A stretch of 64,000 nucleotides of DNA from Anoxynatronum buryatiense (lineage in GTDB: Bacteria > Bacillota > Clostridia > Peptostreptococcales > Tindalliaceae), in contig NZ_FXUF01000011.1 in assembly GCF_900182905.1 (NCBI RefSeq), positions 62,001 through 126,000 on the forward strand. The letters are read 5' to 3'. The stretch's first letter is position 1. Each line of letters begins with the position of its first letter. A model generated the notes under the pieces. That model had not been told where the DNA came from and made no database searches. It saw only the letters and a program-made list of their open reading frames with translations. Below, piece by piece: positions 1 through 64,000 of the stretch. Made by a program: the position numbers and the translations under genes.

Positions 1-611
1 ATGTACTGGAAAGCGGCGTTGGCATCGGAAACAGCAGTGCTAAAATTGTATTCAATGTAGTCCACCTGGCTGTCGCCGGTGCCGATGAAGTCAATGCGAA
101 TACTGGCAATACCGGCTTCTGCCAGCGCTGGAGCGGTTAATGCATAGCCGCCCCCCGCTTCGTCTTTCTCAGAACCGGTGCCGTGAAGCATCACCACAGC
201 GGGGAAGGGACCGTTACCCAGAGGCAGGGTCACGATACCGGGCACCTGGTAACTGCCATTGGGAATGGACACATCATACGCCATGAAGGCTTCCTCGGCA
301 GGTTCTTCAATAATGACTTCAGAAACGGGAGGTGCCGGTTCTTCTGCTGGTTCCGGCATTGGTGCCGGAGCAGGTTCCTCCGGTGCCACTTCGCCTGGAA
401 CTGGAATTTCCAGCACTGTGCCGATTTGCAGCTTTCGGGCGTCATGAACGCCGTTGAGTTCAGCAATCTCGCCCCATTCAACACCGTACTTTATCCCCAA
501 GTCCCACAGGGTATCTCCTTTGACCACGGTATAAGAAAGCGCATAAACACTTGAAAAGCTGGATGCAACCATGACTAAAACGATGATTACTGCTAACACT
601 TTTCGATTCAT
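1..611 (-). CDS. LysM domain / alpha-beta hydrolase, 5' part (runs off window)
   Basis: Partial gene whose 3' end lies left of position 1. It starts with ATG at 609-611, after AAAGGATGA. The protein opens with a signal peptide ending near VYALS, then one LysM peptidoglycan-binding domain (YTVVKGDTLWDLG, ending in LEIPVPG), a Pro/Glu/Ala-rich linker, and the start of an alpha/beta hydrolase domain (LPNGSYQVPGIVTLP, then HGTGSEKDEAGG). It is closely similar, segment by segment, to the complete gene at 59296-61206, so it is probably also an exported wall-associated esterase or dienelactone-hydrolase-like enzyme. Substrate unknown. Family assignment is firm; the length of the missing part is inferred from the paralog. 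Confidence 0.85.
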   Translation of the reverse strand, partial: MNRKVLAVIIVLVMVASSFSSVYALSYTVVKGDTLWDLGIKYGVEWGEIAELNGVHDARKLQIGTVLEIPVPGEVAPEEPAPAPMPEPAEEPAPPVSEVIIEEPAEEAFMAYDVSIPNGSYQVPGIVTLPLGNGPFPAVVMLHGTGSEKDEAGGGYALTAPALAEAGIASIRIDFIGTGDSQVDYIEYNFSTAVSDANAAFQY

Positions 612-772
612 TCTTATTCTCTCATCCTTTCGTATGAAAAGTCATTCAGGGTGAAGGTTCGCTATGGATGAAACCTTTCTCAGGTCATGCCCAGGTCATG
701 CCATCGCCCTCTTTCCTTCATTAACTTGCTTTGTTTATTTACCCCGAATTCTGAGGCTGTAACGGTGGCGGG

Positions 773-1180
773 CTATAGTTTCCTTTCTTCCTTTCTTTGG
801 GGTTGTGCCACCGTGGTGTCAGCTCTATTTGCTGGAACAACATCAGGATCCCGGCCAATGAGCAGTCTGCGAATGAGGCCTGCAATGATGGCCGTCACCA
901 CCAACGCAATCACTGAGGATGACTCAAAGATATGCAGCATCTCATAGTTTTCTAACATTACTTCGGGAAAAATCCCGTCAAAAATACTTGTTAAAGGTGA
1001 CGTGATCGAATAAAGCATGGCGATAAACTGATTGGATGCGTTGGCACCCAACAGCTTAAAGATGAATCTGAATGCCAGCAGAATTTGGACAACATAAAAG
1101 AAAATGCCCACGTAATAGGCGACTTTCTGACGCCCACTTCCCTGGGAACCGTAAGTCCTATTCCAGTTTTTTCGAGTCAT
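773..1180 (-). CDS. YggT family membrane protein
   Basis: 135-residue integral membrane protein. An N-terminal hydrophobic helix (YYVGIFFYVVQILLAFRFIF) is followed by the family signature LLGANASNQF and SPLTSIFDGIFP, a second hydrophobic helix (VIALVVTAIIAGLI), and a charged C-terminal tail. YggT proteins are linked in the literature to osmotic tolerance, turgor and division-site functions; no reaction is known. Start chosen at MTRKNW because GGAGG lies 8 bases upstream; a longer TTG-started reading would contain that RBS. It appears monocistronic. Confidence 0.85.
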   Translation of the reverse strand: MTRKNWNRTYGSQGSGRQKVAYYVGIFFYVVQILLAFRFIFKLLGANASNQFIAMLYSITSPLTSIFDGIFPEVMLENYEMLHIFESSSVIALVVTAIIAGLIRRLLIGRDPDVVPANRADTTVAQPQRKEERKL

Positions 1181-1463
1181 TACAAATACCTCCAAATTGG
1201 TGGATCGATGGATAATGAGACGCTTCTATTTTCTTCCAGTGATCAAAGATATGACTAACAGGATCAAAAAGATGAGTGAATACCGTAACATAACGTCAAC
1301 TCTTTTATTATTAAACAACCTGTGATAGATGTTATGTTAATACCCGCGGGCGCACCATCCAAACAACGCGAACGAACATTTATTCAGCGTTCAGTTATGT
1401 CAACCCTGCTGTTTGTCGCCTGCTCACGTCTTTTTGCCCGCTTTACTTTTGTCCCTTGCAAAG

Positions 1464-1506
1464 AAAAAACGACTTCTCGGCTGCAAAGCAGCTGTCAGTC
1501 GCTTTA
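1464..1506 (-). terminator. intrinsic terminator of the YoaP-like gene
   Basis: On the minus strand a two-part stem (CGACT...AGTCG enclosing GCTGC-TTT-GCAGC) is followed by TTTTTT, about 45 bases after the stop codon of the acetyltransferase gene. Confidence 0.6.
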
Positions 1507-1546
1507 AGATGACCAACCACAGGTACATATTGTCGCGTGATTGTCT

Positions 1547-2311
1547 TTATTTAAGCGAAGCAATCTTATCAAACCTGCTATCCATACAGACACTCACATC
1601 AGTTGTCATGAATTCCCCATTATAAAACAAAGAAAAAATCGTCGCAGGTGTTGGGGCAGATTGCGCCTGCTCCATTGTTTCCAGTTTAATGACTTTCATA
1701 TTCAGCTGCCTTTTTTCAACAGTTTCTGCCAGCGACTCCCTGACATGATATTCGGTAAAAGGACAGCGGTTCGAATAATAGACCACATAACCCTTGTCAT
1801 CCGGACATTTGCCCCGTTTCGCCTGCTCATTAAAATGGGGCATCGAATCTTTTCCATTGAATCGTAAGCTCAATAAAGAAAAACCGGCAGGTGTGGTGTC
1901 ACATTCTACAAATCCCTGCTTCAGCAGCCATTTTGTATCACTCATGAAATGATACTTTTTGGTTCCCACCACCGTTACCAATCCATCTTTTCCCTGTTGT
2001 TCTGCATCTGTTATAACCTCTTGAAGCAACGCTTTTCCATGTCCATTGCCTTTGTATTTCCCTGAAACCCAAAAACAACCGATCATGATATCCTTCGGAG
2101 CAGTGACAGGTATCCACGCTTTTTCTGCCGGTCCATATTCAATAAACACTTTTGCTCTTTCATTGATTCTGCGAAAGACAAAGCCCTTTTCAAACTCATT
2201 TCGAAGCCATTTCTTTTTCAGTTCATAGCCCTTTGCACACTTTTTATCCGAAATGGCACAGCAAATGTGCTCCTGATCAATATTGGTTTGATCAATGGTC
2301 ATATAGCTCAT
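1547..2311 (-). CDS. GNAT N-acetyltransferase with C-terminal YoaP domain
   Basis: 254 residues. The first ~140 are a GNAT acetyl-CoA-dependent acetyltransferase fold, with the acetyl-CoA loop around GCFWVSGKYKGNGHGKALL (about residues 78-96). The C-terminal ~100 residues match the YoaP domain found after GNAT domains in Bacillus YoaP (VVYYSNRCPFTEYHVRESLAE), a thioredoxin-like segment with one conserved Cys-Pro. Substrate is unknown. AAGGAGG precedes the ATG. It stands alone with its own terminator downstream. Confidence 0.85.
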   Translation of the reverse strand: MSYMTIDQTNIDQEHICCAISDKKCAKGYELKKKWLRNEFEKGFVFRRINERAKVFIEYGPAEKAWIPVTAPKDIMIGCFWVSGKYKGNGHGKALLQEVITDAEQQGKDGLVTVVGTKKYHFMSDTKWLLKQGFVECDTTPAGFSLLSLRFNGKDSMPHFNEQAKRGKCPDDKGYVVYYSNRCPFTEYHVRESLAETVEKRQLNMKVIKLETMEQAQSAPTPATIFSLFYNGEFMTTDVSVCMDSRFDKIASLK

Positions 2312-2677
2312 GAGATGCCTCCTTTTTCTTATTCTGACACATTATTCCGCCAGAGTACCCAAGGATTCCTCCATAGTAACCAGAGGCAGGGGGATGGAAA
2401 ACCCCACGGGGGAGTTGAAGAGGATGTGTGTTCATGATGTCCTTCTTTCTTCAAAGAATCGACTTGCTCGGGCTGCAAGGTAGACTGACAACCCTCTGAC
2501 CATCAAATCATTTTTAGTTTTGATGAACACTTCTATCATATCAATTTTGATGTTCAACCACAATGTCCTCCGCTTATATCAGCAAATTTCAGCTTATTTC
2601 CTACACAGAGCCATCAGACAACCCTGTCCATCGACAGGCGACCAACCGGTTTTCTTATATAACTGCTATATCTGCAG
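2312..2677. other. non-coding stretch upstream of the YoaP-like gene
   Basis: About 370 bases with no convincing gene. It presumably holds the promoter of the leftward acetyltransferase gene. Short open frames here have no ribosome binding site and match no family I recognise. Confidence 0.5.
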
Positions 2678-2709
2678 AAAAAGCTCCCCACTTTTCCGGG
2701 AGCTTTTTC
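2678..2709 (-). terminator. intrinsic terminator after the broken amine oxidase
   Basis: Perfect stem AAAAAGCTCCC / GGGAGCTTTTT around a 9-base loop, about 25 bases past the amine oxidase stop codon. Usable in both directions. Confidence 0.75.
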
Positions 2710-2734
2710 ATGTGCCATTTATCGAATATCAGAT

Positions 2735-3476
2735 TCAATCTTCCATGATTGCTTTCGCGGCTCTCATGCCTGAACGCACGGCACCTTCCATAAAGTTCGA
2801 GTACTCTGCTGCAGTCTCAGCCCCAGCCCAGTGTATGCGGTCCACCGGCGCTGCCGTCGGGTGAGATGGAATATTCGATTGATTCGGTGGAACCCAGGCC
2901 CGTGAGTACCTGGAGAAGGGACATTTCCCAAGATTCTGCCGAATACAGGTTTCTTGAGATGAAGCGGTAGAAATTCAGCGCATTCTCATCCTGTGCATGA
3001 TCATTCAGCCAGTTTTCGAAAGACATGTGGTCATACTGAACCGCCTCTTTATTTTTCCACGGTGGTATAACAGACAGAGACTCCGCCAAAGTATCCAGTT
3101 CTACCCGAAGCCGGTCCAATTCACGCCGTGATGATTGAGGAAGGGCAGGTTTGTTGCCTGTGAACCTGATTCTTTCCCCATTGAGAATCAAAACGGTATC
3201 GCCTTCTGCATGCGTGCGAAATGTTTCCAGTCCCAGCTGATCAATCAGTTTCAATATTTCTGTTTTCTGTGGCCCCACCCATTGACCGCCAATTTCAACA
3301 ACCACGCCATTTTGCAGCATATGCCCGGCCGTTCGGCCGCCCACCCTGTCGCGGGCTTCCAGCACAATCACACTGTACCCGGCCTTTTTCAGTTCACGCG
3401 CCGCCGTCAGTCCTGCAATTCCAGCTCCAACCACTACCACATCCGCATCTGGCTGGCTTTTCTTTTCCTTGTACAT
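2735..3476 (-). pseudogene. flavin monoamine oxidase, internally deleted and frameshifted
   Basis: The N-terminal ~205 residues are a good FAD-dependent amine oxidase: Rossmann GxGxxG in VVVVGAGIAGLTAARELK, then the LEARDRVGGRT motif and GGQWVGP. After LLQVLTGLGSTESIEYS the frame runs out at GPHTLGWG. The bases just downstream, in another frame, encode the family's C-terminal FAD signature (VDRIHWAGAETAAEYSNFMEG, to TGA at 2735-2737). Functional members are about 450 residues, so roughly 200 residues were removed near 2855 and a frameshift was left at the join. It is surely inactive. The substrate of the parent enzyme is unknown. Confidence 0.85.
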
Positions 3477-3559
3477 CTCCGATTACTTCCTGTTTGATCG
3501 AGTCAGCAGTTGTCTTGCTGTAAGCATACCCAATCAATGGACCTTCACCACCAGAAAAC

Positions 3560-3587
3560 AAAAAAAGTCTCCGGAAATCCCGGAGAC
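3560..3587 (-). terminator. intrinsic terminator of the DJ-1 gene
   Basis: Stem GTCTCCGG / CCGGAGAC with a 5-base loop. On the minus strand it is followed by a run of seven T, about 20 bases after the DJ-1/PfpI stop codon. Confidence 0.8.
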
Positions 3588-3608
3588 CCGTGCCATCTAT
3601 TGTTGAAT

Positions 3609-3652
3609 TTATTCCATTGATTCCGTTGATTCCATTGATTCCATCAAACTGT
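3609..3652. repeat. 9-bp tandem repeat (GATTCCATT type)
   Basis: About four to five imperfect copies of a 9-bp unit lie in the 3' end of the DJ-1 gene. They encode repeated Met-Glu-Ser/Thr-Glu-Ser triplets. The unit is a multiple of three, so copy-number change keeps the frame. Confidence 0.75.
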
Positions 3653-4265
3653 AAAAATACCTGGATTCCCTCGTTTGATAAAGGTGATACCATGCTTCTA
3701 CTGTATCCGATTTCATCACCTTTATCTTTTTAAATACTTCGTATGCGAATTCCAATGGAGCAAGCCCTGTGGCCGTTATGACATTATCATCTACTACGGT
3801 TGCAGCATTGATATAATGGTGACTTCCAGCATAACCCGGGCAAGACATTTTTAGGTAATCCTTATCATTACTTGTATGCTTTCTATTATCCAATAAGCCA
3901 TTTTGAGCTAATGCGGCTGTCGCGCCACAAATTGCCGCAACGATCACCTTCTGGTTGATTACATTCGATACCATTTCCAATATGTTTTTATTTTTTTCAT
4001 CCATCCAGGTATCTGCTCCAGGAAGCACGAGTAAATCGCCTTCTTTGAATATAACTTGATTGATATCCATATCCGGCGTAATCGTTATGCCACCCATTGT
4101 TTTAATTGGCTTCAATGAATTTCCAATCATGATGAGCTCAAATTTTGTGTTTTCAGCAAAATACCTGCCACTATTTAGCTCTGCCGTTATGAAACCAATT
4201 TCCCAGTCAGCCAACGTATCCAGCACATAGATATACCCTTTTTGACAGCTAAGTTCATTTGTCAT
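3609..4265 (-). CDS. DJ-1/PfpI family protein
   Basis: 218 residues. The class I glutamine-amidotransferase-like fold is shown by YVLDTLADWEIGF at the N-terminus, LLVLPGADTW, and the nucleophile elbow AAICGATAAL with Cys near residue 112. Members act as glyoxalases/deglycases, chaperones or amidases; the substrate is not known here. Clear paralog of 47371-48003, sharing TLADWE, GGITI, PGADTW and ICGATAALA. The last ~13 codons (MESMESTESME) lie in a 9-bp tandem repeat and extend the C-terminus beyond the paralog. GGAGGAG stands 4 bases before ATG. Locally AT-richer than its neighbours. Confidence 0.88.
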   Translation of the reverse strand: MTNELSCQKGYIYVLDTLADWEIGFITAELNSGRYFAENTKFELIMIGNSLKPIKTMGGITITPDMDINQVIFKEGDLLVLPGADTWMDEKNKNILEMVSNVINQKVIVAAICGATAALAQNGLLDNRKHTSNDKDYLKMSCPGYAGSHHYINAATVVDDNVITATGLAPLEFAYEVFKKIKVMKSDTVEAWYHLYQTRESRYFYSLMESMESTESME

Positions 4266-4557
4266 GATACTCCTCCTATTCTTTTTCCTATGACTGCCTT
4301 ACATCGAATAGCGCCTAACGCTTGCCTGCCCCTCTCAATGAAATCAGCTTTTTTGAAGGGTGAAGAAAGAACGCTGCAACTCCTTGAACACCTGAAACTG
4401 CTGCACATAAACCCCATGGTTTTTCCTGTTCGGGGTAAAGCGCTGGGTTTGATGGGAAGTAGGCGGTTCGCTATTGGACAGGATTCGGTACAGCCCCGTC
4501 AGTCCCAGTTCCTGTTGCGGTGACCGGCAGATGATCTCTCCTGTGACATCACTTTCA
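4266..4557. other. intergenic DNA with an isolated GTTAGGC core
   Basis: 292 bases between the DJ-1 start and the methionine gamma-lyase remnant. It holds the DJ-1 promoter region and, on the minus strand, GCGTTAGGCGC near 4310-4320. That matches the consensus of an integron R' core site, but I found no partner core or stem around it. The rest may be unrecognised gene debris. Confidence 0.4.
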
Positions 4558-6490
4558 TCACAGCTTCTCCAGGGCCTGTTCAAAATCGCCGATGATATCT
4601 TCCACATGTTCAACGCCCACCGACACCCGGATCACACCGTCCATGATCCCCATTTTTTCCCGTTCTTCCCGGGGAACCTTGCCATGGGTCATAAGCGCCG
4701 GAATTTGCACCAGGGTATCCAAATCCCCCAGGCTGACAGCAAAGTAGCAGAGCTTCAGCTGAAAAACCAGTTCCTGCACTTTTTTCAGGTCACCCTCAAT
4801 CTCAAGGCCCACAATACCACCAAAATCATTGAAGTATTTTTGGGCCCGCCGGTGGAATGGGTCGTCGGGCAGTCCCGGGTAACGCACTTTTCGGATTTTC
4901 GGGTGCTTCTCCATAGCCCGGGCAAAGGCCAGGGCGTTTTCACAGTGCCGCTCCATCCGCAGGTGAAGGGTTTTCAGCCCCCGCATCATCAGTGAACAAT
5001 TATCGGGGGAAAGAACCGGCCCGATGTCCATGTGCTTTTTTTTCGCAGCCCTTCGCAAAAGGCTGTACTGCCCACCACCACACCCGCCACAAGGTCGCCG
5101 TGGCCGTTGATGTATTTGGTGCCGCTGTGAATCACCGTGTCAATACCCCAGTCCAGTGGCCGAAAGAGGTAGGGGGAGGTGAAAGTGTTGTCCACCACCG
5201 TGTGGACGCCGCTTTTCTTTGCCCAGGCTGCAATTTCATCAAATTCCGGAATCTCCAGGGTGGGATTGGCAACGGTTTCGAAGTAAACCATCCGGGTATT
5301 GCCACGTTTCGCCCTGTTCAGATTTTCTGCTGTGAGGTCCTGCACAAAGGTGACGTCGATTCCCAGATCCTTCAGCACATGGGCCATCAGGTTGTAGGTG
5401 CCTCCATAAACGGTCTGGGCATAGATTAGGTGGTCCCCGCTTTTGCAATAACCCAGTATGGCCATCGTAATGGCCGCCATGCCAGACGCAGTCACCAGGG
5501 CTGCTTCTCCGTGCTCCAGGGCGGCGATTTTTTTCTGCAGGGAGATCTGGGTTGGATTCCGGGAGCGACCGTAGGTATAGATAATCTCTTCTTCCCCTGC
5601 CGTACCCTGTAACCATTTCTCCAGCCGCTCTTCCGTAAACACAAAGGTACTGGTGCGGTACACCGGCTCCACCAGGGCCTCCTCATCCACCAGGGCACCC
5701 CGGGAGGTATTAATAAAGAAAGCATCCGGTTTCATCTGATGCAGCTCTTCCCGGTTAATCATTTGAAAGGTCTCTGGGTATCCTTGCTGTGGACGGTGAG
5801 GACATCCGCCTCCCGCGCCAGTTCCAGAAGTGTGGCGGCAAAAACCGCGCCATCCTTTTCCGCCTCCGGCAGGTAGGGATCGAACACCATGATCTTCATC
5901 CCAAAAGCCCGGCAAATATCTGCCACACGGCGGCCGATACTGCCGTAGCCCACGATGCCCAGGGTTCTTCCCTTCATTTGAAATCCCTTGTAATGCACAT
6001 AGGGGGTTTCTTTGCCCAGTGCCCAGGTCACATCTCTGCGAAGCCCCGCCTTGGTGTCCTGTATCACCGCGCTCTCTTCAGCTGTGTGCAGGCCCATTTT
6101 CAGGTCATGGTGGGCATTGGGAATACGGCGCATGACAGCCAGCATCATGGCAACGGTGTACTCCGCCGTTGAATCTGAGTTGCGTTCCGGGGCGTAGCTG
6201 AGGGGAATGCCTTTTTCCCGGAGATAGCCGTCGTCCACATTCACCGGATTTGCCCGGGTACAGACCACCAGTTTCAGCCGGGGAGAGCTGTCGATGACCT
6301 TTCGGGTAATGGGGTCATAGCTGGTCAACAGAATCTCCGGTTCATTGGCTGCCATGAGAGCTGCCATTTCATCCTCCGATAAAATCCGCTGCTCCGTTGT
6401 CCAGCCTGCATAATGGATCTGAAGGTTCTTTTCCAGCACTCCGATCTGTGTACTGGTTTCCGCTGTGCACAGTACCTCCATCGACTTCAC
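4558..6490 (-). pseudogene. 2-hydroxyacid dehydrogenase fused to methionine gamma-lyase-type PLP enzyme, two frameshifts
   Basis: The 5' half is a D-isomer 2-hydroxyacid dehydrogenase: catalytic-domain start, then NAD site GIVGYGSIGRRVAD. A one-base frameshift near 5770 follows, after which frame 2 continues ETFQMINREELHQMKPDAFF and the NTSRGALVDEEALVE motif. At about 5675 it switches directly into a Cys/Met-metabolism PLP enzyme lacking its first ~40-50 residues (PVYRTSTFVFTEE, ALVTASGMAAITMAI, PLP lysine in IHSGTKYINGHGD). A second frameshift lies in an A8 run near 5040; the tail continues to QALEKL at 4558. Two neighbouring genes were evidently joined by a deletion. Neither product should be functional. 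Confidence 0.85.
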
Positions 6491-6836
6491 TCCCCATTCA
6501 ATTTTGTTGTCACCCTGTTCAGGTTTCGATTTTCCTGTTCTTGCACGACTTGTTCCTATTCATCTCTATTTTATCCTTATTCTATCATTGTTCCGAAAAT
6601 TCCGACTCACCTTTTTTGTGAATCCCTGAGCTTCATGTCCATTTAAAATTCTTATGCTTTGATACCCTCTTTTTTTGGCATCATATCAAAAGCTTGTTCG
6701 TATAAGATAGTAAGAATAATCACATTTTTCAACGCTTTAGAATTTAAAGTAAGAAAACCAATGCCATAGACACGAACTCAATCTGCAGTGAAATCAGGTA
6801 AATGCCTGGAAAATCTCCAAAAAAGAAAAAGGCCTT
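6491..6836. other. AT-rich non-coding stretch
   Basis: About 345 bases between the divergently oriented dehydrogenase remnant and the membrane-anchored protein gene. Probably promoter DNA for both. No gene or RNA recognised. Confidence 0.45.
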
Positions 6837-7652
6837 GTGCCAGTGGAAGACATATTTGAAATGGCAGATTATCATGACGCACAGCAAGTTGAAACAGAAT
6901 GTATCAAGAAGGAGGAGGCTGAAAAAATAAGCCCTTCTGAGAACATGTTTGAAGAAATCCATAGGAGCATCCAACACAGAAATAAGGAGGAACATTATAT
7001 GAAAAGTGCTAAAAGAACAAAAAAGATCTTGGTGGCCTTCATTTTAGCTGTACTGACAACAGCGACTTGCTTTGCGGCATCTCAGATTATTTCAATTACA
7101 TCTGTTCCGGGATATGCTTTTAATAAATTCGAATCCTACCCTTCTGACAAACAAATGCAAAAGGCGGCTGAATTTTTACCAAAGTATGTGGAACAGTTTG
7201 AAAACGGATACGCATTCGAGGAAGCTTTTGTAGGTAAGTTGGAAGGTAAGGATGAAGGGAAAAATCAAGTGGCTATGATAAAAAGTGCAGAATTCACCTA
7301 TATGAAAGGCGATTCAGAGTTGTACTTGTATGTGATGGAAAAGCCCCAGAATTCAACAGAATTCCCCCCGCTGGAAGGCGAAGAAATTGCCTTGACAGAT
7401 GCCCAGACCGTGTTTTACGATGACTATTTAAATAAATTCAAGCCTGGAGATTATGTTATGACCGAACAGGATAAGATTGATGAAGCAAATGGCACTTACG
7501 TTTTTTCCTTTGGAGAAGACTTTGATTTTATCAAGCACATTCAAATGATCGAGTGGGAGGAAGACGGTATTCGTTATTCTTTAAACTGTCTCGATGAGAA
7601 GCTTACAAAAGAGGCGCTTTTAGAGATGGCTGAAGAAATTATTAAAAAATAA
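6837..7652 (+). CDS. membrane-anchored hypothetical protein, anti-sigma-like layout
   Basis: 271 residues if started at GTG 6837. A 60-residue charged N-terminal segment, one transmembrane helix (ILVAFILAVLTTATCFAAS) and an extracytoplasmic domain of ~190 residues give the layout of anti-sigma-factor or DUF4367-type proteins, but no sigma factor gene is adjacent. A second start at 6999 (MKSAKRTKK) has AAGGAGG 8 bases upstream and would make the hydrophobic part a signal peptide. The upstream frame stays open and looks coding, so the long form cannot be excluded. Function unknown. Confidence 0.6.
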   Translation: MPVEDIFEMADYHDAQQVETECIKKEEAEKISPSENMFEEIHRSIQHRNKEEHYMKSAKRTKKILVAFILAVLTTATCFAASQIISITSVPGYAFNKFESYPSDKQMQKAAEFLPKYVEQFENGYAFEEAFVGKLEGKDEGKNQVAMIKSAEFTYMKGDSELYLYVMEKPQNSTEFPPLEGEEIALTDAQTVFYDDYLNKFKPGDYVMTEQDKIDEANGTYVFSFGEDFDFIKHIQMIEWEEDGIRYSLNCLDEKLTKEALLEMAEEIIKK

Positions 7653-7670
7653 GAACAGGTACCTTTTATA

Positions 7671-7715
7671 ACAGAAAAGCAGGGACGAAGATTAAACATC
7701 TCCCTGCTTTTCTGT
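7671..7715. terminator. bidirectional terminator
   Basis: Perfect 15-bp stem (ACAGAAAAGCAGGGA / TCCCTGCTTTTCTGT) around a 15-base loop, between two convergent genes. A- and T-rich flanks on both sides let it serve both. Confidence 0.85.
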
Positions 7716-7730
7716 TACCCTTCATTCGGC

Positions 7731-8921
7731 CTATTTCAGCTTGCTTAATGCCGCTTCCAGCCGGTCCATCCCTTTTTCAATGTTTTCCATTGAATTGGAA
7801 TAAGAGATGCGAATATTGTCAGGCGCTTCAAATGCAGCTCCCGTTACGACGGCGATTTTAGCTTCCTCCAACAGGTAATTTGCCAAGTCTAAGGAATTGT
7901 TGACTGTCAGGCCCTTGTACTCTCTGCCATAAAAATAGCTGACATTGGGCATGACGTAGAAAGCGCCTTTGGGGATACTGCAATGGATGTTTTTCATTGC
8001 ATTGATTCTTTCGAGGATATAGCGTCTTCTTCTGTCAAATTCAGCTCTCATCATCTCAACGGACTCTTGGGAGTTTGCCAGTGCTTCTATCGAGGCGTAT
8101 TGTGCGGGTGTGTTGGGGCTTGTCGTCGTGTTGCCCTGGTAATCTGCCATCCCCTTGATGATCTGTGTGGGCCCCACGGCATATCCAATTCGCCAGCCTG
8201 TCATGGCATAGGCCTTGGACATCCCATTGATGGTGATGGTTTTTTCCTTTATTTCAGGAGACAGGGCAGCCACGCAGACATTTTTCTCGCCCTCATAGAC
8301 TAAAAATTCATATATTTCATCTGAAATGATATAAAAATCATGTTCAACTGCCATCTGGCCCAGCTGCCTCAGATCTTCTTTGCTGTATACCGCTCCGGTC
8401 GGGTTATTGGGTGAATTGATGATGATGGCTTTTGTTTTTTCTGAGATGTTTTTTCTTATCTTCGCCACATCCAGTCTGAAGCCGTCATTTTCCTCCAACG
8501 GAACCAAAACAGGCACCCCTTCGGCAAGCTTGACCATTTCAAGGTAGCTTACCCAGCAAGGTGTGAGTATGATGACTTCATCACCGGGATCCACGATGGC
8601 CATGAGTGCATTTGTCAGGGATTGCTTGGCACCTGCTGATACAAGCACCTCCTTGGGTGCATAATCCAACCCATACTCCTTCCTGAATTTTTGACAGATT
8701 ACCTCTCTCAGCGCTACCATGCCAGCTGCAGGCGTGTACTTGGTCAGTCCCAGGTGATAAGCCTCTTCTGCCTTTTGAATGATGTTTGTCGGTGTGTTGT
8801 AGTCAGGCTCGCCAACATTAAATCCAATTATTTGGATGCCCTGATTCTTTAATTCCGCTATTTTTGCAGCTTGCTCCAATGTAGCTGACGGGATCATGTT
8901 TTGAATTCTTTTGCTAATCAT
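7731..8921 (-). CDS. class I/II pyridoxal-phosphate aminotransferase (aspartate aminotransferase type)
   Basis: 396 residues, full length for fold-type I AspB-like aminotransferases. Seen: the substrate-binding GFNVGEPDYNTP segment, SAGAKQSL, the NSPNNPTGAVYS motif, DEIYEFLVYEG, and the PLP-lysine motif INGMSKAYAMTGWRIGY with Lys near residue 237. Closest in pattern to 1-beta clade aspartate aminotransferases, which transfer the amino group between aspartate and 2-oxoglutarate; other acidic or aromatic specificities are possible. AGGGGTGG precedes ATG. Confidence 0.9.
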   Translation of the reverse strand: MISKRIQNMIPSATLEQAAKIAELKNQGIQIIGFNVGEPDYNTPTNIIQKAEEAYHLGLTKYTPAAGMVALREVICQKFRKEYGLDYAPKEVLVSAGAKQSLTNALMAIVDPGDEVIILTPCWVSYLEMVKLAEGVPVLVPLEENDGFRLDVAKIRKNISEKTKAIIINSPNNPTGAVYSKEDLRQLGQMAVEHDFYIISDEIYEFLVYEGEKNVCVAALSPEIKEKTITINGMSKAYAMTGWRIGYAVGPTQIIKGMADYQGNTTTSPNTPAQYASIEALANSQESVEMMRAEFDRRRRYILERINAMKNIHCSIPKGAFYVMPNVSYFYGREYKGLTVNNSLDLANYLLEEAKIAVVTGAAFEAPDNIRISYSNSMENIEKGMDRLEAALSKLK

Positions 8922-9000
8922 AAGCCACCCCTGTCGTGTTCATGATAAAAACATCTTCCATTTTTATTTTCTCAGGCATATGAATGAATCACTTGCTGGT

Positions 9001-9148
9001 TTAATCAGCCCCTTCGAATACCACATCTCGCAGGGCCGGCCACACATCGTCTGTGGCAAAGCTCCGCTGCCAGCCGGCAATGCCTGCCAGTCCCAGTTCC
9101 TGGACCAGGCCAGCAACACTGTCAAAATGACACTCCTGTTTTTTTCAT
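9001..9148 (-). pseudogene. GH18 hydrolase remnant, middle deleted
   Basis: The 5' end (MKKNRSVILTVLLA) and the 3' end (GLAGIAGWQRSFATDDVWPALRD in a shifted frame) match the two ends of the intact glycosyl hydrolase at 21436-23244. Everything between, about 1.65 kb, is missing. Even the upstream GGAAGGGATCAACC ribosome-binding region is retained. The join is near 9110 and changes the frame. Confidence 0.85.
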
Positions 9149-9212
9149 GGTTGATCCCTTCCTTAGTAACGATTATCCCGGAGTAACGGTTATCGTCTTT
9201 TGTTGCCTCCAT

Positions 9213-9410
9213 CTATTTCTTGATCTCTTTTACCCTGCCTACGATTCCGCTCTCAAGCATCACCTTAATCCCATGAGGATGAGAAGCTGCATTCGTCAAG
9301 ATTTTTTTGACAACCCCTTCTGTTACATTTCCGCTGCGCTGGTCTTGTTTTTGAACAACCCCCACAGTCATTCCAAGCGCTATCTCATTCCGCTTTGTCC
9401 CTGCTGTCAT
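9213..9410 (-). CDS. ywbE: YwbE family protein
   Basis: 65 residues: MTAGTKRNEIALGMTVGVVQ, then KQDQRSG, EGVVKKILTN, HPHGIKVMLESG and VGRVKEI. This is the full pattern of the small conserved YwbE family (DUF2196), whose function is not established. GAAAGGAAC stands before the start. An in-frame upstream extension to 9500 does not resemble the family and is not used. A remnant of a second copy lies at 26094-26161. Confidence 0.88.
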   Translation of the reverse strand: MTAGTKRNEIALGMTVGVVQKQDQRSGNVTEGVVKKILTNAASHPHGIKVMLESGIVGRVKEIKK

Positions 9411-9496
9411 TTTCATGTTCCTTTCACATGTTTCTTTCAATTGAACTTCTTCACATATATAGCCCTTACATGGCTCTTTTACATGGCCCTTTGTAT

Positions 9497-9949
9497 TCAC
9501 TTATTTTCCTCGTGCCACCGGTATTTTCTGTTGCGGTGCAGGGTATCCATCTGGCATTCCAGGCACAGGCCATTGTGACAGCAAACAACCCCGCCGCATT
9601 CTCTGCACTGCCATTTTTCAGCTTCTTTTGTCAGAAATGCTTCCATGCCCTGCTGGCGAATGAACTCCAGGTTTTCCACCATGCTCATATGGTATTTTTT
9701 CCGATAGCGGCCATCCAACGCCTTCAGTCTCTTACACGGGAATTCATTGCATTCAAAGCAGAACCGGATTTCTCCTTTCTCCAGCCGTTCACAGTGATGA
9801 CCCATGTGAGTGCAGTGTTCCCCCCGCGGGATGCAACCAGGGCAGTATTTTCGGTGAAATCCCTGTTTGTTGATATCATGCTGCATAAAAAGATAGTGGA
9901 CACACAGGCCACAGTTCATGCCACAGGGAGCAATGAGGCTTTCTTTCAT
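9497..9949 (-). CDS. DUF3795 domain protein (copy 1)
   Basis: 150 residues, Cys-rich: IAPCGMNCGLCVHYL, YCPGCIPRGEHCTHMGHHC, FCFECNEFPCKRLK, WQCRECGGVVCCHNGLCLEC. The spacing suggests bound zinc or Fe-S clusters, typical of DUF3795 proteins of unknown function. AAGGTGAGAAGG precedes ATG at 9949; an upstream extension to 10021 lacks family similarity. Very close to copy 2 at 41701-42156. Confidence 0.85.
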   Translation of the reverse strand: MKESLIAPCGMNCGLCVHYLFMQHDINKQGFHRKYCPGCIPRGEHCTHMGHHCERLEKGEIRFCFECNEFPCKRLKALDGRYRKKYHMSMVENLEFIRQQGMEAFLTKEAEKWQCRECGGVVCCHNGLCLECQMDTLHRNRKYRWHEENK

Positions 9950-10212
9950 CCTTCTCACCTTTCTCTCATCATGCAACTGGCCCTCAGGCCAGTTGTGTGG
10001 AATGGCATCGCCATTTTTCATTCGTTCATCTACTTACCCCGAAATCTAAGGGTGTAACAGAGGAAGCAATGGTACTACCGCTGCTGGCATTTGAATACGT
10101 AAAGTTGCGTATTTGAAAAACAAATTACGTAATTCACAGGAAGATATATAAAGAATATTTTGATAAATTTGCAATATATCACCAAATTACATTTGCGAAA
10201 AGGAGAAGACTT
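9950..10212 (+). promoter_or_regulatory. promoter/operator region of the acetoin-type operon
   Basis: AT-rich leader before the E2 gene. It contains an inverted repeat AATACG (10094-10099) / CGTATT (10108-10113) and, ten bases on, a perfect 12-bp palindrome AATTACGTAATT (10123-10134). These are candidate operators, perhaps for the LuxR-type regulator at 15822-16955. I see no convincing sigma-54 -24/-12 element. A strong RBS (AAAAGGAGAAGACTT) precedes ATG 10213. Confidence 0.5.
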
Positions 10213-11211
10213 ATGCCAATTGAAATCCATATGCCCAAGCTTGGAATGACAATGAAGGAAGGTACCCTTGTTAAATGGTTAAAATCTGAAGGTGACGGCG
10301 TGAAAAAAGGAGAACCCATTGCAGAAATTACATCCGAAAAAATATCCAATGAAATAGAAGCACCTGCAGATGGAGTTCTTAACAAACCCATCGTTAAAGA
10401 GGGGGATGTTGTTGGTATCGGTGCTATACTTGCTTACATTTCGGAATCTTCCGATGATATTGCAGTCATAAAAGAACAGCTCATTGAAATTTTAGACGAA
10501 CCGAAAATTCATCAAATTCACCACGATAAAACAATTTTACAGCAAAAACCCTTAAGTAGTCTCAGACAAATCATTGGAGAACGGATGTCAGAGAGTTTGC
10601 AGCGTTCACCACAAGGAACCATGACTACGCGTGCCGATATGAGCGGATTAATCAGATTAAGAGAATTGTACGCTGAACAGGGTCATAGAGTTAGCTTAAC
10701 AGATATTTTTGTAAAAATCGCAGGATTGGCCCTAGAGAAGCACAGACTGCTCAACTCAACGATCGTAGAGAATGATCTCATCATTTATGAATCCATTAAT
10801 ATTGGTATTGCTGTAGGCACTGAAGAAGGACTTTACGTTCCAGTCATTAAAAATGTGGCATCAAAAGGTTTGCTGGAGATATCGCTTGAATCAAAACAGT
10901 TGATACAGCAAATTATGGATAAAAAGATAACTTCAGCTCATATGACTGGAGGCACTTTTACAATTAGTAACCTGGGGATGTTTGATGTTGATGTTATAAC
11001 ACCAATTATCAATCCTCCCGAAGCTGCGATATTGGCTATTGGAACCACTCGCAAGGAAGTCGTCGTGTTGGAAAATGATGCAACTGTCATTTTGCCACTA
11101 ACTACGCTGTCTCTAACCGCAGACCACGCAATCATCGATGGACTGCCGGCTGTTAGCTTTTTAGCCTCTCTTAAGGAGATGATGACCAATGTCCATCAGT
11201 ACATTGATTAA
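10213..11211 (+). CDS. dihydrolipoamide acyltransferase (E2) of acetoin/2-oxoacid dehydrogenase
   Basis: 332 residues. Lipoyl domain at about 1-76 with the lipoyl-lysine in TSEKIS (Lys43); acyltransferase catalytic domain from about 113 to the end with the active-site motif DHAIIDG (His305, Asp309). The linker of about 35 residues is too short and lacks the motifs of the peripheral subunit-binding domain that normally docks E1/E3. E2 moves the acetyl group from E1 onto CoA. First gene of a five-gene operon. The acetoin role is inferred from the neighbouring SDR and gene content; a branched-chain or pyruvate role is not excluded. Confidence 0.88.
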   Translation: MPIEIHMPKLGMTMKEGTLVKWLKSEGDGVKKGEPIAEITSEKISNEIEAPADGVLNKPIVKEGDVVGIGAILAYISESSDDIAVIKEQLIEILDEPKIHQIHHDKTILQQKPLSSLRQIIGERMSESLQRSPQGTMTTRADMSGLIRLRELYAEQGHRVSLTDIFVKIAGLALEKHRLLNSTIVENDLIIYESINIGIAVGTEEGLYVPVIKNVASKGLLEISLESKQLIQQIMDKKITSAHMTGGTFTISNLGMFDVDVITPIINPPEAAILAIGTTRKEVVVLENDATVILPLTTLSLTADHAIIDGLPAVSFLASLKEMMTNVHQYID

Positions 11212-11382
11212 AAAGAAAAAACGATTCTTAGGCAAACACTGAATACTAACTGGCAACGATCATGCCACGTTGGGTTCTTGTTTGGAAAAAAGTTTCAGGA
11301 AGGAACTATCCATTGCTATTTACAGGAGGTGAAAGAAGGCTGTTCATTCTATTGATGGATTAAAACATGCGGAGGTGTCAAC

Positions 11383-12363
11383 ATGAAATATTCAAAAAAT
11401 GAGTTGCTTAAATTCTATGAGCAGCTCGTGCTCGGGCGGAAATACGAAGAGAAAATTATTACGTTCCTTGGCAAAGGTAAACTGCAAGGGTTTTTCCATC
11501 TGGGAATTGGACAGGAAGCTGCGCAAGTCGGAGTTGTCAATGCACTTGGACCCAACGATTACCTGGTTCCTACCCATCGATTTCATCCAGGTTTGGTTAA
11601 TAAGCTGGATATAAAGAAATTAACAGCTGAACTCTTCGGCAAAAGTTCAGGGTATAATCGTGGCAAAGCATTCACTTTTCACATATCCAGCAAAGAAGAT
11701 CGATTACTGCCGGTGAATGGCATGCTGGGAGCCGGCATACCAGAAGCAGTCGGATATGCTTGGGCACTAAAACAGGACAATCAGGATTCAGTGGTTGTCT
11801 GCGTCCTCGGTGATGGGACAGCCAGTGAAGGTAATGTCCATGAAGGAATGAACATTGCGGCTTTATTAAATGTGCCTATCGTATTTTACATCGAGAACAA
11901 TGGATGGGCAATCTCTTGTCCGACTGATGAGCAAACCAAGATTGAAAATCTGTCAACACGTGCACTTGCTTATGGAATGACGGGAGAAACGATCGATGGC
12001 AATGATGTTATCAAAGTAAAGGAAACACTTGAAAGGGCTATTGCTAAAGCCAAAAATGGCGAGCCCAATATTGTTGAAGCAAAAACCTACCGCTGGAGAG
12101 GACACTTTGAAGGTGATCCTGGATTCTATCGAGATGATGAAAAACACAAAGCAGCTATGAAAGACGATTGCATCAAGCGGATGGAAAACTTGCTAATTGA
12201 ACAGGGAGCGTCAGCGAAGGAGCTTGCAGAAATAGCTGATAAAGTTCAGTTGCTCATCGACGATGCTTTTGATTATGCAGAAAAAGAGCCACTGCCCACA
12301 CCCGAAGATATACTTGATTTGGATCAAGTATATGCTACAAATTTGGGAGGTGAACTATTATGA
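11383..12363 (+). CDS. thiamine-dependent dehydrogenase E1 alpha (acetoin:DCPIP oxidoreductase alpha type)
   Basis: 326 residues. The thiamine diphosphate motif GDGTASEG...ENNGWAIS (about residues 145-175), the HLGIGQEA N-terminal motif and YRWRGHFEGDPG are those of AcoA/PdhA-type E1 alpha. Together with E1 beta it cleaves acetoin (or a 2-oxoacid) and passes the acyl unit to the E2 lipoyl group. It ends overlapping the E1 beta start by four bases (ATGA), so the two are translationally coupled. A 170-base gap separates it from the E2 gene. Confidence 0.88.
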   Translation: MKYSKNELLKFYEQLVLGRKYEEKIITFLGKGKLQGFFHLGIGQEAAQVGVVNALGPNDYLVPTHRFHPGLVNKLDIKKLTAELFGKSSGYNRGKAFTFHISSKEDRLLPVNGMLGAGIPEAVGYAWALKQDNQDSVVVCVLGDGTASEGNVHEGMNIAALLNVPIVFYIENNGWAISCPTDEQTKIENLSTRALAYGMTGETIDGNDVIKVKETLERAIAKAKNGEPNIVEAKTYRWRGHFEGDPGFYRDDEKHKAAMKDDCIKRMENLLIEQGASAKELAEIADKVQLLIDDAFDYAEKEPLPTPEDILDLDQVYATNLGGELL

Positions 12364-13337
12364 GACAACTAACTTTTTCTCAGGCAGTTTTGGAAGCACA
12401 AATGGAAGAAATGGAAAAAGATCAGCATGTGTTTATCATTGGAGAAGATGTCGCAAAGATGGGAAGTGCTTTTGGGCAATGTGCAGGACTCTACGACCGC
12501 TTCGGACCGAATCGGGTATTCAATATGCCAGTTGCCGAATCTGGATATGCTAACTTTGGTGTTGGCGCTGCAATGGCAGGAAAAAGACCAATCGTCGAGA
12601 TGCAATTTGCAGATTTCATTGTGTATGCTTTTGATGCAGTTGGAAATCAGGGTCCAAAACAACGCTATATGTCAGGCGGCGAACTGAGTGTGCCTATGAC
12701 AATTAGAGCTCCTCAAGGCGCGGGCTTTGGTGCGGCCGCACAACATTCACAATGTGTTGAAGCCTGGTTTATGAACTTCCCCGGGTTAAAAATTGTGATG
12801 CCCTCCAATCCACATGATGCTAAAGGACTTCTTAAAACAGCGATTCAAGATAATGACCCTGTACTGTTCCTCGAGCACAAACAGCTTCTTGGCATGAAAG
12901 GTGATGTTCCTGAAGGCGAGTACACCATTCCACTTGGTCAGGCTTCAGTTGTTAGAGAAGGAAAAGATGTAACCATAATTGCTCTGCAAGCGATGGTTTA
13001 CCCAGCATTGGAAGCAGCAACAGAACTGGCCGACGAAGGAATTGATGTGGAAATTATTGATCCACGCTCCTTAATCCCATTAGATAAAAAAACGTTGGCG
13101 CAGTCTGTCAAGAAAACCGGTCGGGTTATTATTGTTCATGAAGCACCTAAACGAGGGGGATTCGGCGGAGAGATCAGTGCAGTTATCAGCGAAGAATTTT
13201 TCCCTCACTTAAAAGCACCCATTAAGAGACTAGGCGCTGCAAATATACCACTGCCATTCGGCATGCCCGAACAATATTGTTTGCCAAACAAAGTTTTAAT
13301 CACTGAATGTGTCAAAGAACTAATGAACCCAAAATAG
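12360..13337 (+). CDS. thiamine-dependent dehydrogenase E1 beta
   Basis: 325 residues with both transketolase-like domains: pyrimidine-binding part (FIIGEDVAKMGSAFG, NMPVAESGYANFGVGAAMAG, MQFADFI) and C-terminal part (EIIDPRSLIPLDKKT, HEAPKRGGFGGEI). Partner of E1 alpha, with which it overlaps by four bases. Full length for the AcoB/PdhB family. Specificity not decided by the sequence. Confidence 0.9.
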   Translation: MRQLTFSQAVLEAQMEEMEKDQHVFIIGEDVAKMGSAFGQCAGLYDRFGPNRVFNMPVAESGYANFGVGAAMAGKRPIVEMQFADFIVYAFDAVGNQGPKQRYMSGGELSVPMTIRAPQGAGFGAAAQHSQCVEAWFMNFPGLKIVMPSNPHDAKGLLKTAIQDNDPVLFLEHKQLLGMKGDVPEGEYTIPLGQASVVREGKDVTIIALQAMVYPALEAATELADEGIDVEIIDPRSLIPLDKKTLAQSVKKTGRVIIVHEAPKRGGFGGEISAVISEEFFPHLKAPIKRLGAANIPLPFGMPEQYCLPNKVLITECVKELMNPK

Positions 13338-13369
13338 CTGGTAAAATGGTGGGTAAAGGAGGCTAATCT

Positions 13370-14161
13370 ATGGTTCCCATTAATCTAAATGGCAAATCGG
13401 TGCTTGTGACCGGTGCCGCCAGTGGTTTAGGAAAAGCAATCGCGATGAGACTGGCAGAGGCAGGGTGTGCTGTATGTGTTGCTGATATCAATATAGCTGC
13501 AGCTGAAGTGGTGGCTAATGAAATTTCACAAATGGGTAATGCATCGATGGCATTTCAGGTCAATACTTCTAACCAGAACGAAGTTGTCAATATGGTCAAT
13601 GAATCGATAAAGAAATTCGAAAAACTGGATTTGCTTGTTAACAATGCTGGAATTGGCACGATGAAACCGATTACAGATATGCAACAGGAGGATATCGACA
13701 ACATGATCGATATTAACCTGAAAGGTGTCATTTACGGATGCAAAGCCGCTCTTGCACATATGATCCCCCAAAATGAAGGTAACATTATCAACATATCATC
13801 AGTTGCGGCTAAAATGGGGGCCCCGTACGCATCTGTATACGCTTCCAGCAAAGCCGGTGTCATTGCCTTAACTAATTCTTTGGCAAGGGAAGTAGCTGAA
13901 AACAATATCAACATCAATGCGATCTGTCCGGGAATCATCAGAACAAATATGTGGGAAAAACAGCTGGAACTAATGACCAACAACGGCGATGCTCAATCTA
14001 AAAATGAGGCTTTCAGAAGTTTTTCAAGCAGCCAAATTCCACTTAGAAGACCGCAAGAGCCTGAAGACATTGCTAATATGGTAGTGTATCTTGCATCTGA
14101 TTTGGCGAGAAACATCACAGGACAAACGATTAATGTCGATGGTGGTAGTGCTATTTTTTAG
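13370..14161 (+). CDS. short-chain dehydrogenase (acetoin/diacetyl reductase-like)
   Basis: 263 residues. Classical SDR: cofactor motif VTGAASGLGKAIA, NNAG, catalytic Ser in NISSVAAKMG, YASSK (YxxxK) and the CPGIIRTNM segment. Its place among acetoin-dehydrogenase genes suggests interconversion of diacetyl, acetoin and 2,3-butanediol, feeding the complex. This is inference from context; the SDR family is too broad to fix the substrate. AAAGGAGG precedes ATG. Confidence 0.82.
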   Translation: MVPINLNGKSVLVTGAASGLGKAIAMRLAEAGCAVCVADINIAAAEVVANEISQMGNASMAFQVNTSNQNEVVNMVNESIKKFEKLDLLVNNAGIGTMKPITDMQQEDIDNMIDINLKGVIYGCKAALAHMIPQNEGNIINISSVAAKMGAPYASVYASSKAGVIALTNSLAREVAENNININAICPGIIRTNMWEKQLELMTNNGDAQSKNEAFRSFSSSQIPLRRPQEPEDIANMVVYLASDLARNITGQTINVDGGSAIF

Positions 14162-14233
14162 TAATATGACAACTGCACGTCATATAGCGGTACTACCGAT
14201 TGGCACATGCCCAGTGCCCTATGTCTCGCAACC

Positions 14234-14270
14234 GCTGCAGGGGATTCTGAATATACCTCTGCAGCTTTTT
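14234..14270 (+). terminator. terminator-like hairpin between SDR and E3
   Basis: GCTGCAGGGG / CCTCTGCAGC stem (one mismatch), 12-base loop, then TTTTT, 30 bases before the E3 start. It could attenuate transcription into the E3 gene and lower its level relative to the other subunits. Confidence 0.6.
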
Positions 14271-14300
14271 ACTGGTTTTCACATGTTAAAGGAGGGCCTT

Positions 14301-15707
14301 ATGGATCTGCATACAGCAAATAAAAGCATCACTATCATCGGGGGAGGGCCGGGCGGGTACTCTGCTGCATTAACTGCTGCCAAGCTTGGTGCGAAAGTAA
14401 CTCTCATTGAAAAAAACAAACTTGGCGGCACTTGTTTAAATGAAGGCTGTATCCCCACGAAAGCTCTGCTAAAATGTGCTGAGGTTAATCATTTGTTCAA
14501 AAAAGCAGAAATGTACGGCATCGAATCAACTCACAAAAAATTTGATTATGCAAAAGCAATAAACTTTAAAAATCAGGTTGTCGCACAGATAGTTGGCGGT
14601 GTGGAACAGTTAATAAAGGCAAGCGGCATCAAGTATATCCAAGGCGAAGGGCGTGTTGTTGATACCCACACAGTTGCAATCAAAAAAGATGCAGAAATAA
14701 TCAAGGTCCATTCACAAAGCATTATCATAGCTTCGGGTGCTAAAGAAACCGCTATCCCCGGACTGGAAACTGATGGAATCAATATTTTCAACAGTAGCCA
14801 GATCCTTTCATCCGAAAAGCTGCCCACAAAACTGGTTATCATCGGCGGCGGCGTTATCGGCGTTGAATTCGCCTCTATTTTCAGCTCTCTGTGTGTGGAT
14901 GTTACACTGATAGAATTAACTGACCGCCTCATTGCAGCTGAAGATGAAGATTTATCAGCGGCAATCACTAAAGCACTCATGCGAAAAGGGGTTACCGTTT
15001 TACTTGACACGCAGGTACAGCATGTTGATCATCCTGGCCAGAATGATATGGTACTGACAGTCATCACCGGCAATGGTGATGTTGAGTTAATCAATTGCGA
15101 TCAGATATTGGTATGCGTCGGCCGGCAAGCACTTACCAGTGATGTTGGGTTATCTGCGGTAAATATTCAAATAGATGATGGGCGTGTTAGAACCGATAAG
15201 TTTATGCAAACAAACGTAGAAGGAATCTATGCTATTGGTGATATTACTCAGAGTGAACAACTTGCACACATAGCCTATTACGAAGCACGCACAGCCGTCC
15301 AGCATATCATGGGAATGGCAGGAGAAGTTAACTACAAAGCTATACCCCATTGCATCTTTTCGTCACCGGAGATTGCAATCGTCGGGCATACCGAAACCTC
15401 TGCACGCAAACTTATCAAACAGGTCGGTGTAGTGAAATATCCGTTCTATTGCAATGGAAAAGCTGTCATTGAGCTGGAAACCGAAGGATTTGTTAAACTC
15501 ATTTATGATAAAACCTCAGGGCATATTTTAGGTGTTACGATCATCGGGACAAAAGCAACAGAACTCATTGCAACGTATACACTGGCAATTAACAATGAAC
15601 TGACTGTTATGGACATTGTTAACACAGTTCATGCACATCCAACGTTATCTGAGGCACTGCATGAAACAGCCTTAATGGCAGCAGGGCTTGATCTTCATGT
15701 ATTATAG
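14301..15707 (+). CDS. dihydrolipoyl dehydrogenase (E3)
   Basis: 468 residues. FAD motif IIGGGPGGYSAALTAAKLG, redox disulfide GGTCLNEGCIP, NAD motif VIIGGGVIGVEFASIF, GDIT, and the dimer-interface HAHPTLSEALHE carrying the catalytic His-Glu. It reoxidises the E2 lipoyl groups with NAD+. Start set at 14301, directly after AAAGGAGGGCCTT; a longer frame from 14091 overlaps the SDR and is not credible. Last gene of the operon. Confidence 0.93.
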   Translation: MDLHTANKSITIIGGGPGGYSAALTAAKLGAKVTLIEKNKLGGTCLNEGCIPTKALLKCAEVNHLFKKAEMYGIESTHKKFDYAKAINFKNQVVAQIVGGVEQLIKASGIKYIQGEGRVVDTHTVAIKKDAEIIKVHSQSIIIASGAKETAIPGLETDGINIFNSSQILSSEKLPTKLVIIGGGVIGVEFASIFSSLCVDVTLIELTDRLIAAEDEDLSAAITKALMRKGVTVLLDTQVQHVDHPGQNDMVLTVITGNGDVELINCDQILVCVGRQALTSDVGLSAVNIQIDDGRVRTDKFMQTNVEGIYAIGDITQSEQLAHIAYYEARTAVQHIMGMAGEVNYKAIPHCIFSSPEIAIVGHTETSARKLIKQVGVVKYPFYCNGKAVIELETEGFVKLIYDKTSGHILGVTIIGTKATELIATYTLAINNELTVMDIVNTVHAHPTLSEALHETALMAAGLDLHVL

Positions 15708-15779
15708 GCGATAAGAATGAATGGTTCCAACTGGAGAACTATTCTTCCGGGCACCATTGAAAAAATGTCCACTAACAAA

Positions 15780-15825
15780 CTGACAAACCCTGCTCACAGG
15801 TGTCTGCTTGAGCAGGGTTTGTCAG
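15780..15825. terminator. strong bidirectional terminator
   Basis: Perfect 17-bp stem (CTGACAAACCCTGCTCA and its complement) with a 12-base loop, lying between the convergent E3 gene and the LuxR-type gene. Confidence 0.88.
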
Positions 15826-16955
15826 TTATTATTTCTGACCATACCAGCGCTATTGGATTTTACATTCTTGATCAATCCCATTTTATAGAGAATTTCTATT
15901 CTGCTGTTCGCATCCAATTTATTTAAAATGTTGTCAATATGTGTTCTGACAGTATTAACGCTGATGAAAAGTTTCTCACTAATCCTCTTATTGGTTAATC
16001 CTTCAGCAATAAGCACAATGATTTCTAACTCTCTTTGGGATAATCCGTAATCATTGACATTATGGACTTGATTAACCTTTCCGTCCGCAGCGGCCTTGTA
16101 AATGAAGATGTGGTAGTATGTTTCAATGCCCAGATAAAAATCCGGTATGATAGAAAGTGCTACTTTAAAGTTATAGTCTCCGTGCTGTATATGGATACAA
16201 GAACTTGAAGTGATAACACTTATATCCAGGCTGGAAAGAACTTCATTGATAACAGCTTCGACATGATTCGTATTTTTTTGATCTTTAAGAATGCTTTTGC
16301 ATATTGATGCTGCCGTTTCATTATTGCATACCACACACTGTTTTTTATCTAAACACACAAATCCAACAGGCATGTGATCAATACAATTATCGTGATTTTT
16401 ATTATCACGCTTGATATACTCCGTGTTCTGAAATTGAAGCAGATAATGCGCTATATAACTTGACATGCATTCCAATATTTCAACATCTTTGTTAGTGAAA
16501 CAACCTTCTTCCTTAGACCTCAGTATTCCGATACCACCTATCAGCCTGTTGTCAATATTTAATGGAAGTGAAATTTGATAATAGAAGTTGTCTTTTTTCA
16601 AAAAATCGTTATAGTACTCGGTGTTTTCGTATTGGCGGTAGGGCATAATATCTGCCGTTCTGATAGCTCTTTTGGAAAGGGGTAAGTGAGTTGGAAGATT
16701 CAAAGGGTGAAATATATCCGTTTTGTAATAGTATTGCGCATACATTTGACATAACTGGCTGCTGACATTTAAACCCAGTGGGTTTGTCAGAATTCCATTC
16801 TCATCAACAAGCAAAAAGGTTAAATTATGGTATGAGAAAATACTGGAAAGATGTTTCAGTATCGAATACCGGCAATCTCCCTTGTTAAGCTGAATGGAAT
16901 TAATAAACCGTATTATTTTTTGATAGTCTTCAGTTATTAGAAATTGTTCATTCAT
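15822..16955 (-). CDS. LuxR-family transcriptional regulator with GAF-like sensor
   Basis: 377 residues. The N-terminal ~165 residues look like a GAF-type sensor domain (LTFLLVDENGI, a conserved GGIGILRSKEEG strand, CMSSYIAHYLL), followed by a second, possibly PAS-like segment. The C-terminus has a complete LuxR helix-turn-helix (YGLSQRELEIIVLIAEGLTNKRISEKLFISVNTVRTHIDNIL). Convergent with the acetoin-type operon and the only regulator nearby, so it may control it. This replaces the sigma-54 activator AcoR usually found with such operons. Confidence 0.85.
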   Translation of the reverse strand: MNEQFLITEDYQKIIRFINSIQLNKGDCRYSILKHLSSIFSYHNLTFLLVDENGILTNPLGLNVSSQLCQMYAQYYYKTDIFHPLNLPTHLPLSKRAIRTADIMPYRQYENTEYYNDFLKKDNFYYQISLPLNIDNRLIGGIGILRSKEEGCFTNKDVEILECMSSYIAHYLLQFQNTEYIKRDNKNHDNCIDHMPVGFVCLDKKQCVVCNNETAASICKSILKDQKNTNHVEAVINEVLSSLDISVITSSSCIHIQHGDYNFKVALSIIPDFYLGIETYYHIFIYKAAADGKVNQVHNVNDYGLSQRELEIIVLIAEGLTNKRISEKLFISVNTVRTHIDNILNKLDANSRIEILYKMGLIKNVKSNSAGMVRNNN

Positions 16956-17343
16956 GGGAGATCACCACCTTGTGAATAGGACTCTATGAATTGCACCATA
17001 TCACATGCACTCAAGTTCATTGGCAATTTCATTTCCAGATTCAAGAGGTTAAGTTTGCGTCATTTTTAAGTGATCTAATCCACGTTAACCAAAATCCAAA
17101 TATCTATTCTGAAGCCATGGTTTAGCTATTGTTTTGCGTCCTAATACGCGTCATTTTGGCTGCCATTTATAGCATATCATATCAATTTCTAAACGTAAAT
17201 TGTCTCTCACACACCTTTTCCTACATTGATCGCAACGATTATTTAAGCAACGCTGAAACAAGCCATTTGCAAATGAACATGACGATGGCAAGGGTAATTT
17301 CAGCGCAAATATTTCGTTAAGTATTGGTTAGATGTGAATGGTT
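16956..17343. other. intergenic DNA, no gene seen
   Basis: About 390 AT-rich bases upstream of the LuxR-type gene and downstream of the metallo-beta-lactamase gene. A 63-codon open frame (17129-17320) has no RBS or recognisable similarity. Confidence 0.5.
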
Positions 17344-18228
17344 TCATTTTGTCTCCGTGCATAGCTGCAGCGTATGTTGAATCAAATCAGTACTGCCCCA
17401 CTGACCATGCCCAGGAACCACAATGGCTGCATCACTATATTTCTCATATACACGGTTAACCGAAACAGGCCACTCCTCCAGATTGGCATCGGCAGTATTG
17501 CCCAAATCCTTCGAACTTTCACTTTTAATCATACAGCCACCAAAAAGAATTTTATTCTCAGGAAAATAAACTGCCACGTTATCTGGAGAATGAGTTTCTC
17601 CAGGATAGTAGATTTCTACCACTTCCTGACCAAATGGTAATCTCATCAGATCAGATTCAGTCAATTCAAAAATGACTGTTGGCGACACGTATGGAATTTG
17701 CTGGTAGGCCTTATAAAAACGCTGAGATTCAGGTCTATGCAGCCAAGATAACATCAGGTTTCTGGATGCTTCACCCAATTCGTCAATCAGCTGCACTGTT
17801 AAAGATGAGCCATATATGGGAATGTCATTTTGTACCAATACCTGATTTCCCCCCAAATTATCAAAATGGAATCCCGTATTGATGGCCACAATTTTCCGAT
17901 CCCCGAAGCTTTGATTTATCCAATTTAACAGTTCATGCGTTGCTTCAGGGGTATATGGCGTATCAACCAAAACAATCTCTCCTGTTCCCATCTCTACAAC
18001 CATTGAATTTGCCGGCCATGGAAATTCGTGGTTGATAACGTAAGCTCCTTCCTTAATTTTTTCAGCATATAAATCACTCCCTATGTTTCCTGCTAGCAAC
18101 GCATCATTGACAGCCGGGGCTACCTGCACCTCTTCTTGTTGAGATGGTACCTGAACCCGCGAAGAACATCCCGAAAACCCTGTTATCATGAGTACTCCTA
18201 TGAGTATGAATGTCATCTTGCTGTTCAC
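17344..18228 (-). CDS. B1-like metallo-beta-lactamase fold lipoprotein
   Basis: 294 residues. Lipoprotein signal ending in the lipobox GFSGCSS, so anchored outside the membrane. Zinc motifs follow class B order: INTGFHFDNLGG (equivalent of HxHxD), GETHSPDN (His196), GGCMIKS (Cys221) and VPGHGQWG (His263). The first histidine of HxHxD is replaced by Gly, so the Zn1 site is incomplete, somewhat as in subclass B2, which has Asn there. The GGC-x-x-KS motif is strongly B1-like. Could be a mono-zinc carbapenemase or another lactonase/hydrolase. GTG start preceded by GGAGG. Confidence 0.82.
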   Translation of the reverse strand: MNSKMTFILIGVLMITGFSGCSSRVQVPSQQEEVQVAPAVNDALLAGNIGSDLYAEKIKEGAYVINHEFPWPANSMVVEMGTGEIVLVDTPYTPEATHELLNWINQSFGDRKIVAINTGFHFDNLGGNQVLVQNDIPIYGSSLTVQLIDELGEASRNLMLSWLHRPESQRFYKAYQQIPYVSPTVIFELTESDLMRLPFGQEVVEIYYPGETHSPDNVAVYFPENKILFGGCMIKSESSKDLGNTADANLEEWPVSVNRVYEKYSDAAIVVPGHGQWGSTDLIQHTLQLCTETK

Positions 18229-18367
18229 CCTGTTGCCTCCTTCATTGTGTTCTACTATTGAAAAAATCGTGCTTGTATCGCTTATGATACGTTCCTTCGT
18301 ATCGAAAGAAATTTGATCAGCAGGTGAAAATCAGCATCATGCATGGAACTTGCCGGCACATTGGGCC

Positions 18368-19126
18368 TTACAACTTCTTGTTATTCTTTATGTATGCCTG
18401 CCAGTAGACTTCCACAGAACGGTTCATTTCCCGGGCAAAGTCGGAGTCGTATTTGCGTTTGAAGAAGGTCTCCAAACTCTCCTGGATGTTGCCGGCACTT
18501 TCCTGGTGGGTTTCTTTCTGAAACAGGTGCATTTCCTGGTGTTCTTCCGGAGAAAGGCGTCGGTACTGGTTCTGAAACCTTATGAACCGGTCATCAAACC
18601 GTTTGGGTTTTGTGCGCTGCAGTTGTTGCCTGGTGGGGTGTCCCACCACCAGCATGGCAGCTGGAAACACGTATTCAGGCAGATGTAACAGGGATCGAAC
18701 TGTTTCGCAGTTTTCTGTAATGTCTCCAATGTAACAGGACCCCAGACCAAGAGACTGCGCTGCCACCACCATGTTCTGGGCGGCAATGAGGGCATCGGCA
18801 CAGGCCAGCATCAGGTCACCGGGGCCAGGCGGCCGGGGATTCAGGTTTTCAAAGGCAAAAGTATCCAGCCACCGTTGATAATCTGCCAGAAACACCAGTA
18901 CCAGCGGTGCATCTGCAATAAAGGGCTGGTGATCACAGCTTTCTGCCAGCGCTTCTTTCAGTTGTTGGTCGGTGATTTCCAGCAGCGTGTAAAGCATCAT
19001 ATTGCCGGCAGTGGGTGCCTGATAAGCTGCCTGAAACAGCTGATGTCGCATTTCATCGCTGACATCCCTTTTCTCAAAGATCCGCACAGATTTTCGCTCA
19101 TGCAGTTGCTCCATGACAGTTTTCAT
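18368..19126 (-). CDS. nitroreductase family oxidoreductase (NfsA/FRP type)
   Basis: 252 residues. Typical FMN-binding nitroreductase pattern: ERKSVRIFEKRDVS, AAYQAPTAGNMMLYT, DAPLVLVFLAD, VVAAQSLGLGSCYIGDI, VVGHPTRQQ...KRFDD. Members of this group reduce nitro-compounds, quinones or flavins with NAD(P)H. The ~45-residue C-terminal extension fits the NfsA/FRP branch. AAGGAGAAAAAACC precedes ATG. Confidence 0.88.
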   Translation of the reverse strand: MKTVMEQLHERKSVRIFEKRDVSDEMRHQLFQAAYQAPTAGNMMLYTLLEITDQQLKEALAESCDHQPFIADAPLVLVFLADYQRWLDTFAFENLNPRPPGPGDLMLACADALIAAQNMVVAAQSLGLGSCYIGDITENCETVRSLLHLPEYVFPAAMLVVGHPTRQQLQRTKPKRFDDRFIRFQNQYRRLSPEEHQEMHLFQKETHQESAGNIQESLETFFKRKYDSDFAREMNRSVEVYWQAYIKNNKKL

Positions 19127-19168
19127 GGTTTTTTCTCCTTTTGCTTTTTTGTTGGTTTTTTCATTAAT

Positions 19169-20206
19169 CTACTCGTTTAACTTTAGGTCACCGGCTTTGA
19201 TCCATCCCCTTCGTCTCATGATTTCTGCCAGAATCAGCGAGAGCACGGCCGGCAGTATGAAATGAAGGAGTCCCATTTTCATCAGTACATCGGCAGAGAA
19301 TCCCATGGCGCTGATGGTTCCAAATTGCCCCACCAGTCCGCTGGTTCCCATTCCGGCACCTGTGGGCACGTTTTCCATGCGCAGTAAAGTGGCAGCCAGC
19401 GGGCCAAGTATGGCACTTGCCACCGTGGGTGGTATCCAAATAAGTGGATTTCGCACAATGTTGGGAATTTGAAGCATTGAAGTGCCCAGCCCCTGAGAGA
19501 GCAGACCGCCCCAGCCGTTCTCCCGGTAGCTGATGACAGCAAAGCCAATCATCTGGCAGCAACATCCCACAGTAGCTGCACCGGCAGCAGTACCGCCGAG
19601 ACCCAGCATGATACACAGTGCCGCGCTGGAGATGGGCAATGTAAGCGCCATGCCCACAATAACAGCCATCAAGGCTCCCATGGGAATAGGATGCATTTCG
19701 GTCACCGCCATAATGACAGTCCCCAGCCAGGCCATAAAGCCGCCTATGAAAGGTCCTGCCACCATTCCCATTACCACACCGGCTGCAATGGTGGCCATGG
19801 GAGTCGCAATGATATCCACTTTTGTTTCTCCCGTAACCAATTTTCCGCATTCTGCTCCCACCACCACAGCCACGAAACAGCCCGCAGGACCACCGGCTTC
19901 ATAGCCCGCCATGCCAGTGATCGTGGAAGCAAACAACACCAGTGGCGGTGCCTTTAATCCGTAGGCAACAGCCACACCAATGGCTGGGCCTGCCATGGCC
20001 ATGGCCCGCTGGCCCAACTGCTGCAGTATGGGAAGCTGAAGTTGTTCACCCGCCACATTGAGAATCAAGCCAATAATCAAGGAGGAAAACAGCCCCAATG
20101 CCATGGCCCCAAGCGCCTCAATGCCATAGCGTTTCATTGAAAATTCAATGTTTTTTCTTTTTAAGAATTCCATCTTTGATTTGTTCGGTGAAGCCATCGC
20201 TGTCAT
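19169..20206 (-). CDS. PTS transporter subunit IIC (PTS_EIIC_2 type)
   Basis: 345 residues with about nine or ten hydrophobic helices rich in Gly/Ala (GLFSSLIIGLILNVAG, AGPAIGVAVAYGL, GPLAATLLRMENVPTGAGMGTSGLVGQFG). It matches stand-alone EIIC proteins of the phosphotransferase system. No EIIA/EIIB partner is adjacent, so a sugar-PTS role is uncertain and the substrate unknown. GGAGGGAAACC precedes ATG. Confidence 0.78.
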   Translation of the reverse strand: MTAMASPNKSKMEFLKRKNIEFSMKRYGIEALGAMALGLFSSLIIGLILNVAGEQLQLPILQQLGQRAMAMAGPAIGVAVAYGLKAPPLVLFASTITGMAGYEAGGPAGCFVAVVVGAECGKLVTGETKVDIIATPMATIAAGVVMGMVAGPFIGGFMAWLGTVIMAVTEMHPIPMGALMAVIVGMALTLPISSAALCIMLGLGGTAAGAATVGCCCQMIGFAVISYRENGWGGLLSQGLGTSMLQIPNIVRNPLIWIPPTVASAILGPLAATLLRMENVPTGAGMGTSGLVGQFGTISAMGFSADVLMKMGLLHFILPAVLSLILAEIMRRRGWIKAGDLKLNE

Positions 20207-20232
20207 GGTTTCCCTCCAATAGTGATCGTTCT

Positions 20233-21333
20233 TTATTCTGTTTGACTGGTTGATGTGATAAAAGTCATGGCTTCTGCAATATTGCTTGCATTTCCAGCGT
20301 TGATGGCTTCTTCCATGAGTTCCAGTTTCGGCAGTGTCAAAAACTCCCTGCCAATGATAACTTCATATTCTGTGGAGATTTTCACAGAGAGTCTGTTGAG
20401 CTTCTCCAGATTTTCTTTGCCCTGATCATACACTTCCCGGTATTCCGCCTTGAGCGACTGTAACGCCTCTTCATTGGCCGCGATGATCTGCTTTTTGATT
20501 TCTTCAGCTGTCACATTGTCAAAATCACGCAATGCCTTTATCTTTTGCTCCATCAGTTCATTGACTGCTTGTGTATACTGCCCTATTTCCTGATCAAACT
20601 CGCCTAATTCATAATGACTCTCATCTTTATCCTTCATGATCTGGCGCTTTATTTTCCGTTGCCTTTTCTTACTTTCCTGAATGCTTCGGCGCATGGCCCG
20701 CACTCTGTTGAGCGCTTCTAAATGCTTATACTTTGTTTTGCCCACCGCCAGGTAAATACCACCAAAAACAAGAATCACACATACGTAGCTCAGCGCCAGA
20801 TAGAGCATCCCCATTCCTTCAAAAAAAGCATAATAGAGGCCAAAGGGGATGGCGAAAAAGGCTAATGCCAGCGTCAGCAAAATGATCCCTGCGTCGCCTA
20901 TTCCACTGGGAAAATAAAGGGCAAAAAACAGTCGATTGTTATACAGGAACGGGATCTTTTCTTGTTTGAAAACCGACTTACCCGCCAGATGCAATTCCTC
21001 ATCTTCACTGCGAAAGTCAGCTGTTTCCATGTCAACTCGTTTCATAATCGCCTTCTTTTTTGCTTTTTCTTTGCTCGATTCCACATTCTTCAGCTTCGCG
21101 TTAACACTGTCAATCTGCTCATCAAAAGTAGCTTCCAGTTGTGTCTTGCGTTGACGTGTGACTTTCTTGATTTCGTCTTCTATGGCATTTTCTTTTTGGG
21201 AAATGCTTTTCTCCACTTGCTTTTCTTTCGTCTCCAGTATTCTCTTCTGCTCAATACAGTTGTTCAGTTCAGCAACATTTCCCTTGATGATTCCAATTTC
21301 CTGAATGCCACCCAGCAGGATCGCCTTTTCCAT
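20233..21333 (-). CDS. coiled-coil membrane protein of unknown function
   Basis: 366 residues. Long N-terminal coiled coil (to ~125), two adjacent transmembrane helices at ~140-200 (GIILLTLALAFFAIPFGLYYAFF and LALSYVCVILVFGGIYLAVG), then another coiled coil to the end. Both coils would lie on the same side of the membrane. No enzymatic motif. 26 bases separate it from the PTS IIC gene downstream, so the two may be co-transcribed. Confidence 0.65.
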   Translation of the reverse strand: MEKAILLGGIQEIGIIKGNVAELNNCIEQKRILETKEKQVEKSISQKENAIEDEIKKVTRQRKTQLEATFDEQIDSVNAKLKNVESSKEKAKKKAIMKRVDMETADFRSEDEELHLAGKSVFKQEKIPFLYNNRLFFALYFPSGIGDAGIILLTLALAFFAIPFGLYYAFFEGMGMLYLALSYVCVILVFGGIYLAVGKTKYKHLEALNRVRAMRRSIQESKKRQRKIKRQIMKDKDESHYELGEFDQEIGQYTQAVNELMEQKIKALRDFDNVTAEEIKKQIIAANEEALQSLKAEYREVYDQGKENLEKLNRLSVKISTEYEVIIGREFLTLPKLELMEEAINAGNASNIAEAMTFITSTSQTE

Positions 21334-21435
21334 TTTTTCACCCTTTCACTAATTTGACATACGGCACTCCCCTATTAGTTGCCTCTGTTCATTGAACTTG
21401 TGTACAGGCACTCCGGGCACCGGCATCGTTCCGGT

Positions 21436-23244
21436 TTAGTCTGCTGTTTCGAACACCACGTCTCGCAGGGCCGGCCACACATCGTCGGTGGCAAAGGTCC
21501 GCTGCCAGCAGGCAATACCTGCCAGGCCCAGTTCATGAACCAAGCCCGCTCGAATGGACAGGGTTTCAGCGTTTTCAATCCAGATTTTCACCAGATCTTC
21601 CCCGTCAATAAAAGCGGCGTAATAGAGCTGTGACTCTTCGTCCCAAAAGGGGGTAAGCCCATTGTTTTCAATGAAATTGGCCTGAGCCTGCATCCCGATG
21701 GCCGAAGACCGGTTGGTCATTCGATTCGCCCGCTCGGTGGATGGCCGCTCCCGCCAAACCCGGGTATAAAGCGGCAACCCCATCACCAGCCTGTTGGGGT
21801 CCACCACCCTGGTCAGTTCTGTCATGCCTCGTTCCACCCAGCCGTAGGAAGCCACAGGCCCGCTGACGGGGCTGGATGCCCAGTGTTCGTCATAGGTCAT
21901 GATCACCAGGTAATCGACAATTCGGCCCAGATATTCGTGGTCGTAGCATTTTGACCAGTTGTCACTGCCACCCATGATGGTGACGTCCATGGACAAAATC
22001 AGCCCGTGCTGCTTCATAGACCAGGCCAACTCGTTGATGAAATGAGTGAGCCGGTCCCGGTCGGCCATATAGACGTTTTCAAAGTCAACGTTGATGCCCT
22101 CATACCCATGGGTCAGGGCTTCCTGAATCATCCGGTCAATGAACCGCTCCCGGGCGTCTGCCTTTTGTAGAAATGCGTGGGTGCGGTCGATGTTAAACTC
22201 ATTGGACACCAGCGCCCAGATCTGAAACCCGTTATCCCGCGCCCATCGTATATATGCTTCAGAGACTTTGGATGAAATATTTCCTGCATCATCTGTCAGT
22301 TCGTACCAGGTGGGGGATACCACGTTGACCCCGGGCATGTCAGGCAGGGTATCCACATTGGGGTTACGACCGTACACTGCTTCCCATACCAGCATCACCG
22401 GTTCGTCCAGGGGCGGTTGCCATTCAGGAAGTGTGGCCGCCTGAATGGTTTCCATGGATGCCAGCCGGCTTTCCGTTTCCCGAATCACGCCAATGGCTCC
22501 TTGTTCTGTCACCAAAGTGATCTGATCTTCTCCGGACACGTAGGCCACCGCCGGCCCGCCGGTAGACCGCTCCAGAATTCGGATGGGTTCACGAATGGCC
22601 CGCCACCGAATGTACGTCTCCAGCGACAGGATTCTCTCCCGGTAAGCATTCATTTGTCCGGCATCTTCAAAAATCAGCTGGCCTGATTCCAGCTCCAGTT
22701 GCTGATAGGGCAGATAATCGTTGGTAAAGATCACATGGCCGCTGGTGTTCCCCATCTGCAGCCGGATGCCCAGCGTGTCCCCAATGTCCAGATCAGCCAT
22801 GTCTTCGTATGGAAGAAAGGTGTCTTCCTCCAAATGAACGGGAATCACTTGGCGGTTTACCGGCTCACCGTCGACGGTGACTTCCCCGGCATCGGAGATG
22901 GTAATGAAGTGTTGGGGCCCCACCAGATTGGTTTGCCCCATAACGGCATCGTAATGGTGAGTGTAAAGGGAATCCCGCAGCCAGTAGGCATTGAAATGGG
23001 TTTTGCCCGTTTCACTGTTGATGTGCAGCAAGTCTTCGGTGTAGGGTTCAACGCGCACTCCCTCTTCCCCCAGGTACACTACCCGGGGTGCCTGCTGGTC
23101 AACTTCATAGGCACTGATCACCGGCAGTTGGTGCGCCCATCTGCGGATTCGCAGGTTCAGTTCAAGATGAATACTCAGTACTGCCGTGACCACCAGGGCC
23201 AGGGCCAGTAAAACTGTCAAAATGACTCGCAATGTCTTCTTCAT
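21436..23244 (-). CDS. glycosyl hydrolase family 18 with N-terminal anchor (YdhD/YaaH-like)
   Basis: 602 residues. N-terminal membrane anchor or signal (MKKTLRVILTVLLALALVV), about 280 residues of export/wall-binding region, then the GH18 barrel with the catalytic strand YEGINVDFENV (Glu acid at the end of the DxxDxDxE-like motif; first Asp is Glu), DYLVIMTYDEHW, and RLVMGLPLYTRVW. Such enzymes hydrolyse N-acetylglucosamine links in peptidoglycan or spore cortex. A remnant copy with the centre deleted lies at 9001-9148. Confidence 0.85.
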   Translation of the reverse strand: MKKTLRVILTVLLALALVVTAVLSIHLELNLRIRRWAHQLPVISAYEVDQQAPRVVYLGEEGVRVEPYTEDLLHINSETGKTHFNAYWLRDSLYTHHYDAVMGQTNLVGPQHFITISDAGEVTVDGEPVNRQVIPVHLEEDTFLPYEDMADLDIGDTLGIRLQMGNTSGHVIFTNDYLPYQQLELESGQLIFEDAGQMNAYRERILSLETYIRWRAIREPIRILERSTGGPAVAYVSGEDQITLVTEQGAIGVIRETESRLASMETIQAATLPEWQPPLDEPVMLVWEAVYGRNPNVDTLPDMPGVNVVSPTWYELTDDAGNISSKVSEAYIRWARDNGFQIWALVSNEFNIDRTHAFLQKADARERFIDRMIQEALTHGYEGINVDFENVYMADRDRLTHFINELAWSMKQHGLILSMDVTIMGGSDNWSKCYDHEYLGRIVDYLVIMTYDEHWASSPVSGPVASYGWVERGMTELTRVVDPNRLVMGLPLYTRVWRERPSTERANRMTNRSSAIGMQAQANFIENNGLTPFWDEESQLYYAAFIDGEDLVKIWIENAETLSIRAGLVHELGLAGIACWQRTFATDDVWPALRDVVFETAD

Positions 23245-23483
23245 GGTTGATCCCTTCCTTGCTTCTGTCGTGTTGAGTATACTTTCATTTCATGTCAGCT
23301 TAAGCTGCTCTGCCTACCATGGCGATTCCCTTCCCACCAGTGACATTAGAAGGATAATACCCACCATCCTCTCGTGTAATCAGATGCCGTTTTATCCATC
23401 TGTTGGCCGCCGTTGCAAAAAGTAAAATCCTTCTGTCAATCATTGTATCATATTGTTTTATCTGGATTGTATTCCCGATGCAT

Positions 23484-23516
23484 AAAAAAAGTACAGCGTT
23501 CCATGTTCTGTACTTT
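23484..23516 (-). terminator. intrinsic terminator of the serpin gene
   Basis: AAAGTACAG / CTGTACTTT stem, 11-base loop, followed on the minus strand by TTTTTTT, about 20 bases past the stop codon. Confidence 0.8.
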
Positions 23517-23536
23517 AGTCATGATCTGTATGCTGC

Positions 23537-24805
23537 TTACTGCGTGGGGTCCACGACAGAACCGGTAAAGAGCACTTCATTTGTTTCTCTGTCATGGATC
23601 ATGAAAAAGAAAGGACGGTTCACATTCATCTCAAAGAAGTCTATCATCGCTGATTCAACCCTGATTTCAACCGATGTGACAGCGGCTGCTTCTGTACCCT
23701 TCTCATCCACATCGATAAAGGATTTATGCTTTACTTCACTGATATATAAACGCGGTCCTTCGTTCCTTGTGACCATCCCGTAGAAATCTGATTTGGCAGG
23801 ATCGAAAGCCACTTTCATACCCATCAGTTTAAGTACATCATTGAGTTTTTCTTCGTATTCCATGGAAAACCGCGGCAGCCGCAAATGACCCTGATAGGTT
23901 TGAAACTCTTCGCGCCACTGGTTCCAGTTTTCCATGTTCAAATCCGCCGCAAGTTCCAGAAGCGAACTGTTTTCATCCGGCAGAAAAACAACCATGGCGA
24001 GTCTTTCTGATTCACCATAAGGCAGTCTGACTGCCTGAAACGCTCCTTCTTTTTCGAGATAGTCAAATTCATCATTTCGGTTCATGAAAGGCACATCCGG
24101 GATCTCCCCTTCAGGGCCATTAAAAAAATCATTACTGGTGAGATCCGTGTTGAAAGGGTCGGTCCAGTCACCCTGAAAATAAACTGCATTGATGAGAAAC
24201 AGGATTGTGTTGGGATCAATCGGGTACTCAACAATGTCTTCAATCAGTCCGTCAGTTCTGTCATTTACCCAGCTGTTGATCACATCCACCGATGCTTCAG
24301 CACCGAAATCCAGGGCTTTGGCAGAAGCGTTGTAATACCTTTGGTTGCGGTCTACAAAATCCTGGTCAAATGCTTCGCCTTCTTTCATCCACAGGGAGTT
24401 GGCAATATTGATGATCACATCCGGATCCGCTTCCTGCAGCTTGTACAGCCGGGCCAGATTGTTCCGATTAAACTTTTCCAACGCCTCTGATTCCATCCCA
24501 AGCATGTCTGCCATGGCTTCGAAGGTTTCCCCGCCGGCTCCATTGATGGTCATGGCAAGAGCCGTGTAGATGCTGGTGGGCGAGATCATGATGTTATCCT
24601 CCAGCGTGACAAGGTTGCGGTAAAGTTCAAATCCAAATTCATTGGACGTATTCGCAAGCACCACATCAAAAGCATCCAGTATTTCCTGGTCAGGTTCAGG
24701 TATGTTCATTCCTGCCCCATCAGCTTCATCTGTGCAACCGGCAAGTGAAAACAACAGTACAGCAGCCAGTATGATCAGACCCAATCTTCTTTTTCCATAT
24801 TTCAT
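23537..24805 (-). CDS. serpin (serine protease inhibitor) lipoprotein
   Basis: 422 residues. Lipobox LFSLAGC, then a complete serpin fold: NIMISPTSIYTALAMTINGAGGETFEAM, NAVYFQGDWTDPF, and the C-terminal NVNRPFFFMIHDRETNEVLFTGSVVDP. The reactive-centre loop hinge GTEAAAVT matches inhibitory serpins. Counting from the hinge puts P1-P1' at about Glu-Ser (VE|SAM), so the target could be a Glu-specific or elastase-like protease. Probably protects the outer surface of the membrane. GGAGG precedes ATG. Confidence 0.9.
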   Translation of the reverse strand: MKYGKRRLGLIILAAVLLFSLAGCTDEADGAGMNIPEPDQEILDAFDVVLANTSNEFGFELYRNLVTLEDNIMISPTSIYTALAMTINGAGGETFEAMADMLGMESEALEKFNRNNLARLYKLQEADPDVIINIANSLWMKEGEAFDQDFVDRNQRYYNASAKALDFGAEASVDVINSWVNDRTDGLIEDIVEYPIDPNTILFLINAVYFQGDWTDPFNTDLTSNDFFNGPEGEIPDVPFMNRNDEFDYLEKEGAFQAVRLPYGESERLAMVVFLPDENSSLLELAADLNMENWNQWREEFQTYQGHLRLPRFSMEYEEKLNDVLKLMGMKVAFDPAKSDFYGMVTRNEGPRLYISEVKHKSFIDVDEKGTEAAAVTSVEIRVESAMIDFFEMNVNRPFFFMIHDRETNEVLFTGSVVDPTQ

Positions 24806-24842
24806 TTTATTGGCCTCCCATTCCTGCTTTTGTACTTAATGA

Positions 24843-24868
24843 CGAAAAGAGAACCGAAAGGTTCCCTT
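24843..24868 (-). terminator. terminator with GAAA loop
   Basis: AAAGAGAACC-GAAA-GGTTCCCTTT hairpin (one mismatch) with T-rich flank on the minus strand, about 40 bases after the thioredoxin-reductase-like gene. Confidence 0.65.
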
Positions 24869-24908
24869 TTGCAGACTGCAGAGCGTTTTTATGCGCTGCT
24901 TTTTTTTA

Positions 24909-25871
24909 CTAAAATTCTTCTTCTGTCATTCCATTGTTGACCATAGCACCTGCAATACTGCCCGTCGCCACCGCATAGGAGACGGCACGTAATGGACTGC
25001 CATTGTCCCCGCAAGCAAAAATATGATCCACCGTTGTTTTTTGAAACATGTCCACTTTGAGAAATCCCAGCTCTGTCAACTCGCATCCAAGCTTTTCTGG
25101 AATTTTACAATGCTGTTCAAAGTCAGGTCGTGAATAAATTGCTTTTAGTTGAAAGGTTGACTGATCTGCAAAGACGATTTCCTGAATATAACCATCTTGG
25201 TGTTTTAGATAACTGATTTCATTTTCCACTATTGGTATGTTATGTTGGGTGATTTTATCTGTTTGCTCTTGTGTCAAAATGGATTTTCCATTCGTGAAAA
25301 TAGTCAGGTCTTTTGTCCAGTTACTCAGGAGCTGGGCATAATGAAATGCGATATCTCCATTTGCTAAAATGCCCGTTTTTTCATTCTTCACTTCGTATCC
25401 ATGGCAATATGGACAATGGATCACCGATATTCCCCAACATTCTGAAAAGCCTTTTATAGGAGGCATTATGTCTCTGACTCCTGTGGCAAAAATGAGTTTT
25501 TTAGCCGTGAACGCTGCGCCTGTTTGTGTAAGGATTGAAAATCCATTTTGGGTTTTCTCACCAATGATCGCTACGTCATTGCGAATTTTTACGGTGCTGT
25601 AATTTAACACTTGCACTTTGGCTTTTTTTAAAATGGCACTTGGCTTTTCGCCGTCTTGCGTCATGAAATTGTGGGAATGTGGTGTTTGACGGTTACAGGG
25701 CAAGCCACTGTCAATGATGAGCACATTTCGCAAGGCCCGCCCCAATGCCATCGCGGCTGAAAGTCCTGCAAAGCTTCCCCCAACGATGATTACGTCAACG
25801 TTTTTATTATCTGTCATTCTGTTATGGGTTGAAAATGATGTTAAAGGAAGTGGTTGTTCAGGTGTCATCAA
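24909..25871 (-). CDS. thioredoxin-reductase-like FAD/NAD(P) oxidoreductase
   Basis: 320 residues. FAD motif IIVGGSFAGLSAAMALGRA, redox motif CPYCHGYE in the TrxB position (CxxC), and the C-terminal FAD contact IFACGDNGSPLRAVSYAVATG. The NAD(P) domain is less canonical (GILANGDIAFHYAQLLSNW). It resembles thioredoxin-reductase-like proteins that reduce small disulfides or antibiotics. A stretch of ~18 extra N-terminal residues is supported by AAGGGGGT before the first ATG. Confidence 0.85.
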   Translation of the reverse strand: MMTPEQPLPLTSFSTHNRMTDNKNVDVIIVGGSFAGLSAAMALGRALRNVLIIDSGLPCNRQTPHSHNFMTQDGEKPSAILKKAKVQVLNYSTVKIRNDVAIIGEKTQNGFSILTQTGAAFTAKKLIFATGVRDIMPPIKGFSECWGISVIHCPYCHGYEVKNEKTGILANGDIAFHYAQLLSNWTKDLTIFTNGKSILTQEQTDKITQHNIPIVENEISYLKHQDGYIQEIVFADQSTFQLKAIYSRPDFEQHCKIPEKLGCELTELGFLKVDMFQKTTVDHIFACGDNGSPLRAVSYAVATGSIAGAMVNNGMTEEEF

Positions 25872-26256
25872 CGTTACCCCCTTATTGAATCGTTATCGCC
25901 TTATGCTTCCATTTTTTCCAGTCACTTAGCCGACATGTTTATCATTCCTTGAATATGTAGTTCCCGGTTCCACAAAACACCATAGACACCACGACACCAC
26001 TCCCGATGCTTCTGGTCTTTTTCTTCTACCCAACAAAGCCCTTTCATATCAATTCAGTCGTATTTCCACCACTCATTCTCCGACGCAGTATCTATTTCTT
26101 GATCTCTTGTTCCCTGTCGATGATGCCGCTCTAAAGTATCGCCTTTATTCTGCGGAGATGAACTGTTCTATTCTCTACTTTTTCATTGGTGCGGATGCTG
26201 GCTGATGCCACATGCGCCCGAATGATGACCGGCCTGATCTGCCGGATAACAGTATT
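25872..26256. other. intergenic DNA containing a YwbE remnant
   Basis: 385 bases between the thioredoxin-reductase-like gene and the AraC gene. Apart from the YwbE fragment at 26094-26161, nothing recognisable. Confidence 0.45.
26094..26161 (-). pseudogene. YwbE 3'-end fragment
   Basis: Nucleotide similarity to the 3' end of ywbE at 9213-9290. The minus strand reads roughly RRIKAILERH...GTRDQEID, against HGIKVMLESGIVGRVKEIKK. It is cut off at its 5' end. Confidence 0.6.
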
Positions 26257-27141
26257 TTAGATATCTGGTGTGTTTTGGGCGGGAATATATATCTCGCTGA
26301 TAGAGTTCTCATTGTACGGCCCCAAATTCTCTTTGCCATAGTATTCGAAGTTGAAGTGCCCCGGCAGTTTCTTATCTGTTGCCGGCAGCCATTCTTCATA
26401 AATATACCGGTAGGTATGCCCCACCTGATTGGCCAGCCCTTTATGCCTGAACTTATAATAAATTTGGGCGGGAATGATTTTAGCCGTCATTTGAATGGGG
26501 ATTCGATCCATTTCACTGACAGCCACCGCCACGTAAAAAAAGAGGCTGTCTGTGTCCTGATTTGGGAACCAAAACTGCATCTGATAAAACTCCAGGGGTT
26601 TCTTCAGACTGGGAATGGTTTCCAGATTTTCGGTGAGCATCGACCACTGTTCCGAAAGATCGTTTTTCAGTGACAGATCGTAGTAGAAAGAGATTCCCAC
26701 CAGCTTGATGTCCTCCAAAAATACGATTTCCGGTTCTTTGTCCAGAACGTGTTCATTCTTTTTCAGCGTGATCTCGGTGATGGGCTGCAACAGCAGTCGT
26801 CTGTCAGCAGCGCCTTCTCTGCGCATATCCGACGGGTTTTGGTGCATCATTTTGAAAAAAGCCCGGCTATACGCCTCAGCACTTCCAAAGCCATAATCAA
26901 GAGCAATGTCGATAATGCGTTTATCTGTCGCCATCAGCTCTCTGGCTGACTCTGTGATTTTTCTGGCCAGAATGTATGATTTCGGCGAATGCCCCGTGAT
27001 GGATTTAAACAACCTGGAATAGTAATAGAAAGAAAACCCCAGATCTTTGGAGATATCTAAAACAGATATTTTTGACCTGAGGTTCGTCTCAATAATTTGA
27101 ATGGATTGTAAAATCAACTCTCTGTTGTTCATTCCCAACAC
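26257..27141 (-). CDS. AraC-family regulator with GyrI-like effector domain
   Basis: 294 residues. Two helix-turn-helix motifs in the first ~110 residues (ISVLDISKDLGFSFYYYSRLFKSITGHSPKSYI; RIIDIALDYGFGSAEAYSRAFFKMMHQNPSD), then a GyrI/BmrR-type small-molecule-binding domain to the C-terminus (GHTYRYIYEEWLP, FEYYGKEN). This is the Rob/SoxS-GyrI architecture used to sense hydrophobic compounds. It follows trmO by three bases and is probably in the same operon. Confidence 0.88.
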   Translation of the reverse strand: MLGMNNRELILQSIQIIETNLRSKISVLDISKDLGFSFYYYSRLFKSITGHSPKSYILARKITESARELMATDKRIIDIALDYGFGSAEAYSRAFFKMMHQNPSDMRREGAADRRLLLQPITEITLKKNEHVLDKEPEIVFLEDIKLVGISFYYDLSLKNDLSEQWSMLTENLETIPSLKKPLEFYQMQFWFPNQDTDSLFFYVAVAVSEMDRIPIQMTAKIIPAQIYYKFRHKGLANQVGHTYRYIYEEWLPATDKKLPGHFNFEYYGKENLGPYNENSISEIYIPAQNTPDI

Positions 27142-27144
27142 CTC

Positions 27145-27612
27145 TTAAAAGTTAAAGAACACACTCCAGTCAAAGTCAGCTGAGTCTTCGATGCACACCG
27201 GCAGTCCTGCACACCACTCGGGCAGCGCTGGCTCCCTCACCACATCGGAGCAGGGGTAATAGGGCTTAATATCCAGCACCGGCGTCCCCTCTTCTGCATC
27301 AATATACCATGTCTCAATGATCCCACGCTCATAATCAATGTGCTTCACATCAATCACACTGATGCAAATTGGATTTGGCCTGATGGGCGATCGGGTGGCA
27401 AATACCCCCATGCGCTCCGGGCCTGGCAGATAGGGCTTGTCCAGCACCTTCGTCTCACGCAAATCCGGCTGATCCACCTGATTGGCCCACCATACAACCA
27501 TCAGGTGACTGAATCCATCCATGGCCGTCAGGGCCTCTTTGTAGTCATCCTCAATGGCAATGGCAAACCCCTGGTCGCTTTTCACCTTACCAATTAACTT
27601 TAGTTCCATCAT
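27145..27612 (-). CDS. TrmO/TsaA-family tRNA (m6t6A37) methyltransferase-like protein
   Basis: 155 residues. UPF0066 domain with GKVKSDQGFA, MDGFSHLMVVWWAN and the signature FATRSPIRPNPICISV. The family uses S-adenosylmethionine to N6-methylate t6A at position 37 of tRNA. Start at 27612 follows AAGGGGGCAGTT; a longer frame (to 27696) adds unrelated residues. It precedes the AraC gene in what looks like a two-gene operon. Confidence 0.85.
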   Translation of the reverse strand: MMELKLIGKVKSDQGFAIAIEDDYKEALTAMDGFSHLMVVWWANQVDQPDLRETKVLDKPYLPGPERMGVFATRSPIRPNPICISVIDVKHIDYERGIIETWYIDAEEGTPVLDIKPYYPCSDVVREPALPEWCAGLPVCIEDSADFDWSVFFNF

Positions 27613-27781
27613 AACTGCCCCCTTATTTTTATTCGGTACAGTTATATGATAGATCACTATGAGTAAAAGTTCTTGATTCATTTTGTCTGAAATCATTCGT
27701 CAGTTGATCTTATTTGTTCAGTGCCACTGAAATTTCGGCCACCGGAGCACTTCTTCCACCTGAAACACGCATCTTCGACCG

Positions 27782-28624
27782 CTAAGACAGTTCGAATGCC
27801 GGGACACCGCCATCTCTCCATAAAAAGGCGACGGCTCTTTTTCCGAGAATATAGTCGTCGAAAACCTTTTCGCCCGGGTTTCCCGATAGTCCCACGCACA
27901 CCAGCAGCGGCAGAAGATGTTCTTCTCTGGGATGACAGTACCTGGCACCGGGAAACCTTTCCCAGTTGATGAACTGCTCCCACTTTTTTTCCTCATTTAT
28001 TTCATCGCAACAACCGGCAATGAGATGGTCCTGAAACGCATTGTTCTGTAGATCTTCCATGTTTTTTCCCTCAAAGTCAAACCGGCTCATGTTGTGAAAA
28101 GAAAACCCGGAACCGATGATCAGGATATTTTCTTCCAACAAAGGTCTTAATGCCTTCCCCATGGCCAGGTGTGTCTGCGGGCTGAGGCTGTGGTGCAGCG
28201 AAATCTGGATCACAGGAATATCTGCCAGTGGATACATCATCTTCAATGGAATATACGAACCATGATCATAGGGTCTTTTGTCATCAAGACGCCATTCAAT
28301 TCCGTTCCCGTCAAAGAGTTCGGCGATTTTTTCTGCCAGCCGGGGGTTTCCTTTGGAGGGATACTGAATGGTGTAAGCCGCTTCCGGAAAACCGTAGTAA
28401 TCGTACGTCAGCTCCGGCTCCCGACCGCTTTGAATGGTCACTGTGTCCTCCTCCCAGTGGGCACTGAACACAATGATGGCTTCCGGCCGGTGAATTTTGG
28501 GGGAGAGGTTTTCCATAAAATGAATCATTTTCTCATGGGATGGGTCGTTCAGGATTGGCAGCGGCCCTCCGCCGTGGGAAAAATAAATTATCTGACCAGT
28601 TCGGGCTATCTGCTCTTTGCTCAT
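27782..28624 (-). CDS. class III extradiol ring-cleavage dioxygenase (DODA type)
   Basis: 280 residues. LigB/DODA fold: FSHGGGPLPIL, VFSAHWEED (metal His), KRPYDHGSYIPLKMMYP, and IIGSGFSFHNM. Bacterial members such as YgiD open catechol-type rings (for example DOPA) using a non-haem metal; the substrate here is unknown. Strong RBS AAAGGAGGG. Not obviously linked to its neighbours. Confidence 0.88.
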   Translation of the reverse strand: MSKEQIARTGQIIYFSHGGGPLPILNDPSHEKMIHFMENLSPKIHRPEAIIVFSAHWEEDTVTIQSGREPELTYDYYGFPEAAYTIQYPSKGNPRLAEKIAELFDGNGIEWRLDDKRPYDHGSYIPLKMMYPLADIPVIQISLHHSLSPQTHLAMGKALRPLLEENILIIGSGFSFHNMSRFDFEGKNMEDLQNNAFQDHLIAGCCDEINEEKKWEQFINWERFPGARYCHPREEHLLPLLVCVGLSGNPGEKVFDDYILGKRAVAFLWRDGGVPAFELS

Positions 28625-28690
28625 AAAAACCCTCCTTTTTTTCTTCGAATCATCGAGTTACTTATACCCGGGAAGGATTGAACCCATTCA

Positions 28691-29416
28691 TCACGCCCCG
28701 CCCAGCTCACGAATAACCGCCTGACGCGTGAGGGGCATGCCGTGGCCATGAAGGATTGTTTTCACATCATGGGCCACGATTTGCCTCAACACCTTCTCCG
28801 AAAATCCCGCTTCTGTTGTCTCTGTTTCCCGTTCATGGTAAGGCGGCGGGTAAAAGGCATCCCCCGCAAACAATACCTGATCCTGTTCATCATAGATCAA
28901 AATCGAGTCTTCGGAGTGGCTGCTTTCTGTGCTTTCCAGTAACAGCCGTCCATCTGTCAATGGAAGCACCATGCGCTCCCGAAAAGTTGTCTGGGGAAGG
29001 CGAATGCGAAAATCGTCCCAGTGTTGAACCATTCTCATTTTAACCCCATGACTGACCCTGTTCTTCGGGTTTCTGGCTGCATCTTCTTTCAGATATGCAG
29101 CACTCCATGGTTTTTAAGCTTCCACTTTCAGGTAATCCAGGCATTTTTCATGGGCAATGATGGGAGCCTCAAAGGCCATGGCCCCGAAAACGTGGTCCCA
29201 GTGATGATGGGTGTAGATGATGTGAGACACCGAAGCGGCGCCCATGAAAGTCAGCATTTCCTGAATAAAATTCCCCCAGGCGGGGCTGTTGCCGCAATCC
29301 ACCAGCACTGTCTGTGTCTTGTTGGTAATAATGCCCACATTGGGCTGTATACGTCGATTGCTTCCCACAATCATCCAGACCCTGTCGGTGATCTTCCTCA
29401 ATCGCCTTTTGTTCAT
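28691..29416 (-). pseudogene. MBL-fold hydrolase with one in-frame stop
   Basis: Whole-length homolog of the intact gene at 49059-49820. It keeps the RBS, start (MNKRRLRKITDRVWMIVGS), zinc motif THHHWDHVFG, GDAFYPPP and HGHGMP. Translation stops at TAA 29114-29116 after CLDYLKVEA, where the paralog has Gln (EAQKPWS). Beyond the stop the frame is intact (KPWSAAYLKEDAARNPKN) to the natural end. It could be a recent pseudogene or, less likely, a read-through or two-part gene. Confidence 0.85.
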
Positions 29417-29576
29417 AGTGGTTTATCACTCCCCGGAATCACCTGAGTTCCATATAAATCCCCGAAAACACTTGAAAAAATGCCGGATGCATTGCGAAGG
29501 GTAACTTCTCAAACCCTTTGATCAACAGAGGCCTCCTTTTGATGTATGTGACCACCCTTGAGGCGCGTGATGACTC

Positions 29577-30341
29577 TTAACGCAATGCATGCTGATAGCA
29601 CACCAGAGCGATGTGGCGAATGGCTTCCTCCGCTGCAATCACTTCGGTATCGTTGCTGGCCAGGCACAGGATAAAAGGCTGCCTGGCGTAAACAATTCCC
29701 ACATCATGGGTCATGTCGCTGTCTTCCCCTGTTTTGTGGGCGATGGGAACCCTGCGGGGGATCAAGGCCCGCAGTTTGTTCTTCAACTGCTGAAGAAGCA
29801 GTATTTCGTTGGCTTCCCGGCTCATGGCAGGCGAGACAAAGGTGCCCTGGTAAACACCTTCCAGCAACAGACCGGCATCGGCGGGGCTGAAGGTATTCTC
29901 TTTTCCCTGGCGCTGGGCTTCCGCATCAAAAAGAAACCGGTTAAGGCGGGTGTGGCGGAGGCCGGCCCCTGCAATAACCTGGTTGATTCGCTCCATTCCC
30001 ACCAACCCCATGAGACGGTTGGCGGCGGTGTTGTCGCTGAGGATGATCATCAGGGTGTACAGATCTTTCAGGGTAACTTTCTGGGGGTCATCCATGTAAA
30101 AGAGGGCCCCGCAACTGGGCACTTTTTCCTCCCGAACAAGGCCCAGCGTATCGGTAGGATGCAGGCGCCCCTCATGAATTTCCTGCATCACTGCCATGAG
30201 CACCGGCAGTTTGATCACACTGGCGGCCAAAAAAGGCCGGTCGGCGTTGATGGCAAGTTTTTCCCCGGTGATCAGGTTATGGTAATACAGCCCAAAGGTA
30301 CCGGGAACAGTTTCCATCAGACGGTTGATCTGGTCAAGCAT
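29577..30341 (-). CDS. class A beta-lactamase-related serine hydrolase
   Basis: 254 residues. Serine beta-lactamase/transpeptidase motifs in order: SVIK (SxxK), SDN, and HKTGE (KTG). No signal peptide, so probably cytoplasmic or a non-classical member. Start at 30341 (MLDQINRL) because GGAGGAGG lies just upstream. The D-amino-acid deacylase gene follows upstream in the same orientation 90 bases away, hinting at a shared role in D-amino-acid or peptide breakdown rather than drug resistance. Confidence 0.85.
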   Translation of the reverse strand: MLDQINRLMETVPGTFGLYYHNLITGEKLAINADRPFLAASVIKLPVLMAVMQEIHEGRLHPTDTLGLVREEKVPSCGALFYMDDPQKVTLKDLYTLMIILSDNTAANRLMGLVGMERINQVIAGAGLRHTRLNRFLFDAEAQRQGKENTFSPADAGLLLEGVYQGTFVSPAMSREANEILLLQQLKNKLRALIPRRVPIAHKTGEDSDMTHDVGIVYARQPFILCLASNDTEVIAAEEAIRHIALVCYQHALR

Positions 30342-30433
30342 CAGGTTTTCCTCCTCCATTAAATCACTTTCATCAGATAAACCACTTTAATCAGACCACT
30401 TCTTGCCTCATTCATCTCAATCATCGCTTATTT

Positions 30434-31801
30434 TTAAGAACTTGCTCCACTGTTGACCATGGCTGTGCCAGCATTGCGGATACGCATTTTTCCCTCCTGC
30501 AGTGCCAGCCTGCCATTGACAAAAACCCCTTTGATCCCTGTGGGGGGCATCATCGGGTGGTTGAAATCCGCCTGATCTGCAATGGTGACCGGGTCAAAAA
30601 GGGTGATGTCCGCATCTGCCCCCACCTGCAGCGTGCCTTTGGCAATGCCCAGCCGGCGGGCAGGAAGCACCGTCATTTTTTCAATGGCCTGCTTCAGTGT
30701 CAGTATTTTTCGTTCCCGCACATACTCACCCAATACTCTGGGAAAAGTGCCGGCTGCCCGGGGATGGCCCTGACCGCCGTTGATGAGGCCATCGCTGGCG
30801 ATCATCACCAGCGGATGCTGCAGCGCCAAATCAATGTCTGTCTGGTTCATCACATGGGCCAGGGTCAGGGTGCGGGGAGCTTCCCTTCGCAGCCGGTGGA
30901 ACAGTGCTTCTGTGCAGCGTTGTCCCTGAAATTCCCCTTCAGCAATTTCAATGGCATCATACGTGATGCCATAACGTTCCAGGAAGCCTTCGTCATAGGT
31001 GGCGGCACCAATAAAGGTGCTAAAAGCGGTATAAGGGTAGCAGTCGGCGCTGATGTCAAGACCAGTTTCCGCCCGGTGATCCATCTGGGCCAAAAAAGCT
31101 TCCATCTGTCCGAACCCGGCCATGGACCCAATATGAGACAGCTGTACCGGCAGCCGGTGCTTCTCACCGATGCGGATGAATTCTTCCGCCGCCGCCATCA
31201 CCTGATGGGCGTCATCCCTGAGATGAGCAGCAATGAAGGTGTGGTGTTTTTGGGCGGCGCGGCTGATGCAGCTCAACTCTTCCTCCGTTATACCGGGAAC
31301 GTAGCGGATGCCGAAGGAAATGCCCAAACAACCGGCCTTCAGGTACTGGTCTGCCAGCTTCTCCATGTGGCCAATACTTTCAGGGGAAGCCGGGGCGTAA
31401 GGGTCCGACTGCCCCGTCTGCCGCCGCAGAGTTTCGTGGGGTACCAGCAGTCCCACATTCAGGGGCAGCCCCAACCGGCGGGCCGCCTCCAGGTACTGGT
31501 CAGGCCGCTCTGTTCCTATGCCGCAGTTTCCGCCGATGGCAGTGGTGACCCCCATGCGCAGCAGGGCATCAAAAATGGACACATCAAAACGATCTGCCTC
31601 TTGTGTGTACGGATCTTCATGAATGTGCAGGTCGATGAATCCCGGAGAAACAACCAGGCCGGCAGCGTCTATTTCAAGATCTCCCCGCAGGGTATGCTCC
31701 ACTACTTCTGAGATTTTATTGTCGACGATCCCCACATTTAACCGGGCGTCGATCCCGCCGCCCGGGTCGATGACGTGGCCGTTGTTGATCACCGTGCGCA
31801 T
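30434..31801 (-). CDS. N-acyl-D-amino-acid deacylase family amidohydrolase
   Basis: 455 residues. Metal-dependent amidohydrolase: VVSPGFIDLHIHEDPYT (HxH), GNCGIG, SHIGSMAGFGQME, SADCYPY, MIASDGLINGGQGHPRAAG, and C-terminal GADADITLFDP with GIKGVFVNGRLA. This is the D-aminoacylase branch, removing acyl groups from N-acyl-D-amino acids. Start at 31801 after AAGGAGAGATAACC; the longer frame to 31882 is not supported. Confidence 0.88.
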   Translation of the reverse strand: MRTVINNGHVIDPGGGIDARLNVGIVDNKISEVVEHTLRGDLEIDAAGLVVSPGFIDLHIHEDPYTQEADRFDVSIFDALLRMGVTTAIGGNCGIGTERPDQYLEAARRLGLPLNVGLLVPHETLRRQTGQSDPYAPASPESIGHMEKLADQYLKAGCLGISFGIRYVPGITEEELSCISRAAQKHHTFIAAHLRDDAHQVMAAAEEFIRIGEKHRLPVQLSHIGSMAGFGQMEAFLAQMDHRAETGLDISADCYPYTAFSTFIGAATYDEGFLERYGITYDAIEIAEGEFQGQRCTEALFHRLRREAPRTLTLAHVMNQTDIDLALQHPLVMIASDGLINGGQGHPRAAGTFPRVLGEYVRERKILTLKQAIEKMTVLPARRLGIAKGTLQVGADADITLFDPVTIADQADFNHPMMPPTGIKGVFVNGRLALQEGKMRIRNAGTAMVNSGASS

Positions 31802-31850
31802 GGTTATCTCTCCTTTTTGATGTAATGATACTATCTGTGTGTGTGATCTT

Positions 31851-32969
31851 TCATTTGATTGACTCAGGAAAAATGTTTCCATCTTGGCTTGTTTGGTTCA
31901 CCACTGTTCTCCGGATACTCTGAAGACCCGATTGCATCACCAGCTTTCGAAGGCCGGGACGATACATGAAAGGGGCTTTTGCATTTTTGGCGATCACATT
32001 AAGCCTGATCTTTGTCAGCCGTTTTTCATATCTGCCCAGAAAGCCTTCAATGCCTTCATTCAGGCTCTGAGCGAGGAACAGGGAACTTTTCAGGGCATAG
32101 CTGATTCCTTCCGCCGAACTGGGGCTGATGGCGCCGGCGGCTTCTCCCACAAGGGCAACCCCTTCTTTTCCGGCCCAAAGCTGGTTCGCATGCTTTGGCC
32201 GATAGATAAAAGCGCCTTCTTTTTTGACTCTGTGATGAAAAAGAAACCCATAATGAGTCAGTTTTTCCTTTAATTTGTGATATTTCTCCCAGGTCTTATC
32301 ATTGGCTTTAAGCGCCGACCCCAGCACAAGGTACTGATTCTTGGGAATGATCCAGGAATAGAAGTCACTGATTTCCTCGTCGAAAATGGCAGTGTAGTAT
32401 GCCTGGGGCAACTGGTTTTCAAACCATTCCTGAATGGCAATATAAGTATCCGGAACAGCCCGGCCCATACTGATGGACTTTCGAACCCCTGAACAGGCAC
32501 CATCCGCACCGATGAGCACTCTGGTTTTGAGAGAATCTCTTCTCCCCTTTTGCGTAAAATGAACTGTAAAACCGTCTTTCATCGGCTCATACCCTTTATA
32601 CACAGCGTTGAAGCGTTTGTCCACCCCTAAAGACAACAGTGATACCATCCACCTGTCGAACTTTTCCCTGTCCATATTATAATAAAATCGTTGATACAGC
32701 TTTTCGATGCCATTGGTCACATCGATGGTTCTCACCGCAAAAAGCTGAGGATCCACCAATACCTCTGTTGGTACTCCCAAGCCCAGTCTGGCAATCATTT
32801 TTTGAGCATCAGGTGCCAGAAGACCGCCACAACATTTGTTTCCCGGGCCAGCGGAATATTTCGACTCCAGGTCTCTTCTGTCAATCACAACCACTTTGTA
32901 TGATTCTCCCAATAGCCGGGCCAGGTTTGCTCCTGCCGGACCGGCACCAATAATCGCAATGTCGTACAT
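31851..32969 (-). CDS. geranylgeranyl-reductase-like FAD oxidoreductase
   Basis: 372 residues. FAD motif IAIIGAGPAGANLARLLG, the geranylgeranyl reductase family feature CCGGLLAPDAQKM, RVLIGADGACSGVR, and GVALVGEAAGAISPSSAEGISYAL. Such enzymes reduce isoprenoid double bonds or hydroxylate aromatic rings. The substrate cannot be told. GAGGTGGAGGC precedes ATG. Confidence 0.85.
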   Translation of the reverse strand: MYDIAIIGAGPAGANLARLLGESYKVVVIDRRDLESKYSAGPGNKCCGGLLAPDAQKMIARLGLGVPTEVLVDPQLFAVRTIDVTNGIEKLYQRFYYNMDREKFDRWMVSLLSLGVDKRFNAVYKGYEPMKDGFTVHFTQKGRRDSLKTRVLIGADGACSGVRKSISMGRAVPDTYIAIQEWFENQLPQAYYTAIFDEEISDFYSWIIPKNQYLVLGSALKANDKTWEKYHKLKEKLTHYGFLFHHRVKKEGAFIYRPKHANQLWAGKEGVALVGEAAGAISPSSAEGISYALKSSLFLAQSLNEGIEGFLGRYEKRLTKIRLNVIAKNAKAPFMYRPGLRKLVMQSGLQSIRRTVVNQTSQDGNIFPESIK

Positions 32970-33023
32970 GCCTCCACCTCGTCTGTTGTTAATCGCTGCT
33001 GTGATTCATTTTTGTGACCGTGA

Positions 33024-33239
33024 TCAGTCCCCACTGTCTTCCCGGTATTCCAAAATATCCCCAGGCTGACATTCCAGCACTTTGCATATTTCTTCCAGGG
33101 TGGAGAATCGTATGGCCTTGGCCTTGCCGTTTTTTAAAATGGAAATATTGGCCATGGTGATGCCGACCCTTTCCGACAACTCTGTGACACTCATTTTCCT
33201 TCTGGCCAGCATCACATCAAGGTTAATGATAATTGCCAT
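33024..33239 (-). CDS. small XRE-type helix-turn-helix regulator (YozG-like)
   Basis: 71 residues, essentially one HTH: VMLARRKMSVTELSERVGITMANISILKNGKAKAIRFSTLEEICKVLECQPGDILEY. GAGGTGA precedes the ATG at 33239. Located 10 bases after the DUF2975 membrane gene, a common pair in Firmicutes in which the small regulator probably controls the membrane partner. Confidence 0.88.
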   Translation of the reverse strand: MAIIINLDVMLARRKMSVTELSERVGITMANISILKNGKAKAIRFSTLEEICKVLECQPGDILEYREDSGD

Positions 33240-33249
33240 TAAAATCACC

Positions 33250-33729
33250 TCAAATCGTCAATTCATTGTCGCTTTTTATTTCGATGGCATTTTGCAGCAG
33301 CTTTTGCAGAACGGCGGCAAACACGGCGACCACCATGGGTGCAAATGCAAAGAGCATCCCGATGAGAACCACCCCCGGGGCGTCTTCCACCTCTCCCACC
33401 GTATAAAAAAGAGGCATCAGTGCAATGTATAGAATGCTGATGGTTGCCGCAGCATATGTGATCTTCTTCAGGGCTTTCACTGCCAAATCTGAAAAAGCAT
33501 CATTCCGATCTATCAGGTTCAGCAGCGTAAAGGCCTGGTACAGTGCCATGAAGAATGGAATGGCTGACAGGTACATCCCCGCGACGATTCCATACAAGAC
33601 TGCTGCCATATGTGAGCTGCTTACTGCTGCTTCCCTGGCGATCATGGGCAGCACAATCACGCACACGGCCAGAATGGGAAGGCCAATGAAAATGACAGCT
33701 GTTTTTAGAAAGAGTGTTTCCCTTTTCAT
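33250..33729 (-). CDS. DUF2975 membrane protein
   Basis: About 159 residues with four transmembrane helices (VIFIGLPILAVCVIVLPM, AAVLYGIVAGMYLSAIPFFMALYQAF, ITYAAATISILYIALMPLFY, GMLFAFAPMVVAVFAAVLQKLLQ). The ordering and LLNLIDRNDAFS motif are those of DUF2975. Function unknown. First gene of a two-gene operon with the XRE regulator. Start ambiguous among three consecutive ATGs after GAGGTG. Confidence 0.85.
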   Translation of the reverse strand: MKRETLFLKTAVIFIGLPILAVCVIVLPMIAREAAVSSSHMAAVLYGIVAGMYLSAIPFFMALYQAFTLLNLIDRNDAFSDLAVKALKKITYAAATISILYIALMPLFYTVGEVEDAPGVVLIGMLFAFAPMVVAVFAAVLQKLLQNAIEIKSDNELTI

Positions 33730-33937
33730 CATCATCACCTCGCAACTATGTTATGCTTCATCCTAGCATACTATTTATTGTTTTGCAATAAATATGTATT
33801 GATTAGCATTTTATTTTTGTTGTTTTCAAGACTGTTCACCCATCCGATTACCCACAAAAAGAAGCCCCCGTTCAATCCATTCCTTGTGGATTGCCAGAGG
33901 CCAGCACGATGCGCGCTTCATCGTAAAGAATATGCTT

Positions 33938-33973
33938 CTTAGTAAAGCGCTTAAACTTAGTAAAGCGTTTAAA
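33938..33973. repeat. two direct 18-bp repeats, operator-like
   Basis: CTTAGTAAAGCGCTTAAA followed immediately by CTTAGTAAAGCGTTTAAA. Each contains a near-palindromic AAAGCGCTT core like CcpA/LacI-type operators. They lie just after the pirin stop codon and ~200 bases upstream of DUF2975-XRE. Confidence 0.65.
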
Positions 33974-33981
33974 CAAAGAGG

Positions 33982-34860
33982 CTAAAAATCTTCAGTTCCA
34001 AACTTGCCGTCACGATAATCCTGGAACGCCTGGTCCAGTTCTTCCTTGGTATTCATCACAAAGGGTCCCCCTGCAACGGCAGGTTCATTTAAGGGTTCTC
34101 CGCTGAAGACAATGAGTTTCACACCTTCTTCGCCCGCTTTCAGGGTGATTTCCCCTGCCCTGTTTTCAAAAAGGATGAAATCTTTATGGATACAGGATGT
34201 GTCATTGATGTGGGCATGTCCTTCCGTCAGGAGAAGGCCCGTATTATACTTGCCCGGCTCTTCAAAGGTGACACTGCCGCCCCCCTGCACATCCATCAAA
34301 TAGATGTTCATGGGTGAATAGGTCATGGCCGGGCCTTTCACACCCTTAAACTCGCCTGCCACAACAGTGACCTCGCCTGCTCCATTGGCGAGTTCCATTT
34401 TCCCCAGTTTGCTGTTGGGGAGATCCTGGTACCGCCCCGGTACCCATTTATCTTTTTTCGGCAAATTCACCCAGAGCTGAATCATATGAAAGACACCGCC
34501 CCGGTTCAAAAATGCCTTTTCATGGTATTCTTTATGCATAATGGCACCACCGGCGGTCATCCACTGTACATCCCCAGGGTAAATAATGCCGTGGTTCCCG
34601 GCGTTGTCGTGGTGCTCCACAGCACCTTCAAAGGCGAAGGTGACGGTTTCGATGCCCCGGTGAGGATGGGGCCCGATACCCCGGGAGGTGGTGGCGGGTG
34701 AAAACTCCCTGGGCACATTGTAATCCAGCAGGGCAAAGGGTGAGAATCTGTCCAGCAGATTTTTCCCGCCGGGGAAATAATTTCTGACCCGAAAACCGTT
34801 TCCCACCCAGTGTTCCTTCTCGATCACAAATTTTTCTTCAATCGGTCGCTGCTTCGACAT
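33982..34860 (-). CDS. pirin family protein
   Basis: 292 residues. Double cupin: N-terminal FSPFALLDYNVPREFSPATTSRGIGPHPHRGIETVTFAFEG with the metal ligands HPHRGIE and EHHDNAGN, then GVFHMIQLWVNLPKKDK, and the C-terminal FSGEPLNEPAVAGGPFVMNT signature. Some pirins act as quercetinases, others bind regulators; the role here is unknown. AAGGAGTGATCAC precedes ATG. Confidence 0.92.
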   Translation of the reverse strand: MSKQRPIEEKFVIEKEHWVGNGFRVRNYFPGGKNLLDRFSPFALLDYNVPREFSPATTSRGIGPHPHRGIETVTFAFEGAVEHHDNAGNHGIIYPGDVQWMTAGGAIMHKEYHEKAFLNRGGVFHMIQLWVNLPKKDKWVPGRYQDLPNSKLGKMELANGAGEVTVVAGEFKGVKGPAMTYSPMNIYLMDVQGGGSVTFEEPGKYNTGLLLTEGHAHINDTSCIHKDFILFENRAGEITLKAGEEGVKLIVFSGEPLNEPAVAGGPFVMNTKEELDQAFQDYRDGKFGTEDF

Positions 34861-35170
34861 GTGATCACTCCTTCACATTGTTTTCATTCACTTTTCAACC
34901 CTTCCATTAACGCAGCCATCCCAGTCACCTTAGTCATCAGGGTTCCGGCAGGCGTCGGGTGCCTCCAAACGCTCTCCATTTCCCTTCATACCCCTTTATT
35001 TGATTTTTCACCTTTTATAGCTTCTTAAACTGATAGCCGATTATGACTTTAAAACCAACGGTTGTTTATCTCCAAAGTGACCCATGGCCGATCCGGTGCG
35101 AACCCGTTTACGTACTCAATTGGCTTACGCAGTCAATCAACGGTTGGATATGTTTCCGGCACTTTAACAA
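34861..35170. other. intergenic region, partly duplicated at 37.98-38.01 kb
   Basis: 310 bases between pirin and the SLH gene's 3' end. The stretch near 35117-35150 (CTTACGCAGTCAATCAACGG) recurs in modified form at about 37979-38005. No gene seen. Confidence 0.5.
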
Positions 35171-36295
35171 TTACTGCACTTCACGCCATTCAGACAAGAG
35201 CGACAAGGATCCCCCGGGCAAGCCTGGCCGCACCGCATAAACTGCATCTGCTTCATATGTCTTCCCATTTTCAGTTTTCTGGGTGATTCCCAATGCAATG
35301 TACATCCCTTCGTGGGATATGTAAATCGTATCCAGGTGCAGGATGGCCTTGTATCCTTCAAAATGATGGGCATACTCTTTGGTGATCCATTGGATCGTAT
35401 CTACCTTTTCACTTTCAGGCACTTCGTCAAAATCTTTAAACCAGGCGCCGCGGTAAAACTTGCCGTTGTCACGAAGCTCCCGCAGGCGAGCCACATCTTC
35501 CTGCGTCAGTGCGGTTGTAGCCTGACTGACAGGGTTGAACCGCGACCAGTCAATCTCATCCACCGTGGTATTGGCGAAATTCAAACCACCGTCAGGGATA
35601 CCGGTTGGACCCTCTGCCCGCGGGTAGAACTCACCGCGAAAGGTGACCCCACCAGTGGCTTTCACCTGGTTGTCCACTTTCATCAGGAACATGACCGCTT
35701 GCTGGCGTTGAAGATTCTGATCAACTCCGTAGGTGTGATAGTAACGGCCGCCGCCCATGCCGGAGGAAAAATCGTTGTCGTACATGAATTCTACGGCTTG
35801 AGCGTCTGACAGGTTAAACCCGTAGAGGGCTGAGGTGATTTTCGCAATTTCCACCCGCTTCAAGGGAAGGTTTCGGGCAGTGACGTGTTGATGCCCGCGG
35901 ACCGGCAGTTGATAGTGCGCCATATGGGTGTAAATGTTTTCTGACCAGTGATGACCACTTCCGGGTGAATCAAGTTTCCTGCCGGGTTCCAAATACTTGA
36001 ACAGCATGGCTGTCCATTCAGCTTCCAGTACATCGGCATGAGGTTTAAAGGTGCCGTCAGGATAGCCGCCGACAATGTTCCTTTCCACTGCCCAAGAGAC
36101 AGCCTCTTTTGACCAGGCATCTACCAGATCCGGAAAGTTGGTTATCTCAGCAAGGGCCGGCTGAGTGAACATGAACATGCACATTGTCACCATACATGCA
36201 TATTTCGTTGTTCTCTTTCGATGATTCTTGTTCACTGACGACTGCCTTTTGCTTTGGTTTTCCGACTTTCTCCCTGCTGCCGCTTTTCTCATCAT
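35171..36295 (-). CDS. S-layer-homology domain protein
   Basis: 374 residues. Signal peptide (MCMFMFTQPALAE), one clear SLH module (FPDLVDAWSKEAVSWAVERNIVGGYPDGTFKPHADVLEAEWTAML) and a second, more diverged one (about residues 110-200); the C-terminal ~150 residues are an unrecognised exported domain (ITKEYAHHFEGYKAILHLDTIYISHEGMYIALGI). Attached to the wall through SLH-polymer binding. GGGGGAA precedes ATG. Its 3' end is duplicated as a fragment at 37979-38120. Confidence 0.85.
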   Translation of the reverse strand: MMRKAAAGRKSENQSKRQSSVNKNHRKRTTKYACMVTMCMFMFTQPALAEITNFPDLVDAWSKEAVSWAVERNIVGGYPDGTFKPHADVLEAEWTAMLFKYLEPGRKLDSPGSGHHWSENIYTHMAHYQLPVRGHQHVTARNLPLKRVEIAKITSALYGFNLSDAQAVEFMYDNDFSSGMGGGRYYHTYGVDQNLQRQQAVMFLMKVDNQVKATGGVTFRGEFYPRAEGPTGIPDGGLNFANTTVDEIDWSRFNPVSQATTALTQEDVARLRELRDNGKFYRGAWFKDFDEVPESEKVDTIQWITKEYAHHFEGYKAILHLDTIYISHEGMYIALGITQKTENGKTYEADAVYAVRPGLPGGSLSLLSEWREVQ

Positions 36296-36349
36296 GATAT
36301 TCCCCCTGTTTAAAGCTCATTTAGCCTGTTTCTCTGTTCACTTTTCCCT

Positions 36350-36464
36350 ATCCGCATGACCTGGCCAAACGAAAACCAACGCCATCCTCCTTCGCCCAGC
36401 TTCCACCACGAAAACCCCGGGTGCTTAAAATCAAACCCAGTATGCCGTGCCACCGTGGACACCT
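36350..36464 (-). pseudogene. joined remnants: exonuclease middle + FGE-like C-terminus
   Basis: Read on the minus strand, VSTVARHTGFDFKH matches LPTVAHHIGFRFKH of the exonuclease at 52758-53327. It is joined directly to GFRGGSWAKEDGVGFRLARSC, the C-terminal signature of the FGE-like gene at 38171-38953 with about 17 residues missing. Two gene relics in ~115 bases. Confidence 0.75.
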
Positions 36465-36476
36465 GGTTTCATCTCT

Positions 36477-36615
36477 TCTCTAGCTTATAGAATATCACAT
36501 TCGTAACCCTTCTGCCTTCTTTCGCTTTCTAAAAATCTCTCGAATCAGGAAGCGAAAACTGTTTTTCACCATCTGCAATGGGCACCTTACTGTTGGCATG
36601 GAAAAAGCCCGCCGG
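36477..36615. repeat. ~140-bp dispersed repeat, copy A
   Basis: About 80 percent identical to 39167-39306, including TTATAGAATATCACATTCGT, TCTAAAAATCTCT and GGGCACCTTACTGTT. Copy A ends inside the queF terminator, so the repeat is the old 3' flank of queF. Confidence 0.8.
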
Positions 36616-36627
36616 TCACCGGCAGGC
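36602..36627 (-). terminator. intrinsic terminator of queF
   Basis: On the minus strand GCCTGCCGG-TGA-CCGGCGGGC (one T-G pair) followed by TTTTT, 13 bases after the queF stop codon. Confidence 0.85.
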
Positions 36628-36639
36628 CTCCTATACTCT

Positions 36640-37134
36640 CTATCGATTATCAATTGACTCCGGATATAAATCATGCTGCTGCAGTCTTTGCCACGCCACT
36701 TCATGCCATCGGGTGCCTTCTTTGCCGTAATTGCAGTAAGGATCAATGGAGATCCCACCTCTGGGTGTAAACTTGCCCCATACTTCAATGTATTTAGGGT
36801 CCATGAGTTTGATCAGGTCTTTCATAATCGTATTCACACAATCTTCATGAAAGCCACCGTGGTTACGAAAACTGAACAGGTAAAGCTTCAGGGATTTGCT
36901 CTCCACCATCCGCACATCAGGGACATAGGCGATGTAAATAGCGGCAAAATCCGGCTGCCCGGTGATGGGGCAGAGACTCGTAAACTCAGGACAGTTAAAC
37001 TTGACAAAATAATCATTCTCCTGATGCCTGTTTTCAAATGTTTCCAGTACTTCAGGCTTGTACTGGTCTTCATAGACAGTCTGCTGATTCCCTAAAAGCG
37101 ACAGTCCTTCAATATGGTCAGGTGCTTTTAACAT
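36640..37134 (-). CDS. queF: NADPH-dependent 7-cyano-7-deazaguanine reductase QueF
   Basis: 164 residues, the short (type I) QueF. Catalytic Cys in [20 protein letters not shown]/substrate motif [24 protein letters not shown], and the C-terminal [21 protein letters not shown]. It reduces preQ0 to preQ1 in queuosine tRNA-base synthesis, in the cytoplasm. 33 bases downstream of queT, so one operon: import or salvage of the precursor plus its reduction. Confidence 0.95.
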
Positions 37135-37166
37135 GATTATTCAATGCCTCCCCTGGCTTTCTTCCA

Positions 37167-37679
37167 TTATCTTTCTGACAGCCATCTATCTGACAGCGGC
37201 CCTTCCAAGTATTTCACCAACATAACACCCACAATGCCCGGTATTACCTGCCCGACCCCGATACTCACCGCAAGAATTCCATAAGGAACGCTGATCAGCG
37301 GCGAAAGCCAAAGAGGCACCACCAACGTTGGAATCACCATAATGGGCAGCGCCACCAGTAAAAGATGCCCTTTTCTGGCATGCCTGCATCCGGCAGCTGT
37401 CAAAATACCTACCACAAACCCACCCATCATGTCCATGGGCCCCAAACCGCCCATGATGGTATTGCTGAGAAAATTGGCTGCACCCAGTGGAATGATTAAA
37501 ACCGGATTGATAGCCGCCAGAGCATACAGACTGGTGGCGATCCTCACCTGATACTGGCCAAAAGCAAAACTTTGGGTGAAAAACATGATGACAACATACA
37601 GCGCCATCACAATGGCCGAAAAGGTTAGACTGCGCGCATCGGCGAGTCCATTGCCTTTTTTGACTGTTTGATCTTTCAT
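37167..37679 (-). CDS. queT: QueT family transporter (queuosine precursor uptake)
   Basis: 170 residues, five to six transmembrane helices: SAIVMALYVVIMFFTQSFAFGQYQVRIATSLYALAAI, GAANFLSNTIMGGLGPMDMMGGF, VPYGILAVSIGVGQVIPGIVG. This is the QueT/ECF S-component-like family, commonly next to queuosine genes and under preQ1 control. Start at 37679 after AAGGGAAGGAGC. Longer upstream translation lacks family similarity and overlaps the leader. Confidence 0.88.
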   Translation of the reverse strand: MKDQTVKKGNGLADARSLTFSAIVMALYVVIMFFTQSFAFGQYQVRIATSLYALAAINPVLIIPLGAANFLSNTIMGGLGPMDMMGGFVVGILTAAGCRHARKGHLLLVALPIMVIPTLVVPLWLSPLISVPYGILAVSIGVGQVIPGIVGVMLVKYLEGPLSDRWLSER

Positions 37680-37880
37680 TTTCTGCTCCTTCCCTGAACA
37701 TATGGAAGAACAGCGCATCCTCCTGCTAAAACCGCCTGTCTGCAAACCGTTATAATGAACTGTTTTAAAGACATAAAAAAAAGGCACACCAAGGTACCAT
37801 GACAAAAAATGCCGTGTCGCAAGCAACGGCTGGCCCTAGTTTTGTTTATAGACAGGATGGTTTCGAACTGTCTTCTATAT
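37680..37880 (-). promoter_or_regulatory. queT-queF leader, candidate regulatory RNA
   Basis: About 190 bases of leader with a hairpin GCCGT...ACGGC near 37812-37832, and TTTTTTTT near 37780 on the minus strand, before queT. Leaders in front of queT often carry a preQ1 riboswitch. I cannot match this one to the class I core (no A-rich AAAAAACUA tail seen), so the call rests on context. Confidence 0.35.
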
Positions 37881-37978
37881 GACAAGCTTATTTTTGTCTA
37901 TCCTACCACATTTTCCACTTCATGACCATCCCTGCTGCTATGTTTATCTTTATCAATACCGCCTATCACGTGCCCCGT

Positions 37979-38120
37979 CTTACGTAGTCAACCAAAGGTT
38001 TTATATGATCCCGGCTGGAATAATCATGAGACGCGAGGAGTACCTGGTTCATGCCGTCTTCCATGGCCGTTCGGCCTCACTGCATAAACTGCATCTGCTT
38101 CATATATCTCCCCATTTTCT
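37979..38120 (-). pseudogene. SLH protein 3'-end remnant with downstream flank
   Basis: GCATAAACTGCATCTGCTTC is shared exactly with the SLH gene at 35171-36295. The minus strand reads GEIYEADAVYAVRPNGH, against GKTYEADAVYAVRPGLP. The next ~100 bases match the DNA downstream of that gene. The 5' part is missing. Confidence 0.8.
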
Positions 38121-38170
38121 CCTGCCTTCTGCCCTGTTAACCTGTTTCCTGGCTCCTTTTCTTCATATTC

Positions 38171-38953
38171 TTATGATCTGACCCATTCGCATGATCTGGC
38201 CAAACGAAAACCAAGGTCATCAATTTTAAAGGTGGGATGTCCCCGCCTTCTGGAAGTGGCGCCGCATCCTCTGGCTTCTTCTGCCCAGCTTCCACCACGA
38301 AAAACCCGATACTCCCCATAGGTTTTTTCGTCATACAAATCCCAACACCATTCCCACACATTTCCCAGCATGTCATACAAGCCCCATTGATTGGGTTGTT
38401 TTTTCCCCACTTCATGAACCCGCTCTTCTGAGTTATCTTCATACCAGGCGATGTCTGTGATCTCTCCATATCGATACCCTTCTGATGTGGCTTTACAGGC
38501 GTACTGCCACTCAGCATCCGTCGGTAACCTGTATCCATTTGCCTGCGGTTCAAATCCCACATTGCCGCTGTTTTTATCTATGGTATAGCATTCTTGTAAT
38601 CCGCATTTTTTTGACAGCAGATTACAGAATGAAACAGCTTCACACCAAGATACATTCACCACCGGCCTGTTGTTAGCCACTTCACCATCTTTCAATAAAC
38701 TTTTCGTTGACTCTCCCGTACTGCGAAGGATTGCTTCATACAAGCCTTCTGTCACCGGATATTTAGCCAATAGAAAAGCCTTGATCTCAACCCACTTTTC
38801 AATTTCTGTCAGTTTTCCCTTTTGGCCGGGCATGCTCATTTTAGAATCTGAACTAATCCATTTCTGTTCATCCCGATAGTCCCTCACTGTTTCCACACCG
38901 CCAGGAATCGGTCGCATAAAATGGTTTAGATATACCGTTAATTGACTTTTCAT
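38171..38953 (-). CDS. formylglycine-generating-enzyme (SUMF1) family protein
   Basis: 260 residues. FGE-sulfatase domain: YPVTEGLYEAIL, PVVNVSWCEAVSFCNLLSKKCGL, YRLPTDAEWQYACKA, NQWGLYDMLGNVWEWCWDLYDE, VFRGGSWAEEARGCGATSRRR and the terminal LGFRLARS. The true oxygen-dependent enzymes need a specific Cys pair that I cannot confirm. In anaerobes such proteins often bind ligands or modify kinases. Start at 38953 after TAGGAGTGAACC; the longer frame upstream translates exonuclease debris. Confidence 0.85.
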   Translation of the reverse strand: MKSQLTVYLNHFMRPIPGGVETVRDYRDEQKWISSDSKMSMPGQKGKLTEIEKWVEIKAFLLAKYPVTEGLYEAILRSTGESTKSLLKDGEVANNRPVVNVSWCEAVSFCNLLSKKCGLQECYTIDKNSGNVGFEPQANGYRLPTDAEWQYACKATSEGYRYGEITDIAWYEDNSEERVHEVGKKQPNQWGLYDMLGNVWEWCWDLYDEKTYGEYRVFRGGSWAEEARGCGATSRRRGHPTFKIDDLGFRLARSCEWVRS

Positions 38954-38990
38954 TGGTTCACTCCTAAGAAAGACACATCCTTTTTCATTG

Positions 38991-39026
38991 ACTGTTTTAA
39001 AGTCAATGGCAACGAACTCGATCCTA
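38991..39026 (-). pseudogene. exonuclease N-terminal fragment
   Basis: Minus strand reads RIEFVAIDFKTVN, matching MPIKFVAIDFETANN, the start of the intact exonuclease at 52758-53327. It is fused to the FGE-like gene's leader. Confidence 0.7.
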
Positions 39027-39074
39027 GCGTGAATGGGATAACAAGTACCGCACACGGGCAATAAGCGTCTCACA

Positions 39075-39092
39075 TTCATCGAATCGTTTCAT
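39075..39092 (-). pseudogene. start fragment of the Fe-S reductive-dehalogenase-like gene
   Basis: 18 identical bases (TTCATCGAATCGTTTCAT) to the start of the gene at 42189-43253, encoding MKRFDE. Confidence 0.45.
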
Positions 39093-39166
39093 CACTTCAC
39101 TCCCGTTCACCGGAGAGAGATTCAGCCGCTATTCTGCCACTGATTTCGGTTCTGGCTGGCAGCCAT

Positions 39167-39306
39167 TCTCTACCTTATAGAATATCACATTCGTGACCTT
39201 TCCGACTTCATTCACCTTCTAAAAATCTCTTGAACCAGGAAGCGAAAAACTATATTTTCCCATCAGCAATGGGCACCTTACTGTTAGCATGGAAAAAACC
39301 GCCGGC
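39167..39306. repeat. ~140-bp dispersed repeat, copy B
   Basis: Diverged duplicate of 36477-36615. It ends in the left half of the queF terminator (GGAAAAAACCGCCGGC), without a queF gene beyond. Confidence 0.8.
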
Positions 39307-39381
39307 AAGATGAGGATTGCAGGGTGATGTTGGTTCGGAAAAAAAAGATTGATAACTATTTATCGAGAGAAAAGATAATCA

Positions 39382-39411
39382 TTGACAATGGCTTGAAAGC
39401 TCTTGTAGAAT
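39382..39411 (+). promoter_or_regulatory. sigma-A type promoter of the chemoreceptor gene
   Basis: TTGACA (39382-39387), 18-base spacer, TAGAAT (39406-39411), about 78 bases before the chemoreceptor ATG. Confidence 0.6.
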
Positions 39412-39488
39412 GAACGGGAATACATATTAATCGTGATTATACACACGTTTGTGCGCTGCATGTCAGTCCGAGGAGATGGAATGGAAGG

Positions 39489-41537
39489 ATGAATCAGATG
39501 GAGCTGAAAAAGACTCAACGTAACGGGAGAAGCGGTACTATTAAAACCAGGTTGGTGTTGGTGCCTTTGCTGGTGGTCATCATTGTGGTGTCGGCCATTA
39601 GTGCTGCCAGTTCCTGGTTTAGCAGAGAGAGCCTGTTAAATCAGATGGAAGAAAACGGATACTACACTGCCCGTCAGTTCATAAGCAGAGTGGAAGACAA
39701 CGCGGATTCACTGGAAGCCTTGAATGGTTTACTGGAAGAGAAAATATTAACGGCTGCAAGGATGGCTGTCCGCAACGAAGTAGCAATGAGTGATGCGTTT
39801 CTTCTAAGCTTGGTGGCAGACTTTGGCATCTCAGATCTTTACTGGTATGACAGCGGGGGTTCCATAATCTATTCCACAGTGCCTGAGTACATAGGCTGGC
39901 AGCCTGATCCGGGGCATCCCGTACATCAATTTATGATCAGCGGCGAAGAAAGTCTTATGGAAGACATCCGCATGGACACCGAATCAGGGAATTATTTTAA
40001 GTATGGGTACCTGCGCAGTAACTCAGGTGATTTCATCCAGGTGGGCATTCCCGCAGATGAAGTGCAGGCACTGACATACAGGTTCAGCTATCAGTCTCTG
40101 GTGGAAAACATGGCATTGTCTGATGAGATCATTTATGCCCTGGTGATGGACCAGGATTTGAAAACCATCGCACACAATGATATGAATGAGCTGAACATCG
40201 TTTTTGATGATGAAGGCAGTATTTCAGCGGCCCAACGAGGTGTTCCTTACAGCCAGATGTGGGACTTTAACGGCGAGTCGGTCTTTGATGTTATATTCCC
40301 CGCTGTCATCAATGGTGAGCTACAGGGAGCCGTGGCCATTGGTTTTTCAATGGCTGATGTTAATGCCGCCATCACGAGAAATTTTTCAGTCGCCATTGGC
40401 GGCGGACTGGTTGGTCTGTTATTGCTGGGGTTGATCCTTTACTCCACCTCCAACAGTGTGATAAAGACCCTTCGGGTGTTGGGATCTCAGGCAAGTGCCA
40501 TGGCTGAGGGTGATTTCCGCCAGGATTTACCGGCGGCATTAAGTCAGCGGAATGATGAAATTGGCGGAATTGCCGAAGCCATTCGGTATATGCAGGATTC
40601 CATGAAAAAAATGATTCGCAATGTCATTGAAGCTTCTGAACAGGTGGCGGCTTCATCGGAAGAACTGACGGCCACCAGCCAGCAGTCTGCAACCGCCTCT
40701 GATGAAGTGGCACGAACCATCGAAGAGATCGCAAAGGGTGCCGGTGATCAGGCCAAAGACACCGAAAAAGGTGCCATGGCAGCCAATGAGCTGGGTGAAG
40801 TTGTCGAAAAAGATAAGCAGGCGTTATCAGCCTTGAACCAGTCGACAGATTCTGTCACCCGGTTAAAGGACGAAGGCGTTCGCACCCTGAAAGAGCTGAT
40901 TGTCAAGACACAAAAGAGCAGCCAGGGATCAGCCCAGGTGCACGAAGTGATTTTAAACACAAACAACAGTGCCGATCGGATCAACCAGGCCAGCGGTATG
41001 ATCAAAAACATTGCCGAACAGACCAACTTATTGGCCTTGAACGCAGCCATTGAAGCGGCTCGTGCCGGAGAAGCCGGAAGGGGTTTTGCGGTGGTGGCTG
41101 ATGAAATCAGAAAGCTGGCCGAGGAATCCAACCGGTTCACAGGAGAAATCAGCACCATTATGGCAGAGCTGACCGGACAGACCGGTAATGCTGTGAAAAC
41201 CATGGAAGAGGTTGCCAAAATCATTGAAGCACAGTCGGATAGTGTGGAAGAAACCAACCAAAAATTTGCAGGAATCAGCACTGCCATCGAAACCATGAAA
41301 CAGGCCATTCGGGAAGTTAACACTTCTGGTCTGGAGATTGAGAACAAAAAAGATGAAATCACGCAGATTTTGCAGAACCTGTCGGCGATTTCACAGGAAA
41401 ATGCGGCGGGTTCGGAAGAAGCATCGGCGTCTGTTGAGGAACAAACGGCTGCAATGGCAGAAATAGCCAATTCCAGCGAAGAATTGTCGCAGATTGCTGA
41501 AGAACTGAATCGTTTGGTACAGCAGTTCAAAATCTAA
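39489..41537 (+). CDS. methyl-accepting chemotaxis protein
   Basis: 682 residues. Transmembrane helix at ~22-42 (LVLVPLLVVIIVVSAISAASSW), periplasm-like sensor region to ~295 with a Cache-type pattern (DLYWYDSGGSIIYS), second helix (AIGGGLVGLLLLGLILY), HAMP linker, then the conserved signalling hairpin NIAEQTNLLALNAAIEAARAGEAGRGFAVVADEIRKLAEES. It relays ligand sensing to CheA/CheW; ligand unknown. No CheW-binding pentapeptide or che genes seen nearby. Downstream: its own terminator. Confidence 0.95.
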   Translation: MNQMELKKTQRNGRSGTIKTRLVLVPLLVVIIVVSAISAASSWFSRESLLNQMEENGYYTARQFISRVEDNADSLEALNGLLEEKILTAARMAVRNEVAMSDAFLLSLVADFGISDLYWYDSGGSIIYSTVPEYIGWQPDPGHPVHQFMISGEESLMEDIRMDTESGNYFKYGYLRSNSGDFIQVGIPADEVQALTYRFSYQSLVENMALSDEIIYALVMDQDLKTIAHNDMNELNIVFDDEGSISAAQRGVPYSQMWDFNGESVFDVIFPAVINGELQGAVAIGFSMADVNAAITRNFSVAIGGGLVGLLLLGLILYSTSNSVIKTLRVLGSQASAMAEGDFRQDLPAALSQRNDEIGGIAEAIRYMQDSMKKMIRNVIEASEQVAASSEELTATSQQSATASDEVARTIEEIAKGAGDQAKDTEKGAMAANELGEVVEKDKQALSALNQSTDSVTRLKDEGVRTLKELIVKTQKSSQGSAQVHEVILNTNNSADRINQASGMIKNIAEQTNLLALNAAIEAARAGEAGRGFAVVADEIRKLAEESNRFTGEISTIMAELTGQTGNAVKTMEEVAKIIEAQSDSVEETNQKFAGISTAIETMKQAIREVNTSGLEIENKKDEITQILQNLSAISQENAAGSEEASASVEEQTAAMAEIANSSEELSQIAEELNRLVQQFKI

Positions 41538-41585
41538 CGACCTGCCAATTCGTTGTCTGCATGCACTATGACCCCTGTTCAGTTC

Positions 41586-41610
41586 AACCCGGGCCTCCGT
41601 GGCCCGGGTT
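41586..41610 (+). terminator. intrinsic terminator of the chemoreceptor gene
   Basis: Perfect 10-bp GC-rich stem AACCCGGGCC / GGCCCGGGTT with a 5-base loop, then TT, 48 bases after the stop codon. Confidence 0.85.
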
Positions 41611-41634
41611 TCATATTGGGGGATATTTATCAAT

Positions 41635-41683
41635 TTTAGGTGAATTCATGAAGGAGTTGTCGTTTGATCGTTTTTCCTTCTTC
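41635..41683 (-). pseudogene. lipoprotein 3'-end fragment
   Basis: About 80 percent identical to the last ~48 bases of the lipoprotein gene at 43423-44037. The minus strand reads ...IKRQLLHEFT, against VKLQLLHEFT. Confidence 0.7.
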
Positions 41684-41700
41684 GGTTGACGGCATGTGGT

Positions 41701-42156
41701 TCATTCATTTTCTTCCCTGTTCCACCGATATTTTTTGTTGCGGTGCAGGGTATCGATCTGGCATTCCAGACACAGGCCATTGTGACAGCAGACGACCCCG
41801 CCGCATGCTTTGCACCGCCACTTTTCCGTTTCTTTTTCCAGAAATGCCTCTATTCCGTGAAAACGAAGGTATTTAAGGTTTTCAATCATGCTCATGTGAT
41901 ATTTTCCCCTGTAACGTCGGTCCAGTGCCTTCAGCCTTTTGCACGGGAACTCCTTGCATTCGAAGCAAAACCGGACTTTTCCTTCTGCCATCAGTTCACA
42001 GTAATGGCCCATGTGGGTGCAGTGCTCCCCTCGCGGGATACACCCCGGGCAATACTTCCGGCGAAATCCCTGTTTGTTTATATCATGCTGCATAAAAAGA
42101 TAGTGGATGCACACGCCACAGTTCATGCCACAGGGAGCGATGAGATTTTCATGCAC
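41701..42156 (-). CDS. DUF3795 domain protein (copy 2)
   Basis: 151 residues, ~85 percent identical in the Cys-rich segments to copy 1 at 9497-9949: PCGMNCGVCVHYL, YCPGCIPRGEHCTHMGHYC, FCFECKEFPCKRLK, WRCKACGGVVCCHNGLCLEC. GTG start, with AAGGAGTGGAG upstream. Function unknown; the cysteines suggest metal binding. It lies directly downstream of the Fe-S protein gene 42189-43253 and may be co-transcribed. Confidence 0.85.
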   Translation of the reverse strand: MHENLIAPCGMNCGVCIHYLFMQHDINKQGFRRKYCPGCIPRGEHCTHMGHYCELMAEGKVRFCFECKEFPCKRLKALDRRYRGKYHMSMIENLKYLRFHGIEAFLEKETEKWRCKACGGVVCCHNGLCLECQIDTLHRNKKYRWNREENE

Positions 42157-42188
42157 GGCGACTCCACTCCTTTTGTATCCGTTGTGTT

Positions 42189-43253
42189 CTAAACAAACCA
42201 GTTCACCGGTTCCTTGACCATGGGCCTGAGCTTGTACTTCTGGTTGAACTCCCGGAGGATTTGGTGCATGATCTCAGGGGAGGCGCCCATTTGCTCCACC
42301 ATCAGCGGGTTCAGCTCATTACTAAAAGGGCAGCTGGCCAGGCACACACCACAGTCTGTTCCCAGCATGCGCCAGCGTCGATAACAGTCAGTATCAGAAA
42401 TTTTCCAGCGCATATCACCGTTAATGAGTTCCTTATCTCCCCTGGGAATGGCCTTCCCCGGACAGGATATGGCGCACCGGTTGCAAAGTGTGCAAAACTC
42501 CTGAATTCCAAACTCGAAGGGCTTGTCTGATACCAGGGGAAGGTCGGTGGTAACCACACCCAGCCGGACCCGTGGACCAAACTCTTTTGTGATCAGCAAA
42601 CCATGCCGCCCGATTTCTCCCATCCCAGCGTCACGTGCTGCCAGAGGAGCTATGAGGAGATAGTTCCCATCCATATGGTTCCGGGCATCATACCCCAGGG
42701 AACGAATGTAATAAGAAACAATCATCCCGATAACAGCGCCATCCACATACCCCTTTACAGCAGCCAGGCTTTCCGGGATTCCCGGTGCCCGCAATATCAT
42801 GTCTTTCTCCATTTCCACCGCAAATACCAACCCATAAGGATGGCTGGAAGTGACGGATTCTCCGTAATGAGCAGCTTCCCGACCCCGGTGAGAGTAATAG
42901 TGATGATCCTTCATGGCACAGACGCCCGTGAGCTTTGCACCATAATAAACTGCCAAACCCTTCAGAAGCCGGGTCATTTCTTCTGGCTCCGGAACACCTG
43001 TTTTTTCTTTTGCCGGTTCCCCTTCACTCAGGTGCTTTATTTCCGACAAAAACTGGAAGGCGGACCCCACCAAAGGGGAATGGATGGGATGGTAGGTAGC
43101 GCTTCCGGGTTCTCCCAGGGGTGGCATTCCTCGCAGTGCACTGTCAATTTCCTTCATTTCCGGGTGGCGCCGGTAATAATCATCGTATTCGGGAGATCTG
43201 GGAGAATAGTTCATGCGGGCAAAGAGAATATCCCGTTCATCGAATCGTTTCAT
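42189..43253 (-). CDS. 4Fe-4S double-cluster protein (reductive-dehalogenase/QueG-like)
   Basis: 354 residues. C-terminal two-cluster ferredoxin: FCTLCNRCAISCPGKAIPRG and DCGVCLASCPFSN. Upstream part resembles the cobalamin-binding region of QueG and reductive dehalogenases (VKGYVDGAVIGMIVSYYIRSLGYDARNHMDGNYLLIAPLAARDAGMGEIGRHGLLITKEFGPRVRLGVV). No Tat signal, so cytoplasmic and not a classical respiratory dehalogenase. Substrate unknown. AGGAGAGATGCC precedes ATG. Confidence 0.82.
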   Translation of the reverse strand: MKRFDERDILFARMNYSPRSPEYDDYYRRHPEMKEIDSALRGMPPLGEPGSATYHPIHSPLVGSAFQFLSEIKHLSEGEPAKEKTGVPEPEEMTRLLKGLAVYYGAKLTGVCAMKDHHYYSHRGREAAHYGESVTSSHPYGLVFAVEMEKDMILRAPGIPESLAAVKGYVDGAVIGMIVSYYIRSLGYDARNHMDGNYLLIAPLAARDAGMGEIGRHGLLITKEFGPRVRLGVVTTDLPLVSDKPFEFGIQEFCTLCNRCAISCPGKAIPRGDKELINGDMRWKISDTDCYRRWRMLGTDCGVCLASCPFSNELNPLMVEQMGASPEIMHQILREFNQKYKLRPMVKEPVNWFV

Positions 43254-43422
43254 GGCATCTCTCCTGTTCTAAACTAATTGCCAGTGATCTTCGCACCTTT
43301 GGCATTCAGCCCTCCATGAGTCTGAAAGGTTTTCCCTATGACAATGCTGTGGCAGAAGCCACATTCGAAACGATTTTGCCTTGCAAATGGCACACCTGAT
43401 AGTCAGCATGTGCCCATCTTCT

Positions 43423-44037
43423 TTAGGTAAATTCATGAAGGAGTTGCAGTTTGACCACTTTTCCTTCTTCTATATAGAAGAAGAGATAAGTGTAAGGGTT
43501 GTCTTCGAACATGAACTCATAGCGGCCGTTGGTCCCGGAGGTACCGTCCATGCTGCGGGTCACTTCTGGGTATGCCAGCATCAGGTCGTCCAGCGTGTGA
43601 CCCAGGCCGATTCCTCGGTTGGTTGTGACACGCTGGTTTTCCGTTTCGATGTTGATGAGGTAGAACCGCCGGCCGCCCTGGGGTGGTGAAAAGAGAATGA
43701 GCCGTGTATCCTGATAGATCAGTGTCTTTTTATGACTTCCGGTGAAAGTGTCGGCATTTTCAAGGATGACGGTTTCTTCCATCAAAGGCGTGCCCAAGAT
43801 TTCTTCCAGGTTCATTTCGTCTTCATACGCTAGTAAAACGACTCTTCCTTCTGAAAAATGAAGAATGCCGTCATCTGAAATGCCTTGCTGGGAAGCTTCC
43901 TCCTGCAAAGACGCTTCCACTTCAGGCTGTTGTCCTTCTTCCGAAGGATGATCTGGCGGCGGTTCTGGATCATGTGTGCAGCCAATGGCAATTATCAGGA
44001 TAACCCACACCATTACTATGCAGCTCTTTTTTTTCAC
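43423..44037 (-). CDS. lipoprotein of unknown function
   Basis: 204 residues. Lipobox IAIGCTHDPEP followed by an acidic Pro/Glu linker, then a compact domain with repeated beta-strand pattern (GRVVLLAYEDEMNLEEILG, GRYEFMFEDNPYTYLFFYIEEGKVVKLQLLHEFT). GTG start with AAGAAGG upstream. No family recognised. Its 3' end is duplicated at 41635-41683. Confidence 0.7.
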   Translation of the reverse strand: MKKKSCIVMVWVILIIAIGCTHDPEPPPDHPSEEGQQPEVEASLQEEASQQGISDDGILHFSEGRVVLLAYEDEMNLEEILGTPLMEETVILENADTFTGSHKKTLIYQDTRLILFSPPQGGRRFYLINIETENQRVTTNRGIGLGHTLDDLMLAYPEVTRSMDGTSGTNGRYEFMFEDNPYTYLFFYIEEGKVVKLQLLHEFT

Positions 44038-44130
44038 GGATGTATGCGCCTTCTTTCCTTATGATTACTTCCTCTCCTGCCGGCGTCAACAGATTCTCAC
44101 TTGCCATAACCTTTCAAGGGTTTCCGGGGA

Positions 44131-44307
44131 TCAGATCCATTGCCTGCGATACTTATACAGGGCGACCAGAGCAAGCACGGTGCCTGCTATTATGGTGACA
44201 TCTCCATAAACAACGCCTGTGATAAACAGCCCCACTACACACAAAGAGACAACGATAAAGATCACTTTCGCCGCAAAAAATTGGTTGATGATTTCTGTCA
44301 TTTTCAT
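44131..44307 (-). CDS. small two-helix membrane protein
   Basis: About 58 residues: AAKVIFIVVSLCVVGLFITGVVYGD and VTIIAGTVLALVALYKYRRQWI form two hydrophobic helices. GAGGTG precedes several closely spaced ATGs, so the exact start is uncertain. Unknown function. Confidence 0.6.
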   Translation of the reverse strand: MKMTEIINQFFAAKVIFIVVSLCVVGLFITGVVYGDVTIIAGTVLALVALYKYRRQWI

Positions 44308-44537
44308 CATGCACCTCATTTCATGTATTGTTTTATATGGCTATTTTTCTCGTGGCTCGCTTGATGATCCACTGCGTGTGTGGATGATCAGACTGACGCC
44401 TTTCTAATCTCCACCCAATGAAGATAAACTATGCGCGCGTTAAACAACGGCGCTTCTTTCTCGTAGTAGAATAAGTAGTGTGATTAAACACTGATATCAT
44501 CCACCAAATGAATAGGTTGAAGGATGTGAAGGATGTG

Positions 44538-45302
44538 ATGCCAGTGAAACGGACACTAATCATCTATCATTCAGGTGCCGGGAGTACCAAAACCATCGCT
44601 GAGATATATCACGAAAAATTAAAAGACTTGTCACCAGATCTAATACCCATAACCTTACCTTTTCCCTATGAAATTCTGGGACATTATGATCTGATTGTGT
44701 TGGGTTTTCCAACTTACCATGGGGAAGCACCTCATTCCATGGTGCAGTTTGTCGAAAATATGCCTTCGTTTGAACCTCAAAAAACAGCTTTTCTCTTTAC
44801 CACCTACGGACTTTATCCTGCAAATGCATTGTATCATTTAGGAAAAAAGCTGAAGGAGAAAAATTGCGTATTATCTTTTACTGCAGGCTACCGGGCTCCT
44901 GCCACCGATGCGGCACTTTTATTACCGCCCATGAAACCACTGTTTCGGTATGGAAAAAACACTGTTAAAAAGTTGAATAATCACCTGGAACATATCCGAA
45001 AGTGCATTGTATCATCCCAGATTGTGGAAATAAATCCCCGGTTCAGGTTACATGCACTTCTTAACTACCCAAACCAGTACTTTGGTAAAAGGGTTACACA
45101 TCAACTTACGGTTGATGATACCCTATGTGTGCAGTGCAACCGATGTGTCCATCAATGCATCCTTACATGCTGGCATCGAGGCTCCAGCTCCTTGGTACCG
45201 GTTTATGACAACACCCACTGCGAATACTGCTTTAAATGTGTGCACCATTGTCCGGCCAATGCCATTATGTTATCTTCAAAGACAAAGGACGCCCCAAATT
45301 AA
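44538..45302 (+). CDS. EFR1-type protein: flavodoxin domain plus two 4Fe-4S clusters
   Basis: 254 residues. Flavodoxin-like N-terminal half (TLIIYHSGAGSTKTIAEIY phosphate loop, FPTYHGEAPHSM, FTTYGLYPAN), then a ferredoxin with CVQCNRCVHQC and CEYCFKCVHHCPANAI. EFR1-family proteins carry electrons in anaerobes. Start at 44538 because GTGAAGGA lies just before; a frame opening at 44508 has no RBS. Confidence 0.85.
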   Translation: MPVKRTLIIYHSGAGSTKTIAEIYHEKLKDLSPDLIPITLPFPYEILGHYDLIVLGFPTYHGEAPHSMVQFVENMPSFEPQKTAFLFTTYGLYPANALYHLGKKLKEKNCVLSFTAGYRAPATDAALLLPPMKPLFRYGKNTVKKLNNHLEHIRKCIVSSQIVEINPRFRLHALLNYPNQYFGKRVTHQLTVDDTLCVQCNRCVHQCILTCWHRGSSSLVPVYDNTHCEYCFKCVHHCPANAIMLSSKTKDAPN

Positions 45303-45396
45303 ACCAGGTATTCTATCAAAAAAGAAAAGAGGCGCTTTTGTCTTGCCTCCATCACGAAGAGTGTTTTGTTAATACAACCCAAGGGAGGAAATAAAA

Positions 45397-46248
45397 ATGA
45401 AGCAATTAAAAGTTGCCGGAATCCCCATGAACTCGGGAGGTTTTTATACCGGAACTGAAACGACCCCTAAAGTCCTTCGCGAGGCCGGATTGATTGATGC
45501 ATTGGAAAAGCAGGGAATCAGCGTACTGGATATGGGGGATGTCAACATTCCCAGTTATATACCCAGACACAATGTCCCTCCCATTAGAAACTGGCCCGGC
45601 CCCCGTGTTGTGTGGGAAGAGATCTGTCATCAATCAAAAGACTGGTTTCATGAAGATGAAGTACTATTATTATTTGGCGGAGACTGCAGTATTGAGACCG
45701 GTACGGTGCACAGCTTATACAGAAGGTACGCAGCCGATATTCATCTAATCGTCATTGATGCCCATATAGACGCTTACAAGCCTTCCGCCGATCATTGCAT
45801 GGGTGCGGCCGGAATGGGGCTGTGGTTTCTTCTGGAAGAAAATGATTTTCTTAACAGCTTGAAGGGATTTAGCGGCGACAACGTATCCATTGTCGGGTAT
45901 CAGCATGAATCAGAAATCAACACAGATGTTAAGAAGCACCCGCTGTCTGAACTGCGGGAAAAAGGAATACGCCAGATAATCCAAAAGGTTCTTCAGGAAA
46001 TCCCACAAAACCGAAAAATCATGGTGCATTTGGATTTGGATGTGATTGCCAAGGCAGAAATGCATGCCGTCTATTCTCCCAGTGAAGCCGGACTTTCTAT
46101 GACAGAAACCACAAGCCTTCTCCGGGAGATTCTTGCCGATTCCAGAACTGCCGGGGTCGAAATAACCGAATTTTTTCCTCCCTATGATCCCGACGGAAGT
46201 CAGTCTAAGGCGTTAATCAATATGCTTGTTGATGTCTTTAGAGAATAA
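45397..46248 (+). CDS. arginase/agmatinase/formiminoglutamase-family protein
   Basis: 283 residues. Ureohydrolase fold with LLFGGDCSIETG, VIDAHIDAYKP and MVHLDLDVIAKAEMHAVYSP. The usual Mn ligand His in GGDHS is Cys, and the last motif lacks the canonical DxDxxDP end, so this is an outlier subgroup and perhaps not an arginase. GGGAGGAAATAAAA precedes ATG. No arginine or polyamine genes adjacent. Confidence 0.82.
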   Translation: MKQLKVAGIPMNSGGFYTGTETTPKVLREAGLIDALEKQGISVLDMGDVNIPSYIPRHNVPPIRNWPGPRVVWEEICHQSKDWFHEDEVLLLFGGDCSIETGTVHSLYRRYAADIHLIVIDAHIDAYKPSADHCMGAAGMGLWFLLEENDFLNSLKGFSGDNVSIVGYQHESEINTDVKKHPLSELREKGIRQIIQKVLQEIPQNRKIMVHLDLDVIAKAEMHAVYSPSEAGLSMTETTSLLREILADSRTAGVEITEFFPPYDPDGSQSKALINMLVDVFRE

Positions 46249-46314
46249 GCCTTTCTGATCGCACACCCTTGGCCTATGCTGTAAAGTGTTTTAACATGAG
46301 AATAAACTTCTGTT

Positions 46315-47247
46315 CTATCTATTGTATAAAGTGGCGATATTATGTATTCTGCGCTTCATTTCTGCGCGGATATGCAACGGCTCTAAACACTCGCACTTAT
46401 CTCCAAAGCTGAAAAGAATGTTGTAGTGGTATTCGTTCTCTATGAAAGGAAAGCGAACAATATAATGCTCATCACCTTCTGGCGAAAAGTTGTCATCAGT
46501 GCAATAATCAAGCACCCTGTCCATGACTGATTGGTGAATCCGAAGTTTGATTTTTGTTTGCATTGTTGCCCAGACATCGGCAAAGTCCAACTGCGGTTTT
46601 GGATATTCCCGTGGCGTAAAACACGTCTCCTGAATTTGCAGGTTTGATGTGCGGGATAGTTTGAACAGGCGAAAATCAGTTCTTTTATGACAAAACCCTT
46701 GCCAATACCAATGGCTATTTTTCAGTACAAGCTGATACGGTTCGGCTTTTCGTGCCATTTTATTTCCGTAGCGGTCTGCATATTCAAAGGAAAGCAGCCT
46801 GCTTTCCTGCAACGCTGTTTGGATCATTTGCAAATATGGCTGTATGTTTCTGTTGCCCATCCAGGGACTTAAATCTACATGTATTTGACTTGCTTTTAGT
46901 TCAATGTCTCTCGCTCTGTCAGCGGGGATAAAGCTCTTCACTTTTGCAAGGACGTTTACCAGTTCATTACCCCGGATCATGCTGGAAAGACTGGAAAGCC
47001 CCATCAGGATAGCGGAAAGGTCGGCAGTCGAAAAAACCTTTCTATCAACCTTGTACGCCTGCAGAATTTCAAAGCCGCCGCCTACTCCCGATACTGATCG
47101 AACAGGAATGCCTGCCATGTTGATGCTGTCGATGTCGCGGTAGATTGTGCGAAGTGAAACTTCAAACATATCTGCCAGCTCCTGTGCGCTTATACGCTCT
47201 CGATCCAAGAGTATCATAATCATGCTGACGAGCCTGTCAATTTTCAT
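46315..47247 (-). CDS. YafY-type regulator (HTH-11 + WYL)
   Basis: 310 residues. N-terminal helix-turn-helix ERISAQELADMFEVSLRTIYRDIDSINMAGIPVRSVSGVGGGFEIL and a WYL sensor domain (LSFEYADRYGNKMARKAEPYQLVLKNSHWYWQGFCHKRTDFRLFKLSRT, with the expected W-Y-x residues). Start at MKIDRL, preceded by AAAGGCGG. Divergent from the DJ-1 gene at 47371 with ~120 bases between, so it probably controls that gene and itself. Confidence 0.88.
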   Translation of the reverse strand: MKIDRLVSMIMILLDRERISAQELADMFEVSLRTIYRDIDSINMAGIPVRSVSGVGGGFEILQAYKVDRKVFSTADLSAILMGLSSLSSMIRGNELVNVLAKVKSFIPADRARDIELKASQIHVDLSPWMGNRNIQPYLQMIQTALQESRLLSFEYADRYGNKMARKAEPYQLVLKNSHWYWQGFCHKRTDFRLFKLSRTSNLQIQETCFTPREYPKPQLDFADVWATMQTKIKLRIHQSVMDRVLDYCTDDNFSPEGDEHYIVRFPFIENEYHYNILFSFGDKCECLEPLHIRAEMKRRIHNIATLYNR

Positions 47248-47295
47248 CCGAGAGCCGCCTTTCAGTATTTCTTTGACTGTCGCAGATTGCTGCCA

Positions 47296-47323
47296 GATTG
47301 TTGCCATACTGTTGTCAACAATC
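47296..47323. promoter_or_regulatory. inverted repeat, candidate WYL-regulator operator
   Basis: GATTGTTG (47296-47303) and CAACAATC (47316-47323), a perfect 8-bp inverted repeat with a 12-base spacer in the divergent promoter region. Consistent with a dimeric HTH-WYL regulator site. Confidence 0.5.
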
Positions 47324-47370
47324 GAATGGTAGAATGAAAAAGCAGGTAATCAAAGGAAATGGAGGAATTG

Positions 47371-48003
47371 ATGTTGACAATCTATGTTTATGTTCTTGAT
47401 ACTTTAGCCGACTGGGAACTGGGATATGTTACTTCGGAGCTGAACTCTGGTCGATTTTTCAAAAAGGGAGAGCAGCGGGTATCGCTCAAAACGGTCAGTT
47501 ATTCAAAGGAGCCAATCAATACAATGGGCGGGTTAACCATCGTGCCCCATTGCTTAATTGATGAGATTGCCGTGAGTGAAACAAGCGTGTTGTTATTACC
47601 GGGCGCAGATACGTGGAACGACCCAAAGCATGGCGCTATCATCGAAAAAGCAAGGGAATTTCTCTCTTTGGGCGCCACCGTGTGTGCCATCTGTGGTGCT
47701 ACCGCCGCACTTGCCAACGCTGGGCTGTTGGATCAGCGTCCCCATACCAGCAATGGGCCCGGATTTCTTGAAATGGTTTCTCCTGGTTATCAAGGGCAAC
47801 GTTTTTATGTGGACAAGCCATCTGTGGCGGATCACAACCTTATTACCGCAAGTTCCACCGGAGCTTTGTTGTGGGCGAAGCAAATCATTGAACATGCAGG
47901 TGTTTTTCAATCAAGCACACTGGAATCCTGGTATGAGTATTTTAGTACCGGTGAGCCCCAGCATTTCTTTGCCCTTATGAATTCTTTGTCGTCCAACGAT
48001 TAA
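47371..48003 (+). CDS. DJ-1/PfpI family protein
   Basis: 210 residues. YVYVLDTLADWELGYVTSELNSG, NTMGGLTIVPH, LLLPGADTW, and nucleophile elbow AICGATAALA. Paralog of 3609-4265 but without its C-terminal repeat tail. GGAGG precedes the ATG at 47371. Divergent from the WYL regulator; likely stress- or ligand-induced deglycase or amidotransferase-like function. Substrate unknown. Confidence 0.88.
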   Translation: MLTIYVYVLDTLADWELGYVTSELNSGRFFKKGEQRVSLKTVSYSKEPINTMGGLTIVPHCLIDEIAVSETSVLLLPGADTWNDPKHGAIIEKAREFLSLGATVCAICGATAALANAGLLDQRPHTSNGPGFLEMVSPGYQGQRFYVDKPSVADHNLITASSTGALLWAKQIIEHAGVFQSSTLESWYEYFSTGEPQHFFALMNSLSSND

Positions 48004-48010
48004 GGCCGAT

Positions 48011-48071
48011 TCATGTGACGCAATTCTTCAAAAGTGGGAGCGCTGTTCACTATTTGTGGCGTGATGCCAAG
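48011..48071 (-). pseudogene. exonuclease internal fragment
   Basis: Minus strand reads LGITPQIVNSAPTFEELRH, matching HGITPQMVNNAPTFKELWH of the exonuclease at 52758-53327; about 85 percent identical DNA. Confidence 0.8.
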
Positions 48072-48107
48072 GGTCCGCTCTGGAAAAGAAAAATATGCAA
48101 GTAATTT

Positions 48108-49025
48108 CTATTTTGAGTACTCTTTAATAAAAGCTTTGATTTCATTTTCCATTTGGGTTAATCCTGGCTCCTCTATCGGAAAATGTCCGGCTTTATCCAA
48201 GAGTACTCTTTTTTTAATAGCTGTGATTCTATTAAAAAAGATGTCACTCACCTTTACAGGCGTCCACAAATCATTTCCTGGGTGAACCATGAGAACAGGT
48301 ATCTTGTCAAAGTATTCCGGCTCTATCATGGGAGCACTATTCATCATTGAAAGCAGAAAATTTATATCGACTTTACTTCCTGGACCTCGTTTATCTCTTA
48401 ACAGTACTTTTAGTATGCTCTTATCATTTACGAGACCATCCATGTTTGTCACCATTTTAATCGGTATTCTAAAATTCTTGAAGAACTCAGGTAGTAGATT
48501 CAAGAGTTTTATTCCAAATATTGCCTGAAATTTATTTTTTGCGGAATATAGCCTTACTTCTTCTTCACGGCTATCCAGGATGTTCGTGAAGATTAATCCA
48601 GATAAATCTTTGTTTCTACATGCAACATTGTATGCAAGCATCCCCCCTGCACTCAATCCGATTACAAATACTTTTCTCAATTTCTTTAGTTCTTCTTCTG
48701 CTATTCTGCTCCCAATATCAATCCAGTCATTATATCTTATTTTTTTTCGATATTTTGTGAATCCATATCCCGGCAGATCTGGGCAAATGACATTGAAACC
48801 TTCTGCTACAAGAGGTGCTGCAAAAAATGAAACAATACGTCCATTTCCACCAACGCCATGAAAAACGATTACCGTTGTGTTTGAACCCTGCTCATACTCA
48901 TCAATATGAACATCCATATCATTGATTGTTAAATATTTTTCAACTGGCGCTATTTTATCACTCAAACGATTTTTTTCAGGCAAAAGAGCTTGAAGCTGTT
49001 TCCAAGTATCATCTTTTTCGTACAT
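48108..49025 (-). CDS. alpha/beta hydrolase
   Basis: 305 residues. Oxyanion HGVGGNG, nucleophile elbow VIGLSAGGMLAY (Ser), acid in HPGNDLWTP, His in DKAGHFPIEEPG, giving a complete Ser-Asp-His triad. AT-rich compared with flanking genes, suggesting a separate origin. GGAGAAAGCT precedes ATG. Substrate unknown. Confidence 0.85.
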   Translation of the reverse strand: MYEKDDTWKQLQALLPEKNRLSDKIAPVEKYLTINDMDVHIDEYEQGSNTTVIVFHGVGGNGRIVSFFAAPLVAEGFNVICPDLPGYGFTKYRKKIRYNDWIDIGSRIAEEELKKLRKVFVIGLSAGGMLAYNVACRNKDLSGLIFTNILDSREEEVRLYSAKNKFQAIFGIKLLNLLPEFFKNFRIPIKMVTNMDGLVNDKSILKVLLRDKRGPGSKVDINFLLSMMNSAPMIEPEYFDKIPVLMVHPGNDLWTPVKVSDIFFNRITAIKKRVLLDKAGHFPIEEPGLTQMENEIKAFIKEYSK

Positions 49026-49058
49026 AGCTTTCTCCTTTTCATTGTGTCACAGATGGGA

Positions 49059-49820
49059 TCATGTGTTGAGTTCTTCTGCCTTATCCCCCAGCTCGCGAAT
49101 GACATCATCTCGCCTCAGAGGCATGCCATGGCCATGGACTACCGTTTTGAAATCATAAGTTAGCATTTGACTGAGCACTATTTTAGAAAATCCATTTTTC
49201 GTTACCGCCGACACATCCCCTCGGTGCGTTTTACGTTCATGGTAAGGCGGCGGGTAGAAGGCATCCCCCGTAAACATCACCTGATCATGTTCATCATAAA
49301 TTAAAATGGAATCCTCCGAGTGTAGGCTATTGGTGCTATCCAACAACAGTCGTCCATCTGCCAGCTCTATCACCATGCGTTCCCGAAAAGTTGTTTGTGG
49401 AAGCCGAATGTGAAAATCGTCCCAGTTATGAACCGCTCGTATTTTTACATCATGACTGGTCTTGTTCTGTGGGTATTTGGCTGCTTCCTGCTTTAGAAAT
49501 TCAGCGCTCCAGGGCTTCTGAGCTTCCACCTTCAGGTAGTCCAAGCATTTTTCGTGGGCAATAATGGGGGCATCAAAAGACATGGCACCAAAAACATGAT
49601 CCCAGTGGTGATGAGTATAGATGATATGCGACACAGGGGGCGCTTTCATGGAAGCCAGCACTTCCTGTATAAATGTTCCCCAGACAGGACCATTGCCGCA
49701 ATCTATCAACACTGTCTGTGTTCCATTGTTAATAATGCCTACATTGGGCTGGATTCCCCGGTTGCTGCCAACAATCATCCATACCCTGTCAGTCAATTTC
49801 CTAACTCGCCTTTTGTTCAT
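49059..49820 (-). CDS. MBL-fold metallohydrolase (intact paralog)
   Basis: 253 residues. Zinc motifs THHHWDHVFG, HSEDSILIYDEHD, FTGDAFYPPP and HGHGMP of the metallo-beta-lactamase fold. No signal peptide. Closely matches the stop-interrupted gene at 28691-29416 over its whole length. Hydrolase or oxidoreductase substrate unknown. 33 bases upstream of the alpha/beta hydrolase start on the same strand, but codon use differs. Confidence 0.87.
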   Translation of the reverse strand: MNKRRVRKLTDRVWMIVGSNRGIQPNVGIINNGTQTVLIDCGNGPVWGTFIQEVLASMKAPPVSHIIYTHHHWDHVFGAMSFDAPIIAHEKCLDYLKVEAQKPWSAEFLKQEAAKYPQNKTSHDVKIRAVHNWDDFHIRLPQTTFRERMVIELADGRLLLDSTNSLHSEDSILIYDEHDQVMFTGDAFYPPPYHERKTHRGDVSAVTKNGFSKIVLSQMLTYDFKTVVHGHGMPLRRDDVIRELGDKAEELNT

Positions 49821-49959
49821 TGTGGCTTATCTCTCCTTGGCGTCACTTGTAACAGTTCCATATCATTCAACTTTTTTCTATTTGGTGATTGGTTTAACGC
49901 TTGCAAAAACTGATACGCTGTCGCTCTCAAAACAAAAAGTGGCCCACTCACAACTCCAA

Positions 49960-50661
49960 CTATTCTACATAAGCAACTCCCTCAGCTTTGATCTCTGCCA
50001 GCCGCTTTTCTGCGATGCCATTTATACGCGTCATATCGTCAACGGAACGAAAGGGTCTGAGACGAATTATCTGCTCTGCACGCTCTTCGTCAATGTGTAT
50101 AATTTTTTTGAGTTCTTCAATTCCGGCAGTGTTAATGTTAACGCTGCCAGTTTGAGGCGCAACTATTGTTGGTTGATTAACCGTAGGTGCCGGGGTAACG
50201 GCAGGTGGTGGTGCAACCTCATTAGCCTGCACAGCTTGGCTGTTAATTGCCACGGTTCTTGATTCAGAAATCCATTCTACATTGGCATTCAGGCTTTCTG
50301 CAATGAAACGAGCCGGAACCATTGTTCTGCCATCAACCAGCGTTCCAGGGACGTCAATTTCTACAGGGACATTGTTCACGGTGGGGAAACGACTCCCAAT
50401 TTGCAATACAACTGTGGTATCGTCTTTTGTACCTGTAACTGTTCTAGTGTCATTATTCCAGTGAATTTCAGCACCAAGCGCTTCAAATATACCTCTTAGA
50501 GGAACCAATGTCCGACCTTCAACGATTGCAGGTGGCACATCGAACTGAAGCAGGTGTCCGTCAACAGTAACTTTCGTGTGTTGCGCTGCAGAAGCGGGAG
50601 TCACAAAAAAGCTTGCGAACAATAAAATGAGTGCTGCGGTAATCAACAATTGCCTTTTCAT
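49960..50661 (-). CDS. exported copper-amine-oxidase-N-domain protein with helix-hairpin-helix
   Basis: 233 residues. Signal peptide (FASFFVTPASAAQ), a Cu-amine-oxidase-like N-terminal domain with its repeating pattern (VEGRTLVPLRGIFEALGAEIHWN, VDGRTMVPARFIAESLNANVEW), a Pro-rich linker, then a ComEA-like HhH domain (INTAGIEELKKIIHIDEERAEQIIRLRPF). Exported; the HhH may bind DNA outside the cell. Last of three minus-strand genes, 33 bases after the TPR gene. Confidence 0.82.
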   Translation of the reverse strand: MKRQLLITAALILLFASFFVTPASAAQHTKVTVDGHLLQFDVPPAIVEGRTLVPLRGIFEALGAEIHWNNDTRTVTGTKDDTTVVLQIGSRFPTVNNVPVEIDVPGTLVDGRTMVPARFIAESLNANVEWISESRTVAINSQAVQANEVAPPPAVTPAPTVNQPTIVAPQTGSVNINTAGIEELKKIIHIDEERAEQIIRLRPFRSVDDMTRINGIAEKRLAEIKAEGVAYVE

Positions 50662-50693
50662 ATAACATCCTCCTTTTCATATATGTTGATTCC

Positions 50694-51641
50694 CTAAGCT
50701 TCCAGCTCCGCCAATCGTGTACTGACATCTTCATAGTTAATATCAAAAGCTGCAACTTTTTGAAACTGTTTCACTGCTTTTTTCACGTCTCCAGACCCTT
50801 GGTAGGCACAACCAAGTATATACCTAAACATCTTCATCAGACCATCCATGTTTTGTTTACGAGTTGGGCCAGTTTCCAATACCGCCACTGCCTGTTCCGG
50901 CTTTCCAGATTCCAGCAACGCATTGCCCAAAGCTATCAGGAGAGGCAACTCTTTCGCCATTTCCTCCGGCATCTGTTGCAACTCACGTACAGCTTCTTCA
51001 TATTTGCCGATCTCAGAAAGAGCGAGCCCGTAATTAAATCGAACCATGTAATCATTTGGATCTCTTTCCAAATATGCCTCATAATAGTGGATTACCTTAT
51101 CATGTTTTGCCAAGTGATACGCGCTATCTGCCATCAGTGGATAAATAGAATAAGTTTCCGGCATTAGTTCCTGTACCTTCACCAATTCATCCAACGCCTC
51201 CTTGTGCTGAGCTTTCAGATAATACTTCTTACCTTCTCTGTAATGTCTGTTGGCCTTCCATTTGGGAGATTTAAACCATAATAAAGCGTAAATCACCAAA
51301 CCAATCGCCCCAAGACCGCCAACTGGCAAGAGCAAGATCGATGCGATCAAAAGAATAGTCGGAAGTGACGTTTTTATTTCCGGAGGGGCTGGGAGTTGGG
51401 CGTTCATTACAGGCGCTTCCGTCCTTTTATTGACGGGAGTGTTCTTTCGCTGCTTACTCTTACCCGCGTAGTTAATCGCATACAGGCCCGTTCCTGGTAT
51501 TCCTGCGGATGTATAGGCTCCGCGGGGACCCAATCCTACTCGAGCACCTTTTCCACCAACACTAATACCAAGGCCGCCTTTGCTGAGATTTAGTCTTGCC
51601 CCCTTCCCAAGACTGATGCTTCTACGAAACCGTATACCCAT
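50694..51641 (-). CDS. DUF4236 domain + tetratricopeptide repeat membrane protein
   Basis: About 315 residues. N-terminal DUF4236 (FRRSISLGKGARLNLSKGGLGISVGGKGARVGLGPRGAYTSAGIPGTGLY), a hydrophobic segment (TILLIASILLLPVGGLGAIGLVIYALLW), then four to five TPR repeats (YHLAKHDKVIHYYEAYLERDPNDYMVRFNYGLALSEIGKYEEAV). Likely a scaffold at the membrane. It begins four to five bases after the K+ channel gene stops, so they are co-translated. Confidence 0.8.
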   Translation of the reverse strand: MGIRFRRSISLGKGARLNLSKGGLGISVGGKGARVGLGPRGAYTSAGIPGTGLYAINYAGKSKQRKNTPVNKRTEAPVMNAQLPAPPEIKTSLPTILLIASILLLPVGGLGAIGLVIYALLWFKSPKWKANRHYREGKKYYLKAQHKEALDELVKVQELMPETYSIYPLMADSAYHLAKHDKVIHYYEAYLERDPNDYMVRFNYGLALSEIGKYEEAVRELQQMPEEMAKELPLLIALGNALLESGKPEQAVAVLETGPTRKQNMDGLMKMFRYILGCAYQGSGDVKKAVKQFQKVAAFDINYEDVSTRLAELEA

Positions 51642-51645
51642 CATC

Positions 51646-52428
51646 TCACTCCTTTTTTAGCAGACTCTTTAATACTGCCGACATCTGGTCAATCTCCTCT
51701 TCTGACAGATTGTCAAAGTCATCTAGTTTAAGTTTTATTGATTGAACAGTCATGTCACGATAAGATACTGCTTCTGTTTTTTTGTCGCCCAGGAAATATG
51801 TGGCAATTGTACCGGTTACCATGCCCAGAAATCCTATTCCCACCAACATTAGCACCGATGCTAAAAGCTTGCCTCCGTTGGTCGATGGTGAAATATCACC
51901 GTATCCAACCGTGGTGATGGTAACAAAACTCCACCAAAGAGAATCAATCACACTCATATCCTCAAGCAGATAGATGCTTACAGCGCCCATAAGCGTAACC
52001 GCCATCGTTATAAACACCATATAAATCAATCCATTGGTGCGTATAAACACACTGAATTTATCTTTAAAACGGGAAAGCCAGACAGCCACACGCACAAGGC
52101 GCATGGTTCGAGTCAAGCGAATCAAACGGGTTAGTCGTGCTAATCTGGCAAGACGAAATACAGAAGAAAAAGGAACAATAGCAACAAGATCAGGAATATT
52201 ACTGCGGATAAACGTTTTCTTTTTTTCAGCCCAGAATAAGCGGATGACATAATCTAACGCAAAAATGATTAAGATGCTGGTATCTACACGCTGAAACAGT
52301 ATTGATGCCTGAGGCGATAACTCCAAACGGTATTCGATAAATAGCATTATCACTACCACCACGACAAGTATGACCATGAACCACTCGTATACATTAGCCC
52401 AACGCTTTTTTGATACCAAGGTGCTCAC
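51646..52428 (-). CDS. potassium channel protein (Kv-like, pore motif TVGYGD)
   Basis: 260 residues. Six helices predicted, including an Arg-rich S4-like segment (FRLARLARLTRLIRLTRTMRLVRV), the pore helix and selectivity filter SFVTITTVGYGDIS, and a final helix (LLASVLMLVGIGFLGMVTGTI). Short cytoplasmic tail with an acidic coil. Forms a tetrameric K+ channel. GTG start, or TTG nine bases later after GAGGTGA. First gene of a three-gene cluster. Confidence 0.87.
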   Translation of the reverse strand: MSTLVSKKRWANVYEWFMVILVVVVVIMLFIEYRLELSPQASILFQRVDTSILIIFALDYVIRLFWAEKKKTFIRSNIPDLVAIVPFSSVFRLARLARLTRLIRLTRTMRLVRVAVWLSRFKDKFSVFIRTNGLIYMVFITMAVTLMGAVSIYLLEDMSVIDSLWWSFVTITTVGYGDISPSTNGGKLLASVLMLVGIGFLGMVTGTIATYFLGDKKTEAVSYRDMTVQSIKLKLDDFDNLSEEEIDQMSAVLKSLLKKE

Positions 52429-52467
52429 CTCGTTATTGATTCTTAATTTTGTTCGCTGAATCTTTGA

Positions 52468-52542
52468 TCAGTGCATGTGCATGGCAAAGGTGATTTCGTC
52501 ATCTGTCATATTGTCAAAAATAAAGAACAAGACCTCTTTCAT
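52468..52542 (-). pseudogene. DJ-1/PfpI N-terminal fragment
   Basis: 24 codons, MKEVLFFIFDNMTDDEITFAM and so on, ending in TGA. It resembles the first strand and helix of a DJ-1/PfpI gene of a different branch from the two complete copies. It keeps an RBS-like GGGAGCG. Confidence 0.6.
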
Positions 52543-52757
52543 GTTTACGCTCCCTTATGATGCTGTGAAATACTGACGGTACCGGAGAACAGAATCTCGG
52601 CATCATCACATCGGATTAGTGATACGATCTAATTGGGAGTGTAAACTAAATTGTGCTTTTAGCTAATCCAACTATCATATCCACGGGGAGAAGATGGAAA
52701 TGGTCAAGAGTAAAAAACAAGAATCATGGCCCAAGGACAGGCCCTTCCACTGCAAGG

Positions 52758-53327
52758 TCAGTACCCATCAGAACGAATTTTGCCCAAACCAACGCCATAG
52801 CCTCTGGCCATATCTACTATGGAATCCTGTTGCCGTTCATGCATCAGGCATAACAACACCTCAGCCGCCGCCTGGGCGTCTTCAAGGGCGTCGTGATGCT
52901 TGAAACGAAACCCAATATGATGTGCCACTGTGGGAAGCTTGTAGTTTATCAGTTCGGGAAGTGCTTTGCGTGCCAGCTTTAGAGTGCAAAGGTAGTCGAT
53001 GGCAGGATACTTAAGGTTGTATTGATCCAGGGAGCAACGAAGTACTCCCATGTCAAAAGAGGCGTTGTGGGCCACGACAATTTTTGATTCCAGTATGTCA
53101 CTCACTTCATGCCACAATTCTTTAAAAGTGGGAGCGTTGTTCACCATTTGTGGTGTGATGCCATGGATCTGGATATTAAAGGGATTAAATTCCAGAGGTT
53201 CCGGTTTAATGAGCCAGCTTTTTCGAATGCATTCGCCGTTGTCATAGATCACCATGCCAAGGGCGCAGGCGCTGTTTCTTCTGTTATTGGCTGTTTCGAA
53301 GTCGATGGCGACGAACTTGATGGGCAT
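52758..53327 (-). CDS. DnaQ-like 3'-5' exonuclease (intact copy)
   Basis: 189 residues. DEDDh exonuclease motifs: VAIDFETAN (Exo I), HNASFDMGVL (Exo II), HHDALEDAQAAAEVL (Exo III with His). Related to the epsilon subunit / PolC exonuclease domain, but free-standing; DNA or RNA trimming. GGAGCTGAACCATC precedes ATG. At least three fragments of homologous genes lie at 36.4, 39.0 and 48.0 kb. Confidence 0.9.
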   Translation of the reverse strand: MPIKFVAIDFETANNRRNSACALGMVIYDNGECIRKSWLIKPEPLEFNPFNIQIHGITPQMVNNAPTFKELWHEVSDILESKIVVAHNASFDMGVLRCSLDQYNLKYPAIDYLCTLKLARKALPELINYKLPTVAHHIGFRFKHHDALEDAQAAAEVLLCLMHERQQDSIVDMARGYGVGLGKIRSDGY

Positions 53328-53406
53328 GATGGTTCAGCTCCTAAACGATACCATAATGGGGCAATGCTTTAAGAATTCATATTGACACTTCGAATAGGGG
53401 CGCTGC

Positions 53407-53422
53407 TGAAACTGTTCAAGAA
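53407..53422. repeat. 16-bp direct repeat left of fos gene
   Basis: TGAAACTGTTCAAGAA, identical and same orientation as 53906-53921. Confidence 0.85.
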
Positions 53423-53460
53423 GTGATGGTTATGTCGAACTTACACTCCCTTGCCTTTTC

Positions 53461-53868
53461 CTACATCAACGTAAATGACGACCAGTTGTTCTCTCTGGCC
53501 CATTTCAATCGATCCTCCAAGGTATTATAGTGCAATTCCAACTTATGCCCGTCTGGATCAAGAAAATAGAATGATTCTCCCTCTGACGAGTTTTCTTTAA
53601 ATGATTTTACCCCGGCGCTTTCAAGCTTTTCTTTTAATCTATGGAAATCTGAAGACAAGACATTGAATGAAATATGTGTATTATCTCCCATTGCCTCTGC
53701 AGCTCTCTCTTTATCAACATTTAAAGCAATCCACTGATTCCCGGCCAGTAAATATGCTCCCTCATCCCATTTTCCCACGATTCTAAGTCCAAGCAAATTC
53801 ACATAAAAATCCAGAGATCTTTCTAAATCCGTAATTGCAAAAGTGATATGATTAATCCCGTTTATCAT
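53461..53868 (-). CDS. FosA/FosX-like fosfomycin-modifying VOC enzyme
   Basis: 135 residues. Vicinal-oxygen-chelate fold: INHITFAITDLERSLDFYVNLLG (metal His), HISFNVLSSDF (second His), and the fosfomycin-enzyme C-terminal signature SSEGESFYFLDPDGHKLELHYNTLEDRLKW (metal Glu in KLELH). FosA adds glutathione, FosB a thiol, FosX water; a clostridium without glutathione points to FosX or FosB activity. GGGGGGATAGTGG precedes ATG. Flanked by 16-bp direct repeats. Confidence 0.87.
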   Translation of the reverse strand: MINGINHITFAITDLERSLDFYVNLLGLRIVGKWDEGAYLLAGNQWIALNVDKERAAEAMGDNTHISFNVLSSDFHRLKEKLESAGVKSFKENSSEGESFYFLDPDGHKLELHYNTLEDRLKWARENNWSSFTLM

Positions 53869-53905
53869 CCACTATCCCCCCAGCAACTGGCCTCCGTTTA
53901 TAGAT

Positions 53906-53921
53906 TGAAACTGTTCAAGAA
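53906..53921. repeat. 16-bp direct repeat right of fos gene
   Basis: TGAAACTGTTCAAGAA, identical to 53407-53422; about 500 bases apart, enclosing the fos-like gene. Confidence 0.85.
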
Positions 53922-54082
53922 ACGCACTGCAGACTAAGCTTATACTGTACGCGACCATGACCTTGCCTGTTACCGCAGTTTTGCATAAAGATTTCACTTC
54001 TGTTAAACCCTGTCCACTCACCCTCATTAAAGTGTCTCGGCCAGCTTCTGAATCTTTGAGAAGGAAGCCGGTTCTTCTTCGA

Positions 54083-54976
54083 TTATTCATACGTCACATC
54101 CAGCTCTTGGATGAATACTCCTGTTCCAGAAACATACACATCCATCCCATGGTGATTGCGTTTGACACTTACATATACTTTCCCGTCTTTGTTAATTTCC
54201 TGGCCCTGTTCAACAATGAAGTCGATATTGTCGATTTCTTTGTTCAGGTAGGTTAAGTAATATGCCCCCATAGCTCCTGATGCTGTGCCGGTTACCGCGT
54301 CTTCAACAGTACCAGAGTATGGTGATGAAAAGTGTCTGGCATGCATCCCAACCTGGTCTCCATCATTCAGTATGCAGAATGGATGAACGGATGTCCTCGG
54401 TTTCTCTTTAAGAATATCCGGGAATTCTCTATTATTCGGATTCATCTCTCGAAAACTGGCTAAGGACTTGATATGTACCAGTAAGGTCCATGCCCCCGTG
54501 CTCCCATACACAATGGGCAACGTTCCATCAATTTCGTCCGATAAAATCCCCATGCTTCTTGCAAGAGCATCCATCGAACCCTGGAAAGGCATGAACTGAG
54601 GTTCATCTTGCTTCATTGTAACAAACAAATTGTCTTCTCTGGTTTCAAAACGGATAGGTAATACTCCTACATTGGTTTCGATCTTAATTTCATTTACTGC
54701 TTCACCGATAAATCCTCTGGATTTCATACAGTACATTGATCCAATGGTAGCATGACCACATAAGTTGATTTTATGCCCAGGAGTAAAATACCGTAGCCTG
54801 TAATCAGCATTATCTGATTTCACTACAAAGACAGTCTCATTAAACCCAACTGCTTTAGCAATGGATTGCATGGAATCTTCGTTTAAATGATCTGCATTCA
54901 GTACAACTCCCGCTGGATTACCCTTATGAGCAACCGATGAAAATGCATCGTAATGTAGCACTTTTTGTTTTTTCAT
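54083..54976 (-). CDS. PhzF family isomerase/epimerase
   Basis: 297 residues. FSSVAHKGNPAGVVLNADHL, NETVFV (catalytic Glu), GHATIGSMYCM and GTASGAMGAYYL, all PhzF/DAP-epimerase-fold hallmarks. Members isomerise phenazine precursors or other hydroxyl/enol substrates; no phenazine genes here. Start at 54976 after AGGGAAAAGG. Confidence 0.9.
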   Translation of the reverse strand: MKKQKVLHYDAFSSVAHKGNPAGVVLNADHLNEDSMQSIAKAVGFNETVFVVKSDNADYRLRYFTPGHKINLCGHATIGSMYCMKSRGFIGEAVNEIKIETNVGVLPIRFETREDNLFVTMKQDEPQFMPFQGSMDALARSMGILSDEIDGTLPIVYGSTGAWTLLVHIKSLASFREMNPNNREFPDILKEKPRTSVHPFCILNDGDQVGMHARHFSSPYSGTVEDAVTGTASGAMGAYYLTYLNKEIDNIDFIVEQGQEINKDGKVYVSVKRNHHGMDVYVSGTGVFIQELDVTYE

Positions 54977-55075
54977 CCTTTTCCCTGCTTTCAATACGCT
55001 TTTAACCAAGTTCCTTTAAAAGTTCTGTGTTTGCGGCGGCCCTGAGTCGGCCCTCCTCTTTAATCACACCTCATG

Positions 55076-55756
55076 CTAATGACTATTCTTTCCCTGTCTC
55101 ATTGGGCAAATTACCCTGCATTTATTGCAGTTAACAGTATTAAAGCCTCTGTCATTGGTTCCATATGTATTCAGTCTGCATTTTGCCTGATTTGCGTTTC
55201 GGCCGTCCAATGCTTTAGACGGGCAGTTTTCGATACATAGATTGCAACCATTTATACAGATGCTCTCCGCAAGTGAGTCGGAGACAAGGTCAAGCTCTGT
55301 AAGAACGATTCCCAAAGTTAACAAATTACCATGCTTTTCGTTTAGCAGTAATGTATTTTTGCCTAGTGTTCCCAGTCCTGCAAGTACGGCGGCATGTTTC
55401 ATGGATAACAGCCCACGGCCCTCCAGTTTTTCTGCATCCCAGTATTCATAAGGACTGTCTGAGGGAAGCGGTACAGCATAGCCACTGGAGATTCTTTCAA
55501 TCTCTTTTGCAGCTCTTAGTGCCACCCAGTCAACCTCTGGACATGTGCTGTAATTGAAATGACCGTATATCAGTCTTGGTTCTATCATTGTCAGCCCTTT
55601 TGGAAGCGCTATGCCAAACACAATGATCGATTTGCAGTCGGAAAATATATCTCTTGGGTGAAAGCCTGCTGGTGCTTCGGAAAAGCGGTCAACGTTAGCG
55701 ACACCACACACATCCGCACCAAGATTTAATATAAATTCTTTGATCTGATTCTTCAC
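55076..55756 (-). CDS. 4Fe-4S protein, QueG-like (epoxyqueuosine reductase family)
   Basis: 226 residues from the GTG at 55756 (GAGGGGGG upstream). DVCGVANVDRF, IVFGIALPKG, AAVLAGLGTLGKNTLLLNEKHGNLLTLGIVLTELDL, then two cluster motifs, CINGCNLCIENCPSKAL and NCNKCRVICPMRQGK. Shorter than QueG, with no HEAT region. Probably a corrinoid/Fe-S redox protein; queuosine function not assured. Confidence 0.82.
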   Translation of the reverse strand: MKNQIKEFILNLGADVCGVANVDRFSEAPAGFHPRDIFSDCKSIIVFGIALPKGLTMIEPRLIYGHFNYSTCPEVDWVALRAAKEIERISSGYAVPLPSDSPYEYWDAEKLEGRGLLSMKHAAVLAGLGTLGKNTLLLNEKHGNLLTLGIVLTELDLVSDSLAESICINGCNLCIENCPSKALDGRNANQAKCRLNTYGTNDRGFNTVNCNKCRVICPMRQGKNSH

Positions 55757-55872
55757 TCTTAAGCCCCCCTCTTGCATATATGCTATGTACATAATTCTTG
55801 TTTTGCAGTTTTGCACAAACGTAATTTGAAAAGTCATTAATCCCTCTTACTCTTACTCTTACGCAATCTGCG

Positions 55873-56017
55873 AGAGAACACCTCCGCACTCAAGACGTTT
55901 TTCAGCCTTAGATAGCTCTTATCTTAGGCTGAGGAAGGTGCTTTGGCTTCAACTACTAAAAGTTCACTACCCTAAGCAACCAAAGCAGCCAAAGCGAACT
56001 TGAGTGCATTGTTAGGT
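55873..56017 (-). other. attC-like site 3 (degenerate R' core)
   Basis: Reading with the GrpB gene: R''-like ACCTAAC (56011-56017), L'' GCACTCAAG (55999-56007), a long inner structure with paired AGCCAAAGC / GCTTTGGCT and a TCAGCCTTAGATA hairpin, L' CTTGAGTGC (55886-55894), then a degenerate outer core GTTCTCT in place of GTTRRRY. It lies right after the GrpB stop codon, as expected of a cassette's attC. The missing R' consensus keeps confidence moderate. Confidence 0.5.
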
Positions 56018-56054
56018 GATGTCGTTCACTGAAACTACCATTCATACTACTTTG

Positions 56055-56648
56055 TCAAGTAGTCTTATTGGGAGTATATCGGTTAACATAACACATTCTT
56101 GCTCTTTTAGTGTGCTCAAGTATAAACTCACTTTTGGCCTCAGTATATCCATCTCTATTGTTCTCAAAACCTTTCAATAAGCTTACCTTCAATTCTGCAT
56201 ACTCTGCTGCTATGTCAAGATGTTCAATCAGATAATCTCTGAAGTATAGTTCATTCCAATCACCTAAGTATCTTACGTGAAGATGATAGACTTTTTCAGC
56301 ATATCCGCTTGGGGTATATCCTTTATTAAATACCAAATTTAAATCTGGCTCAAATTCACTTGACATGATTGTCCATCCTGCTGCTTTCAACCTTAAGATT
56401 ATCTGATGAATATCACAGTCTCCACTTAACTCTAATAAGATATCAATTGTTGGCTTTGCTATTAAGCCTGGTACTGCACTACTTCCAATATGGTTAATTC
56501 TACTGATAAATGTACCATTAATTGCTTCTATAATATTATTCTTCTCATCTTCATACCAATCATAATATTGGGGATTGTGTTCTTTTAGAATGATTGGAAA
56601 TAGCATCCATAATTCTTCTAAAGTCATATCTGATAATTTTTTCTCCAT
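56055..56648 (-). CDS. GrpB/UPF0157 family nucleotidyltransferase-like protein
   Basis: 197 residues. UPF0157 signature SRINHIGSSAVPGLIAKPTIDILLEL (nucleotidyltransferase-fold GSSxxPG...D-I-D-like) and YHLHVRYLGDWNELYFRDYLIEHLDIAAEYAELK. GGAGGG precedes ATG 56648. Small GrpB genes are frequent integron-cassette cargo. AT-rich, and between attC-like sites 2 and 3. Confidence 0.9.
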   Translation of the reverse strand: MEKKLSDMTLEELWMLFPIILKEHNPQYYDWYEDEKNNIIEAINGTFISRINHIGSSAVPGLIAKPTIDILLELSGDCDIHQIILRLKAAGWTIMSSEFEPDLNLVFNKGYTPSGYAEKVYHLHVRYLGDWNELYFRDYLIEHLDIAAEYAELKVSLLKGFENNRDGYTEAKSEFILEHTKRARMCYVNRYTPNKTT

Positions 56649-56698
56649 ACTTCCCTCCACGCAAGATAAAATCGAAAATCAAACTGGTGAACAATGTC

Positions 56699-56775
56699 AC
56701 CTAACGTCCTGCGAATTCTCGAAGTCTGGTTGCTACATTCATATTATCTCAGATTTTGGGAATTCACTGTTAGAC
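56699..56775 (-). other. attC-like site 2
   Basis: 77 bases. On the minus strand: R'' GTCTAAC (matches RYYYAAC), L'' GAATTC, single-stranded-type centre, L' GAATTC, R' GTTAGGT (matches GTTRRRY). Both core boxes fit the integron consensus, with the inverted L boxes at the expected spacing. It lies between the small membrane-protein gene and the GrpB gene. Confidence 0.65.
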
Positions 56776-56906
56776 GATGGACATGCCCCCAGATTCAGAG
56801 ACGACCATGGATGGGAGTCCCTTATACTTTTCTCTTGAGCTATGTACCATGCAAAATAAGAAAAGTGCGTCTTAATTACATATGCGGATTATGCTCATTA
56901 GTCTTG

Positions 56907-57089
56907 TTAATCCTTTTTTAAGCCAAAAGTCCCCAAGACAATACCAAGAACCATAGATAACAACCCAGCGTATTTTGGTACTTGCATATACCCTGCTTGA
57001 ATGGCTACATCTGCAAAACCTAATACACCAACAGAATACATGATTGACCCTCCAATAAAAAGCATTCCTCCGAATACTACTTTTTTCAT
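56907..57089 (-). CDS. 60-residue two-helix membrane protein
   Basis: MKKVVFGGMLFIGGSIMYSVGVLG and YAGLLSMVLGIVLGTFGLKKD form two hydrophobic helices with a short loop. RBS GAGGGGG six bases before ATG. Alone between attC-like sites 1 and 2, so probably the single gene of one cassette. No family recognised. Confidence 0.75.
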   Translation of the reverse strand: MKKVVFGGMLFIGGSIMYSVGVLGFADVAIQAGYMQVPKYAGLLSMVLGIVLGTFGLKKD

Positions 57090-57214
57090 ACGTAACCCCC
57101 TCGTTGTATAATGATAATATTTATTGCATATCTATCTGCGAATGTGCAATAAGACAATTTATTCACTAACGTCCACATTCCGTCTTTTTCAAATCCGCAC
57201 ATAGATACACAGTC

Positions 57215-57325
57215 GCCTAACTTTTTGCAGGTTTCCGAAGTTCATGAGGTTTAGGGCGACTGTCCTTACCGAATGAATTTGGATGCAGCGACATAGGAGC
57301 GAAATCGGAAACCTTGCCGTTATGC
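57215..57325 (-). other. attC-like site 1
   Basis: 111 bases. Minus strand: R''-like GCATAAC, L'' GGCAAGGTTTCCGA, long centre, L' TCGGAAACCTGC, R' GTTAGGC (perfect GTTRRRY). The paired arms GCAGGTTTCCGA / TCGGAAACCTTGC match over 12 bp with one unpaired extra T, like the extrahelical base typical of attC. Placed immediately after the stop codon of the 57333-58160 gene. Confidence 0.7.
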
Positions 57326-57337
57326 GCAGTATCTAAC
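57318..57337 (-). repeat. 20-bp inverted repeat, left arm
   Basis: Minus strand GTTAGATACTGCGCATAACG; 17 of 20 bases equal the + strand at 58643-58662 (all three differences are transitions). It overlaps the last codons of the unknown gene and the R'' core of attC-like site 1. Confidence 0.75.
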
Positions 57338-58160
57338 GGAAGTTCTCCATAAACTTCCTGGCCACTTCAATTAATTCTTCTGAATTAGTTATAATTAGCT
57401 GGGAAGTCTTAATTGCTGTAGGTAAATTCTTAATGAACGAACCAATTCCTCTTAACGCCTTTTTGATCTTTACCATCTTCGGTTCAGAAGCGTTCACATT
57501 CTCAGTAATCGTATCTAAGTCGTCCAGAAATTCTTCTACCGACGCATCTTTACAACCTGATTCTTCTACTGAAACTTTTAAAGATGAGACTAATTCATTA
57601 ATTCTCTCTACTTCATTTATAATATACTCATTCGACGAATTGATATTGCCAGATGCAATATTAGCAGTTCCGTAATTCTTATCTATGTATTGGTTAATAT
57701 TGGTTCCTGTATTGTTTCTCTGTTCTTTAGTCATAATATCCATAGATATTCTATCAGTAATAAAATCCACTAGGGGTTTGATTAGCTTCTCAACAAAGTT
57801 ACGTACAATATCATTCCATTGATTACTAGAACATCTGTACTTCCTTGCTTCACCTCGAATGTCTCTATCCTGCTCTGTCAGCTCATAGAAATAGTCCAAT
57901 ACTGCCTTCATATGGGTTCCATGATCAACAGGATAATTGAAGTAATTCCATCCACCATCACTGATTATAAATTCAGACTTGTAGTCAATCTCTGTGCCTT
58001 GAATCTCATCTTCAATAATTCCTTGAATATATTCACAACCTTCTATATAGTGACGCAACCTCATTAGATGCAAGTTGCCTTCATCGTATTTTGCCCTTAG
58101 AGCATTTGAAGACAATCTTCTAAATTCCATACTTGTCTTTCTTAAATCGCTTAATTCCAT
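57333..58160 (-). CDS. unknown protein, second gene of a coupled pair
   Basis: 275 residues. An N-terminal ~130-residue helical domain (MELSDLRKTSMEFRRLSSNALRAKYDEGNLHLMRLRHYIEGCEYIQGIIEDEIQG), a Gly/Asn-rich linker (NNTGTNINQYIDKNYGTANIASGNINSS), a coiled helix, and a hydrophobic amphipathic C-terminal region (ALRGIGSFIKNLPTAIKTSQLIITNSEELIEV). The Asn/Gly linker resembles those joining sensor and effector parts in some abortive-infection (AbiTii-like) proteins, but I cannot name the family. Its ATG overlaps the preceding gene's stop (TGATG). The stop codon lies in the GTTAGAT inverted repeat. Confidence 0.75.
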   Translation of the reverse strand: MELSDLRKTSMEFRRLSSNALRAKYDEGNLHLMRLRHYIEGCEYIQGIIEDEIQGTEIDYKSEFIISDGGWNYFNYPVDHGTHMKAVLDYFYELTEQDRDIRGEARKYRCSSNQWNDIVRNFVEKLIKPLVDFITDRISMDIMTKEQRNNTGTNINQYIDKNYGTANIASGNINSSNEYIINEVERINELVSSLKVSVEESGCKDASVEEFLDDLDTITENVNASEPKMVKIKKALRGIGSFIKNLPTAIKTSQLIITNSEELIEVARKFMENFR

Positions 58161-58609
58161 CAAATATCCACCCCACAATACGAGCAAAACACATTAGATT
58201 TCCCTGCACAGTATAATACTTTAACATGCTTGTTACATGAAGTGCACTCAAATTCATCTTCAACACTATCTTCAGTTCTCATCTCTTGAACATTTATCTT
58301 CTTAAGCGGTTTCCACTTCATCTTAATCAATTTGGATTTATTCATTTTCTTGGCAATACCACCGAAAGCCTTATTCAACTCTTCATACATATAGTTCATT
58401 GCAAGTTCCTTAGCATGCTCAATCGCTTCTCGAGTATAGAAATTACTCACTTCGTCCGCCAAGCCACAATAGGGACAAAAAATCTCATGATAATATTCCT
58501 CTTCATTTTGGATTTCACCCGCCATAAGCCTAAACTCAGACTCGCAATACGGACATTCAAACTGTACATAACCTTCTGAATCACCTTCAATGCTAAATTC
58601 AAGATCCAT
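58160..58609 (-). CDS. zinc-ribbon protein, first gene of a coupled pair
   Basis: 149 residues. Two Cys4 zinc ribbons: FECPYCESEF...FCPYCGLADE at ~18-50 and ECTSCNKHVK...VFCSYCGVDI at the C-terminus, joined by a helical middle (EAIEHAKELAMNYMYEELNKAFGGIAKKMNKSK). Small zinc-ribbon proteins are often nucleic-acid or protein sensors; the function here is unknown. It overlaps the next gene by one base, so both are made together. AT-rich; RBS GGGAGG. Confidence 0.8.
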   Translation of the reverse strand: MDLEFSIEGDSEGYVQFECPYCESEFRLMAGEIQNEEEYYHEIFCPYCGLADEVSNFYTREAIEHAKELAMNYMYEELNKAFGGIAKKMNKSKLIKMKWKPLKKINVQEMRTEDSVEDEFECTSCNKHVKVLYCAGKSNVFCSYCGVDI

Positions 58610-59221
58610 CTGATTTCCTCCCTATTTATTCTCCTTAACTTAGTTAGATATTGCGTATAGCGTCTTATTCCCGTCACTCAGTTCGCTTTATCTCCCATTT
58701 CAGTAGGTGTTCGCGAACCTTGGTTCGGTAATATCGACTTCTTTCTGTCACACTGCAAAGCCTTTTGTCTTTACTCTTCCAACATTTTATCAATCAGACT
58801 CTATGCTTCTCATCGAATCAGCGCTCTACAACACCGCAAATACATCGTTTTTCAGTTAACCCGTGACGGGGTGTCACCTCCCGTTATTTTGCCAAGGTAT
58901 CTGGGCAATGGGTGTTAATCGTGTATTGCTGCCACAAATAGGCGAAAAACCTCTTACAAACCATTATACAGGTTTTATGCGTCATCAGTGAGAATATTCC
59001 TTCATTTTTATAGAAGTACTGCTTAATAGAAATTCTGTTACCACCTTTTCACCACTTGTTCCAGAGTGCTTGAATAACTGTGTGCCATAAAATTTCAAAA
59101 ATGTCTACGGAGCAGATCCCCTTTAGTCTGACATTTCCTCCCACATTAAATCCCACATTGCATACCTCCGTTTTTTGATAATGACTGAAAACAGTGAAGG
59201 TGCGCGACGCATGTATTGCAT
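58610..59221. other. non-coding stretch right of the cassette-like array
   Basis: About 610 bases. Contains the right 20-bp inverted-repeat arm and a CCCGTGACGGG hairpin near 58863. No attI, integrase or gene recognised; small open frames lack an RBS. On the minus strand it should hold the promoter of the zinc-ribbon pair. Confidence 0.5.
58643..58662 (+). repeat. 20-bp inverted repeat, right arm
   Basis: GTTAGATATTGCGTATAGCG, partner of 57318-57337; encloses the zinc-ribbon/unknown gene pair. Confidence 0.75.
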
Positions 59222-59270
59222 AAAAAACGACCCTGACCACATCCGGTTTTGGGAATGTTGTCGGGGTCGT
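59222..59270 (-). terminator. intrinsic terminator of the LysM/hydrolase gene
   Basis: ACGACCCTGAC / GTCGGGGTCGT arms (one mismatch) followed on the minus strand by TTTTTT. Confidence 0.75.
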
Positions 59271-59295
59271 CTATTGGCGATTGAGTGTCTGTATT

Positions 59296-61206
59296 TTACT
59301 TCAGCGCTTTGGAAAAGAAATCTGCCAGCGAGTCTTCCACGGCTGCTGTCACATCCGGCTGGTTGCTGTAAAAACCATAGCCATGATCAGCGTTGGGTAC
59401 GACAATGATCTCTGCGGCTGCATAGGCTTCTGCCACTGCCTGGTTAACACCAGCCCGAACCACATCATCCTGGTCGCCGAAAACCACCAACATGGCACCG
59501 TCGTAGTTGGTGATGTTTTCCAGTGGGCGGGAGGCAATCATTTCTTCAAACCAGTTAAGGCTCAGCTGCTGTACCTGTCCCCACTGGGTGGTGAAGTCGG
59601 CATACCCTTTTTCGCTTTGGGCTTCTGCGTAAAGTTCGTCGAATGCTTCCTCACCGCCCAGGAAACTGACCATCATTTCCTGACCCCAGTCGGCAGAGGG
59701 TGCCAAGAGCCCCATGGCTTGATAAGGCTGATTATCTTCGCTGCCAATGTGCAGCGCGATTCTGCCGCCCATGCTGTAACCCATGATCCCCAGACGCTGG
59801 GAGTCAATGGGGTAATTGTCCAGCAGGTAGGCCAGGCTGGCATTGGAATCGGAAATCATGTTGGAGAGATAGTTTTCAGTGAAGGGTTGCGTGCTGTCGC
59901 CACAACCGGGGAAGTCCATGCGAATGGTGGCAATACCACGATTGGCCAGGGCTTCTGCCACACCACCAAATCCGCTGTTTTCCTGTCTGCTGCCGCCATG
60001 CCCATGGTTCATCACCACTGCAGGGAATGGGCCGGCTCCCGCAGGTATCACCACAGTGGCGGGTACCATGCGGTCACCGTTCATGATGCTGATTTCTTCC
60101 GTGGTGTACGCTGGTTGCAGGGTGGCAGCAAACCAGTTGACGGTGGCGTCGATGAGCTGGTCAAAAGCTGTCATGTCGCCGGTAAAGATATTGAAAGTGT
60201 GGTCAGCCCCTTCCAAAATCAACTGTCGGGAAACGGGGTTGGCTGAGGCTTCCACAATCAGGGCAGCGTTAATGGGGTCAACAACAGTGTCTTCACTTCC
60301 ATTGATGGCCAGTACCGGGGCATCGGAATAACTGAACACCTCCAGCACATCTGTGTTGTAAACATCGTCAAACCATTGGAGGCTGACGCGCAAGGGGCTT
60401 CTCCAGCCAAATTCCCGGAGGAAGAAACCATCTGCTTTGGCAGCTTCATACTCTTCTTCAGAACCGGCAATGGTCATGTCAGGCGCACCTGCCCATGTCA
60501 CCACTGACTGGAAGGACCGGTTGTGGGCGGCGGCCAGCATGGCAATGGTACCACCCTGGCTCCAGCCCATGACACCGATGCGGGTGGCATCGACTTCCTG
60601 AAGGTTTGCCAGGTAGTCGAAAGCGGCATTGGCATCTGAAACGGCGGTGTCGAAATTGTATTCAATATAATCCACCTGACTGTCACCCGTACCGATGAAG
60701 TCAATGCGAATGCTGGCAATGCCAGCTTCTGCCAGCGCTGGAGCGGTGAGGATATAGCCGCCTCCTGCTTCGTTCTTTTCTGAGCCGGTGCCGTGAAGCA
60801 TCACCACGGCGGGGAAGGGCCCTTCACCCACGGGCAATGTCACGATGCCCGGTATCTGGTAATCGCCATTGGGAAGCGACACATTGTATTCCATGTACGC
60901 TGCCTCCTCTGGCTCTTCCACGATGACTTCTGTAATGGGCGGGTCGAGTTGGTCAGCTGGCTCAGTTTCCAGTGCCGGAGCAGGTTCGCCGGGTACTGGA
61001 ATGTTCAAGGTGGTGCCAATTTGAAGTTTTCTGACGTCACGCACCCCGTTGAGTTCCGCGATTTCATTCCAATCAACACCGTACGTGATACCCAGATCCC
61101 ACAGGGTGTCACCTTTCACCACGGTATAAGAAAGAGCATACACACTGGTGAAGCTGACAAAAACCATCATTGTCACCAAAAACAGAGCTGCGATTTTTCG
61201 CTTCAT
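59296..61206 (-). CDS. exported LysM + tandem alpha/beta hydrolase (copy 2)
   Basis: 636 residues. Signal peptide (to VYALS), LysM (YTVVKGDTLWDLGITYGVDWNEIAELNGVRDVRKLQIGTTLNIP), acidic linker, then two hydrolase domains: the first with HGTGSEKNEAGG and nucleophile GVMGWSQGG, the second with NHGHGGSRQ and GIMGYSMGG, ending NADHGYGFYSN. Both have Ser elbows and likely acid/His residues, so two active sites. Wall-bound esterase or dienelactone-hydrolase-type activity. Start at 61206 by RBS distance and the copy-1 alignment. Confidence 0.9.
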   Translation of the reverse strand: MKRKIAALFLVTMMVFVSFTSVYALSYTVVKGDTLWDLGITYGVDWNEIAELNGVRDVRKLQIGTTLNIPVPGEPAPALETEPADQLDPPITEVIVEEPEEAAYMEYNVSLPNGDYQIPGIVTLPVGEGPFPAVVMLHGTGSEKNEAGGGYILTAPALAEAGIASIRIDFIGTGDSQVDYIEYNFDTAVSDANAAFDYLANLQEVDATRIGVMGWSQGGTIAMLAAAHNRSFQSVVTWAGAPDMTIAGSEEEYEAAKADGFFLREFGWRSPLRVSLQWFDDVYNTDVLEVFSYSDAPVLAINGSEDTVVDPINAALIVEASANPVSRQLILEGADHTFNIFTGDMTAFDQLIDATVNWFAATLQPAYTTEEISIMNGDRMVPATVVIPAGAGPFPAVVMNHGHGGSRQENSGFGGVAEALANRGIATIRMDFPGCGDSTQPFTENYLSNMISDSNASLAYLLDNYPIDSQRLGIMGYSMGGRIALHIGSEDNQPYQAMGLLAPSADWGQEMMVSFLGGEEAFDELYAEAQSEKGYADFTTQWGQVQQLSLNWFEEMIASRPLENITNYDGAMLVVFGDQDDVVRAGVNQAVAEAYAAAEIIVVPNADHGYGFYSNQPDVTAAVEDSLADFFSKALK

Positions 61207-61315
61207 AAACTTCATTACCCCTTTCATGAGTAGCCAAATGATGATGCAGGTACAAGGCAACCTATTTGCCATAGTTGTACTACCCAAAAAAAGGGGCTTT
61301 AATTGTTTATCACGC

Positions 61316-62071
61316 TTATTGACAGTAAATTTGCAGGGCGTCTCTTAAAAATACGGCGCACCCTTCTGCAATGTCATCATAGTACTTTTTGAACCGGGGG
61401 TCGTCCACATAGGTCTGGGCCAGACTGAGATGCGCTTCCTTTGAGTAGTGGTTCCAGAAATGTCCCAGCCATTGTTGGTGCAGGGCGCATACCGTCTGAG
61501 CCGCTTCACTGGAAGGGTCGCCCTGCTCAAAGGCCGCCTTAAGTGATTGGTTGATTTGCTGGGACAACGCCTGTGTGGCCTCGTATGCTTCCGCTGTTAA
61601 TCCCATCATTTTGGCATTGCTGGCGTCAACAACGGCGTCACCATACGTTTCACGGATTTCTGCGCCGTATTGCTTCTCATTGTCTTCAATCATTTGCTGT
61701 TTAAAGCCTTCAAATTTTTCTTTGTCACTCATGGTTATTTCTCCTTTCGATGCGGCGATGGTTTTTTCCACATTGGCAATGAGCCGCTCCATCTGCTGCT
61801 TTTTTTCTTTCAGCGCCGCCAGATGACTTTGCAGCGATGTAACGGCATCGTAGTCTTTGGAACTGATGATATTCTTGATTTCATCAAGGGGCATGCCCAG
61901 TTCCCGATAAAACAGAATTTGCTGGAGCAGGTCAACTTCCTGTTGTCCATAGACCCGGTACCCATTGCTGCTGGTTCTCTTGGGTGATAACAGCTGAACT
62001 TCGTCGTAATAGCGCAGTGTTCGGGTACTGACTCCTGCCAGTTTTGCCAGCTGGTTGATACTGTATTCCAT
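61316..62071 (-). CDS. MerR-family regulator with TipAS antibiotic-recognition domain
   Basis: 251 residues. MerR HTH (SINQLAKLAGVSTRTLRYYDEVQLLSPKRTSSNGYRVYGQQEVDLLQQIL), a dimer coil, and TipAS (AEAYEATQALSQQINQSLKAAFEQGDPSSEAAQTVCALHQQWLGHFWNHYSKEAHLSLAQTYVDDPRFKKYYD). TipAS binds thiopeptide-type antibiotics or related ligands and activates a promoter. AAGGAAGGGAT precedes ATG 62071. Target perhaps itself or the adjacent hydrolase gene. Confidence 0.9.
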   Translation of the reverse strand: MEYSINQLAKLAGVSTRTLRYYDEVQLLSPKRTSSNGYRVYGQQEVDLLQQILFYRELGMPLDEIKNIISSKDYDAVTSLQSHLAALKEKKQQMERLIANVEKTIAASKGEITMSDKEKFEGFKQQMIEDNEKQYGAEIRETYGDAVVDASNAKMMGLTAEAYEATQALSQQINQSLKAAFEQGDPSSEAAQTVCALHQQWLGHFWNHYSKEAHLSLAQTYVDDPRFKKYYDDIAEGCAVFLRDALQIYCQ

Positions 62072-62182
62072 TTTGTTGATCCCTTCCTTCTGTCTTCTGG
62101 TAAAGCGTCCGGACTTTCCTGCCAATTCATGATCATAGGTACATGATAAAGGATGACGCAACGTTAAAGTCAATAGATGTGC

Positions 62183-62229
62183 AAAAAAAATTCCCTGATC
62201 ACATTTTTGACAACCATGTCACCAGGGAA
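62183..62229 (-). terminator. terminator after the alkylation-repair remnant
   Basis: TTCCCTGATCACAT paired with ATGTCACCAGGGAA (12 of 14) and TTTTTTTT on the minus strand. Confidence 0.65.
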
Positions 62230-62263
62230 GCTTGTAGTTAATCAGGTTTGGCCTGCTTTTTCA

Positions 62264-62485
62264 TTATTTCTCCATCGCAGCGGCTTTCAGTTCTTTAGGC
62301 ATTTTTTCAATGGCATACCTCAGTGAGGTTCGTGGCATCTCGGTCTTCCTTTTCATGACGTAATCATGGATCTCCTGCTGATGTGCTTCGCTGGCGGCCT
62401 TCAGCATCCATCCGTACCCCTTTCGCACCAGGTCGTCCTGATCCATGAGAAGGATATCGGCGATCTCCAGGATGTCACTTGGCAA
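62264..62485 (-). pseudogene. DNA alkylation repair (AlkD-like) C-terminal remnant
   Basis: 73 codons: ADILLMDQDDLVRKGYGWMLKAASEAHQQEIHDYVMKRKTEMPRTSLRYAIEKMPKELK, the C-terminal HEAT-like repeats of AlkD-type glycosylases (usually ~230 residues). Similarity may continue a little upstream without a proper start. The N-terminal two thirds are missing. Confidence 0.75.
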
Positions 62486-62586
62486 TGATATTTCTGCAGG
62501 TACAATGGTACATCTGAGAATCTTTTTTCCAATTCCATGCCGAACCGCTTTAGTAAATGATACTCTGTTTCAACGAAACCATGCTG

Positions 62587-64000
62587 CTAGTGGTTAATCA
62601 ATGCTGCTTCAACAAGAAGATTTCTGATCGCCGTTAGTGATTCTGCATGGGTTAATGTACCTTTGGGATCCAACGTACCATTTTGCCTGCCCTTAAATAT
62701 GTCAGCGTCTAACACTCTGCCAACGTGCACAGCTGCCCAATTGGACACGCTATATGCATCCGTGTAAGCAGCCAATCTGCCTGCTTTATTTTCCTGGATT
62801 TTGACTAAATCCATGGCTTTTGAATACATGACCATTGCTTCTTCTCTGGTGATGGTGGCATCTGGCTTAAACGCCCCGTCGGGATAACCTTGAATGATTT
62901 TCCACTCATTTGCTATGAGGATACTTGAATAATCTTTGTTTGCCGCGATGTCAGTAAACTTATTCACGACTGGCAGCCCTTCTCTGTACAACCCCAGGGC
63001 CCGCACCATATAAGCTGCAAACTCTGCTCGTGTTACCGCTTTATCTGGTAAGAAGCTCTCATGATCCAGCAGCACCAGTCTTGCCGCCATATCATTGACA
63101 TGTTCTTTTGACCAATGATCCTGCACTGAATGAACCTCCACGAGATTCCATATGGCAGAATAGGCTGAGTTTGTTAATGATTGAAGTTTTGCATACCACT
63201 TACCCTCTTTTTCAAATACCTCCGTTGGAACATGGGCATATGAACCATCTGAATTTATAACGATTCCTGTTGTCACTTTGCTGGGATCTATCTCTGCCGG
63301 TATTTCCATGATCCGTTCAACATAGGTGCTGAATCGGTTTATTGACACTTCTTCTACTTCACCTTCCTGATTGGTTGTTCTGGCTGAAATATTGAAAGCT
63401 ACTGGTTCAAAGATTAATTCATGCCCTTGTGCCTGCGAATAGCTTTTCAGCGCTTCAATTTCTTCCATTGATAATTTTGTAAAGGTAACTTCTATTTCAA
63501 TATCCTTAAGGGATTCTGTCTTGACACCCAGCAACGCGGCTACTTGATCCACAGTGAGTGCTTTGACGTCCAGCCTGTATTCAATCGTTTCTTCCTTCAC
63601 AGATAACTTAAAATTGTTCTTTTCCAGTTCTTTAACGGTCTCACCCGATAAAATGACCTTTATAACGTCTTCCAGCTTTCCTACAGGCACAACCACTTCA
63701 TTACTGCCCTGGTTCTCTTTTGTTGCTGCCTCAACCAGTTTGAACATCTCTTCTGTATGAAGCACCAGTGTCATTTCTGTTTTGCCATCTACTTTAGTAA
63801 CTGTTTGGGTTCCTACATTCATGGCTTCGCCATTCACGATCACACCGGCTATCTTTGACGCTTCATTGAATGCTGGTGCCGATGTTTGAGTGGGTTGGCT
63901 GGAACCACTGCTGCTATCTTCGCTTCCTCCAGTCCCACCAGTATTACCGGAGTTTGAAGGCTGCTTGAGAACCGTAACTGTAAATGATTTTGTTCGAGTG
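62587..64000 (-). CDS. SLH-domain surface protein, C-terminal part (runs off window)
   Basis: At least 471 residues; the 5' end lies beyond 64000, and the frame is open to the edge with a Ser/Gly/Thr-rich linker. Middle: an unrecognised alpha/beta domain (IVNGEAMNVGTQTVTKVDGKTEMTLVLHTEE). C-terminus: three SLH modules (DMAARLVLLDHESFLPDKAVTRAEFAAYMVRAL; IQGYPDGAFKPDATITREEAMVMY; FKGRQNGTLDPKGTLTHAESLTAI). Wall-anchored surface protein. The middle domain's function is unknown. Confidence 0.88.
   Translation of the reverse strand, partial: TRTKSFTVTVLKQPSNSGNTGGTGGSEDSSSGSSQPTQTSAPAFNEASKIAGVIVNGEAMNVGTQTVTKVDGKTEMTLVLHTEEMFKLVEAATKENQGSNEVVVPVGKLEDVIKVILSGETVKELEKNNFKLSVKEETIEYRLDVKALTVDQVAALLGVKTESLKDIEIEVTFTKLSMEEIEALKSYSQAQGHELIFEPVAFNISARTTNQEGEVEEVSINRFSTYVERIMEIPAEIDPSKVTTGIVINSDGSYAHVPTEVFEKEGKWYAKLQSLTNSAYSAIWNLVEVHSVQDHWSKEHVNDMAARLVLLDHESFLPDKAVTRAEFAAYMVRALGLYREGLPVVNKFTDIAANKDYSSILIANEWKIIQGYPDGAFKPDATITREEAMVMYSKAMDLVKIQENKAGRLAAYTDAYSVSNWAAVHVGRVLDADIFKGRQNGTLDPKGTLTHAESLTAIRNLLVEAALINH

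Follow-up and report, generated by a model that had tools for sequence, protein, structure and literature searches.

FosA-family enzymes open the fosfomycin epoxide with a thiol, and fosC2, fosF, fosG and others are integron cassettes in Gram-negative bacteria. The fosE cassette carries an attC site that one report assigns to the Xanthomonadales (PMC8352920). In one account of integrons, an array counts as a CALIN (cluster of attC lacking integrase) when it has two or more attC sites spaced by less than 4 kb, and the same account names the IntI-specific domain as the feature that distinguishes IntI (PMC9668308). Integrons are recorded as known in Firmicutes (PMC8618304). A survey of complete genomes counts a single complete integron, besides a few CALIN, for all Firmicutes (PMC9024848), and an earlier survey gives no integron for 103 complete Firmicute genomes (PMC2426708). 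A search of the open-licence literature found no integron descriptions for Clostridia, Orenia, Halanaerobiales or Alkaliphilus.

The locus described here lies in a stretch of 64,000 nucleotides from Anoxynatronum buryatiense (contig NZ_FXUF01000011.1, positions 62,001 to 126,000), termed the window below and cited by its own positions. It carries a FosA-like gene (fos) and, on the same strand, a row of single genes and attC-like sites that we regard as a further example of an integron-type (CALIN) array, in bacteria where integrons have rarely been seen.

The fos gene, its relatives and its neighbours

The fos gene (53461-53868, -) encodes 135 aa and is FosA-like by profile, by its PDB relatives (1npb, 1lqk and 5v3d) and by its residues, which bears out a first-pass annotation that had named it a fosfomycin-resistance-like (FosA/X-like) gene. 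Its product matched NCBIfam NF000496 (Fos_GSH) over the full length (E 1.3e-46), the best match among the 37 families listed, with a score of 158 bits vs a curated cut-off of 180 bits, below which it falls. It keeps H7, H65 and E111, which we take to be the metal ligands, and T9, K91, N93, S95, G97, S99, Y101 and R120, presumably the substrate residues. Ten of these positions (H7, T9, H65, N93, S95, G97, S99, Y101, E111 and R120) are identical in 37/37 aligned rows, and K91 is K in 23/37. Position 63 is N, where 36 of the 37 rows have Y, and judged from sequence this exchange possibly alters activity; in addition, the protein has A48 for C48. The enzyme would be expected to act on fosfomycin with a thiol. 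A GshF-type gene above the cut-off was not found in the A. buryatiense genome, which gave two weaker partial matches.

Among 60 genomes (that of A. buryatiense included), homologues of at least 66% identity other than the gene itself were found in G040 (85%), G008 (69%) and G057 (66%). The nearest, at 85% aa, belongs to another family of the same order; the six other genomes of the same family yielded no close fos homologue, only a 28% match in G002. All 15 Firmicute fos rows fall into one clade of the tree (support 98/95), which occurs in salt- and alkali-loving Firmicutes and looks to be spreading horizontally. In the search of plasmids for fos proteins, the best place in each of the 880 records stayed below 60% identity, and the phage search returned five records, the best at 36%.

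On its 3' side fos adjoins a gene for a DnaQ-like 3'-5' exonuclease (52758-53327, -), and further genes on the same strand encode a PhzF-family protein (54083-55009, -) and an iron-sulphur protein that is QueG-like by a match below the cut-off (55076-55837, -). For a frame of 72 aa at 53872-54090, 147 other genomes gave no relative. Neither tRNA genes in the window nor Rfam families in 45000-60000 were detected. When seven genomes of the family were searched with the DNA of the locus, that of A. buryatiense alone matched; the DnaQ-like gene of G001 has other neighbours. Elsewhere in the window, 47877-48101 is a broken partial copy of the DnaQ-like gene that adjoins fos; it contains stops and reaches 35% aa identity, and 55 nt of it (48021-48075) are 89% identical at the DNA level. 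The window also contains two long-range duplicated pairs, 9529-9931 with 41736-42138 (offset 32207) and 82-540 with 60692-61134 (offset about 60610), whose members are linked by several exact matches, the longest of 28 nt.

Integron-type array on the fos strand

The array runs on the (-) strand from 58802 down to about 55880 and comprises the 3' tail of a recombinase gene, an attI-like site, and two clear and one weak attC-like sites between single genes. The recombinase tail and attI-like site (58650-58802, -) repeat the last codons of a recombinase gene on contig C17 and the 100 nt behind it (86% of 153 nt, E 2.8e-45), and sit directly upstream of the first cassette, which consists of two overlapping open frames of 284 and 149 aa (57333-58609, -). 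There follow, all on the same strand, an attC-like site of the form GCATAAC ... GTTAGGC (57215-57330), a cassette with an open frame of 60 aa that belongs to no family (56907-57089), a second attC-like site, GTCTAAC ... GTTAGGT (56699-56775), a GrpB-family gene as a further cassette (56055-56660), and a weak attC-like hairpin (55879-56018) in which R'' (ACCTAAC) is present, the other end is without GTTRRRY and the scan score is at background. The QueG-like gene, the PhzF gene, fos and the DnaQ-like gene continue the order. Each of the three attC-like sites stands 3' of a (-) strand gene.

The first of these sites was matched at 57231-57328 (-) with E 1.6e-11 by a profile built solely from four elements of a Halothermothrix MAG (L076), and the first and second are the top places of the whole window in a hairpin scan. 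The scan and its level of 45 are criteria of our own, devised after the folds had been seen. Of 60 shuffled strands, four attained this level, none of them twice, and of a further set of 12 one did. The scan misses the elements of Alkaliphilus pronyensis (L070), which score up to 34.5. By profile and hairpin scan, and not by a published attC model, the window has two attC-like sites less than 4 kb apart, the spacing of a CALIN. The start of fos lies 4.8 kb from the attI-like site and about 2 kb beyond the weak hairpin that ends the array. No attC-like fold was found beside fos, where the best hairpin score was 22.5, and no attC site stands directly 3' of the gene.

Elsewhere in the genome, five other contigs bear attC-like sites and four bear attI-like copies. 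The right end of the window's own contig (C11) has attC-like sites that match the A. pronyensis profile (E 9e-10 and 4e-9), one of them with a scan score of 58; further sites lie on C8, C27, C33, C17 and, by hairpin scan only, C23. Inside this C11 array an IS3-type element is represented by two open frames (L206:11205-12357, with an rve_2 match at G000:C11:137247, G000 being the A. buryatiense genome). Across 1.19 Mb of the genome the scan gave 13 matches of at least 45, at eight places; three of these (L254, L212 and L259) are without other support, about as many as the rate in the shuffled 64-kb strands (four in 60) would yield by chance. Matches that are independent of the profile used are those at 57231-57328 of the window, in L069, L206, L233, L215, L239 and L265, and at L075:3794-3891; a match in L150 is also independent but marginal (6.6e-4).

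The right end of C17 carries the catalytic half of a tyrosine recombinase, which matches the integron integrase model TIGR02249 (E 1.8e-35) and an XerA-type model (E 6.2e-36), both below cut-off. Behind it lie about 100 nt that end in GACGTTAT, and then genes with an attC-like site. This 100-nt stretch, which recurs on C23 (97%), C15 (89%) and C7 (73%), is read as attI-like. Five attI-like copies occur in the portion of the genome that was covered (L271:9723-9821, L221:824-926, L256:17258-17353, L265 behind 18033, and window 58650-58750), and the copy on C15 adjoins a gene that reads like guaA. The cassettes at the C17 right end (L265:17309-20000) encode a methyltransferase and a pentapeptide-repeat protein weakly like Qnr models, and are separated by an attC-like site. 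In A. pronyensis, the 30 nt that directly follow the attC-like site before fos (L070:3811-3840) are 93% identical to the beginning of the first C17 cassette (L265:18141-18170).

The C17 recombinase gene seems to be damaged: the open frame ahead of it uses a different reading frame and has no family match. Aligned with VchIntIA (2a3v), it misses about 42 residues between two aligned blocks, the first of which is weak (9.9 bits). The IntI-specific insertion presumably falls in this gap, and the recombinase seems to be without it. A motif search of 1.19 Mb of the 4.16 Mb, which missed the C17 gene itself, revealed no IntI with the IntI-specific domain. Thus what is seen amounts to a CALIN plus an attI-like site rather than a complete integron, and an IntI may lie elsewhere in the genome.

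In other Firmicutes fos itself stands between attC-like sites, namely in A. pronyensis (L070), Orenia (L075) and the Halothermothrix MAG (L076). The A. pronyensis gene is flanked by a direct repeat of 22 bp, different from the 16-bp repeat of the window, which is part of elements of about 160-180 nt that recur between single genes, and the other two loci have the same layout with other elements. The Orenia elements form long hairpins and have ends of the types RYYYAAC and GTTRRRY, a pattern that the L070 and L076 elements follow less closely, with an end mismatch or a weaker fold. The Orenia array also carries genes for an aminoglycoside 3-N-acetyltransferase, an S66 peptidase and a group II intron reverse transcriptase, the last at its end (L075:6915-8276). 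Some group II introns target attC sites. Altogether, attC-like sites flank fos on both sides in 3/14 Firmicute loci (directly in L070 and L076, and with one extra gene before the downstream site in L075), most of the profile matches in these three being there by construction, since the profiles contain their source sites. L069 has two attC-like sites downstream of fos and G040 one marginal match. Nine of the 14 loci had no profile match at 1e-3, and some of these may carry other attC families. At the same threshold, 67 non-Firmicute fos loci and 15 shuffled sequences gave no match.

The 16-bp repeat and the arrival of fos

Two exact copies of TGAAACTGTTCAAGAA lie in the window at 53407-53422 and 53906-53921 (both +), 499 apart, so that the same-orientation 16-bp repeats reported about 500 bases apart on either side of fos are real. 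The genome (4.16 Mb, 47 contigs) has no other exact copy; one with a single mismatch lies within an open frame that reads like a ribosomal-protein-S1 gene. Among the exact direct repeats of the window spaced by up to 1 kb, this pair is the longest. A set of 200 third-order Markov sequences gave an expectation of 0.045 repeats of at least 16 within 1 kb per window, which amounts to about three such repeats per genome by chance; the pair is modestly unusual, and merits a look without being decisive. Control DNA of 648 kb (80 loci) contained two repeats of at least 16 at 300-1000 bp, both in locus L070. The flanks of the two copies agree at 19/80 and 18/80 positions, which is chance level, and 13 Firmicute loci with fos relatives had nothing nearer than four mismatches to the 16-mer within 400 bp either side. 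The setting had also been called AT-rich; GC is indeed lower between the repeats (40%) and in fos (38%) than in the whole window (45.9%), a mild difference only.

Copy 1 sits within a relic of an IS3-type transposase tail (53385-53442, +) that extends 22 nt before it and 20 nt beyond it. The relic is recognised by one 58-nt alignment with a 1-nt gap, 78% identical to a decayed IS3-type transposase tail at G000:C1:163918-163974 (E 7.1e-5 in the DNA search of the genome) that itself exceeds the rve_2 cut-off; its local alignment score of 50 compares with at most 29 in 500 single-base shuffles. Part of the stretch also has short chance matches (E about 4e-4) in unrelated genes of G040 and G117. 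A DNA search of 393 genomes with 53340-53470 gave, besides A. buryatiense, six genomes with short matches (E 4e-4 to 9e-3), and the five loci inspected among these are open frames, none of them transposases. A protein search of 148 genomes with the IS3 tail returned matches in five others, of 40-48% only. When the intergenic stretches were compared at the protein level with intact IS3 transposases of relatives, nothing significant appeared there among the matches listed. Furthermore, no other IS part was recognised beside fos, and plasmid DNA contained nothing like 53328-54082 nor like the IS3 tail of L171.

Copy 2, 37 nt upstream of the fos start, is without IS3 or attC similarity. A second IS3 relic at this place, which would make two flanking fos, was rejected after 162 of 500 shuffles equalled its match. 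The repeat was also considered as a remnant of attC and dismissed, as the copy-1 flank was equalled or bettered in 27 of 100 shuffles and the copy-2 flank in all 100.

On balance, it seems that fos arrived as an integron cassette by site-specific recombination and has since lost its attC, the 16-bp repeat being incidental. A FosA-like gene of the horizontally spreading clade would have entered the genome as a gene cassette and come to sit on the distal side of the array, on the same (-) strand, where its own attC would have decayed after arrival. The IS3 relic lies on the 3' side of fos, with copy 1 as a piece of this relic and copy 2 as a short upstream match. Delivery as a cassette and loss of attC are suggested by the position and strand of the gene and by its relatives. 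Counting against this reading are the missing attC-like fold beside fos, the distances of about 2 kb and 4.8 kb that part the gene from the weak hairpin and the attI-like site, and the low share (3/14) of Firmicute fos loci with attC-like sites on both sides, besides the dependence of the IS3 relic on a single short alignment. It is possible, if rather unlikely, that the 16-mer is a chance repeat and that fos came by ordinary horizontal transfer unconnected with the adjacent array. The chance expectation per genome, the lack of shared context past the 16 bases, the absence of an attC-like fold at fos, and the many Firmicute fos loci (most of them) without a recognised attC-like site fit that account; the fos relatives that are cassettes in three genomes, and the shared strand and distance of 2 kb between fos and the array, speak against it.

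It is improbable that the block between the repeats came in through recombination at a 16-bp site, or with its 16-bp target duplicated, and might leave by the same route. Exact 16-bp repeats near both ends of a single foreign gene, the longest short-range repeat of the window, speak for this mechanism. The IS3-like stretch, however, runs over copy 1 into the supposed insert, so the copy-1 edge does not look like a new junction; as a duplicated 16-bp target would make it one, insertion with target duplication is not preferred. Repeats were not found at both junctions of foreign DNA, the 483 bp between the copies contain neither terminal repeats nor a recombinase, and the relatives of fos are without the repeat. 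Of the inserted gene block that had been proposed, the foreign character of fos stands, since the gene looks horizontally spread; the repeats as its edges do not, with copy 1 inside the IS3-tail relic, copy 2 lacking shared context, and 13 loci of fos relatives free of the repeat. In principle the two 16-mers could recombine, with loss of fos. The 16-mer might instead be an operator, since both copies lie upstream of (-) genes (37 nt before the start of fos and 79 nt before that of the DnaQ-like gene) and contain the near-palindrome TTGAA-CAGT-TTCA. This is highly improbable, as the genome has only two exact copies, neither has a promoter-like pair, and the 16-mer was seen neither in the examined stretch upstream of the G001 DnaQ-like gene nor near other fos genes; a shared operator was discarded as unsupported. 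The repeat around fos is best taken as ordinary and is itself of little importance.

Comparison with known systems

The A. buryatiense genome and several relatives bear arrays with accessory and resistance-like genes, which may make the Firmicutes of salty and alkaline habitats an overlooked cassette reservoir. A broader proposal, which we hold to be doubtful, is that salt- and alkali-loving Firmicutes own a lineage of integron-like platforms with several attI-like sites per genome, in which a recombinase of Xer/IntI type that lacks the IntI-specific insertion and has the orientation of the cassettes captures attC-like cassettes that include fos, the aminoglycoside 3-N-acetyltransferase and the S66 peptidase. 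If the recombinase is truly without the IntI-specific domain, what an integron integrase needs for the use of attC becomes testable.

Compared with the FosA glutathione transferases, the window protein is alike in its full-length match and in the metal ligands and substrate residues that it keeps, and differs in its 158 bits (less than 180), in N63 vs Y and in A48 for C48. The likeness to the Gram-negative fos cassettes is that fos has moved as a cassette in L070, L075 and L076, whereas the Firmicute genes form a separate clade and the window fos is itself without attC. The IS3 family is represented only by a fragment, the 58 nt around copy 1 that match the decayed transposase tail at G000:C1:163918. 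With CALIN and sedentary chromosomal integrons the array shares single genes on the same strand, hairpins of the type RYYYAAC ... GTTRRRY, and an attI-like site and recombinase tail in front; it differs from them in its Firmicute host, in the five attI-like copies of the genome part seen, and in a recombinase seemingly without the IntI-specific insertion.
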